NCBI GenBank assembly: GCA_913009825.1
Contig: CAJVYQ010000049.1
Coordinates: forward strand, 1-40,496
Origin: an uncultured Deferribacteres bacterium
Lineage (GTDB): Bacteria > Zhuqueibacterota > JdFR-76 > DREG01
Reading direction: 5' to 3'
Length of the DNA stretch: 40,496 nucleotides
Every line of letters starts with the position of its first letter. Within the stretch, counting starts at the first letter, position 1. The notes under the pieces are model-generated. The model saw only the letters and a program-made list of their open reading frames with translations, was not told the origin of the DNA and searched no databases. The translations under genes and the position numbers were made by a program. Below, piece after piece: positions 1 through 40,496 of this stretch.

Positions 1-65
1 AAGCAGAAGACGGCATACGAGATATATCAGTGTGACTGGAGTTCAGACGTGTGCTCTTCCGATCT
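1..65. other. Illumina P7 adapter contamination
   Basis: Bases 1-23 match the Illumina P7 flow-cell sequence without its first C. Bases 24-31 (atatcagt) are in the position of an 8-base index, and bases 32-65 match the TruSeq read-2 adapter ending in gctcttccgatct. This is library-construction sequence, not genome. Read through on the minus strand it adds the artificial tail RSEEHTSELQSH to the first gene, a peptide typical of adapter-contaminated protein entries. Genomic sequence begins at base 66. Confidence 0.98.
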
Positions 66-1271
66 CGCTTCGCCGCCCAATTCATCCGCAACCTTGTAGT
101 CGAAAAGAGAATAAGCGGAAGATTCCGCTTCCGGATTGCCGCAATACTGTTTGATCTTTTTTGAAGCGCTGCTGCGCTGCCAGATTCCGATCAGCCACAG
201 ACCGGTGAACCCCCAGCGCGCCAACCGATCCAGTTCCTCATCGGGAATCTGATCCAGCCGGGTGATCCGCCGCCCGTATTTTCCTGATAATTGATCCAGC
301 CAGACCAGCGCGCTTTTAGCGATTAAAATGAGACTGAGCATCCAGTCTTTATCCGGGCTGAACCGTTCCGGCTCGTCCGCCAATCCTTTGAAATCCGTAA
401 CTCTGGTCGGCCCGGGGCCAAAAGCGAAGCGCATTTTGTCTTCTTCTTTAATCAGATCCAGGCCGCCTAACAGCCGGTAGAGATATTTCCCCAGTATGAA
501 CCCCCAATTATCCAGCATATATTGCAACTGTCCGGAAAGGGAGTGAGGAACGGCAATAGCCGGTTCACGCAGCATTTCAATCAAATTATGCTGTTTAGGC
601 CCAAAAGGTGGCTGATTTTCAAAAAAAAGAGAGAACTCCTGAATGATCTGATTGTATTTACTGAATTTTTCCAGATCGGCGTCGTTAAACAGTTCCAGGA
701 ACGGAGAGAAAGCCGGATTTTTATTGGCCAGCCAGAGCAGCGCCATCTCTTCAATTACCAGCAACCGGTTCGGCACTTCTTTGGTTGTGGATTTCAAATA
801 TTCTTCGGCGCTCATCTCCCGCCGGTATACGGCGACGGGCGGAAAATCCTGAATAAATCGAAGCAGAGTTTCATCTATCTCCTCTTGACCAAACTGAGCC
901 AACAGCCATTGCAACGCTTTCCGGTTGATTTCGTTGTCAACCTGTTCCCGGTAAAGTTCAATCACATAATGCAGAATCTCATCGATCAATCCCAACGCGT
1001 TAATTTGTCCGGCGCGAACCGCCTGTTCAGGATAATTTACCAGGTTTCTTTTCTCATTCATTTTTTGCGCAAATTGCCGGGAAGCATGAAAATTAGCAAA
1101 AATTACATTCCCGGCTGAAGAAAAAATACTGTCCTCAAATTTATATTTGTCCCGCGCATGCCGGGAAATATGAAATTCTCTGAGCATTTCGTGTGAGCGT
1201 TTTTTCCCCTGGGAGTTCTTTTCAATTTTTGTCAGACTTAGCTGGACAACATGAGTAAAATTACTTTTCAT
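66..1271 (-). CDS. GH13-like alpha-amylase-family protein, N-terminal part (truncated by contig end)
   Basis: The 402 genomic codons end at the adapter junction, so the C-terminal part is missing. The last 50 or so residues (ARWGFTGLWLIGIWQRSSAS, then CGNPEA, then SAYSLFDYKVADELGGEA) match the start of an alpha-amylase (GH13) barrel as found in long alpha-amylase-family proteins of FCB bacteria. The preceding ~340 residues are a helical N-terminal extension without a motif I recognise. The likely role is alpha-glucan processing, but the catalytic residues lie in the missing part, so activity cannot be judged. No signal peptide is apparent at the N-terminus. The ATG at 1271 is preceded by GGGAGAG, a reasonable ribosome binding site, and by a promoter candidate at 1328-1356. 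The 12 residues that could be read beyond codon 402 come from adapter and should be removed. Confidence 0.8.
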
Positions 1272-1327
1272 AACTCTCCCAAAATCGTATTTTTGTTACT
1301 GCAATGGATTCCCACAAAATATGTGAC

Positions 1328-1356
1328 AGTATATAAAAATCGAGCGTGTAAAGCAA
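1328..1356 (-). promoter_or_regulatory. Candidate sigma-70-type promoter for the GH13-like gene
   Basis: On the minus strand, TTGCTT (1351-1356) and TATACT (1328-1333) are separated by 17 bases, about 55 bases upstream of the ATG at 1271. This is found by eye in an AT-rich spacer, so chance is possible. Confidence 0.4.
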
Positions 1357-1483
1357 GTGAATTTTTTAGTAATCATTCCGAACGCAGCAAAAGACCGGCT
1401 GCGACGATAAATTCATTACTTACTGAAAATTAAAGATATAGAATTTTTATAACCATTCAGAATACAATACGGTTAAATTGAAA

Positions 1484-1520
1484 GTCGTTTTACACCCCCC
1501 TCCTCCTTATCCTTCCCCTC
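1484..1520. repeat. Half-copy of the C-rich dispersed repeat (family H), left of transposase remnant
   Basis: The stretch with gttttacacccccc, followed by CT-rich sequence, resembles the start of the fuller repeat at 30132-30200 (gttgtttacaccaccc). A matching other half lies at 1870-1910, on the far side of the transposase remnant. Confidence 0.4.
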
Positions 1521-1860
1521 ATCTATTGCTGAACACGGGAGGAGAATTTGGGAGATAGGGAGCCAACATATTCATAACGATTTTATAATTTGGAGTTATG
1601 TCCATTAATCGTGTAAAACCACGATACAATGTTTTGGTACCCGGATGTCCATCAGATTTTCTACCTAAGAAGCCACCCGGGCCGGTTACTTTGTTGACTG
1701 CTTCTATTAACGTCGGAGCTTTATCCGGCGGGATGGGATCTTTATTTACATACGCATACAATACTTTCCATTCATCTTCTTCAAAAACAACGGTGCAATG
1801 GATATTCGGTTTTTCACCGGTAATCAAATATATAAAATAAATCCTTCCGTGTACAGCAAA
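1519..1860 (-). pseudogene. IS4/Tn5-type transposase, C-terminal remnant
   Basis: The 102-codon open stretch contains CTVVFEEDEWKVLYAYV, then GGFLGRKSDGHPGTKTLYRG. This is the characteristic C-terminal tail of IS4-family (Tn5-like) transposases. The frame stays open upstream to about 1850 as RIYFIYLITGEKPN, which also matches the family just before the tail. No DDE catalytic core, upstream transposase sequence or IS ends remain. The apparent start is a TTG inside the conserved sequence, so it is not a true start. It is a dead fragment of an old insertion. The flanking C-rich and G-rich half-repeats (1484-1520 and 1870-1910) suggest that the element landed in a dispersed repeat. Confidence 0.8.
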
Positions 1861-1869
1861 AAATAAGGG

Positions 1870-1910
1870 ACATGGTAAGGAAGGGGGAAGGAGGGTGTTC
1901 CTTCAATCTA
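1870..1910. repeat. Half-copy of dispersed repeat family H, right of transposase remnant
   Basis: The segment ggagggtgttccttcaatct aligns with ggggggtgtttcttcactct in the fuller copy at 30132-30200. Together with 1484-1520 it makes a roughly complete family H repeat interrupted by the transposase remnant. Confidence 0.4.
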
Positions 1911-2012
1911 CTTGAATAATTACATTTTTTCGTGTCTTTCGCGGGCTGAATAATAGTTGCTTTTCTTTTTATTCCTCAATATTATGAGCCTTTGTGTTTT
2001 CATGGCTGTAAA

Positions 2013-5000
2013 TTAAAAATACGCTTTCAACTCTGCTTTGCCCAAATGCTGAATTTCATCCCTGCCCGGTTCCCGGCGTCCCAGGTAACTGATAATGATC
2101 ATCAATTTGGCGGAAAGACGGTAGTCCAGCCCTATTTGCCAGCGAAAATTTTTCCCCACCCGTCGTCCGTTCGCCATTTCGTAGGGAATAATGCGATTCT
2201 CCGGTGAAGCGCTCACATCGGCATATTCCAGCTCGCCGCGCAGCCGGCCGCGACCACGGATGGCGTAATTGAAATTCGGTTTTATGCTGATTAACCTAGT
2301 CCGTGTATTTGGTGCATAGACCCGGTCCATATCCTTTTGATATTTAAATTCCGCGGCAATTTCCAGCGAAGATTTCGGCCGGTAGCTCATCCGGGTATCC
2401 AGTCCCCGCGACAGGATGAGACGATCGGTGCGGACAGCCGAACTGAATATACGATCGATGCGGCGCTGAAACAGATTGGTTTGCGAAGAAAATTTTTTGC
2501 TGAATCTGGCAATAAAACGCAGAGATTGTTCCTGGCGCAGCGAATATTGTCCTCCTTCGGTCAGGCGATTATTTTTTTCATAATTTTCCATCCAGCGGAA
2601 ACGCAGCGACCGGTTCACCACATCTTCAAAAAAATAGAGGTCCTGGCGTACCAGATAGCGGCCGAAAACGGTTTCTTCATCGGGAAAAATCAGTCCGTCC
2701 AATCCAAAATTCAGCGCCCACGGATTGGCGCGCCGGCTCTTTTCATTCATGGAAAAATAGGTTTCCCAGGCAAAGTTACGCAATATTTTTTTTAACCGGT
2801 TCCGGTATTTTTTCTGTCGCTTATAAAACAATTTTGGTTTGAAATTCAACTTGCCGTTTATCAGCAGATCGTTTACCGGCTCAAATTCACCGGTGACAAA
2901 TGTGCGTAAAATGTACTCGCCGAACGGATCGGGGATATATTCATTCAGATCGGCGTCGAAACGGTAATTTCCCCTGCCTTCCTCCACTTTAAAATATATC
3001 TGCTCCGTTTTGGAAAGCTGAGTCGTGGACATCTGCATGCGCAGAGAGGACTGAAGAGCCCGCTGCAAAGGTGAATAACTGATATTCACATCTCCCAGCC
3101 GGGTTCGTTTTTCCGGTTGTTTTTCATCACTGTACTTCCGTACCCGGTTAGTCAGGGAAAAATTGGCCTGTAAATTCTTCCAGCGGGAAAGACGAACCGT
3201 GAAAATCTGTGACGAAGCTTTCGAATTGTCCCGCAGGTTGTTTTTGGCACTGATTTTATCTCTTCGTTCTGTCTGCGTAAAAGAGAGTTCCAGCGGTTTG
3301 GCAAGCCGGAATCCCATTCCGGCGGAAATATCCTGAAAGGCGAAACCGTTGTGCAAAGAATCTCCATAGGTTCGATCCCGTTTATCCTCAGCCTCATAAC
3401 GGAGATGGGGCCTGAACCGCCACCATTTATATTGAATTTTCCCCAACCGTCGCAGCCAGTTCCCCCGAATTTGTACCCTGCCGTTATTCTTGCGGATGTG
3501 TTCCTCGCGGTACAGAATTTCCGGCAGCTTAGCACGGTTCAAAGAAAATTCCGCCATTTCCCGCGCAGATTCAAACAGATTGCCGCTGTGAAAGTTTCCG
3601 ACTTCGGCTGCGATTCTAACATGCCGCCAGGGCGTGTAACTGCCGTCCAACCGGCGAATTTTTTCACCGCGTTGTGGATCGTTCTGAATGTCCCATATCC
3701 GGCTGTACTCCACCTCCCGGTTACGGGTGATCTCATAAAATCTGCTGTCCTGATGACGGATCAGCCCGGTCAGTTGAATATTGCCCAAATTTTTGTTGCC
3801 GATGGCGAACGATTTGGGCTGAAAAGAAGTTTTGAACTGATAAGCGCCGCCCAGATTATCGTCGTCATCTTTGTCGGAAAAACGGTTCAGATCCATTTGA
3901 CTCAGCGCCATTTCGCCGGAGATTGTAACCGCCGGAACCGGCGCCGCGGCCACAGAAAATGCAGCTAAACTCTGGCTCTGGGCAACGGGTAAAAATCGTT
4001 TGGGAGAGTAGTTGCCCCGGCCATTCCCGACAAATTCATATCGTCCCCGGCCAACGTAGCGGTAATCTCCGCCCTTGTCGCCGATGTAAGAAAAACGAAC
4101 CTGGTAATCCCCCTTACCTGCGCCCACATAGCGAAACAGTTTGGCAGCGAGAGAATCGATCTGAATATAATTTCCTTTCCCGGCGCCAACATACGTTCCG
4201 CTCTCCGAATAGGCCGTTTCAATATTGTCGCCCGCCTGCGCAAGTACCTGCTTCTCCGCATCGCTTAAATCGGCTTCGAGGGGATTGTTTTTATCGTCCG
4301 CTTCCCGGATGAAGGTGGCGGAATATTTCAGTTTTTCCCGCCGGTTGCTGCCGGAGAAATGAGCGCTGTAAAGATTGCGTTGAAATTTCATATCGGAATA
4401 TTCAAAATCGATTTCGATTCTGGAATCACCGGTGATCAGCCGCTTGCGCGTGAAGGTGATCTGCCCGCTGCTGTATTCGATCACATAATCATTTTCTTCG
4501 CCGCGCACCATCAATTCCCCGTCGATCCAAACGCGCTCGGTTCCGGCCAGAATGATGATTTCCGTTTCACCCCGTTCACCGCGCAGTTGATACGGTCCCT
4601 GTTTCCCTTCCTCGCCGGTGAATTTCATGGTGTAAAATTTTCCTTTGGAAACAGCGCCGGAAATGCTGGCCCGAAACGAACCGCGATTCAACGACAATTG
4701 CGCGCCCTGCAGCTTACGCTGGTAATTCCCGAACCGTCCGTTGTGATAACCAATGTCAAAATCCCCCAGCGTGGCCTGAAAAACGGGACTTTTAATCCGG
4801 ATGTAAACTTTGTCGATTTCCTGCAGGGTTTGTGTGTTACCCTCCGGCTGGATGGGCGTATTCTGATCCGACAGCGCGGCAACAACCTGAACATCCGGCG
4901 TGATGTTTCCTTCCAACTGTAAACGGAGACCGGAATCCAGACGCAGCCCCTGCTTGTTGCCCAGTGAGAGGCTGCGCGTCAGACTGCCGCTTTTGCGCAA

Positions 5001-5468
5001 ACGGCTTTCAGTAAAGAAATCCCGTCCCTCTGTTCTTCCGCTTCTGTTCGAAAGAGCGGCGCCGGTGGAATCCGTTTTCTTTTCGATCCACGGAATAAAC
5101 GGATAGGCCCGGTAGACCGGCGGTAAATTAACCGGCGATGCACGGTAAATTACGGTCAGCGTTTCCGGCAAAGCAGGTTTGTATTTTAGATGAATTTTGC
5201 CCATCCTGTAGTCCGGCACGTAATCTGTTTCCCGTTGTAACCGGCCTCCTTTTACGAACAGGGAATCCGTGGCAGGAACAATGAAGTAATGTTTTAATTG
5301 CAGCAGCGTATCGCCGGGAAGAATCACAATTTTTTCCTGATAACGGGGGAAAAAAGCGGTTTGTGCCGGAAGATTTTGGGAGAGGGACAGTGAAGATATT
5401 CCGCCGAGAAAAAATAATTGAAGCAGCCGGAAATTAATTTTATCTGAAAAAATATTTCGCACAAGCAC
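2013..5468 (-). CDS. Large outer-membrane beta-barrel-like protein with GxGxG-Y repeats
   Basis: This 1151-residue protein is uncharacterised. The N-terminus has a hydrophobic segment (about residues 13-32, LLQLFFLGGISSLSLS) consistent with export. Residues 180-250 contain DQNTPIQPEGNTQTLQEIDK and LGDFDIGY, seen in giant FCB surface proteins. Residues 426-487 hold five related short repeats (YVGAGKGNY, YVGAGKGDY, YIGDKGGDY, YVGRGRY, FVGNGRGNY), and a further GRGNY lies in the C-terminal half. The rest alternates polar and aromatic residues like beta strands, and the protein ends in Ala-Tyr-Phe, as outer-membrane barrels often do. The start is a GTG at 5468; a second GTG two codons later is the alternative. 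It begins 12 bases after the NHL gene stop, so the two are probably co-transcribed and may act together at the cell surface. The function is unknown, and the barrel assignment is inferred from composition and the terminal residue. Confidence 0.75.
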   Translation of the reverse strand: MLVRNIFSDKINFRLLQLFFLGGISSLSLSQNLPAQTAFFPRYQEKIVILPGDTLLQLKHYFIVPATDSLFVKGGRLQRETDYVPDYRMGKIHLKYKPALPETLTVIYRASPVNLPPVYRAYPFIPWIEKKTDSTGAALSNRSGRTEGRDFFTESRLRKSGSLTRSLSLGNKQGLRLDSGLRLQLEGNITPDVQVVAALSDQNTPIQPEGNTQTLQEIDKVYIRIKSPVFQATLGDFDIGYHNGRFGNYQRKLQGAQLSLNRGSFRASISGAVSKGKFYTMKFTGEEGKQGPYQLRGERGETEIIILAGTERVWIDGELMVRGEENDYVIEYSSGQITFTRKRLITGDSRIEIDFEYSDMKFQRNLYSAHFSGSNRREKLKYSATFIREADDKNNPLEADLSDAEKQVLAQAGDNIETAYSESGTYVGAGKGNYIQIDSLAAKLFRYVGAGKGDYQVRFSYIGDKGGDYRYVGRGRYEFVGNGRGNYSPKRFLPVAQSQSLAAFSVAAAPVPAVTISGEMALSQMDLNRFSDKDDDDNLGGAYQFKTSFQPKSFAIGNKNLGNIQLTGLIRHQDSRFYEITRNREVEYSRIWDIQNDPQRGEKIRRLDGSYTPWRHVRIAAEVGNFHSGNLFESAREMAEFSLNRAKLPEILYREEHIRKNNGRVQIRGNWLRRLGKIQYKWWRFRPHLRYEAEDKRDRTYGDSLHNGFAFQDISAGMGFRLAKPLELSFTQTERRDKISAKNNLRDNSKASSQIFTVRLSRWKNLQANFSLTNRVRKYSDEKQPEKRTRLGDVNISYSPLQRALQSSLRMQMSTTQLSKTEQIYFKVEEGRGNYRFDADLNEYIPDPFGEYILRTFVTGEFEPVNDLLINGKLNFKPKLFYKRQKKYRNRLKKILRNFAWETYFSMNEKSRRANPWALNFGLDGLIFPDEETVFGRYLVRQDLYFFEDVVNRSLRFRWMENYEKNNRLTEGGQYSLRQEQSLRFIARFSKKFSSQTNLFQRRIDRIFSSAVRTDRLILSRGLDTRMSYRPKSSLEIAAEFKYQKDMDRVYAPNTRTRLISIKPNFNYAIRGRGRLRGELEYADVSASPENRIIPYEMANGRRVGKNFRWQIGLDYRLSAKLMIIISYLGRREPGRDEIQHLGKAELKAYF

Positions 5469-5480
5469 CTGGCAAAAAAA

Positions 5481-6434
5481 TTAATCGGGGGAAGAAGCAA
5501 TACGATAGACCAAAATCTGATTTTTGTTCTGATCTAACACATACAATTGATTTTCCCTGATTGCCAAATCAACCGGAGATTCCCACTGCGTGTTTGCGTC
5601 TTTTTGTACCGGCAGGAAAGGGTAACTATCGCCGGATAAGCTGAAGGCAATGATCTTTTTCAGATCAATATCGGTTACTAAAATCAGTTGTTTCTTCTGC
5701 CAGTAAGTGAGGCCCACCGGATGACTGAGTTGTTCTTCCCCCAGATAGTGCAGGAAATTACCGAAATAATCAAACCAAACGAGACGTCCCGTTTGGCTGT
5801 CTGTGGTACAGAGAAATTCGTTGTCCACTAACTCAATTCTTTCCGGCTGATTTAATACACCCTCGCCGGTTTCGATGGAACCGAACCGGGTAATTGGCAC
5901 AAAAAAAGAATTGAATTTGAGAATACTGTCTCTTTCAATTTCCAGAATGAATTGATCTCCCTGGGAAGAGATGGCAATACTGTTGGGAAAGGTGAACTGA
6001 AATTCCTCCGGCATAGAGGTGTTGGATGAAAAGACGGCAACCTGGTTCAATTTCCGGTCTAACTGATGAATCCGGTTGTTGTTTTGATCGACCACAAATA
6101 TATTGAGGCCGTCCTGAGTGCAAATATCCGTCGGCGCATCAAACTGCTGCGGGCCGCTGCCGATGCCGCCGAAATAGAGCAGAAAATTTCCCTTTTCATC
6201 GAACATCTGTACACGATTGTTGCCGGTATCCGCCACATAAATGAGGCCGTCCGCACCGATAGTCAACGCCCGGGGTTGATGCAGCTGTCCCAGACTGTCG
6301 CCGGCGGCGCCGATGGAGAAAAGATAATCAACGGCAAACCCGTTTTGGCCCCTGGCCGTGCCGCGGAAAAAAAGAAAAAGTATGGCGACAAAAATGAAGA
6401 TTTTTATTTTCATGGTAACCGTAACTTTTTTCAT
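5481..6434 (-). CDS. Secreted NHL-repeat beta-propeller protein
   Basis: From ATG 6434 this encodes 317 residues. It has a short basic start, a hydrophobic signal segment (IKIFIFVAILFLFFRG) and then six or so NHL-type blades. Clear examples are QPRALTIGADGLIYVADTGN followed by NRVQMFD, and PTDICTQDGLNIFVVDQNNN followed by RIHQLD. NHL propellers are binding scaffolds, and nothing here points to an enzyme. The reading frame is open to 6635, but the extra upstream codons run through the dispersed repeat at 6565-6637, so the longer start is rejected; ATG 6413 is also possible. A promoter candidate lies at 6452-6480. The gene ends 12 bases before the large outer-membrane protein, which suggests a two-gene unit in which a periplasmic or surface propeller partners the barrel. 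Confidence 0.8.
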   Translation of the reverse strand: MKKVTVTMKIKIFIFVAILFLFFRGTARGQNGFAVDYLFSIGAAGDSLGQLHQPRALTIGADGLIYVADTGNNRVQMFDEKGNFLLYFGGIGSGPQQFDAPTDICTQDGLNIFVVDQNNNRIHQLDRKLNQVAVFSSNTSMPEEFQFTFPNSIAISSQGDQFILEIERDSILKFNSFFVPITRFGSIETGEGVLNQPERIELVDNEFLCTTDSQTGRLVWFDYFGNFLHYLGEEQLSHPVGLTYWQKKQLILVTDIDLKKIIAFSLSGDSYPFLPVQKDANTQWESPVDLAIRENQLYVLDQNKNQILVYRIASSPD

Positions 6435-6451
6435 AACATACTGAGAATTTA

Positions 6452-6480
6452 AGATTAATTCAAATGGAAATTTTGCGCAA
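6452..6480 (-). promoter_or_regulatory. Candidate promoter for the NHL/outer-membrane pair
   Basis: On the minus strand, TTGCGC (6475-6480) and TAATCT (6452-6457) are 17 bases apart. The -10 is close to the ATG at 6434, so the leader would be very short. Found by eye, and only moderately convincing. Confidence 0.35.
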
Positions 6481-6564
6481 GGATGTTTTTTACTTATTGT
6501 GACCGTAATTGAAGGATAAAGAGAGAGTGGCGGAGCAGAGTTTTTGATTTGATGTAGAACGGAT

Positions 6565-6637
6565 ACTGAAGAGAAGAAGAACACATCCCCAGATCCCCTC
6601 TCGAGAGGGGTACGGGGAATGTAACAACTTCCCAAAC
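6565..6637. repeat. Dispersed palindromic repeat, family H copy 1
   Basis: A segment with a perfect 16-base palindrome cccctctcgagagggg (6595-6610) flanked by gaagaagaacaca and gtaacaacttcccaaac. The copy at 30132-30200 is the same repeat in the opposite orientation, with aagaaacacc and gtaaacaacttcccaaac flanks after reverse complementing. It is non-coding and lies upstream of the NHL gene. Confidence 0.65.
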
Positions 6638-6780
6638 TTCATCGGAGCATCTATCAACATACTGTCTGTTATGAAAACATCAAAAACATCTTACAAAATT
6701 GCGCAAAACTACTGTGGTCTCGCTAAATATGTTATTTCGGCCAAAGGGAGAACTCTTACACTAATGCGGCCGGAGATTCC

Positions 6781-7650
6781 TCATGCCAAAGGAAGGGACT
6801 TGCTCGCCTGCTCACCGGCATGGTACGAGCTGCGTACCAGCGGACCGGATTCCACATGGGCGAAACCCAATTTTAATCCTTCTTTTTTGTACCAGGTAAA
6901 TTCTTCCGGGGTAACATAACGGTCGATGGGCAGATGCGTGGGAGTCGGCTGCAGATACTGGCCGATGGTCAGGATATCCACGGATATGCGGCGCAAATCT
7001 TTCATCACCTCGATAACCTGTTCGGGAATCTCGCCCAGTCCCACCATGAGGCCGGATTTGGTAACGGCACCGTGCCGTTTCATATAATCCAGCACATATA
7101 GCGAACGCTCGTATTTTGCCTGCGGACGCACGTTCCGGTATAACTGCGGAATGGTTTCCACATTGTGATTAAATACCTCCGGCCCGGCGCTGAGAATAAT
7201 ATCCAGCGCATTTTCGTCGCCTAAAAAATCCGGCGTCAACACTTCGACGCGGCAGCCGGGTACTTGTGTATGAATCCGGCGAATGGTTTCGGCAAAAATT
7301 GACGCACCGCCATCGGACAATTCATCCCGGTTCACCGAAGTGATCACCGCATAGCGAAGGTTGAGCTTTTTAACGGCAGCCGCCACGCGGTAAGGTTCCT
7401 GTTTGTCCAATTCTGTGGAACGGCCGGTTTTTACCGCACAAAACCGGCAACTGCGGGTGCAAATATCACCCAAAATCATAAAGGTTGCTGTGCGTCTGGT
7501 CCAGCATTCGCCTACATTCGGGCACCGGGCGCTTGCACAAACCGTATGTAATTTATGGGAATCTATTAATCGACGGACATCTTTGAAAGCTTTTCCCTGC
7601 GGGAGTTTTACTTTCAGCCAACCCGGTTTCCGTTCGACAACTGTTGCCAT
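6781..7650 (-). CDS. lipA: Lipoyl synthase
   Basis: This radical SAM enzyme inserts two sulfurs at C6 and C8 of protein-bound octanoyl groups, completing the lipoyl cofactor of 2-oxoacid dehydrogenases and the glycine cleavage H protein. At 289 residues it is full length. The auxiliary cluster cysteines are C38, C43 and C49 (CASARCPNVGEC), and the radical SAM cysteines are C64, C68 and C71 (CTRSCRFC). The C-terminal RSSYHA motif (273-278) supplies the conserved serine. The ATG at 7650 has a GAGGAAAA ribosome binding site. It starts 10 bases after the E2 gene stop, so it is co-transcribed with a protein that its product modifies. lipB lies about 3 kb upstream in the same orientation. Confidence 0.97.
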   Translation of the reverse strand: MATVVERKPGWLKVKLPQGKAFKDVRRLIDSHKLHTVCASARCPNVGECWTRRTATFMILGDICTRSCRFCAVKTGRSTELDKQEPYRVAAAVKKLNLRYAVITSVNRDELSDGGASIFAETIRRIHTQVPGCRVEVLTPDFLGDENALDIILSAGPEVFNHNVETIPQLYRNVRPQAKYERSLYVLDYMKRHGAVTKSGLMVGLGEIPEQVIEVMKDLRRISVDILTIGQYLQPTPTHLPIDRYVTPEEFTWYKKEGLKLGFAHVESGPLVRSSYHAGEQASKSLPLA

Positions 7651-7660
7651 TTTTCCTCAA

Positions 7661-8908
7661 CTAATTTTCTGATTCCGGTTCAAATCTTTCCAGCATTTCT
7701 GTCATCCGTTTTAGAAATCTGCCTCCCACGGCTCCGTCCAGTAAACGGTGATCGTAGGTTAATGAAAGGTACATCATCCAGCGGGTCGCAATCATCCCGT
7801 CAATGACAACCGGTTTCTGTTTGGCTGCGCCCATGCCCAAAATGGCAACCTGGGGCTGATTGATGATGGGCGTGCCGATGAGCGTATCAAAAACGCCAAA
7901 ATTAGTGATGGAAAAAGTGCCGCCCTGAACTTCATCCGGTAACAATTTTTTATTGCGCGCCCGGACGGCCACATCGTAAATGGCCTTTGTGAGGCCAATC
8001 AGGTTGAACTCACCGGCGCGGCGGATGACCGGCACTATCAAACCGTTTTCCAGGGCAACGGCAATGCCCAGGTTAATCTCTTTATGCAGGACAATTTCTT
8101 CTCCGTCGATGGACGCATTGACAAAGGGAAACTCCTTCAAGGCGCCGATAGCAGCTTGCGCGATAAATGAAGTGAGGGTCAATTTTACGCCTTCCCGCTC
8201 GTGAAAGCTGTGCTGTACGCGGCCGGTGTAAGCCATAATTTTGCTCACATCCACTTCGTGGATGGAAGTGACATGGGGCGAGGTACGGGCGCTGGCGACC
8301 ATGTGTTCCGCAATGGATTTTCGAATATGATTCATGGGAACGCGCTCAATTTGGCCGCTGAAAGTTACAGCAGGCTGTTCCGGTTCCGGTTTTAGCAGTA
8401 CCTGTTCTGCCGGCTTTTTAGCCGGTGTTACAGGCGTGTCCTGCTGCAAATAACGCAGCACATCCGCCTTCAACACCCGGTTTTGGAAACCCGAACCGGG
8501 GATTGAAGTTAAAACGTCCTCCCGTACATTTTCTCCGGCGGCAACGGATTTTGCCAACGGTGTGATTTTCCTGCGCGATTTATCTTTTCCCACCGCCGGA
8601 TTGATGCCCGCTGCCACGGTTTCTGCCGGTTTACCTTCCTCAGTGGGAGATATTTCAGCGGCGTCGATTGCGGTTATATCAATCACCGCAATGGCAGCAC
8701 CAACGGCAACTGTTTCTCCTTCAGCGGCCAGAAGTTCCGCAACTATTCCGGATGCCGGCGCCGGAATCTCAGAATCCACTTTATCGGTGCTGATTTCCAG
8801 GAGGGTTTCATCGGCGGCAACGTTGTCACCTACCTTTTTGGTCCATTTTACAATGGTTCCCTCGACAACGCTTTCACCCATTTGCGGCATAATTACATTT
8901 ACCTGCAT
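7661..8908 (-). CDS. 2-oxoacid dehydrogenase complex E2 (dihydrolipoyllysine acyltransferase)
   Basis: The E2 core transfers the acyl group from the E1 active site to CoA by way of a swinging lipoyl arm. From ATG 8908 it has 415 residues. There is a single N-terminal lipoyl domain (residues 1-77) with the lipoylated lysine K43 in STDKVDSEIP, then an Ala/Pro linker, a peripheral-subunit-binding domain at about 113-155, and the catalytic domain with H387 and D391 in DHRLLDG. Lipoyl and catalytic sequences look like the branched-chain/2-oxoglutarate or pyruvate groups, and I cannot fix the substrate from sequence alone. No E1 or E3 genes lie nearby. A GTG at 8917 would add three residues; ATG 8908 is preferred because it directly precedes the lipoyl domain and has GGGTG upstream. 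lipA follows after 10 bases. Confidence 0.93.
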   Translation of the reverse strand: MQVNVIMPQMGESVVEGTIVKWTKKVGDNVAADETLLEISTDKVDSEIPAPASGIVAELLAAEGETVAVGAAIAVIDITAIDAAEISPTEEGKPAETVAAGINPAVGKDKSRRKITPLAKSVAAGENVREDVLTSIPGSGFQNRVLKADVLRYLQQDTPVTPAKKPAEQVLLKPEPEQPAVTFSGQIERVPMNHIRKSIAEHMVASARTSPHVTSIHEVDVSKIMAYTGRVQHSFHEREGVKLTLTSFIAQAAIGALKEFPFVNASIDGEEIVLHKEINLGIAVALENGLIVPVIRRAGEFNLIGLTKAIYDVAVRARNKKLLPDEVQGGTFSITNFGVFDTLIGTPIINQPQVAILGMGAAKQKPVVIDGMIATRWMMYLSLTYDHRLLDGAVGGRFLKRMTEMLERFEPESEN

Positions 8909-8934
8909 AAAGAACACCCGTTCATTAAATATGT

Positions 8935-9129
8935 GAATAACCGGTTGAAATTAGTTCAATCTAAATTTCATGTTTGCCACAGTTCGATTCCCCGCCTGAA
9001 GCGGGCAGGCCCGCGGAAGCGGGCAGGCGCTCACTATGGCTTTCTTTTTCGGCCGGTCTGAACCCTTTCGTCAAAATCAGGATAAACCCAGTCGAAGACC
9101 GGTTTGGTTTCTATTTCAACCGGTTATTC
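8935..9129. mobile_element. MITE-like element, family D, between trxB and the E2 gene
   Basis: A perfect 17-base inverted repeat, gaataaccggttgaaat (8935-8951) and its reverse complement (9113-9129), bounds 195 non-coding bases. Inside is a tandem pair of gaagcgggcaggc (near 8998 and 9017). No transposase is encoded. The size and ends fit a miniature inverted-repeat element. It is the only copy I see in the window. Confidence 0.6.
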
Positions 9130-9197
9130 CTTAACTTTAAAATCAGAGTAAGCCCACGGAGCGGTTCGGCTTATAACGGTTCGAAAAAAACCGGTAA

Positions 9198-10139
9198 TTA
9201 CGCTTCTTTACTTTCCAGGAACCGCTCCGCATCGATGGCCGCCATACAACCGGTACCTGCCGCGGAAATTGCTTGGCGGTATACGGAATCCTGTACATCT
9301 CCGGCAGCAAAGACGCCGGGAACGGAAGTGTAAGTTGAGCCGGGTTTAGTAATGATATACGCTTTTTCATCCATCTCCAACTGATCTTTAAACATCTGCG
9401 TATTTGGGGTATGGCCGATGGCCAGAAAGAAGCCCTGGCAGGATACCACGCTTTCTTCGCCGGTTTTCACATTTTTAATTCTTACGCCGGTCACTTCATT
9501 TTTTTCAACATCCAAAACTTCCACGGGAACAGAATTCCAGATGATTTCTATTTTGGAATTTTTCATCGCTTTTTCCTGCATAATTTTGGCGGCGCGCAAC
9601 TCATCCCGGCGATGAATAACTTTAACTTTGGCAGCAAATTTGGTTAAAAACGTCGCTTCTTCCATAGCGGAATCGCCGCCGCCGATCACAACCACTTCTT
9701 TATCCTTAAAGAAAAAGCCGTCACAGGTAGCACAGGCGGAAACACCTCTGCCCTGCAGCTTCTTCTCCGATTCCAGTCCCAGCCAATTTGCCGACGCACC
9801 GGAAGAAATGATTAATGTATCTGCCAGCAATTCGGCGTCGCCCAATGTCAATTTAAAAGGCCGTTGGCTGAGATCGACTTTTTCCAGCGTATCAAACATA
9901 AACCCGGTGCCGAACTTCTCAGCCTGTTCGCGCATATCATTCATCAGTTTGGGGCCGTCAATTCCATCCGGGAAACCGGGAAAATTTTCTACTTCACTGG
10001 TGATGGTTAACTGGCCGCCGGGCTGCATGCCGTCTATGACCAAAGGTTTTAGCATTGCCCGTCCGGCATAAATTGCCGCCGTTAAACCCGCAGGCCCGGA
10101 ACCAACAATTACAACCTTGAATCTTTTTATTTCCTCCAT
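9198..10139 (-). CDS. trxB: Thioredoxin-disulfide reductase
   Basis: This flavoenzyme passes electrons from NADPH to thioredoxin in the cytoplasm. The 313 residues match the family length. The FAD-binding motif GSGPAG is at 13-18, the redox-active pair C136-A-T-C139 is followed by DGFFFKDK, and the NADPH-binding VIGGGDSAME is at 151-160. The C-terminal FAD motif GVFAAGDV is present, with Gln following three residues later. The ATG at 10139 is preceded by AAGGAGG eight bases upstream, one of the strongest ribosome binding sites in the window. It lies between lipB and the E2/lipA pair but is separated from both by inverted-repeat elements, so it may be transcribed alone. Confidence 0.96.
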   Translation of the reverse strand: MEEIKRFKVVIVGSGPAGLTAAIYAGRAMLKPLVIDGMQPGGQLTITSEVENFPGFPDGIDGPKLMNDMREQAEKFGTGFMFDTLEKVDLSQRPFKLTLGDAELLADTLIISSGASANWLGLESEKKLQGRGVSACATCDGFFFKDKEVVVIGGGDSAMEEATFLTKFAAKVKVIHRRDELRAAKIMQEKAMKNSKIEIIWNSVPVEVLDVEKNEVTGVRIKNVKTGEESVVSCQGFFLAIGHTPNTQMFKDQLEMDEKAYIITKPGSTYTSVPGVFAAGDVQDSVYRQAISAAGTGCMAAIDAERFLESKEA

Positions 10140-10245
10140 TTAATCAAACCTCCTTTTGTAATATAGTTCTTCTGTTCTTTCAAAATCATCACTTCATTTA
10201 GATGCAATTTACAGCATCCGGGTAACACAAAAACAATCTATTTAA

Positions 10246-10414
10246 TGTCTGTCCGAAAACTCGGGAAATATGTCATTCCGAGCGGAGTCCCGATGGTTTT
10301 TATCGGGACGGAGTCGAGGAATCTGTATGTTACAATAACTTAAAGGGTTAAACAGATTTATCTCCGCCTTTTGGCGGATCGAAATGACAAAAAAAGGGTG
10401 TTTTCGGACAGACA
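10246..10414. mobile_element. MITE-like element, family A copy 1
   Basis: Perfect 15-base inverted repeats tgtctgtccgaaaac (10246-10260) and its complement (10400-10414) bound a non-coding element. Inside, 10272-10324 carries a gtcattccga...gaggaatct repeat with a cccgatggtttttatcggg hairpin; the same interior repeat recurs at 20373-20443 and, inverted, at 30243-30312. A second element with related ends is at 22208-22331. Confidence 0.7.
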
Positions 10415-10421
10415 CTATTTA

Positions 10422-10575
10422 AACCTAAATTGAGCGATTCTTAGCTTGAAACAACCGGCTAAAGAGTTTTGTCATTCTGCCTGCCCGACCACAGGCGGAA
10501 AATAATCTTGTTCGTTCTGTGCACTAAACCAACAAGATTCCTACGGAATGACATTAGAATCGCTCAATTCAGGTT
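10422..10575. mobile_element. MITE-like element, family B copy 1
   Basis: Ends aacctaaattgagcgattc (from 10422) and agaatcgctcaattcaggtt (10556-10575) are inverted repeats with one mismatch over the shared 20 bases. The same ends bound a second, internally different element at 36833-36951. This copy starts seven bases after family A copy 1 ends and stops three bases before the lipB stop codon. The core includes a gtcattctg...cggaatgac palindrome. Confidence 0.75.
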
Positions 10576-10578
10576 AAA

Positions 10579-11298
10579 CTAATAATTCATCTTATGCGAT
10601 GCAAGCAATTCCGCCAAAACCGGCCGGGACACATGATTGTACGGCATCATGCGAAATTGAAAAACACCCGCAAATTGATTGACCATTTTTGGAATCACCT
10701 GTGCCGGCGTTACGTCTTCCTTACCTGATTTAACCATAGAAGTGACATTTTTATTCCGAATCCCACAGGGAATGATGTAATCGTAATAAGACATGTCGGG
10801 ACAAATATTCAGCGCTAAACCGTGGGTGGTAATCCACCTGCTTACTTTTACACCGATGGCCGCTATTTTTTCTTCGCCAACCCAGACACCCGTGTATTTC
10901 TCTTTTCTTGCCGCGGATATTCGGAACTGAGCCAATGTGCGGATAATCACTTCCTCCAATTGGCGCAAATACCAGATCACATCCTCCCTGATCTGCGACA
11001 AATTCAGGATAGGGTAAGCAACCAATTGACCGGGACCGTGATAGGTAACATCGCCGCCGCGGTCCACTTTTTCATAAACGATCCCTTTCCCGGTCATTTG
11101 GGCAGGATCGATGAGAAGATTTTCTTCCCGACCCGATTTCCCCATGGTGATGGTGTGTGGATGTTCCATAAAAAGCACGAGGTCGGGAATATGCTGTTGT
11201 AACCGGTTTTCCGCCAGTAACTTTTGCAATTTCCAGGCTGTTTGATAATCCGTCAGACCCAGATTAAGGTAAACACACGTTATTTTCTTTCGGCCCAT
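10579..11298 (-). CDS. lipB: Octanoyl-[ACP]:protein N-octanoyltransferase
   Basis: LipB transfers octanoate from acyl carrier protein to the lipoyl-domain lysine, the step before LipA. The 239 residues carry the family signature RGGDVTYHGPG (80-90), the catalytic lysine K144 in EEKIAAIGVK and the acyl-thioester cysteine C178 in IIPCGI. With lipA and an E2 substrate protein a few kilobases downstream on the same strand, this forms a lipoate-related neighbourhood. The ATG at 11298 has only a weak upstream GGA. The stop lies against the family B element, which may affect termination or message stability. Confidence 0.96.
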   Translation of the reverse strand: MGRKKITCVYLNLGLTDYQTAWKLQKLLAENRLQQHIPDLVLFMEHPHTITMGKSGREENLLIDPAQMTGKGIVYEKVDRGGDVTYHGPGQLVAYPILNLSQIREDVIWYLRQLEEVIIRTLAQFRISAARKEKYTGVWVGEEKIAAIGVKVSRWITTHGLALNICPDMSYYDYIIPCGIRNKNVTSMVKSGKEDVTPAQVIPKMVNQFAGVFQFRMMPYNHVSRPVLAELLASHKMNY

Positions 11299-11401
11299 CG
11301 ATCCAATCTAACCGTCACAAATGATCGACCCGGTTAATAATTCACAATTTTTCTTCCGGCATTTCCACAAACATAATAAAAAGCGGCCATTATTTCCAAA
11401 C

Positions 11402-11432
11402 AAAAATCCCCCGCTGATAAAAATGGGGGATT
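11402..11432 (-). terminator. Intrinsic terminator downstream of frr
   Basis: On the minus strand an 8-base-pair stem (aatccccc 11405-11412 with gggggatt 11425-11432, 12-base loop) is followed by a T-run. It lies 150 bases past the frr stop and fits the end of the pyrH-frr transcript. A weaker hairpin (atacagc...gctgtat, about 11543-11566) lies nearer the stop. Confidence 0.65.
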
Positions 11433-11581
11433 CATAGATTGCAAGTGAGATTAAAAACATCGATACCGTGAAAATATCGGTTCTTTAACTAAATTGAGAA
11501 TACTTTACTGCAAGGCCGTTTCCTTCCCCAATCATTCAGAAATACAGCGAAAAAGAAGGCTGTATCTTTACCGCGCAGAGA

Positions 11582-12139
11582 TCAGACTTCCATAATTTCT
11601 TTTTCTTTAACTTTCACCAATTCATCTATTTTTTCGATGAACGAGTTGGTTAAATCCTGGATTTCATTCAATTCGTCATGGGCGCTGTCTTCGGACAGTT
11701 CGTGATTTTTTTCCACTTTTTTGATATGTTCGTTCACATCGCGCCGGACATTTCTGATGGCGACTTTGCCTTCTTCCGCCATCTTTTTTACCAATTTCAC
11801 TAACTCTTTTCTTCGCTCTTCCGTCAAAACCGGAATGGGCACACGAATGGTGCGGCCATCGTTTACCGGGTTCAAACCAAGGTCGGATTTTAAAATGGCC
11901 TTTTCAATTTCACCGATCATATTTTTTTCCCACGGCTGAATGGCCAACGTTCGCATTTCAGGGATTGTTACATTGGCAACCTGGTCGACCGGCACCAAAT
12001 TCCCATAATATTCTACTTTGATCCCGTCCAAAAGTGCTGCGGTCGCTTTTCCGGTGCGGATATGAACAAATTCGGACCGAACCGCATCCACCGATTTTTG
12101 CATCCTATCTCCGGCATCCTGATAAAACTTACTTTTCAT
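11582..12139 (-). CDS. frr: Ribosome recycling factor
   Basis: RRF splits the post-termination ribosome together with EF-G. From ATG 12139 it has 185 residues, the standard length, with VRTG-like HIRTGKA near residue 30, IQPWEKNMI and the closing coiled-coil hairpin with [14 protein letters not shown] at 12148 opens the frame three codons earlier, but AGGTGA stands correctly spaced before ATG 12139. The start overlaps the pyrH stop by 11 bases, indicating translational coupling. It is the last gene of the translation block, with a terminator at 11402-11432. Confidence 0.97.
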
Positions 12140-12860
12140 GATCGTCACCTATCACTTTGGTTCCAACTGCTTCACCTAAAATGACCCGTTTAATATTATT
12201 TTTTCGGGTCATATTAAATACGATAATTGGCAGGTTGTTTTCCATACACAATGTGATTGCCGTCATATCCATCACTTTTAAATTTTTACGTACCACATCG
12301 ATATATTTTATTTGCCGGTACATTTCTGCGTCGGGATGGGTAACTGGGTCCGCCGAATAAACGCCATCCACTTTTGTCGCTTTCAGAACGGCATCCGCTT
12401 CAATTTCAATTGCCCGCAGTGCTGCGGCGGTGTCGGTAGAAAAATAGGGACTGCCGGTTCCGGCGGCAAATATCACCATGCGCCGCTTTTCCAGATGGCG
12501 AATGGCCCGGCGGCGAATGAACGGTTCGGCAACAGCTTCGATCTGGATTGCCGATTGGGTTCTGGTATGAATGCCCAAATTTTCCAGATGATTTTGCAAC
12601 GCGAGAGAATTGATGACTGTGGCCAGCATTCCCATCTGATCCGCCAGAACACGGTCATATCCCTCTGAACTGGCGGCAAGGCCGCGAAAAATATTCCCGC
12701 CGCCGATGACAATGCCAACTTCAATGCCCAAATCATGGACAGATTTAATTTCTTCGGCGATCATTTTTACAATAGCGGCATCGATACCAAAGCTCTTCTC
12801 CCCGACCAATGCCTCGCCGCTCAGTTTTAATAAAATACGCTTAAATATGGGTTTGTTCAT
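12129..12860 (-). CDS. pyrH: UMP kinase
   Basis: This hexameric bacterial UMP kinase makes UDP from UMP and ATP for pyrimidine nucleotide supply. The 243 residues include KLSGEAL near the start, GGGNIFRG (53-60), the nucleotide-binding [13 protein letters not shown] and [10 protein letters not shown]. The frame can be extended to 12887, but those codons lie in the terminator hairpin after tsf, so ATG 12860 is chosen. It overlaps frr by 11 bases. The tsf-pyrH-frr order is conserved in many bacteria. The terminator before pyrH suggests that this pair has its own promoter or depends on readthrough. Confidence 0.97.
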
Positions 12861-12872
12861 ATTCCGTCCCAA

Positions 12873-12907
12873 TAAAAAAATACCCAATAAAAAAAATTAT
12901 TGGGTAT
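12873..12907 (-). terminator. Intrinsic terminator between tsf and pyrH
   Basis: A perfect 11-base-pair stem (atacccaataa 12880-12890 with ttattgggtat 12897-12907, loop aaaaaa) is followed on the minus strand by seven T. It lies 14 bases past the tsf stop and just before the pyrH start. Confidence 0.8.
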
Positions 12908-12921
12908 TTAAATTAGATGAT

Positions 12922-13515
12922 TTAACCACCAAGCTGGTAACGAACAAATCGCTTAATTTTGATATTTTCACCGATCTTCGCCCTGACATCGCTGAGCACA
13001 TCTGCAACCGGCCTTTCCGGTTCACGAATATACGATTGCTCCATCAAACAAACTTCCTGATAAAATTTATCCAGTTTCCCCTGAGCAATCTTTTCCAAAA
13101 TATGATCCGGTTTTCCGGTATTCTTCGCCTGCTCTTTGTAGATATTCATTTCCTTTTCGATCTGCTCAGGCGAGAGATCCTCCCGGTTAACAACCAGTGG
13201 ATTTGCAGCAGCTACCTGCATGGCCATATTCCGCACAAACTGTTTGAACTCGTCATTTTTGGCCACAAAATCCGTTTCGCAATTGACTTCGATCATAACG
13301 CCAATGCGGTTTCCCGGATGAATATACGCTTCAATCAATCCTTCTTTGGTTTCCCTGCTTTCCCGCTTTTTGGCAGAGGCCATCCCTTTTTTCCGCAGCC
13401 ATTCAACCGCTTTTTCCAAATCACCATCATTCTCCTGTAATGCTTTCTTACAATCCATAATTCCGGCGCCGGTTTTTTCCCGTAGTTCTTTTACCAATCC
13501 CGCTGAAATTGCCAT
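12922..13515 (-). CDS. tsf: Elongation factor Ts (short form)
   Basis: EF-Ts exchanges GDP for GTP on EF-Tu. The N-terminal UBA-like domain (LVKELREKTGAGIMDCKKAL) and the EF-Tu-contacting TDFVAKN motif (81-87) are present. At 197 residues it is much shorter than the E. coli protein and resembles the single-core short form known from Thermus and some other lineages. It ends in IKRFVRYQLGG, a normal family C-terminus, so it is not truncated. Upstream AAGGG serves as a modest ribosome binding site. It is flanked on both sides by hairpin terminators, which would let tsf levels be set separately from rpsB and pyrH. Confidence 0.96.
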   Translation of the reverse strand: MAISAGLVKELREKTGAGIMDCKKALQENDGDLEKAVEWLRKKGMASAKKRESRETKEGLIEAYIHPGNRIGVMIEVNCETDFVAKNDEFKQFVRNMAMQVAAANPLVVNREDLSPEQIEKEMNIYKEQAKNTGKPDHILEKIAQGKLDKFYQEVCLMEQSYIREPERPVADVLSDVRAKIGENIKIKRFVRYQLGG

Positions 13516-13549
13516 ATTTTTCTAACCCTTATCAAATTAATTTTATATG

Positions 13550-13577
13550 AAAAAGCACTCTTTTGATCGAGTGCTTT
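13550..13577 (-). terminator. Hairpin terminator or attenuator between rpsB and tsf
   Basis: A 9-base-pair perfect stem (aaagcactc 13552-13560 with gagtgcttt 13569-13577, 8-base loop) is followed by a short T-run on the minus strand. It lies in the 169-base rpsB-tsf gap, close to the tsf start, so partial readthrough into tsf is likely. Confidence 0.6.
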
Positions 13578-13684
13578 ACATTCTACCCATATCCACTCAG
13601 AAACCCAGAATTGCCGGTTCCTCCTTTTTCCTATTGTTTCAAGTCATTTCCCGCAAAAAGAGGCTTACATCACGATCGGTAAAA

Positions 13685-14431
13685 TCAGGCTTCTTCTTTT
13701 TCAACCAATTCATCTTCGCCTTCGCTTTCCGCCTCGGTCATCATGCGATTCTCCTGCAGCCCTTCAATCACCGCTTCAACAAAAGCATGCGTAACCAAAC
13801 CGACCGATTTAAACGCATCATCATTGGCAGGGATCGGATAATCGACTTCATCCGGATCGCAATTTGTGTCGATGATTGCAAAAACCGGAATGTTCAATTT
13901 CCTTGCTTCGGCCACAGCGATAGCTTCCTTTTTGGGATCTACGATAAAAATGGCCCCGGGCAAAATGTTCATATCCTTGATACCGCCAAGTACTTTTTCC
14001 ATTTTGATCCGTTCCCGTTCCAGGTGAAGGGTCTCTTTCTTGGTTATTTTTTCATAAGTACCGTCGGAACTCATTTTTTCCAGATTCTTCAGATGCTTGA
14101 TGCTCTTTTTAATAGTGCTGAAATTGGTTAGCGTGCCGCCCAGCCACCGGTCGGTCACATAATACATGCCGCATCTTTCCGCTTCGGTCCTCACAATATC
14201 TTTGGCCTGTTTTTTCGTCCCGACAAAAAGCACTTTTTCACCTTTGCCAACGATATTTTTTACTGCGGCAAAAGCTTCGTTCAGTTTCTCTAACGTTTTC
14301 TTTAAATCGATAATATGAATCCCATTTCTTTCCATGAAGATATATTTCTTCATCTTCGGATTCCATTTTCTGGTCAAATGACCAAAATGAGCACCACCCA
14401 TTAAAAGCTGTTCCAATAAAACTTCCGGCAT
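13685..14431 (-). CDS. rpsB: 30S ribosomal protein S2
   Basis: S2 binds the 30S head-body junction. The 248 residues show the family start [19 protein letters not shown], the middle [12 protein letters not shown] and RWLGGTLTN, and [16 protein letters not shown]. The C-terminus is an acidic tail ([15 protein letters not shown]). AGGAGATATTGA upstream of ATG 14431 is a good ribosome binding site. It follows rpsI with a 60-base gap and precedes tsf, continuing the ribosomal block. Confidence 0.98.
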
Positions 14432-14491
14432 TCAATATCTCCTAAACAAGTTGCGAATATTTATTTCCATCATTCCAGATAACAGACGATT

Positions 14492-14884
14492 TTAACGTTT
14501 GGAAAATTGAAATCTTTTCCGTGCTTTCGGCTGCCCCGGTTTTTTCCGTTCCACCATTCTCGGATCACGAGTGAGAAAACCCGCCCGTTTTAGCGGCGGC
14601 TTAAAATCTTCACTGGCTTTTAATAGGGCCCGGGAAATTCCCAATCTCAACGCACCGGCTTGACCGGATAACCCGCCACCACGCACCGTAGCGTTGATGT
14701 TATAACTACCCGAGGCTTCTGTGATTTCCAGCGGCTGTTCAATTAACATTTTCAGAGTCTCACGTTTAAAGTGTTCCAGCAGTGATTTACCGTTCACTTC
14801 AATTTCACCCTTCCCGGGAGTAAGCCAAACTCTTGCAGTGGATTCTTTTCTTCTTCCGGTAGCGTAATAGCTATCTTCCTTCAT
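14492..14884 (-). CDS. rpsI: 30S ribosomal protein S9
   Basis: S9 lies on the 30S head, with its C-terminal tail reaching the P-site tRNA. The 130 residues contain YYATGRRKESTARVWL at the start, VRGGGLSGQAGALRLGISRAL, and end in the basic KARKRFQFSKR with the invariant terminal arginine. The ATG at 14884 has AGGAGAG upstream. It follows rplM by 22 bases, the usual L13-S9 pair. Confidence 0.98.
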   Translation of the reverse strand: MKEDSYYATGRRKESTARVWLTPGKGEIEVNGKSLLEHFKRETLKMLIEQPLEITEASGSYNINATVRGGGLSGQAGALRLGISRALLKASEDFKPPLKRAGFLTRDPRMVERKKPGQPKARKRFQFSKR

Positions 14885-14906
14885 TAAACTCTCCTATATG
14901 AATTTC

Positions 14907-15341
14907 TTAGGCTTCAATTTCCAAAACTTCTGGTTTCTGAGCCTGATGCGGATGTTCAGAACCGGCGTAAATTTTCAATTTTCTCATCATCTGTCTGCCC
15001 AAGCGATTGTGTGGAATCATGCCCCAAACTGCATGATGAATAATTTCTTCCGGCTTCTGCTGAACCAATTTCGCAGCAGTGATCTCTTTTAGGCCGCCCG
15101 GATATTCGGAGTGACGATAATATTTTTTCTGATTCCACTTTCTGCCGGTAAAACGAACCTTTCCCGCGTTCACTACAACAATATAATCACCGGTATCTAC
15201 ATGAGGAGTGAAAATTGGCTTGTCTTTACCTCGCAAAATCATGGCAATCCGGGTGGCCAAACGGCCGACCACTTTATCTTCCGCATCCACGACAAACCAT
15301 CTCCGGGTAACATCCTCTTTTCTTGCAGAGAAAGTTCTCAA
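14907..15341 (-). CDS. rplM: 50S ribosomal protein L13
   Basis: L13 is an early assembly protein of the large subunit. The 144 residues include [37 protein letters not shown] and the HRLGRQ-equivalent [21 protein letters not shown]. It is the first gene of the translation block. A consensus-like promoter (15415-15443) lies about 75 bases upstream, and AAGGAG precedes ATG 15341. Confidence 0.98.
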
Positions 15342-15414
15342 TTTCTATACTCCTTTATTCAACCGAACAAGTTTCTTTTTTACTATTATTAGTTTCCTGA
15401 ATTCAAAACCATAA

Positions 15415-15443
15415 AAGGTAATGATTTTTTATAGGTTTGTCAA
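15415..15443 (-). promoter_or_regulatory. Promoter of the rplM-rpsI-rpsB-tsf block
   Basis: On the minus strand a perfect -35 TTGACA (15438-15443) and -10 TACCTT (15415-15420) are spaced by exactly 17 bases, with an AT-rich leader to rplM at 15341. This is the best promoter match in the window and is where a strong ribosomal promoter would be expected. Confidence 0.6.
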
Positions 15444-15676
15444 GATTTAATTCCCGTAAATTGTAATGTCTTTGTTACCGGTAGACATAAAAATTATTGG
15501 AACATGTCGGCTTTTTGAAAACACATTCGCCACAATGGAAGATGAAAAATTGTATTTCTTTACCTAACAGAAAATCAAGGCAAAAAAATTTGAACTTATT
15601 TGTATTTGTTTTCGGCCACAGAAAAAAGATGCCACAGAACTTTTCTTTATTTTGCCAAAAAGTGTTGCGTTTTGCC
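15444..15676. other. Intergenic spacer thrC-rplM
   Basis: This AT-rich non-coding stretch lies between the thrC stop and the rplM promoter. It holds a ggccacagaaaaaagatgcc segment that resembles short A-rich repeats near 30060-30100 and 31430-31460. I see no hairpin with a T-run for thrC, no RNA gene and no credible ORF. Confidence 0.4.
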
Positions 15677-16933
15677 TCATTTATTTGAGATGATACTTAA
15701 TTTCTCCGCCACACCGGACAGGGTATTTTCCACTTCTATGGGATGATTTTCGACTGCCCGCAGCGCGTTGTCCACATCTTTCAAACCATTTCCGGTTACC
15801 AGCACAAGAGAAGTGTCATGCGGTTTGCAAATTCCTGAGTCGATAAGTTGCCGCAATCCCGCCAGCCCCGCCGCGGCCGCGGGCTCGGCAAAAACTCCTG
15901 TTGTTCTTGCCAACAGGGGGATGGCAGATAATATATCCCTGTCGCTGACACGGATGTACATGCCCCCGGATTCCCGTACCGCCCGCAGCGCTTTCAATTG
16001 ATCCCGTGGTACACCGACGGCAATACTATCTGCCACCGTTTTAGGAATTACAGGTTTAACAGCCGAAGCGCCATTCTCCCATGCTGCAACCAGAGGCGCA
16101 CTGCCTTCCGCCTGGACGCCGATCAGCTTGGGCAAACGCGTAATCAAACCCAATTGATAAAACTCGCAGAACCCTTTCCACACACTCTGAATGATACATC
16201 CGTCGCCCACCGGAACAAAAACGTAATCCGGTACCTCCCATTCGAGTTGCTCACAAATTTCAAAAGCAGCGGTTTTTTTCCCTTCGGCTAAGTAGGGATT
16301 TACGGCGGTACTGCGATTATACCAACCCCATTTTTCCGCAGCAGCGCAACACAAATCGAAAGCGTCATCATAAGTTCCGTTCACTAAAAGCACTTCGGCG
16401 CCGTAAATGAGTAACTGCGCCACTTTTGCCCGGGGAGCGTCTTTGGGCACAAAAATGATATTTTTCAGCCCGGAAATCGCCGCGAAAGCAGCCCAGGACG
16501 AGGCTGCATTTCCCGTAGAAGCGGCTGTTACAATAGCGACATTTTGTTCTTTTGCCTTCACGATGGCCACAGCGCTGGCCCGGTCCTTAAACGATGCTGT
16601 GGGGTTAACACCGTCATTTTTAATCCGGATATTCCTCACGCCCCACTTTTCTTCAAGCTTGACGGCACGATAGACAGGCGTCCAGCCGACGTGTAAATCG
16701 GGAATCATTGTCGGCTGCGATACCGGTAAAATGGGCAAATAACGCCAAAGTGAAAAAACAGGATTTTTTCTTAAAAAATCCTTAGTCAGTTTACGGCCAA
16801 TTTCCGTATAGTTATAAATTACATCCAGTGTACCTAACAGAGGTCCGCACAGGGGACAAGTGTATTCAATTTGATCGACGGAATATTCTGTTCCACAGGT
16901 ACTACATTTCAGTTTTATGCTGTTCGGTTTCAT
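15677..16933 (-). CDS. thrC: Threonine synthase
   Basis: This PLP enzyme converts O-phosphohomoserine to threonine. From ATG 16933 it has 418 residues. A rubredoxin-like zinc ribbon (C10, C13, C26, C29) opens the protein, as in many bacterial and archaeal threonine synthases. The PLP lysine is K117 in NPTASFKDRAS, and VTAASTGNAASSWAAFA binds the phosphate. The frame is open 12 codons further, but ATG 16933 directly precedes the zinc ribbon. It begins 41 bases after the ssnA stop on the same strand. That position probably reflects shared transcription rather than pathway logic, although diaminopropionate and threonine-type PLP enzymes share this fold, so the substrate could be checked. Confidence 0.9.
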   Translation of the reverse strand: MKPNSIKLKCSTCGTEYSVDQIEYTCPLCGPLLGTLDVIYNYTEIGRKLTKDFLRKNPVFSLWRYLPILPVSQPTMIPDLHVGWTPVYRAVKLEEKWGVRNIRIKNDGVNPTASFKDRASAVAIVKAKEQNVAIVTAASTGNAASSWAAFAAISGLKNIIFVPKDAPRAKVAQLLIYGAEVLLVNGTYDDAFDLCCAAAEKWGWYNRSTAVNPYLAEGKKTAAFEICEQLEWEVPDYVFVPVGDGCIIQSVWKGFCEFYQLGLITRLPKLIGVQAEGSAPLVAAWENGASAVKPVIPKTVADSIAVGVPRDQLKALRAVRESGGMYIRVSDRDILSAIPLLARTTGVFAEPAAAAGLAGLRQLIDSGICKPHDTSLVLVTGNGLKDVDNALRAVENHPIEVENTLSGVAEKLSIISNK

Positions 16934-16974
16934 CTCATTTCCCAAAATTTTGATCAGCAGTAAACACAACTACG

Positions 16975-18303
16975 CTACAAACGCGCCCAAAGTTTTTTGG
17001 CCTTTTCTCTTGCCCCGGCCAAAATCTTTTCTTCGTCGCAAACTAAAATCTCACCATCTTTCATTAAAAACTTCCCTCCTGCCATGGTCGATTCCACCGT
17101 GGAGTTTGCAAATCCGAAAAGTAAATGCTGCCAAAAATTATCGCCATACAGAGGTGTGGGCGGATCATATTTCACAAAAATGAGATCGGCGCACACTCCC
17201 GGCTGCAACCGCCCCAAGCTAATCTGGAAAATATCCGAGGCGATCCGGGCATGATTCCCGGTCACTATTTTTTTCAGCCACTCTCCGCCGGCGCGCGGAT
17301 CACGTTTTTCATGTTTTGGTAACAGCGCTGCCGCCTGAATTTCCCGAAACAGATTGGTGGTCATTCCATCTGTGCCAAGTCCAACCATAAGACCGGCATC
17401 GATCATTTTTGTAACATCGGCAAAACCAACGCCGTTGTTCATATTGGATTGCGGATTGTGAACAACGGTCACGCCGCATTCCTTTAGGATCCGGCGTTCT
17501 TTTTCATCCACATCAATCGCGTGTGCGGCGATGCTGTGATCCCGTAAAATTCCCAGTTTTTTCAGGCGCTGCACGGGAGAACGGCAGCCATATTTTCGTT
17601 TTGTTTCCCGGCGGTCTGTTTTTCCTTCGGCCAGATGAAAATGGAATCCCAGATTCAACCCATCCGCAGCTTCCCGGCAAGCTCTCAGCGTTTCATCGGA
17701 CAGGGTGAACGAAGCATGCAACCCAAACAGGGCCGCTATCGATGGGGATGGTTGCCGGGCGCATTTTTCGGCAAAGCGGATATTTTCTGCTATTCCCGCC
17801 CGGGCAATCTTTTCACCATCGCGATCAGATACTTCGTAACTCAGGCAGCCGCGCAATCCCATCTCTGCGAAAACTGCCGCCAAAATATCCAAACTCCCCG
17901 CCACAGAACCGGGACCGGCATGATGATCAAATAGTGTGGTGGTGCCGGATTTTATGCTGTCGATCAGAGCAACATAAGCGCTGAAGCGGATATCTTCCGG
18001 AGTGAGTTTTTTATCCAGACGCCACCAAAATTTCTGCAGAATTTGTAAAAAATTTTCAGACGGCTCACCATTTACAGGAATTCCTCTTGCCAGCGCGCTG
18101 TAAATATGAAAATGAGGAATGATCATTCCCGGCAAAATGAACCGTTGGCGGGCATCATATTTTTCTTCTTCGCCATATTTTTTTGCCAATAGCGAGCCGG
18201 TGCCGATCTCCTCAATCAACCCGTTGCGAACCAGAATGGCGCCATGCTCAATAAAGCTGTTTTGAGGATCAAACGTGATGATGTTGGCATTGTAAATAAG
18301 CAT
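16975..18303 (-). CDS. ssnA: SsnA-type aminohydrolase (amidohydrolase superfamily)
   Basis: This 442-residue TIM-barrel metallohydrolase resembles SsnA, the amidohydrolase found in bacterial purine-breakdown and selenate/Mo-hydroxylase gene clusters. Metal ligands are visible: H64 and H66 in PHFHIYSALARG, H223 in FHFHLAEG, H261 in AHAIDVDE and D312 in GLGTDG. The TTTLFDHHAGP segment (121-131) is typical of the SsnA group. It probably removes an amino group from, or opens, an N-heterocycle, but the substrate is not established. It is the last gene of the Mo-hydroxylase/PreTA run and is followed by thrC. A hairpin at 18326-18344 sits in its leader, and ATG 18303 has AGAGAG upstream. Confidence 0.85.
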   Translation of the reverse strand: MLIYNANIITFDPQNSFIEHGAILVRNGLIEEIGTGSLLAKKYGEEEKYDARQRFILPGMIIPHFHIYSALARGIPVNGEPSENFLQILQKFWWRLDKKLTPEDIRFSAYVALIDSIKSGTTTLFDHHAGPGSVAGSLDILAAVFAEMGLRGCLSYEVSDRDGEKIARAGIAENIRFAEKCARQPSPSIAALFGLHASFTLSDETLRACREAADGLNLGFHFHLAEGKTDRRETKRKYGCRSPVQRLKKLGILRDHSIAAHAIDVDEKERRILKECGVTVVHNPQSNMNNGVGFADVTKMIDAGLMVGLGTDGMTTNLFREIQAAALLPKHEKRDPRAGGEWLKKIVTGNHARIASDIFQISLGRLQPGVCADLIFVKYDPPTPLYGDNFWQHLLFGFANSTVESTMAGGKFLMKDGEILVCDEEKILAGAREKAKKLWARL

Positions 18304-18325
18304 GAAAAATTTCTCTCTAAAAAGA

Positions 18326-18344
18326 AGGTTTTATTGTAAAACCT
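18326..18344 (-). terminator. Hairpin with T-run in the ssnA leader
   Basis: An aggtttta/taaaacct stem (loop of three) is followed on the minus strand by TCTTTTT, 22 bases before the ssnA start. It could terminate or attenuate transcription entering ssnA. The stem is AT-rich and the case is weak. Confidence 0.35.
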
Positions 18345-18402
18345 CACTTATTGGTGTGAATATTTGTTTATGTTATTATATCTATTCAACCAAAATAGTA
18401 AA

Positions 18403-18487
18403 CAGAACACGGATGACACGGATCACGCTGATTTTCACAGATTTTATCCGTGCGTATCTGTGTCATCCGCGTAATCCGTGTGCTATT
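18403..18487. repeat. Dispersed palindromic repeat of the cacggat type
   Basis: The arms cacggatgacacggat and atctgtgtcatccgcgtaat, then ccgtgtgcta, are imperfect inverted repeats around attttcacagattttatccg. This kind of cacggat-rich palindrome is widely scattered in environmental bacterial genomes. It is non-coding and lies between preA and ssnA. Confidence 0.55.
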
Positions 18488-18597
18488 TGGGGTTATGGAA
18501 CATTAGATGAGCAACATAAATACCTGATGTAAACAGAACTTGAATCTTTTAGCGCTGATTGCATTTTATTATCAACCCGTAAGTGAGGTATTACGTT

Positions 18598-18885
18598 TTA
18601 TTTAATGATTATCATTTTTCTTACCAATAAAAATTTTCTATTACCGGCAGCGGTTGCACAAAGGCGATAAAAATACATTCCCGCCGGCAGGGGACGTAAA
18701 GATTGATCGCTTCCATCCCGGTTTACACCCTAATTTCCGGATTGTTGAAATCGATCGACCAAACAACGAACCTCACGGCCAAGCATATCAAATACGGAAA
18801 TTTTGACATGAACCGCAGAAGAGAGACCGTATTCAATTGAAGTACTGTTTTGAAATGGGGCCGGATAACTTTGTTTCAATTAATA
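18598..18885 (-). pseudogene. Remnant of a T9SS C-terminal sorting domain
   Basis: The minus strand reads QSYPAPFQNSTSIEYGL, then VHVKISVFDMLGREVRCLVD and, after a frame change near 18735, DGSDQSLRPLPAGMYFYRLC and finally KFLLVRKMIIIK with a stop at 18598-18600. This is a decayed type A sorting domain (normal form YPNPFNPSTTI...GREV...DG...SGIY). Intact versions end the two VIT-domain proteins at 32288 and 34523. The frameshift, an upstream in-frame TAA and the absence of any body domain show it is dead. It is probably the last trace of a deleted secreted protein that once separated preA and ssnA. Confidence 0.75.
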
Positions 18886-18969
18886 AGTGCCCGGAACGGA
18901 TTCTGTGCCACCCTCTGTACCAAGTCTGCATGTGCCGGTGAGATTTTCATCATCTAAACAAATTCAACC

Positions 18970-20187
18970 TCATCTGATTTCGATGCAGCCATCAACCGGG
19001 CAAACCTGTTTACACAGTCCGCAACCTTCACATTTCTCCTCGCGCAGCAAAGGAATCCGTGAGGCGTCTCGCAATTCTATTGCTTCATGGCCACCGTCGC
19101 GACAGGCCACAAAACAAAGTTCACAGCCGATGCAGGAATCAATGTGAATACGGCACTTCACATCTTTCCGGCGCAGGGAATCATGATCGACAATATTGGG
19201 CAGCGCTTTCCCGATGATTTCCCGCACAGATGCGAACTCCATTTCGGCTAAATAGTGGGACAGGCCGCTGGTCAGATCGTCGATGATGCGAAAGCCGTAA
19301 TGCATCACCGCGGTGCAAATTTGCACATTTTCCGCACCGACGGCCATAAATTCTACCGCATCCCGCCAATTGGATGCGCCGCCGTTACCGGAAATTGGAA
19401 TATCCACATTTTTGGCTATTTCCGCAATGGTGCGCAGCGTGATCGGTTTGATAGCCGGTCCCGTTAAACCGCTGTAGGTCGATTGACCATCCAAGTTCGG
19501 CATGGGCGCAAAAGAATGGATATCAACGCCCATCAAAGCCGGCATCGAATTGGAGGCCGTAATCCCATCGGCTCCGGCTCGTTTAATCGCGGCGGCAATT
19601 TTTACAATATCCGTCACCTGTGGGGTGATCTTAATCAGAACTGGTACTTTATTGCCGGCTTCTTTTACCCAGCGTGCGGTGATCTCGGCGGCATGCTCGC
19701 TCTGCGCCAACATTTTTCCGGGATCTTCGCCGATATTTCCCTGCGGACAACTGAACGAACACTCGATCAGATCCACGCCCGCATTTTCCAGTCGGCTCAC
19801 CAGCGTCTGCCAATCCTCTTTTTTTGAACCCATGATGCTGGCGCCGATCAGCTTGGTTGGAAATTGTTTTTTAAGAATGCGGACCCGCTCTGTCACTTCG
19901 TCAATATGATACCGGCTGATCAGATCGATATTGCCCATGCCGAGGAGGCGCTTATCCTCCCAATCCAGACCGGATATCATGGGATAGGCAAGATCAACTT
20001 TTGTCCCGGGCATGGAGGTTGTTTTTAAGATCAACCCCGCCCAACCGGCTTCAAGTCCCCGTGCGGCCATTGACAATTCATCGGTCGAAGGAGCAGCGGA
20101 GAGCAGAAAGGGGTTCTCCAACTGTAAGCCGCAAAATTCTACAGAGAGATCACGCAAAGGATAAAGCGGTATTTGTCTTTGATTCAT
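18970..20187 (-). CDS. preA: PreA-type dihydropyrimidine dehydrogenase subunit
   Basis: PreA carries the FMN/TIM-barrel active site of NAD-dependent dihydropyrimidine dehydrogenase, which interconverts uracil or thymine and their dihydro forms. From ATG 20187 it has 405 residues, near the E. coli length. The frame is open to 20265, but homology begins at LRDLSVEFCGLQLENPFLLS. ECSFSCPQG (C147) matches the catalytic cysteine loop, and ISGNGGA binds the flavin phosphate. The C-terminus is a two-cluster ferredoxin (C352, C355, C358, C362 and C386, C389, C392, C396). The partner preT is upstream on the same strand but is separated by a large nested repeat (20312-20783). Next to two Mo hydroxylases and ssnA, it may act on a purine-derived ring rather than uracil. 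Confidence 0.88.
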   Translation of the reverse strand: MNQRQIPLYPLRDLSVEFCGLQLENPFLLSAAPSTDELSMAARGLEAGWAGLILKTTSMPGTKVDLAYPMISGLDWEDKRLLGMGNIDLISRYHIDEVTERVRILKKQFPTKLIGASIMGSKKEDWQTLVSRLENAGVDLIECSFSCPQGNIGEDPGKMLAQSEHAAEITARWVKEAGNKVPVLIKITPQVTDIVKIAAAIKRAGADGITASNSMPALMGVDIHSFAPMPNLDGQSTYSGLTGPAIKPITLRTIAEIAKNVDIPISGNGGASNWRDAVEFMAVGAENVQICTAVMHYGFRIIDDLTSGLSHYLAEMEFASVREIIGKALPNIVDHDSLRRKDVKCRIHIDSCIGCELCFVACRDGGHEAIELRDASRIPLLREEKCEGCGLCKQVCPVDGCIEIR

Positions 20188-20372
20188 GTCATCATATCTT
20201 GTCAGGATTATTTCCCTTTCTTCGTTATTGAAATTCATGCAACATTTTAATTCATTTAAAAACAAATAGTAATACTCAGGCAGTTATTTCTCAATGCTCT
20301 CATTAGACATCGTAACACTTTAGTTCTTTGAAAAGTAGACGATCTGTTAGCAACCTATATCTACAAAAACAT

Positions 20373-20443
20373 GTCATTTCGAATGCCTGTCCGACTCAGG
20401 CGAGGAATTTCGATAGTTTTTATCGGGACGAAACGAGAAATCT
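20373..20443. repeat. Dispersed gtcattTCga repeat, copy 2
   Basis: It starts gtcatttcga, contains gatagtttttatcgggacga and ends gagaaatct. Related copies are at 10272-10324 and, in inverse orientation, 30243-30312. All three share the gtttttatcggg core and the gtcatt and aatct edges. Confidence 0.6.
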
Positions 20444-20455
20444 TTTTATAAATAT

Positions 20456-20633
20456 GAGTCCACTCTAAAAAGGGGCTAAAGCCCCTCATCATCTTGATTA
20501 TTCGATTTAAACCCCGCCCTAAAGGACGGGGCTAATCGATGAATATAAAATATGTTAGCCCCGACATTCATGTCGGGGCAAAAGAGCAAACAATTATTAT
20601 TCTAAGCCCTTCAGGGCTTTTTAGAGTGAACTC
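20456..20633. repeat. Innermost palindrome with four tandem tight hairpins
   Basis: It is bounded by gagtccactctaaaaa (20456-20471) and tttttagagtgaactc (20618-20633), matching at 15 of 16 positions. Between them are four hairpins with two-base loops: ggggctaaagcccc (20472-20485), ccccgccctaaaggacgggg (20512-20531, one mismatch), a perfect 10-base-pair stem gccccgacat/atgtcggggc (20558-20579), and aagcccttcagggctt (20604-20619). There is no ORF. As RNA it would be highly folded on either strand. Confidence 0.7.
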
Positions 20634-20871
20634 AAATATACAAAGATACGTGAGATTCCTCATCCCGAAAAGCGAGGATTCGCCCGCCTGCACGGGCAGG
20701 CCTGCCTGCGTGGCAGGAAATGACATCATTTGAACCTATTTATATGATAAAAAACATAACTTTTCAAAGAACTAAAGTGTTACTATGCATCTATTTTTGT
20801 CTCTCGTATGGATTCCCAATAAGAGCATTTGGGAATGACAGCGTGGAATTTCATTTCAAATAACCAAACGA

Positions 20872-22131
20872 TTATCTTATCTGTAAATAGTCATAAATCG
20901 CCCGCGCGGCTTTTTTACCGTCCGCCACGGCCTGCACGACGGTTCCTTCGCCGCGCGCCAAATCCCCGCCGGCAAAGACGCCCGGAACGGAAGTCATATA
21001 ATTTTCATCCACACTCACAACGCCGTTGGCCGACTGTTCGATGACCGGTTCAAAAAAAACGGAGGAATCCTGTCCGATGGAAACAAGCACGGCATCGGCA
21101 GGGATTTTCAGTTCGGAGGATGAAACGGGTACGGCAATTCTTCTGTTGGAATCGTCGGTTTTTTCGGACATTCTGGTGCGCACACAGCGCAGACCGGTTA
21201 CCCGGCTGTTTTCACCTGTAATTTCAACAGGCTGCAACTGATAACCAAACCGGACACCGGCTTCCTGTGCGGCTTTCTTTTCCGCCTGCCATGTTTTCAT
21301 CTCCGCGGGACTGCGACGGTAGGTCAGAAGCACCTGCTCCGCACCCAGTTTTTTTGCCGTGGCGGCCACATCCAGAGAAACATTACCGCCGCCGATCACA
21401 ACTACATTTTTATATGCTGCCAATCGTTCCGCACCGGACCGCGCCAGGCTCAGATAATCGATAGCATGGTAAACATCCGGCATCTCTTCACCCGGAATTT
21501 CCAGCCACCGGTCCAGCCACAATCCGGTAGCAATGAAAATGATCCGGTATTTTTTCTTAAATTCCGCCAGTGACACTGTTTTGGTCAGAACCTGTGGCGC
21601 AGGCAAATAGCGATGTAAAAATTGCAGATCGTAATCCAGCGCACCGAACGCCAAACGCCACGAAGGGATAATATGCGCGGGCACACCACCGGACTTTTCA
21701 AACCGGTCAAACAAGCGGCACCCGGTCCCCATTTTTCGCAATTCAAAAGCACAGCTCAATCCGGCCGGCCCGGCGCCGATAACAGCAACATCGACCGGCT
21801 CATGCAGCGAAGTGGGAATTTGAGGTTCGGAAAAACCCTTTTCGCTTTCGAACCGTGTGGCAAAATCGTGCAACTGCCGGATCGCAACCGGTTCATAAAT
21901 CTGCGCTCTGCAGCAAACGGACTGACAAAATATCTCCTCCGGGCAGATCTGCCCGCAAATATTTGCCAGCGTATTAGCCGATTTGATCTCCTCCGCCGCG
22001 CCGATGACGTTCCCGCTTTTGAGCATACGAATGAAACGGGGAATCGGAATATGAACCGGACAGGCCTGTTCACAGGGAGCATTGTAACACTGCAGGCAGC
22101 GGGACGTTTCGTAAATTAAAGAATTGTGCAT
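20872..22131 (-). CDS. preT: PreT-type NAD(P)-dependent flavoprotein (GltD-like)
   Basis: PreT delivers electrons between NADH and PreA through FAD and Fe-S clusters. The 419 residues start with a GltD-like cysteine domain (C12, C15, C20, C24 and C59, C63, C69, C73), then the FAD motif VAVIGAGPAG (115-124) and the NAD(P) motif VVVIGGGN (243-250), and end with GVFAGGDLARGEG. Members of this family also serve as the glutamate synthase small subunit, but no gltB is near, and preA follows downstream, so PreT is the better call. Upstream is the 2Fe-2S subunit of a Mo hydroxylase, after a 259-base gap holding a family A element. No clear ribosome binding site precedes ATG 22131. Confidence 0.85.
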   Translation of the reverse strand: MHNSLIYETSRCLQCYNAPCEQACPVHIPIPRFIRMLKSGNVIGAAEEIKSANTLANICGQICPEEIFCQSVCCRAQIYEPVAIRQLHDFATRFESEKGFSEPQIPTSLHEPVDVAVIGAGPAGLSCAFELRKMGTGCRLFDRFEKSGGVPAHIIPSWRLAFGALDYDLQFLHRYLPAPQVLTKTVSLAEFKKKYRIIFIATGLWLDRWLEIPGEEMPDVYHAIDYLSLARSGAERLAAYKNVVVIGGGNVSLDVAATAKKLGAEQVLLTYRRSPAEMKTWQAEKKAAQEAGVRFGYQLQPVEITGENSRVTGLRCVRTRMSEKTDDSNRRIAVPVSSSELKIPADAVLVSIGQDSSVFFEPVIEQSANGVVSVDENYMTSVPGVFAGGDLARGEGTVVQAVADGKKAARAIYDYLQIR

Positions 22132-22207
22132 AAGTAATTTTCTTGACCCGTTTATAAATGATTGTTTTTTTATAACACTTTAGTGTCTTAAAAAATTTCA
22201 GCAAGCA

Positions 22208-22331
22208 CTAATTAGTATCTGTCCGAATGTGTCATTCCCGCATGCTCTTAGCGGCCTGCCTGTTGCAGACAGGCAGCTTAAAGACTGCCGGAATGAAAAT
22301 AGCGTGGGTATTTTCGGCCAGACACTAATTA
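22208..22331. mobile_element. MITE-like element, family A copy 2
   Basis: The ends ctaattagtatctgtccgaa (22208-22227) and ttcggccagacactaattaa (22312-22331) are inverted repeats at about 17 of 20 positions and match the ends of the element at 10246-10414. The interior differs: it carries gtcattcccg, a gcctgcctg...cagacaggc hairpin (about 22254-22274) and ccggaatga. It separates preT from the upstream 2Fe-2S subunit gene. Confidence 0.65.
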
Positions 22332-22390
22332 AAGTCCGTGAATTATATTTGAAAAGACGCAACCTCTCCGGAATTCCACATTCCCGGTAT

Positions 22391-22867
22391 TTAGTCGGTT
22401 TCACCCTTTTTCCCCACGTCTCCAATTGCTTCCACAATTTGCTGATAACCGGTACACCGGCATAAATTACCGGCAATGGCCTGTTTGATCCCGGTTTCCG
22501 TGGGATTTTGTTTTTGCTGTAATAAAACATAAGCGCTCATCAGCATCCCCGGCGTGCAGAAACCGCAATGAACGGCATCATGATTTAGAAACGACTGCTG
22601 CAACGGATGGTATTCACCGTTTCGCATCAGGCCTTCCACGGTCATAATTTTGCTGCCATCCGCCTGCGGCGCCAATATCAGGCAGGAATTCACCGCTTCT
22701 CCATTCATGACCACGGTACAGGCGCCGCACTCACCAATTTCGCAGCCGCGTTTGGTACCGGTTAATCCGAGTCGCTCACGTAAAATATCCAGCAGGGTTT
22801 CATTGGGCGAAACCGAAACCTCATATTCATTGTTATTCACTAAGAGTTGTATTTTGATTGTCTTCAT
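22391..22867 (-). CDS. Mo hydroxylase 1, 2Fe-2S subunit (XdhC/CoxS family)
   Basis: This small subunit of a xanthine-dehydrogenase-family enzyme relays electrons from the Mo centre to FAD through two 2Fe-2S clusters. The 158 residues hold the plant-ferredoxin cluster (C42, C47, C50, C62) and the helical-domain cluster (C101, C104 in CGFCTPGM; C136, C138 in LCRCTGY). All eight ligands are intact. It starts 20 bases after the FAD subunit gene. The order FAD then Fe-S is the reverse of the second enzyme (Fe-S then FAD), so the two sets are not a simple tandem duplication. Confidence 0.93.
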   Translation of the reverse strand: MKTIKIQLLVNNNEYEVSVSPNETLLDILRERLGLTGTKRGCEIGECGACTVVMNGEAVNSCLILAPQADGSKIMTVEGLMRNGEYHPLQQSFLNHDAVHCGFCTPGMLMSAYVLLQQKQNPTETGIKQAIAGNLCRCTGYQQIVEAIGDVGKKGETD

Positions 22868-22887
22868 TTCCGTATTTCCGGGATGTT

Positions 22888-23781
22888 CTAAACTAAAAAT
22901 CGATCACCGCAATTCTTCAATTCCGCCCAAGCCTGCATGAGCGCTCTTCTCACCAAAACGGGAATCACCGGTTCCTTGTATTCCGTAGACCAGCGCCGGC
23001 CGGAAACACGTATCATCTCTTCGGCTACCTGTTGCCCTGCCGTTCGAAAAAGTTTTTCCGAAGGCGTCTCGCCGGTTAATAATTTTTCAGCGCTTGCCAT
23101 CCTTGCGGCCGTCGGCATAACCGAACCGGCGGCGATGCGAGCTTCGTTAATTTTATTCCGGTCATCCATTTGTAAAACAACCGCTGCATTCATCCGGGCA
23201 ATGGACATGGCGTTTCTTCGCCCCAGCTTGATGAAAGCCGAGCCAAAGCTGCCGGTGATTTTTTTCAGATGAAAAGATGTCACCATCTCATCCCGGCACA
23301 AATCGGTTTGATACGGATGAATTAGAAATTCCGCCAGAGGCAGCAACCGGGTATTTTGAGAAGACCGGATTTCAACTATGGCGTCATAAGCCAACAAGGC
23401 GGGAATAGAATCTGCGCAGGGAGAAGCGTTGCAGATATTCCCGCCCAGCGTGCCCCTGTTTCTAGTTTGAACCGAGCCTATTGTTTTTACCGCAGCATTG
23501 AGAGCAGGAAAATAATTTCGGATAATTTCCGATTTGATGATTTGGGAATGGGATATTCCTGCGCCGATGCGGACGGTTGTTCCGTCTTCATTAACTTGTT
23601 TAATTGCATAAAGTCGCGAAATATCAATCAAGCGGATTTTTTCCGTTTCAGCATTTTTACGCAGATCAATCAGTAAATCCGTTCCGCCTGCCAAAAGCCG
23701 GTTTTTGTATTTGTGGTTCGACAATATTTCTAACGCCGCAGTTAAATTTTCTGCGCGAATGTATTCTAAATTGGGTATCAT
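22888..23781 (-). CDS. Mo hydroxylase 1, FAD subunit (CoxM/XdhB family)
   Basis: This subunit carries FAD and passes electrons to NAD+, ferredoxin or another acceptor. The 297 residues show the FAD motifs AGGTDLLIDL (31-40) and GTLGGNICNASPCADSIP (110-127), then the CO-dehydrogenase flavoprotein C-terminal domain. No extra 4Fe-4S insert of the 4-hydroxybenzoyl-CoA reductase type is seen. GGTGA lies 11 bases before ATG 23781. The Mo subunit gene is upstream after a 174-base gap with two palindromes, and the 2Fe-2S gene follows after 20 bases. Confidence 0.93.
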   Translation of the reverse strand: MIPNLEYIRAENLTAALEILSNHKYKNRLLAGGTDLLIDLRKNAETEKIRLIDISRLYAIKQVNEDGTTVRIGAGISHSQIIKSEIIRNYFPALNAAVKTIGSVQTRNRGTLGGNICNASPCADSIPALLAYDAIVEIRSSQNTRLLPLAEFLIHPYQTDLCRDEMVTSFHLKKITGSFGSAFIKLGRRNAMSIARMNAAVVLQMDDRNKINEARIAAGSVMPTAARMASAEKLLTGETPSEKLFRTAGQQVAEEMIRVSGRRWSTEYKEPVIPVLVRRALMQAWAELKNCGDRFLV

Positions 23782-23824
23782 TTCGGTTTTGTCACCATTT
23801 CTGATTCTGTTGATTAAGTTTGAA

Positions 23825-23940
23825 AACCCTCCCGCAAGTTTTTCCTGATAAAATAATTGGAATATTCAGGCTCAGATTAATCAATTCAGAGTAACCTGCG
23901 GGAGGGTTATAAATTTCCCGGTCGATTCAGCGAATCGACC
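23825..23940. repeat. Two palindromic repeats in the Mo hydroxylase 1 operon
   Basis: aaccctcccgcaagtt (23825-23840) pairs with aacctgcgggagggtt (23893-23908), matching at 15 of 16. Immediately right is the perfect palindrome ggtcgattcagcgaatcgacc split by one base (23920-23940). A related ggcgattcgctgaatcgcc lies inside the element at 36833-36951. They sit between the Mo and FAD subunit genes and would form strong RNA hairpins, without a T-run. Confidence 0.6.
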
Positions 23941-23955
23941 TACATTCTCCGCGCT

Positions 23956-26299
23956 TTAGCCCAAAAAGTTTTCCGAACCGCGCGCGCCGCTCCCGGCTAA
24001 TTTGTGCCCCAACAAAACCTGCTCCAGATTCGCCGGAAGTTGATAAATCCTTTTCCCGGTAGCGTTGGCAATGGCATTGATGATCGCCGGAGCGGCAATC
24101 TCATTTGCCGGTTCGCCGATCGATTTTGCTCCGAACGGCCCAACCGGATCGGGATTCTCCACAATCCGGCATTCAACCTGCGGCACATCCAGCGCCGTGG
24201 CTAAAAGATATTCATCAAAATTTAATGCTGTGGGGCTCCCTTGATTAAAATTAAATTCCTCCAGCAGGCCGTAACCAAGTCCCATTGCCACACCGCCGTA
24301 AATTTGCCCCTCTACCATGGCCCGGTTGATGGCTCTGCCGACTTCATGAGCCGCATAAAATTTTGAAACTTTCACTTTTCCGGTTTCCGTATCCACTTCC
24401 ACTTCGGCCACATTGGCGCCGTAAACGAAGGTGAAATAAGCGTCTCCCCGGCCGGTTTCTTCATCCCAGGTGGTTTTAGGAGACTTAAACCAGCCGAAGC
24501 CGAACAGGGATACACCGCGTTGGAAACAAGCATCCGCAACCCGGGAAAATGTCACTTTTCGGCCGGTCTCGGCATCAATAAAATGATTCTTTTGCACCAC
24601 AATATTTTCCGGATTGTCCGCATCAATCAAATGGGCGGCAACGGGCTTCATGGCAGTCAACACTTTTTCCGCCGCGCTTTTTGCCGCTGAACCTCCCATG
24701 ATAGTTGTACGGGAAGCAACCGTCGGGCCGGAATCGGGCACCCGGCTAGTGTTGGTATTCAAAAATCGAACCCGCGCAAGAGAGATGCCCAGCACTTCAG
24801 CGGCAATCTGCGCAATGGCTGTTTGCGCGCCCTGTCCCATATCCGTCAACCCGGAGGAGACAATCAAACTGCCGTCCGTCTGCACGGAAACGATCACGCC
24901 GGCGGCATCGGCGCCCTCCGCGCCCAGAGAAACGCCGCGGTAACTGCAAGCCAGGCCGATTCCTTTTTTGACCGGATATGCTTTCCGACGTTCGTTCCGG
25001 TTTTGTCCCCACTTCCGGGCAAAATCGCTGATTCCGGCAACCTCGTTCAGCACTTCAATCAAACTCACTTTGTGGCGCAATTTTTGGCCGGTTGCAGTAA
25101 CATCGCCGTCTCTGAAAACAACTTTCAGCCGCAGTGTTAACGGATCCATTTGTAATTTTTCAGCCAGTTCATCCATCAGCGTTTCAGAAGCAAAACAGAC
25201 TTGCGGCGAGCCAAATCCCCGCATGGCGCCGGTATAATTGTTGTTGGTATACACGGCAAGCGTATCGGTTTTCACATTTTTGCAGCGATAAGGCCCGGTT
25301 GCCTGCACCACGGAACGCCAGGTAACAAAGGCAGAAGTGGAAGCGTACGCGCCGCCATCTGCAATACACCTGATTTCAAAAGCAGTCGGGGTTCCATCCC
25401 GTTTGGCGCCCAGTTTGTATTCCATGTTATAGGGATGGCGTTTGTAAGATTCCAGCATGGATTCTTCACGGGAATTGACCATTTTCACCGGCCGGCCGGT
25501 TGCCATCGTCAGCAGCGCCGCCCTGCAGCACAACAGAGTCGACGCCTCATCCTTGCCGCCGAACGATCCGCCTAAAGTTGCCTGTTTAATCTGCACCTGC
25601 GCCAAATCCAGATTCAGCACTTCCGCCACGGATCTTCTGGTGGAGAACAGATTCTGCACAGAACCCGTGATGCGAACGCCGCCCTGTTCATCCGGTTCCG
25701 CCAGAACCGCTTCCGGTTCCAGATAGGAATGCTCGATATGCTGTGTTTGATAGCGCCGTTCCAACAGGATATCCGCCTGTGAAAATCCTGATTCCACATC
25801 CCCTTTTCTCACTTTGTGATGGGAAAAAATGTTGCTCCCTTCATGGATAGAAGGAGCCTCCGGCTTCATCGCTTCATCAGGAGAGGAGAGCACGGGCAAT
25901 TGTCGGTAACTTACGCTGATGTGCCTGAGGGCGCGGCCGGCAATCTCCCGGGTTTCAGCGGCAATCAGGACAATACCGTCGCCCAAATAGCGTGCTTTAT
26001 CGCTCACCAGCACCTGTTGATTTTTTGTGACGATACCAAAAGTCTTGCTGCCCGGAATATCCGCGGCAGTCAGCACAGCCGCTACGCCGGGCAACCTGCG
26101 AACCGCTGATACATCAATTGAAAGGATTTTTGCGTGGGGGATATTTTGCGCGAAGCACTTTGCCGTATAGTTGATGCAGGGCATTGTAATCTTCAGCGAA
26201 CTTAGCTTTGCCGGTTACTTTGCCGAATCCATCGACGCGCGGCTCCGGTTTCCCGATGATCGAATATTTATGCTGAGTCAAATAAATTCCCTGTTTCAA
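23956..26299 (-). CDS. Mo hydroxylase 1, molybdopterin subunit, with a frameshift near the N-terminus
   Basis: This is the catalytic subunit of a xanthine-dehydrogenase-family enzyme, which hydroxylates an N-heterocycle with water-derived oxygen. The main frame runs from 26184, but the true N-terminus lies in another frame: IIGKPEPRVDGFGKVTGKAK, then LYGKVLRAKYP, from a TTG at 26299. The two join as KYP-HAKILSID if one base is removed from the run of five C (26136-26140 on the plus strand as ggggg), giving 780 residues. Mo-site motifs are intact: GGSFGGKDEAS, AMRGFGSPQ, TDMGQGAQT, PDSGPTVASRTT and the base-catalyst glutamate in KSIGEPANE. All the rest of the protein is open, so an assembly or sequencing error is likeliest, with real decay or programmed shifting as alternatives. 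It lies between FAD2 and FAD1. Confidence 0.88.
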
Positions 26300-26370
26300 T
26301 ATTCTTCGTGACTTTGTGCCTTTACGGCAAAAGTTTCTGAATTATGCCGGCTGACACTTACTGTGACAAA

Positions 26371-27264
26371 TCAGGACAAAAAGCTTTGTAATCCCATGGC
26401 CAACAATTCACCCGTCATGGCTCTTCGGTATTCACGGGTTGAGCGAATATCGGTGATCGGCTGCGCTTCGTTGCTGCAGATGCTTTTTGCCTCAGCAATT
26501 ATGCTTTCTGAAATTTGCCGGCCGGATAAAAATCGTGCGGTTTTTTCGGCCACAATCGGCGTAGCGCCAACCGCGCCAAGGGCAATTCTTACATCCCGCA
26601 GCCTCTTTTTCTCCTTCACGGCGAGAAATGCAACATTCAGCTTGGCGATTGCCGCTCCTTTTCTTTGTCCCAGTTTGTAAAAAAACTGGGCTGTTTCTCC
26701 TTCCGGCACGCGAAATTCGATCTTTGTGAGCAATTCATCTTTACACAGCAGTGTTTCCTGAGCGCCGGTGAAAAATGATTGCAGCGCCATTTTTCGTTCT
26801 CCCTTCACGCTCTGTAACGTGATTTCGGCGCGTAAGCAGAGGAGAGGCGGAACCGTATCGGCGCAGGGCGATCCGTTGCAGATATTCCCACCGACAGTGC
26901 CGACATTTCTGATCTGCTGTGAACCAACTTTTCCGGACGCTTCACCCAGGAATGGGATTTTCTCCCGCAATGTTTCGTTGTTAACAATTTCGTCATGTTT
27001 CAGCAGAGGCCCCAGAGAAACGGTACAATCCCGGACAGAGATGAAATGCAGCTCGGCTATGCGTGAGACATCCACAATCTGCAGCGGCTGCAGCATCCAC
27101 GGTTTTGCCGGTCGCTTCCGCAGTCGTTCGATATGCTCATCCCGGTGCATCTGCGCCATCAGATCCGTGCCGCCGGCAATCACCTTCGGATTAACAAGAA
27201 AAGCAAGCAGCGTCAGCGCTTCCTGCAAATTTTGCGGTTGATGAAATGATTCTATTTTTGTCAT
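26371..27264 (-). CDS. Mo hydroxylase 2, FAD subunit (CoxM/XdhB family)
   Basis: The 297-residue FAD subunit of the second Mo hydroxylase has AGGTDLMAQM (30-39) and GTVGGNICNGSPCADTVP as FAD-binding motifs and the C-terminal domain of the family. It begins one base after the stop of the 2Fe-2S gene, so translation is likely coupled. The Mo subunit gene of enzyme 1 follows 71 bases downstream, joining the two enzymes in one run. It is clearly related to the FAD subunit at 22888 but has diverged well beyond a recent duplication. Confidence 0.93.
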   Translation of the reverse strand: MTKIESFHQPQNLQEALTLLAFLVNPKVIAGGTDLMAQMHRDEHIERLRKRPAKPWMLQPLQIVDVSRIAELHFISVRDCTVSLGPLLKHDEIVNNETLREKIPFLGEASGKVGSQQIRNVGTVGGNICNGSPCADTVPPLLCLRAEITLQSVKGERKMALQSFFTGAQETLLCKDELLTKIEFRVPEGETAQFFYKLGQRKGAAIAKLNVAFLAVKEKKRLRDVRIALGAVGATPIVAEKTARFLSGRQISESIIAEAKSICSNEAQPITDIRSTREYRRAMTGELLAMGLQSFLS

Positions 27265-27265
27265 T

Positions 27266-27727
27266 TTAACTGTTTATATTTGGCACATCCTCAATTGCTT
27301 CAACTATTTTTTGATACCCCGTGCAGCGGCACAAATTACCGGCGATGGCATGTTTGATTTCACCGGCAGAGGGTTGTTTGCCTTCCAACGCCAGCGCATA
27401 AGTTACTACAATCATTCCGGGCGTGCAAAATCCGCATTGAACCGCGCCATGACCGGCGAAGGAGGCAATTATTTTTTGTCCGGTTTGGGTTTCCCGGATT
27501 CCTTCAATGGTTGTAATACTACGATGATTGGCCTGCGCCGCCAGCAGCAAACAGCTATTCACCGGCTTGCCGTCTAACAAAACGGTGCAGGCGCTGCATT
27601 CCCCTGCGCCGCAGCCTTCTTTGGTTCCGGTTAAAAACAGATCGTAGCGCAGAAAATCCAGCAATCTGCGCTCCGGCGGAACTTCCCGTTCTGTTTTTTT
27701 ACCATTCACGGTGATTTCAACAAGCAT
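27266..27727 (-). CDS. Mo hydroxylase 2, 2Fe-2S subunit (XdhC/CoxS family)
   Basis: This 153-residue electron-transfer subunit has all eight cluster ligands: C39, C44, C47 and C59 in the ferredoxin domain, and C98, C101, C133 and C135 in the helical domain (CGFCTPGM, LCRCTGY). GAGG lies eight or so bases before ATG 27727. It follows the Mo subunit gene by 41 bases and precedes the FAD subunit gene by one base. Confidence 0.94.
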   Translation of the reverse strand: MLVEITVNGKKTEREVPPERRLLDFLRYDLFLTGTKEGCGAGECSACTVLLDGKPVNSCLLLAAQANHRSITTIEGIRETQTGQKIIASFAGHGAVQCGFCTPGMIVVTYALALEGKQPSAGEIKHAIAGNLCRCTGYQKIVEAIEDVPNINS

Positions 27728-27768
27728 CTATCTTACCTCGACCGTAAACCATTTTTCAGACAAAGACG

Positions 27769-30036
27769 CTAAACCATGCCGGCATTCAGTAACTCCCACA
27801 CTTTCTCCGCGGTTGCCGGTAATTCGGTGATTCGCACTCCGACAGCGTCCTGAATGGCATTCACCAGCGCCGGCGCCATTCCCATCAACGGCTGTTCGCC
27901 AAACCCTTTTGCGCCAAACGGACCCTCCCGGAAGGGATGTTCCACGATGATGGGTGTAATTCGGGGAGCATCTTCGGCAGTTGGAATCATGTATGTGGCA
28001 AAATCGGTGTTCATGATCCTTTCGCCATTCGTGGACATATCTTCCATCAATCCGTATCCCAACCCCTGCACACTGCCGCCCTCTATTTGTCCTTCCGCCG
28101 TTTGCGGATTAATGGCTTTGCCGATATCATGGGCAGCCCATACTTTTTCCAGCGTGGTTTCTCCGGTGCGCACATCGACGGCAACCTGAACGATATTTGT
28201 GGCGTAGGCATAAACCACATACGCTTTCCCCTGACCGGTTTCAGGATCCCAACCGGTATCTGGAGAAACGGCAAATCCCTGAACTGCCATGGGTTTGCGA
28301 AGTTCATGGCATTTTTTTACCACATGGGAAAAGAAAATTTTTTTAGTTTGATCCGCGAAAAAACAACCGTCCCGGAATTGAACCGATTCCGGCGCCGCTT
28401 GCAGCATCTCCGCAGCAACGGCAATCATAATTGACTTCACCTGTTCACAGGCATTTAGAATGGCCAGGCCGGACATGGTCGTCGCCCGGGAGGCCACTGT
28501 AGGGCCGGAATCCGGCACCCGGGAAGTATCTACGGGGAGAATGGCGACCGATTCGTATGACACAGCCAAACACTCTGCGGCAATTTGGCGCAGCACGGTT
28601 TGCATCCCCTGTCCCATCTCCGTCGTTCCCACGGCAATCTGCACGGATGCATCTTCATCGATCTGCAGAAATGCCCCGGTGCGTGCCAATTGCTTTCCCC
28701 CGGCTCCTAAGCCAACGCCGTAAAAAATGGTGGAAATACCCAAACCATGCCTGACCGGTCCGGTTTGCCGGGAAAACTTCTTCTTCAGATTCAGCCAATC
28801 GGATTGCTGCATTGCCTGTTCGAAGGTTTCTGTTAAACCGCAACTGCCAACAATTTTATAGCCGGTGGCCGTTGTTTCTCCTTCCTGCAATAAATTTCTG
28901 CGCCGTATTTCAGCGGTATCCAACCCGGTCAGGCGCGCCAGTTCATCTAAAGCGGATTCCACGGCAAACAGCACCTGCGGCGAACCGAATCCGCGATAAG
29001 CGCCGCAGGGTACGTGGTTGGTAGCCACCGCGTACGCATCCACTTTTACATTGGGCACGGAATAGGCACCGGCGGCATGAACCGCTCCCCGCCAGAGCAC
29101 AACCGGTGACAGCGTTGCGTAGGCGCCGCCGTCAATCACGTATTTTGTTTCCACAGCTAAAAGTTTCCCGTTTTCATCGCAGGCCATTTTTATATCAACC
29201 CGGGAAGGATGACGTTTACTCATGGAAATCATATCCTCGTCACGGCGGTAAATCAATCGCACCGGTTTTTGCAGATAATGCGCCGGCAACGCCGCCTGTC
29301 CCGCCACAAGCGAAGGCACGTCCTCTTTTCCGCCGAAAGCGCCGCCCGTGGTTGCCTGCTTTACACGGACTCTCGCCAGCGGCAGTCCGGTTACATCGGC
29401 AACGGTTCCCTGTACGTAAAACGGACATTGCATGGAACCGGTGACAAGCAGACCGTCATCCTCCGGTACCGCGATCATCCCCTGCGGTTCAAGATAAGCG
29501 TGCTCCTGGTAGGGTGTGCGGAATGTGCCGGAAAATATGAAAGCTGCTCCGGTAAAAGCGGCTTCCACATCTCCTTTTCTAATTTTATAGTGAGAAAAGG
29601 TGTTTCGGTCTTTGTAAATTTGCGCGGCAGTTTTACTTCGGGCCTGTTCAAAATCGGTTACGGCGGGAAGGGGTTTGTACTCGATTTCGATTAAATTCAG
29701 AGCGGTTCCGGCAATTTGCTCATCGCGGGCAGCCACAACAGCAACAGGTTCTCCTGCATAACGAACAATTTTTTCAGCCAGTAAGGGCTGATCATCCCGG
29801 ATAACATGAACGATATTTTTACCGGGAATATCTTTTGCCCAAAGAATCGCCGCCACGCCCTCAAGCCGGCGCGCCGGCCGATCGTCCACTTTTAATATTT
29901 TGGCGTGCGGAAAAGGGGAGCGCAGCACCGCGGCATGGAGCATACCCGGAAGCAAATCATCTGCAACGAATACGGCCCTGCCTTCCGCTTTGGATACGGC
30001 ATCGTTACGAATGACACTTTTTCCAATAACAAACAT
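27769..30036 (-). CDS. Mo hydroxylase 2, molybdopterin subunit (XDH family)
   Basis: This 755-residue catalytic subunit starts GKSVIRNDAVSKAEGRAVFV, the usual N-terminal a/b hammerhead domain. It has GGAFGGKEDVPS, AYRGFGSPQ, TEMGQGMQT and DSGPTVASRATTMSG around the Mo-pterin, and the catalytic glutamate in KGFGEQPLMG. The GEQP form differs from GEPA in the first enzyme, as do nearby residues, so the two probably act on different rings or positions. The substrate cannot be assigned from sequence; hypoxanthine/xanthine-type purines are the natural guess given ssnA and preTA downstream. It is the first gene of the nine-gene leftward run. No Mo-cofactor insertion (XdhC chaperone) or MobA-like gene is in the window. 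Confidence 0.92.
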   Translation of the reverse strand: MFVIGKSVIRNDAVSKAEGRAVFVADDLLPGMLHAAVLRSPFPHAKILKVDDRPARRLEGVAAILWAKDIPGKNIVHVIRDDQPLLAEKIVRYAGEPVAVVAARDEQIAGTALNLIEIEYKPLPAVTDFEQARSKTAAQIYKDRNTFSHYKIRKGDVEAAFTGAAFIFSGTFRTPYQEHAYLEPQGMIAVPEDDGLLVTGSMQCPFYVQGTVADVTGLPLARVRVKQATTGGAFGGKEDVPSLVAGQAALPAHYLQKPVRLIYRRDEDMISMSKRHPSRVDIKMACDENGKLLAVETKYVIDGGAYATLSPVVLWRGAVHAAGAYSVPNVKVDAYAVATNHVPCGAYRGFGSPQVLFAVESALDELARLTGLDTAEIRRRNLLQEGETTATGYKIVGSCGLTETFEQAMQQSDWLNLKKKFSRQTGPVRHGLGISTIFYGVGLGAGGKQLARTGAFLQIDEDASVQIAVGTTEMGQGMQTVLRQIAAECLAVSYESVAILPVDTSRVPDSGPTVASRATTMSGLAILNACEQVKSIMIAVAAEMLQAAPESVQFRDGCFFADQTKKIFFSHVVKKCHELRKPMAVQGFAVSPDTGWDPETGQGKAYVVYAYATNIVQVAVDVRTGETTLEKVWAAHDIGKAINPQTAEGQIEGGSVQGLGYGLMEDMSTNGERIMNTDFATYMIPTAEDAPRITPIIVEHPFREGPFGAKGFGEQPLMGMAPALVNAIQDAVGVRITELPATAEKVWELLNAGMV

Positions 30037-30131
30037 AAAAATCTCAAGAAACTTGAAAATATTTCAGCCACAGAACTGAGATGCTACAGAAAAAAACAAA
30101 AATTAGTACTATTCAGGATAGGATAATAATT

Positions 30132-30200
30132 GTTTGGGAAGTTGTTTACACCACCCGTATCCCCCTTGAGGGGAGGGTACGGGGGGTGTTTCTTCACTCT
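30132..30200. repeat. Dispersed palindromic repeat, family H copy 2
   Basis: gtttgggaagttgtttacac, then cacccgtatcccccttgagg and ggagggtacggggggtgttt, ending near tcttcactct. It is the inverted counterpart of the copy at 6565-6637. The central cccccttgaggggagggt forms a GC-rich hairpin. Non-coding, between cysQ and the Mo subunit gene. Confidence 0.65.
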
Positions 30201-30242
30201 ATCTAAAAAGTTACCAAACATCCCGGCCGAATTAGTATTTGG

Positions 30243-30312
30243 AGATTTCTCTTTTCATCCCGATAAAAATCATCGGGCTTCCGCTCGCCTGCCTGTACAG
30301 ACAGGAAATGAC
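30243..30312. repeat. Dispersed gtcattTCga repeat, copy 3 (inverted)
   Basis: On the minus strand it reads gtcatttcctgtctgtacag, then cccgatgatttttatcggga, and ends gagaaatct, matching the copies at 10272 and 20373. The gcctgcctgtacagacagg hairpin module inside also occurs, in variant form, at about 22254-22274. The rest of the 30037-30392 spacer is A-rich and has no gene. Confidence 0.6.
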
Positions 30313-30392
30313 ATTTTCTTTTATCCACTGCAACAATCTACGCGGGCATACGGATAAATATTTAAATTCCCTGTCGACAAACTACTGTTTCT

Positions 30393-31373
30393 TCAGACAA
30401 TGCCCGCTTTTTTAACTGCTGTCAGCACGGCATCGTGCAATAAACTGTTGGTGACAATGACGCCGCGATTCTCCCGCAGAATTTTGCCGTGAGTAAAATC
30501 GAGAGGTTTACCGGAAATATCCGTCACTTCACCACCGGCTTCTTTGACGATTAGCCAGCCGCCGGCGTGGTCCCAGATTTTTTCCCGGTAGTCAGAGCTG
30601 GTAGGCAGGCGCAAATAAATATCTGCCTGGCCGCGGGCAACGGCCGCATATTTTGCCTGACTGTCCAGACGTACGGGTTGAATGACAATCTGCAAATTGC
30701 GGGAAATAACGGCAGAATCGGAATGGGAACTGTGGCCGGATTCAACGGATTCACACAGTTTTGCGTTCCGGGAATTTTCGGTTTGGCTTACCAAAATGGA
30801 ACGGAAAGAACCGGAATCATTCATCGGATATTCATACGCACCTTTATCACGCTGTGCTAAAAAGATGGTTCCGCCGGATTTTCCATTCTGAGTCGCCAAA
30901 TTAGGACATGCCAGCGCCGACACCTGGATTTCTCCATCCGCAATGAGAGCAAGAGCAACGGCATACTGCTCGCTGCGCAAAAATCCCTTTGTGCCGTCGA
31001 TGGGATCCAGAGTCCAGAACCGCTTGGAATATTCCGCAGCGTTGCCATGATCGATCCAGTCGCAAACCTGTTTTTCATCCGCTGCGGGATAGAATTTTCG
31101 GACATGCCATAAAACCTGCTGCAGAAGACGAGCATTTTCCGGGCGACGCAACGCTTTAGAATCCTCTTCAGCAATTACGGGATCATCGGGAAATGCCTCC
31201 GCCAACCGGCGGCAGATCAAAGCCTGACTACCAAAATCAGCTACCGTTACCGGACTTTTGTCCTTCTTTTCCAATGTATCCGGGGTTATTTCATTTTGGA
31301 CACGTCGGCACAGCAGCGCAGCCTCTTTAACCGCCTGGAACGCTATTTCTTTTTCACGGTCATAATTGATCAT
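30393..31373 (-). CDS. cysQ: 3'(2'),5'-bisphosphate nucleotidase, inositol monophosphatase family
   Basis: This Mg-dependent, Li-sensitive phosphatase type removes the 3' phosphate from PAP or PAPS, clearing a by-product of sulfate assimilation and sulfotransfer. The 326 residues include the metal ligands E69-E70-D71 (VIAEED), the signature WTLDPIDGTKGF (120-131) and EKIWDHAGGWLIVKEAGG near 270. The length and the DPIDGTKGFLR form match HAL2/SAL1-type 3'-nucleotidases better than short CysQ, so the symbol is approximate. AAGGA precedes ATG 31373. It stands alone, with repeats on its left and a 251-base A-rich spacer on its right. Confidence 0.85.
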   Translation of the reverse strand: MINYDREKEIAFQAVKEAALLCRRVQNEITPDTLEKKDKSPVTVADFGSQALICRRLAEAFPDDPVIAEEDSKALRRPENARLLQQVLWHVRKFYPAADEKQVCDWIDHGNAAEYSKRFWTLDPIDGTKGFLRSEQYAVALALIADGEIQVSALACPNLATQNGKSGGTIFLAQRDKGAYEYPMNDSGSFRSILVSQTENSRNAKLCESVESGHSSHSDSAVISRNLQIVIQPVRLDSQAKYAAVARGQADIYLRLPTSSDYREKIWDHAGGWLIVKEAGGEVTDISGKPLDFTHGKILRENRGVIVTNSLLHDAVLTAVKKAGIV

Positions 31374-31624
31374 TTAATTCATCCTTCACCTGAATTATTC
31401 ATTTAAATATAACTTTCAAGAAACCTGAAAAAAATTGGGCCAAGAATAGAATACCACAGAAAAAACCAAAAAGCTAAATTATCTCAGTAGTTATAGAAAT
31501 ATTCAGGTAATGAAAGACCAATTTTTAAGTTTCTCATATACAATTTAATTCGTTAATTTTTGACGAATCTTCGGCACTATTCAGGTTGTGCCGATTTCCT
31601 GAAAAAAACAATGAATTATACGGG
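31374..31624. other. A-rich spacer between greA and cysQ
   Basis: It holds tcaagaaacctgaaaa, a ccacagaaaaaaccaaaaag stretch and attcagg, which resembles the segment at about 30047-30117 (tcaagaaacttgaaaa...ccacagaa...ctattcagg), suggesting another dispersed repeat. A hairpin tcggcac/gtgccga (about 31570-31593) lies 30 bases past the greA stop and may serve as a weak terminator, although it lacks a T-run. Confidence 0.45.
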
Positions 31625-32140
31625 TTAAAACGGAAGCGGATCGTCGCTTTTCTGATTAATATCGGCAGGATCGTACGGTTCAATTTTTTCAATTTTATAG
31701 CGAATGGTGCCGATAGGAACCTGCACATCCACTGTTTCACCCTCTTCTTTCATCATCAACTGACGGGCAATAGGGGTTTCGTAAGAAATGATATCGTTAT
31801 CCACATCAGATTCCACCGGCCCAAGAATAGTGTAAATATCCATCCGGTCTTTGTCCAGATTTCGTAGATAAACTTTCTTCCCGACAGTTACTTTACCCGC
31901 CGGCAGATCCAGATTTTCAATGATTTCAGCACCGCTGAGCATCTGACTCAGTTCTTCCATTCTGGTTGCCAGCAGACGCTGTTTGTCTTTCATCGCATGA
32001 TACTCGGCATTTTCTTTCAAATCGCCAAGCGCCCTCGCCTCGCCAATTTTTTTTGCCACGTCCCCTTTCAATAATTTTTGAATATTTTCAATTTCGTTCT
32101 GAATTTTATCAAAACCGACATGTGTGATATAATTGGGCAT
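31625..32140 (-). CDS. greA: Transcript cleavage factor GreA
   Basis: GreA enters the RNA polymerase secondary channel and stimulates cleavage of backtracked transcripts. From ATG 32140 it has 171 residues: an N-terminal coiled coil with the acidic tip (ARALGDLKENAEYHAMKDKQ, where D and E sit at the turn) and the C-terminal FKBP-like domain (VTVGKKVYLRN ... ISYETPIARQLM). The frame is open to 32269, but homology starts at MPNYITHVGFDKIQNEIENI, and GAGGAAA precedes that ATG. The C-terminal tail (YDPADINQKSDDPLPF) is slightly longer than in E. coli GreA. Confidence 0.93.
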   Translation of the reverse strand: MPNYITHVGFDKIQNEIENIQKLLKGDVAKKIGEARALGDLKENAEYHAMKDKQRLLATRMEELSQMLSGAEIIENLDLPAGKVTVGKKVYLRNLDKDRMDIYTILGPVESDVDNDIISYETPIARQLMMKEEGETVDVQVPIGTIRYKIEKIEPYDPADINQKSDDPLPF

Positions 32141-32287
32141 ATTTTCCTCATTCCTTTTAATTTGCTTTTCAACGTTCGTTTTGGCGGCGCCGTCATTTGG
32201 TTCCGCATCATTGGTTCGTTGAATCAATTTACAAAATTTTCTTTCCTTTCCAAGGATAATATTTTCCAAAAATCCTGACAGAGAGAT

Positions 32288-34456
32288 TCAACGCAGCAAC
32301 AGAAGTTTCAACCGCTTTACCTGATCCTTTACACGAAACAGCACAAAATAGGTGCCGGAAGGCAGAGTCACTCCATCTTGATTCCGGCCGTCCCATTCAA
32401 GTTCAATCAGACCGTTCGGAGGCACGACAACCCGGATGGTTTTCACTACCTGGCCCATCAAATTAAAAATTCTGACTTCACCTTCCTGCCGGCGTAAATT
32501 GTGGGGCACCTGGATTTTTAAATGGGTAACCGGATTGAACGGATTGGGATAGGCCTGCATCAGGAACAGATCATCCGGTATTTGTCCGTTGCCGGTTAGT
32601 CCGGTCGGATTGTCTGAATATCGATCTTCCGGATTTTGTGCTTCCTGTAATTTCCGGTAATAATCTTCAGCATCCGGGTTAGGAATTAAAAATGCTGTGT
32701 ACGGAGTGAGAACACGGGAGCGGACACTCAGATCGATAATTTCATTCACCATCCAGGTGCTCTGCGATTTAAGAGTTAGTTCCTGCAGATGGTGACCGTA
32801 CCAGGTCGTGGCGATTTTTTCCGATCCCTGAATCACATCTAAATTTTGGATGGTAAAAGTCTTCATGGCCAGGGTATCCGCCGTTCTGCCGATTACAGTC
32901 ACTTCCGCCGGAAAATCGCCCTCATATTTACCGGTTTGAATGACCGGGAAATCAAGCGGATAATAGCCATGAAACAGCGAAAAAAGCTGCTTGCTGTAAG
33001 CGTAGCCGTTCTGAAAACGCACCTGAATCTCGACCTCTTCATAGTGGCTTACCTTTTCAAAGAAAAGGGCATCAAAAATATTCTTTAAAGAATGGAACCG
33101 AAGAAAAAACAGATTGCCGCCGGTAGCTCGCGTCAACGCCGACAGGAACGAAAAGGTTTCCACCATATATCCGTAATCGCCGGTATAGCGTAATCTGGTA
33201 ATATTATCCAAATCCAAAATGTGAAATTTTGTATCTACCGGAAAATGAGAGATAATTTCTGCCGCGTACTCCTGTCCGCCGGCCTTCGTAGTCGGCAGGT
33301 CGATTCGGTTTGTGATCCAAACGACCTCTCCGGCAGTAGCCTGCTGCTGCAAAAAAGAGGTTCCGGCCGCAAACAGTTCCTGTGAGCTGTTGAAATGAAG
33401 AAAATCCCTGCCGGTGCAGCGCACAAAAATAGAATCCATATTGGCCGGTGTCGCTGCAAGCCAGCGTTCGCTGGCAGCAATAATGTCGGCATAAGCTACA
33501 ATCAGATTCACCGAATCCCGGTAAGAAAGCGAGCGCAGCATCGATTCTTTCAGTGAAGAAAACAGCAGTTCCCCGGTCAGGCCGGACGTATTGGTGACAC
33601 TGTAATCGAGTAGAATCAGGAGATTCCTTACGGTGCGAACAATTGGCAAATCGGGTGGCAGAACCATCAACTGATAGTAAGAATCGGAACTGTCGGCGTA
33701 GGCGACCATATCAAACTGTGCAGACACAGGCGAATCGATCACCAGTTCGACGAATTGATTGGTATAAATCCGGAACGCTGTCCGGTAGAGAGAATCTGCC
33801 GGCAGATGTGCAAAAGTCGCTCCATATCTGCCGATGATTTGCGGCGCTTCCATGAAACGTTTGTAATGGACATCGATATGCAGGCTATCCGCGCCGCGGG
33901 GATTGGCAGTAACTTGCGGAATGGGCAGCCAGGTACGCAATTTCCCGGAAGTGGGTCTGGCCGGCACTAAATATTGCAGATGAAATTTCTGTTTCTCTCC
34001 TCTGACAATGGGAAATATTCTCATTTCATATTGCACATTGCCATTCCCGTCGCTCATTCCCCGGGTTAAAATAGCCGGTTCCCGAAACGGGCTGCTCACT
34101 TCGCTGAACAGCAGTTCCGCCGTCCATTTGTCCAGAATCCTCGCCTGAATCAGCGAATCCCCGTACCAAAACTGCAAATCGCCGACAATGGCTTCTTCCG
34201 GTAACTGAAACCGCCATTGAAATTCCAACTCATTGTAATTTTTGAAAAACCAACTATTAAAATTGTAACTAACCGACATGGTGAGATTATGTTCAACAAA
34301 TGCGCCGCGCAAATAGATGTCGTCTTTCACGCCGGTTATATTCACATTGTTATCGCGGATTTGCGGGTAACCGGCTTCATAAATACTAAAATCCGTTGCC
34401 CCGGTCAACTGGATGACACCCAGCAGAAGAATCAACAGAATCCATATTTTTTTCAT
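32288..34456 (-). CDS. Secreted VIT-domain protein with T9SS sorting tail, paralogue 1
   Basis: From ATG 34456 it encodes 722 residues; GAGGG supports this start over the upstream ATG at 34477. A signal peptide (KKIWILLILLLGVIQLTGA) is followed by a VIT-like domain (about 80-200: LEFQWRFQLPEEAIVGDLQF, then RILDKWTAELLFSEV). A von Willebrand A-like segment follows, with NLLILLDYSVT, where the DxSxT partly keeps a metal site. The protein ends in a type A T9SS sorting domain (YPNPFNPVTHLKIQVP ... LPSGTYFVLFRVK ... KRLKLLLLR). It should be exported through the outer membrane and anchored or released. VIT-vWA proteins are usually adhesion or matrix-like, and the exact role is unknown. It lies 66 bases after its paralogue. 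Confidence 0.82.
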   Translation of the reverse strand: MKKIWILLILLLGVIQLTGATDFSIYEAGYPQIRDNNVNITGVKDDIYLRGAFVEHNLTMSVSYNFNSWFFKNYNELEFQWRFQLPEEAIVGDLQFWYGDSLIQARILDKWTAELLFSEVSSPFREPAILTRGMSDGNGNVQYEMRIFPIVRGEKQKFHLQYLVPARPTSGKLRTWLPIPQVTANPRGADSLHIDVHYKRFMEAPQIIGRYGATFAHLPADSLYRTAFRIYTNQFVELVIDSPVSAQFDMVAYADSSDSYYQLMVLPPDLPIVRTVRNLLILLDYSVTNTSGLTGELLFSSLKESMLRSLSYRDSVNLIVAYADIIAASERWLAATPANMDSIFVRCTGRDFLHFNSSQELFAAGTSFLQQQATAGEVVWITNRIDLPTTKAGGQEYAAEIISHFPVDTKFHILDLDNITRLRYTGDYGYMVETFSFLSALTRATGGNLFFLRFHSLKNIFDALFFEKVSHYEEVEIQVRFQNGYAYSKQLFSLFHGYYPLDFPVIQTGKYEGDFPAEVTVIGRTADTLAMKTFTIQNLDVIQGSEKIATTWYGHHLQELTLKSQSTWMVNEIIDLSVRSRVLTPYTAFLIPNPDAEDYYRKLQEAQNPEDRYSDNPTGLTGNGQIPDDLFLMQAYPNPFNPVTHLKIQVPHNLRRQEGEVRIFNLMGQVVKTIRVVVPPNGLIELEWDGRNQDGVTLPSGTYFVLFRVKDQVKRLKLLLLR

Positions 34457-34522
34457 GATTTTACCCTCTATTTTCAAATAAAATGTTTTTCATTTTTTTT
34501 TCGAACCGTTAAACTTTGCGCT

Positions 34523-36697
34523 TCATTTTAATAAAGTAACTTTCACCATCTTTCGCAACTGTCCAATGCGAACGGAAATCAGATAGATACCCGAAGGTAC
34601 GATGCTCCGGTCATCCCCATCGCCGTTCCATTGAAAACGCAAAACCGAAGTTCCGGGATTGAGAGGTAACTTCATGCTTTTTATTAATCGTCCCAGCGAG
34701 TTAAATATTTTTATTTCCGCCTTCTTTTGATTACTTTCATTCGCAAATTCTACACGAACCGTGGTACTTGGATTAAAAGGATTCGGATAAACAGTAAGCG
34801 CAAATTCTCCGGGAAGCGTCCGGGGGATTTCTTCATCCTGTTGTTCCGTATCATTTTTAACCAACCGCTGGAATCCCATCGAACCGGAAGCACCGGGAAT
34901 TATAAAACCGTTATACGGACTGAGAAAATGGTACTTTACCGCCGTTCTGCCAATTTCTTCGATCAGATTGTAACTTTGCGGCTGCTTCAACTGATTTTCC
35001 ACGTGATAAGCATACCACATCATGGCAAGAATATCACGACCGGGAGTTTCCACGGGAGTGGAATTGGTAACCTGGCTGTGATAGAATTTTCCGTCAACTT
35101 TGCCAAAATAATCCAGAGCGAACGGCATATCGCCTTCATAGCGGCCCAATTCCATAAATGGCCAGGATATGGGAAAGTGAGTCCGGCCGTCGTTTAAGAG
35201 GAAGACGCTTTCGTGGTAACCTCCGGCCGGAAGTGCATCCACTTCCACGGCTTCAACCGATGGGAAAAACACATTAACCAACCCATCCCGCAGATTCCAG
35301 GTCGCTTTACTTTGTGCTTGCAAAACCGCTCCCTTACTCAGCCGGGCTAAATTCTGATATAGATACTGATTCCCGTAATATGTTTTGCCATTTATATAAA
35401 CCCGATTGTAATAATCTGTCCTGCTACAATCGAATACTTTTATCACAACCGGTTTTTTAATCCGGCGCAGGCTGAGATCGATGATTTCATTGGCTACGGA
35501 AATAGGTTGGGAATGTTTGGTAGCGGAACTGATGATCCAGATTTCTCCTGCTCTGTTTTCCCGGTTAAAAAAATCTTTGGCCGCGCGCAAAAGTTGTGGC
35601 AAAGTGCTGAGATGAGGTTGAGGAGCCTGTTTCACCTCCTTAAACAGAATATCCACATTTTCATTGGTGGCGGGAATAAAATGGTTGCGTAGTGTCATCG
35701 GAATAAAATCGGTTAGAAGCACATTAATGGAGTCCAAATCACTGAGGCCGGAAACTGCCATCACTTTAAACTCATTGATTAGAAATGATCGCATAAATTG
35801 AGAAGGGATCGCATCCGCAAGATCGTACAGAATCAAAACATTTTTAGGCTTTCTTTGACCGGGGTTGGTGGTTAATGGCGGCGGCAGCATCAAATGATAA
35901 AACTTACCGTCCTCATTCCGGAACACCCGCAATTCCGACAGATCGAAAAACGGCCGCCACCAGGCAATACCCGGCCCGCTATATCTAATAAATCTCCCAG
36001 TTACAGTAGCTTTCCACACCCCGTCTTCCTGCTGTATAAATGGAGTATTTTGTGAAATCCCATAGATAAAAGTAGGAGTACTCTCCGGACGGTCAATGTC
36101 TGAAAAAGTAAAAGATACGGGCAAATAATGAATATCACCAGCGAGAAACTCCCGTAGATTCAATGCTGTTCTCAATCTCCACAGGGAAGGCTTGTTTTTA
36201 ACCAGGTAGACAATTTTAAAAATAAAATCATGATTTTTGTCGATGGGAGAGAGACGGAATTCATAGTCAGTTTGTTCACTGCCCCAATAAGTTCGTTTAA
36301 CGCGCCGACGCATCATGAGACGGGTATCCGACTTTCCTGTTGCATTGTAAATATCTTCAGCGGTTAGAACGTCAACCGGTTTAGCTTCTATCCATTCATT
36401 GTTTTGATACACAGCCGCCGATGTGACCACGGCGCCGGCAACCAGAGAAAACCTTGCCACAAATTGGAATGGTTGTGAACTGGGACAGCTCCAGCGGGTG
36501 CAAATCATTCTGTATCTGCCCTGGATTTCAACCTTTGTGAAGCCGCCATAATTGTCAATTTTGACGGATACCGCTTTGCTGGAAAAATAGCTCCAGTGTT
36601 CATTAGTATTATTCAATCCGATTGCGTAAAAATTCGCAGAGTAGGCAGATAAAACCGAAGTAAATAAAAACAGAAACATGAAGATCGTCTTTTTCAT
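34523..36697 (-). CDS. Secreted VIT-domain protein with T9SS sorting tail, paralogue 2
   Basis: From ATG 36697 (AGAGGTGA upstream) it has 724 residues. The signal peptide is KKTIFMFLFLFTSVLSAYSA. The VIT-like part spans about 50-190 (VEIQGRYRMICTRWSC ... DVLTAEDIYNATGKSDTRLM). The vWA-like segment reads NVLILYDLADAIPS, in which the DxSxS metal motif is lost, so it probably does not bind ligand through a metal. The tail has YPNPFNPSTTVRVEF, SLGRLIKSMKLPLNPG and PSGIYLISVRIGQLRKMVKV. Length and layout match paralogue 1 closely, but sequence identity is low. The two are very likely co-transcribed and may form a pair at the surface. Confidence 0.82.
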   Translation of the reverse strand: MKKTIFMFLFLFTSVLSAYSANFYAIGLNNTNEHWSYFSSKAVSVKIDNYGGFTKVEIQGRYRMICTRWSCPSSQPFQFVARFSLVAGAVVTSAAVYQNNEWIEAKPVDVLTAEDIYNATGKSDTRLMMRRRVKRTYWGSEQTDYEFRLSPIDKNHDFIFKIVYLVKNKPSLWRLRTALNLREFLAGDIHYLPVSFTFSDIDRPESTPTFIYGISQNTPFIQQEDGVWKATVTGRFIRYSGPGIAWWRPFFDLSELRVFRNEDGKFYHLMLPPPLTTNPGQRKPKNVLILYDLADAIPSQFMRSFLINEFKVMAVSGLSDLDSINVLLTDFIPMTLRNHFIPATNENVDILFKEVKQAPQPHLSTLPQLLRAAKDFFNRENRAGEIWIISSATKHSQPISVANEIIDLSLRRIKKPVVIKVFDCSRTDYYNRVYINGKTYYGNQYLYQNLARLSKGAVLQAQSKATWNLRDGLVNVFFPSVEAVEVDALPAGGYHESVFLLNDGRTHFPISWPFMELGRYEGDMPFALDYFGKVDGKFYHSQVTNSTPVETPGRDILAMMWYAYHVENQLKQPQSYNLIEEIGRTAVKYHFLSPYNGFIIPGASGSMGFQRLVKNDTEQQDEEIPRTLPGEFALTVYPNPFNPSTTVRVEFANESNQKKAEIKIFNSLGRLIKSMKLPLNPGTSVLRFQWNGDGDDRSIVPSGIYLISVRIGQLRKMVKVTLLK

Positions 36698-36832
36698 AAA
36701 ATCACCTCTCTGGTTTTCATTTTTCAATTAAATCAATTTAAATGGTGTTTAGCTTAAAAATAAAATTACACTATTGATGTTAAAAATAAGTGATTTCCGG
36801 CAAATAAATCCGATATGAAATAAATATATTAG

Positions 36833-36951
36833 ACCTGAATTGAGCGATTGTAGGGCGATTCGCTGAATCGCCAGCCGTATTTGTATTAAAAATGAAAATC
36901 CGTTCAGTAACAAAAACAAGGTCAAAAACAAGAGAATCGCTCAATTCAGGT
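36833..36951. mobile_element. MITE-like element, family B copy 2
   Basis: Perfect 17-base inverted repeats acctgaattgagcgatt (36833-36849) and aatcgctcaattcaggt (36935-36951) match the ends at 10422-10575. The 85-base interior carries a ggcgattcgctgaatcgcc palindrome and is unrelated to the interior of copy 1. Non-coding. Confidence 0.8.
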
Positions 36952-37174
36952 TAAAATTTAAGTGATCTGTTTTTCTTTCACAAGGCAAATCTGGATTATG
37001 ACAAAAATTTCAATTTTATCCCGATTAATTCATAGTATTTCAAGTTTCTCAGTTAGTTAACCGGTATAAAAATAATGGAAACCAGCATAAAAAAAGCAGC
37101 ATACAAACTCACAACTTAATAAATTATAATATGTTAATACATAATTCCAAAACAGAGGTTATATACTGTATATT

Positions 37175-37373
37175 CAGACCTCGTTAAATCAGGTATTTTA
37201 TTGTTCATTAAGTTCTTGTTTACTAATAAATTGTGAGAAAATCCATGAATAATTGAACACCGCATGTTTGATTTTAAACTAAAAAACAAGTACTTACGCA
37301 ATATATAGTGCAAATTCATGATGATTTTTGTCCGGTTATTCAACCTAATATTTATAAAATTTAACGAGGTCTG
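37175..37373. mobile_element. MITE-like element, family E
   Basis: Perfect 15-base inverted repeats cagacctcgttaaat (37175-37189) and atttaacgaggtctg (37359-37373) bound about 200 AT-rich bases with no gene. The right end lies directly at the beginning of the truncated ORF at 37365, so the element or its ends appear to have cut that gene. The stretch 36952-37174 to its left is AT-rich, and I see nothing in it. Confidence 0.65.
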
Positions 37374-37994
37374 ATATTAGCGAAGCATGTTGTTAAAGAT
37401 TTTAGAATTCATAGGTTTACTAAGGATTTTAAATATATTCATTCTTTTTTTAAATTGCCAATTACTAACGAGAGAGAAAAACAGTTTGAATATTTATTTT
37501 CTGATATTCATGTAGGAAATATTACCTCTGATTCAAGAGGTATGCTTTATTTTATCCCAGGATTCTATAACGGTAAAATTTATGTATTCGAGGATGATAA
37601 ATTAATAAACATCCTTCAATCTAATAAGAAATTTGATAAACCTTATGAATATATATTTATGAAAAAACGACCAAAAGGTCCTCGTCCTTCTAAATATCCA
37701 ATTATGAGAACAAATAGGAATGGGACATATTATTTGAGAATAAATTACTTATCTGGAGGAATTAATATTTTAAAAGATGGAATAATAGCTCATTTATTAA
37801 TTTCATTTTCTAAAGGAAAATATGAAATTGGTTGTGAATTATTTTCTTTAGATGGCTCACAATATAAATATCAAAAACTTAGGGAATATGAACTACCTCA
37901 TTCCATGTGGTTTTCAAATTCCGGCAAATGGTATTTAATCGATAAAGAAAATATACCAATAGTTAAGGAATTCTCATTGAAATTAAAAAAATAA
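37365..37994 (+). pseudogene. 5'-truncated AT-rich ORF, possible 6-bladed beta-propeller fragment
   Basis: The frame is open from just after a stop inside the family E right end (37362-37364) to 37994. It lacks an ATG and a ribosome binding site; the only start candidates are late, such as the TTG at 37455. It reads LAKHVVKDFRIHRFTKDFKY, then LPITNEREKQFEYLF and GNITSDSRGMLYFIPGF, continuing to ELPHSMWFSNSGKWYLI and EFSLKLKK. Repeated short beta-rich units with YxxxxxGxYY suggest the last blades of a TolB-like or 6-bladed propeller as in Bacteroidetes lipoproteins; this is a guess from pattern. The base composition is far richer in A+T than the neighbouring genes, pointing to transfer from elsewhere. 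Probably a dead fragment. Confidence 0.6.
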
Positions 37995-38005
37995 TGAACT
38001 ATTAT
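37977..38005 (+). promoter_or_regulatory. Candidate promoter for the GWxTD fusion gene
   Basis: TTGAAA (37977-37982) and TATTAT (38000-38005) are 17 bases apart and 38 bases before ATG 38043. Both fit the sigma-70 consensus, but the region is AT-rich, which raises the chance of a false match. Confidence 0.45.
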
Positions 38006-38042
38006 TAATTCAAATTATTAGCTGCTTAAAAGGTTTAGGGCG

Positions 38043-40496
38043 ATGTTAAACTTTTTGACTTTTAAAGGATTCCTATTAGTAACACTTTTTCTCACTTTCT
38101 CCCCGGTTTATTTAAAATCAGAATCCTGTTATCAAACTAAAACTAAAAGCATTATCTCCGGCAGAGTTACCGATGCTGCAACCGGTGAACCGATTGTAAA
38201 TGTGAACCTGTTTCTGGCAAATACAACATTTGGCTCAAGCACAGGAAAAGACGGCCGGTATCTCATTAGAAATGTCCCGCCGGGAACTTACGATCTGATT
38301 GTCAGTCATATCAGCTATGAATTTCACACGGTTCGGGTAAAATTGTTAGCCCCAGATTCGATCAGTTTTAATTTTTCACTGAGACAACGAGCTCTCGCTG
38401 GGGAAAAGGTAAGCGTTACTGCCACTGTACCAAAGAATTGGAAAAAGGACCTGAAGAAATTTATTAAACTGTTTATCGGCAAATCCGTGAATTCGAAAAA
38501 CTGTAAAATACTGAATCCCGAAGTGATAAATTTTAAAACCACAGAAAACAGAATTTTTACTGCATTTACGGACAGTACAATTCTCGTTGAAAATCTGTCG
38601 CTGGGATATATGGTTTCTATCCTATTGAAATCGTTTGAATATAGCGGAAAAACGAAGGATTTGAAATTTGTTATCTATCCGAAATTTGAGACTATACCGG
38701 CTCAGAGTGAAATAGAACTTGATAAATGGCTGAAAAACAGAAATGACACTTATACCGGTTCACTCCGTCATTTCATTAAATCGTTAGCAAAAAACAGGGT
38801 AAAGGAGGAAGGCTTTTCATTATCATACGCAAGCAGACCCGGGAAATTGGGTCTGATTCCGATTGATCTGACAACAGAAAAATTTCTTGAACCGTATGAT
38901 TTCGGGGTAAATCGTTTCTGTTTCGATGAGATTATCAATGTGTATCACAAGGATAAAGGGAACTCCTGGATCAAAGTTGAAAACCCGTCCACACTGGTTG
39001 ATTTTTCCGGCAATTTCATTCCGAATGATGGTATTAAAACTTGGGGCGCCTGGGCGCAGGACCGGATCGCCGACCTGCTGCCGCTGGATTATCAGCCGGA
39101 GAGCGCCAACCCGGTTTCTTCCGTTCCTTTCTATGCCGCCGGCACTCCTGCCGTCGATTCACTGGAGAAAGCCGTACGCAGCAAAAGGTATGATGTGATT
39201 TCCGGGAATTTGATTGTTGCCGCTCTGGACGAATTGGTTTTCAAAAACAGCGGTCATGGAGAGGTGATCAAACAACTGCATAAAGATATCCTCGATATTA
39301 TGAACGATGCCGATTTGCAGGCGTGGAAATCTCTGCAAACCAACCGCAGCAGAGCGGAATTTCTGCGCCGCTTCTGGCTGCTGCGGGACCTGTCGTTCGG
39401 TACAAAAAAGAATGAGCGGCTTGAGGAACATTACAAACGGTTGCAATATGCAAGAACCGTTTATTCCGCTTTAACGCCGACCGGTTATGATGATCGTGGC
39501 AGGATCTATGTTAAATATGGTAAACCTGAAACCAAACAGACAGATGTTATGCCGTTATATAAAAGTATCGATAATCAAAAAGCGGAAATAAAAATGGCGC
39601 CGGGAAAATCCCTGGAAACATGGGTCTATCAAATATCCGGCAAAAACATTGTCTTTAATTTTGTCGATAAAGGGTGGGGATATTCGATTGTTTATACCGT
39701 TGACGATATTGTACCTGCTATTGTAAAAGAAGGATCGGAGATCATACTGGGTGAAATATTACGTTCCCGTGCGGATTTGGACGTGCGATTCGCCGCTGCC
39801 TATTCAAAATATCTGTCCGGCAAACTAAGTGAAACCGGCGGGAATGAAGAGATATTCAGGGAATTACGACGGGAACTCAGAGGAATACTTCGGGAACAGA
39901 TAATAGAGCAAAAGCAGATACCAATTGCAATAGGCCGCCAATTTGAAAATATTTCCGAACTGAATTTTGCCTTCAAGCCGGCGTTGTTTGAGGATAGCCA
40001 CAACGAACCTATTTTGGAAACGGCGTACGGATTCAGAGAAAATGACATAAAATTTGGCAAATCGGTTGACGGGACGGAGCAGGCAATCAATATTCGGACT
40101 GTCGCCAGAGATCGAGATCTTCGAGACCTTTCGCTGACGGAACATTCCGTTTCGGTCAAACCGGCCGGGTTTGATGAAAGCGGCGAATTGATTTCCCTGA
40201 AACAAATTCCAATCCGAACAAATTATTTTTACCTGATTGCCACTGTCGATAATCCTGCCGGCAAGCAGAAGGGGTTCAAAGATTATACGATTAAATTTCC
40301 GGTATACAAAGAGAGTCGACTGCATCTCAGCAGCGTAATTTTTGCCAAAGATATTTCCCCGGTTGAGCAGCAGAGAAAATCATCCGTAGTCAGTCCGTTT
40401 GTGCGACATAATTTGGTGATTCGGATGGATCCCTTCACGGAACTGCGGGCTTCGCAGCCGGTTTATTTATATTTTGAAATCTACGACCTGCAAAAA
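38043..40496 (+). CDS. Carboxypeptidase-regulatory-like / GWxTD-domain fusion protein (3' end off contig)
   Basis: One frame of 818 codons is open from ATG 38043 to the contig edge. A signal peptide (LTFKGFLLVTLFLTFSPVYL) precedes a CarboxypepD_reg-like domain at about 38-110 (ISGRVTDAATGEPIVNVNLF, DGRYLIRNVPPGTYDLIVSH). Residues 140-270 match the Bacteroidetes regulatory-domain family (KNCKILNPEVINF, YTGSLRHFIKSLAKNRVKEE). From about 380 on comes a GWxTD protein: RRFWLLRDLSFGTKKNERLE, then LTPTGYDDRGRIYVKYGKPE (about 476-495), and a C-terminal part ending PVYLYFEIYDLQK. GWxTD proteins are exported and of unknown function. The tryptophan of the name motif is replaced (TPTGYDD). A weak AGGG ribosome binding site and the 37977 promoter candidate lie upstream. 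It is the only sizeable rightward gene. Confidence 0.8.
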   Translation, partial: MLNFLTFKGFLLVTLFLTFSPVYLKSESCYQTKTKSIISGRVTDAATGEPIVNVNLFLANTTFGSSTGKDGRYLIRNVPPGTYDLIVSHISYEFHTVRVKLLAPDSISFNFSLRQRALAGEKVSVTATVPKNWKKDLKKFIKLFIGKSVNSKNCKILNPEVINFKTTENRIFTAFTDSTILVENLSLGYMVSILLKSFEYSGKTKDLKFVIYPKFETIPAQSEIELDKWLKNRNDTYTGSLRHFIKSLAKNRVKEEGFSLSYASRPGKLGLIPIDLTTEKFLEPYDFGVNRFCFDEIINVYHKDKGNSWIKVENPSTLVDFSGNFIPNDGIKTWGAWAQDRIADLLPLDYQPESANPVSSVPFYAAGTPAVDSLEKAVRSKRYDVISGNLIVAALDELVFKNSGHGEVIKQLHKDILDIMNDADLQAWKSLQTNRSRAEFLRRFWLLRDLSFGTKKNERLEEHYKRLQYARTVYSALTPTGYDDRGRIYVKYGKPETKQTDVMPLYKSIDNQKAEIKMAPGKSLETWVYQISGKNIVFNFVDKGWGYSIVYTVDDIVPAIVKEGSEIILGEILRSRADLDVRFAAAYSKYLSGKLSETGGNEEIFRELRRELRGILREQIIEQKQIPIAIGRQFENISELNFAFKPALFEDSHNEPILETAYGFRENDIKFGKSVDGTEQAINIRTVARDRDLRDLSLTEHSVSVKPAGFDESGELISLKQIPIRTNYFYLIATVDNPAGKQKGFKDYTIKFPVYKESRLHLSSVIFAKDISPVEQQRKSSVVSPFVRHNLVIRMDPFTELRASQPVYLYFEIYDLQK

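Follow-up and report, generated by a model that had tools for sequence, protein, structure and literature searches.

A putative reductive urate pathway with two apparently replaced enzymes in an uncultured KSB1 (Zhuqueibacterota) genome

Two three-subunit molybdenum (Mo) enzymes, a PreT/PreA pair and the aminohydrolase SsnA are encoded close together in the 40,496-nt stretch of DNA analyzed here (the window), which raises the question of which compound they break down and where the remaining steps are encoded. Purine breakdown, as proposed in the first-pass annotation, was supported, and the sequence points more exactly to the reductive urate pathway. With a probability of about 0.8, the island accounts for the upper half of this pathway and also for a candidate last step, the middle steps being encoded on other contigs. 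Nearly all genes of the pathway appear to be present in this KSB1 genome, and two of the standard enzymes are apparently replaced.

The reductive urate pathway is oxygen-independent and leads from urate through yanthine, dihydroyanthine, ring opening and further steps to pyruvate (Li, 2025; PMC12507026). Its elucidation dates from as recently as 2025, and most of the known examples come from gut bacteria (PMC12507026). The E. coli cluster consists of xdhD-ygfM, ygfK, ssnA, hyuA, ygeW, yqeA, ygeY and ygeX (Li et al., 2025; PMC12507026). The pathway is a known one; the variant form is new here, and it is found in an uncultured FCB-group phylum outside those named in that study (PMC12507026).

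Gene content and layout of the island

The island genes were assigned to families with Pfam and NCBIfam models and their cut-offs. All nine same-strand genes claimed previously were recovered on the minus strand with matching families, but the set was incomplete, given that a tenth gene, encoding a ThrC-like PLP (PALP) enzyme (15677–16969), begins 5 bp past ssnA. The first Mo enzyme comprises a molybdopterin subunit proposed to be a xanthine dehydrogenase (XdhA2, 27769–30036), a [2Fe-2S] subunit (XdhC2, 27266–27727) and an FAD subunit (XdhB2, 26371–27264). The second consists of the molybdopterin subunit XdhA1 (23956–26281, main frame 23956–26184), a proposed urate dehydroxylase that is frameshifted as assembled, the FAD subunit XdhB1 (22888–23781) and the [2Fe-2S] subunit XdhC1 (22391–22867). 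They are followed by a PreT-like electron-input subunit with NAD(P)H, FAD and 4Fe-4S sites (20872–22131), a PreA-like FMN/2x4Fe-4S reductase (18970–20265; start uncertain, with homology from residue 36) that is the proposed yanthine reductase, and SsnA (16975–18303), the proposed dihydroyanthine ring-opening enzyme.

The gaps between preT and preA (606 bp) and between preA and ssnA (666 bp) are too long for the island to be one tight operon. Most of the former is filled by an interspersed repeat (20308–20787) with 29-nt terminal inverted repeats and no pathway role. In the latter, a relic of a T9SS sorting domain was read by eye at about 18600–18870.

The molybdenum enzymes and the PreT/PreA reductase

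For both Mo enzymes, xanthine dehydrogenase models were top-scoring and the CODH, PaoC and aldehyde oxidase models scored far lower; grouping with the CO or aldehyde types, which would have spoken against purine breakdown, was not observed. XdhA2 carries the equivalents of Glu802, Arg880 and Phe914, the complete XDH purine signature, and XdhA1 retains Arg880 and Phe914 with Asp in place of Glu at 802. Based on XDH structures, Glu802 and Arg880 are taken here to be purine-binding residues. In the tree, the XdhA1 clade contained only rows from SsnA loci (SH-aLRT 100) and lay outside the clade of E. coli XdhD. The Glu606 of XdhD was tried as a marker and was uninformative, since its region is unalignable in other clades. 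As nothing in XdhA1 could be aligned to that region and the protein does not belong to the XdhD clade, its reaction and direction are assigned by synteny.

The first-pass scheme had placed oxidation by the Mo enzymes before ring reduction by PreTA and hydrolysis by SsnA. The order of the last two steps agrees with the pathway, whereas the published key Mo step is a reduction, which one of the two Mo enzymes, judging from their sequences, should perform on urate to give yanthine. Two further Mo enzymes of the genome were rejected as the urate enzyme because the Glu/Arg purine signature is absent in both; one is a 4-hydroxybenzoyl-CoA-reductase-like fusion (contig C26), and the other (contig C10) adjoins an XdhC-type chaperone and a MocA-like protein.

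The xdhA1 frame is broken at a run of five C (26136–26140, minus strand), so that the main frame is preceded by ∼47 N-terminal codons in a different frame, which start at a TTG (26281) and join it at this run; the expected reading is seen in the intact Ignavibacteriae orthologue. The other 742 codons are free of stops, and the active-site residues are retained. As assembled, the enzyme of the urate-reducing step may be broken, unless the indel in the C5 run is an assembly error, which it may be.

PreA belongs to the PF01180 reductases and exceeded the cut-off of the NCBIfam PreA model (PRK08318, 442.7 bits against 335). It shares its domain make-up and the residues Cys671, Asn609 and Asn736 (pig DPD numbering, Cys671 being catalytic) with E. 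coli PreTA and mammalian dihydropyrimidine dehydrogenase (DPD), but differs from both by E611→D, N668→S and T737→S. The uracil-contact set (N609, E611, N668, N736 and T737, together with Cys671) is thus incomplete, unlike that of a dihydropyrimidine dehydrogenase; the contact roles, including uracil binding by Glu611 and Asn668, are presumed from DPD structures. The pocket resembles that of SsnA-linked PreT-PreA fusions, all 27 of which carry D611/S668 as the window PreA does, whereas E611/N668 was found in all ten pyrimidine-type PreA/DPD rows and D611/S668 in none of them. The window PreA and the fusions share one side of a branch in the tree (99/95), with an overall identity of 34–38% to the fusions and 44% to pyrimidine-type PreA. 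The two residue pairs may offer a simple rule for separating pyrimidine-type from urate-type PreA/PydA in any genome. YgfK was not found in the assembly, nor was its N-terminal half.

SsnA was assigned by two models (PRK07203, 511.8 bits, cut-off 444; TIGR03314, 479.1 bits, cut-off 455.5) and, according to the published work, marks uricolytic clusters robustly (PMC12507026). The SsnA tree gave no support for a horizontally transferred upper module, the window SsnA forming a long branch with no supported sister.

Remaining pathway genes in the genome and in relatives

The first-pass annotation had noted no hydantoinase, ygeW/Y, transporters or chaperones in view, which is true of this contig. 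A search of the genome for one protein family after another, with the stretches of interest examined, located such genes on other contigs, the pathway genes being dispersed over at least three contigs of the metagenome-assembled genome (MAG). YgeY is encoded on contig C3 (TIGR03526, 508 bits, cut-off 321), near a carbamoyltransferase for which YgeW was the best family, at 267 bits and below the cut-off of 453; this protein is almost equally close to ornithine carbamoyltransferases, and is 75–81% identical to its counterparts in cluster loci. HyuA is encoded on contig C113 (TIGR02033, 441 bits, cut-off 393) and is 55% identical to the HyuA of a KSB1 cluster locus. A nucleobase permease was found on contig C6 and an XdhC-type chaperone on C10. 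Among the missing partners proposed for checking, HyuA, YgeY, a YgeW-like protein and the chaperone were thus recovered, but YgeX and SelD were not, SelD giving no match above cut-off in an assembly that is 96% complete.

The gene set was found together in relatives, as shown by two loci and a comparison of 59 genomes. Ignavibacteriae bacterium BY39 has the unbroken order XdhA1-XdhB1-XdhC1-PreT/PreA fusion-SsnA-PALP490-YgeY-YgeW, which joins the window's genes, in the same order from XdhA1 to SsnA, to those of contig C3. XdhA1 is 67% and YgeW 75% identical between the two. In that genome, PreT and PreA are fused, PALP490, YgeY and YgeW follow directly, and neither XdhA2 nor a ThrC-like gene occurs on the stretch examined. 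The KSB1 locus carries HyuA, YgeW, YgeY, PALP490 and a ThrC-like gene, with 55–81% identity to the dispersed genes here. Among the 59 genomes, co-occurrence with SsnA was significant for YgeY (p = 7e-10) and HyuA (p = 3e-9).

In the proposed route, hypoxanthine or xanthine would be oxidized to urate by XdhA2-B2-C2, and urate would be reduced with NAD(P)H to yanthine (2,8-dioxopurine) by XdhA1-B1-C1, a conversion shown for E. coli XdhD-YgfM (PMC12507026). Electrons from NAD(P)H would pass through PreT to PreA, which would reduce yanthine to dihydroyanthine, a reaction that YgfK of E. coli and UacX of C. difficile have been shown to catalyze (PMC12507026). Ring opening to ureidomethyl-hydantoin, shown for the E. 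coli enzyme (PMC12507026), would be performed by SsnA. HyuA, the YgeW-like protein and YgeY would then lead through diureidopropionate to 2,3-diaminopropionate, by reactions that have been demonstrated with their counterparts from E. coli and C. difficile (PMC12507026). Finally, the ThrC-like enzyme, rather than YgeX, is predicted to convert diaminopropionate to pyruvate and ammonia.

SsnA, HyuA and YgeY are families common to the E. coli cluster and this genome. Both also have a Mo enzyme whose FAD subunit is NADH-linked, an FMN/Fe-S reductase that depends on NAD(P)H and a carbamoyltransferase of the YgeW/OTC family. Here, however, YgfK appears to be replaced by split PreT and PreA with an altered pocket, XdhD by a three-subunit enzyme from another clade and YgeX by the ThrC-like enzyme, while the genes lie on at least three contigs and SelD was not found. 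A PreA/PydA-type reductase stands in for YgfK in C. difficile as well. UacX, a PydA homologue in a cluster that also has UacY, has no FAD domain and presumably relies on ferredoxin (PMC12507026), whereas here electrons from NAD(P)H would come through the PreT partner.

Alternatively, PreTA could be a true dihydropyrimidine dehydrogenase of reductive uracil/thymine degradation, with SsnA and HyuA as its hydrolases and the Mo enzymes as unrelated neighbors. The PreA model score, the presence of HyuA in the genome and a separate PreTA-HyuA operon in relatives (G015:C3, G042:C490) fit this reading, but it is very improbable given the loss of the two pocket residues that all ten pyrimidine-type rows keep, and the position of PreA between Xdh and SsnA, as in Ignavibacteriae, instead of adjoining HyuA. 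Moreover, we know of no role for SsnA or YgeY in reductive pyrimidine degradation. Breakdown of another N-heterocycle (nicotinate, quinoline or pterin) with a re-used SsnA-type hydrolase and PreTA-type reductase also seems very improbable; the specificity of Mo hydroxylases is hard to predict from sequence and the best solved matches of the Mo subunits by score were 4-hydroxybenzoyl-CoA reductase and XDH, but the XDH-type residues and model scores, together with the downstream urate-pathway enzymes in the genome, argue against it. That the island is a decaying remnant is suggested by the xdhA1 frameshift, the repeat between preT and preA and the gene relic before ssnA; we consider this unlikely, since every reading frame other than xdhA1 is full length, the insertions lie between genes, the other 742 codons of xdhA1 are stop-free and retain the active-site residues, and the indel in its C5 run may be an assembly error.

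A ThrC-like enzyme as a candidate for the last step

The reductive urate reading leaves the last step to be assigned, YgeX (diaminopropionate ammonia-lyase) not being found in the assembly. The ThrC-like enzyme is the likely substitute. It could instead be the threonine synthase of the cell, beside ssnA by chance, given that it exceeded the threonine synthase cut-off (PRK08197, 326.6 bits against 303) and was the only such match at E ≤ 1e-30 in the assembly. This reading is, however, unlikely: 39 of the 42 rows of its clade lie in SsnA or pathway loci, the clade is separate from threonine synthases of the same phylum, and it occurs in 17 of 22 ssnA genomes against one of 37 others (p = 1.5e-9). 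The enzyme shares the fold-type II PLP family with ThrC, its best solved match by sequence being threonine synthase (PDB 2zsj), but the Arg of the NPYRxEG motif, presumably phosphate-binding in threonine synthase, was found in none of the 42 rows, against 10 of 13 comparison rows and 2zsj. The clade has motifs of its own (DRA[ST], NR..A and PxGDG), and Asp-Arg-Ala followed by Ser/Thr, Arg219 and Asp256 (window numbering) were present in all 42 rows. In genome annotation, its members probably receive the default name threonine synthase.

If the prediction holds, the clade represents a new route for the last pathway step. A broader proposal, for and against which we see about equal chances, is that the clade forms a new ammonia-lyase family that took the place of YgeX independently in many environmental phyla, with 2,3-diaminopropionate or, directly, a ureido precursor as substrate, and that the split PreTA of this genome is an early-branching yanthine reductase, still of two subunits, that forms a link between the pyrimidine and the urate reductases. 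The ThrC-like enzyme and YgeX occurred together in none of the 59 genomes, a pattern that is not significant alone (p = 0.31). The CysK-like PALP490 of contig C3 was also considered as the YgeX substitute and is less likely than the ThrC-like enzyme, since it occurs with true YgeX in two genomes (G005 and G006) and also with the ThrC-like enzyme.

Gene set of the window and the reference pathway

The nine genes that the first-pass annotation had proposed as a purine or N-heterocycle breakdown set were confirmed on the minus strand, at the coordinates claimed and each matching its family, in the transcription order XdhA2 (27769-30036), XdhC2, XdhB2, XdhA1 (23956-26281), XdhB1, XdhC1, PreT (20872-22131), PreA (18970-20265) and SsnA (16975-18303). 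A tenth gene, encoding a threonine-synthase-like (ThrC-like) PLP enzyme (15677-16969), starts 5 bp past ssnA; rplM, rpsI, rpsB, tsf, pyrH and frr were identified by eye to its left. The window is a complete contig (C49) of a 5.1 Mb MAG (123 contigs, 96% complete) of the phylum KSB1/Zhuqueibacterota. A study of this phylum assigns it to the FCB group, regards its members as likely to be facultatively anaerobic and mentions neither purines nor urate (PMC11683472).

In the reductive pathway of Li et al. 2025 (PMC12507026), urate is reduced to yanthine (2,8-dioxopurine) by E. coli XdhD-YgfM; YgfK, or in C. difficile the PydA/PreA homologue UacX, then yields ureidomethyl-hydantoin together with SsnA, HyuA diureidopropionate, YgeW or UacY albizziin, and YgeY with YgeX pyruvate. 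SsnA is its marker gene, and KSB1 is not among the phyla listed for it (PMC12507026). The role of the gene set, like every function given here, is inferred from sequence, synteny and the literature on homologues; reductive urate/purine degradation is the likely one (probability 0.8). The pathway is already known; its form here would be a new variant.

The preT-preA gap holds an element (20308-20787) with 29-nt terminal inverted repeats (97%), 42 partial matches genome-wide and one internal part 98% identical on contig C29; it resembles a short mobile repeat with no coding sequence. Between preA and ssnA (18600-18870), as read by eye, a T9SS C-terminal sorting domain survives as a remnant interrupted by a stop. 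ORF ends resembling translated Illumina adapter, at about 27-70 of the window and where the minus-strand ORF that ends at 4064 of locus L134 begins (RSEEHTSELQSH; VTGVQTCALPIS), are probably untrimmed adapter left in the contigs.

The PreA reductase and the Mo enzymes

When the window PreA was aligned with pig DPD, Cys671, Asn609 and Asn736 were retained, and E611, N668 and T737 were replaced by D, S and S. D611/S668 was found in all 27 SsnA-linked PreT-PreA fusions, and E611/N668 in 10/10 pyrimidine-type rows (pig DPD, E. coli PreA and eight PreA of loci without SsnA, several adjoining HyuA). In a Tritonobacter PreT-PreA-HyuA-SsnA cluster (L055, 5421-11225), the split PreA lies next to SsnA yet has the pyrimidine-type pocket. 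Since the window PreA and the fusions share one side of a branch in the unrooted tree (support 99/95), a single pocket change suffices. Among 82 KSB1 genomes no split PreA closer to that of the window was seen; the matches included two new split PreA (L214, L215), and the remaining ones at E<=1e-48 were separate pyrimidine-type genes or fusions. The same-family genome G002 carries YgfK in place of PreTA. Together with synteny and published homologues, these features make the window PreTA a rather likely yanthine reductase. A complete KSB1 uricolytic cluster (L166) encodes a PreA-like protein (13171-14316) in whose alignment the catalytic cysteine has no counterpart; it may be a reductase of a different kind.

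Counterparts of bovine Glu802, Arg880 and Phe914 are present in XdhA2, and XdhA1 has Asp, Arg and Phe there; Glu and Arg are both absent from the genome's two other Mo enzymes. XdhA1 falls in a clade of ten rows (SH-aLRT 100), all others from SsnA loci, and shares 68% identity with its orthologue in the Ignavibacteriae bacterium BY39 (L065). XdhA2 groups with enzymes that accompany another XdhA in several clusters (L071, L096, L166). From residue signatures, tree positions and cluster company we infer that XdhA1 would convert urate to yanthine and XdhA2 would be a xanthine dehydrogenase, an assignment weaker than that to purines as such. In the assembly, xdhA1 is frameshifted at a C5 run (26136-26140), its first ~47 codons lying in another frame, and the reading frame of the Ignavibacteriae orthologue is intact; the frameshift is either an assembly error or a real inactivation. 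Elsewhere, the genome of the window encodes a 4-hydroxybenzoyl-CoA-reductase-like enzyme with fused Fe-S and Mo subunits (L135, 4409-8284; 960 bits, below the cut-off of 994.55).

Partners elsewhere in the genome and in relatives

Most of the partners described at first as missing were located on other contigs: YgeY on C3 (15384-16532), near a YgeW-like carbamoyltransferase and PALP490 (a PLP protein resembling CysK, 491 aa long); HyuA on C113; a nucleobase permease beside a purE-like gene on C6; and, on C10, an XdhC/YqeB-type chaperone accompanied by a MocA-like protein. SelD gave no match over the cut-off in this 96% complete MAG, and neither YgeX nor the N-terminal half of YgfK was found in the same genome.

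A search of relatives for the gene set and these partners, as the first-pass annotation had proposed, revealed single clusters. That of the Ignavibacteriae bacterium has the order XdhA1-B1-C1-PreT/PreA-SsnA-PALP490-YgeY-YgeW, and a KSB1 cluster (L140) holds HyuA, YgeW, YgeY, PALP490, ThrC-like, Xdh, YgfK and SsnA. Across 59 genomes, YgeY was present in 20/22 with SsnA versus 4/37 without (p=7e-10), and HyuA in 20/22 versus 5/37 (p=3e-9). Separate PreT-PreA-HyuA operons of KSB1 relatives (L148, L149) likely serve true reductive pyrimidine degradation.

The ThrC-like enzyme and other PLP proteins

In a tree of 66 PALP proteins, the ThrC-like enzyme falls in a 42-row clade (SH-aLRT 99), 39 rows of which come from loci of SsnA or of the pathway; the threonine synthases found in this phylum lie outside it. 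The motifs DRA[ST], NR..A and PxGDG are invariant or nearly so in this clade, and the arginine of the PYR.EG motif occurs in 0/42. The enzyme tracks SsnA, being found in 17/22 genomes with SsnA versus 1/37 without (59 genomes, p=1.5e-9). Among 80 SsnA loci, ThrC-like is present in 26, YgeX in three and both in none, and in two KSB1 genomes belonging to the same order (G005, G006) the SsnA clusters include YgeX, with no member of the ThrC-like clade. Given this distribution, replacement of YgeX by the ThrC-like enzyme would be the simplest reading, but the YgeX cases are few and a second PLP protein, PALP490, accompanies either type. Synteny and published homologues make the ThrC-like enzyme an even-odds candidate for the terminal lyase.

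PALP490 adjoins YgeY (L133, 11671-13146) and recurs across several phyla in SsnA/YgeY clusters (53-71% conserved), alongside either YgeX or ThrC-like. The same-family genomes G002 and G001 yielded neither YgeX nor a member of the ThrC-like clade; in them a third PALP kind, about 31% identical to PALP490, adjoins YgeY (L154, 11527-12594; L155, 2-778).
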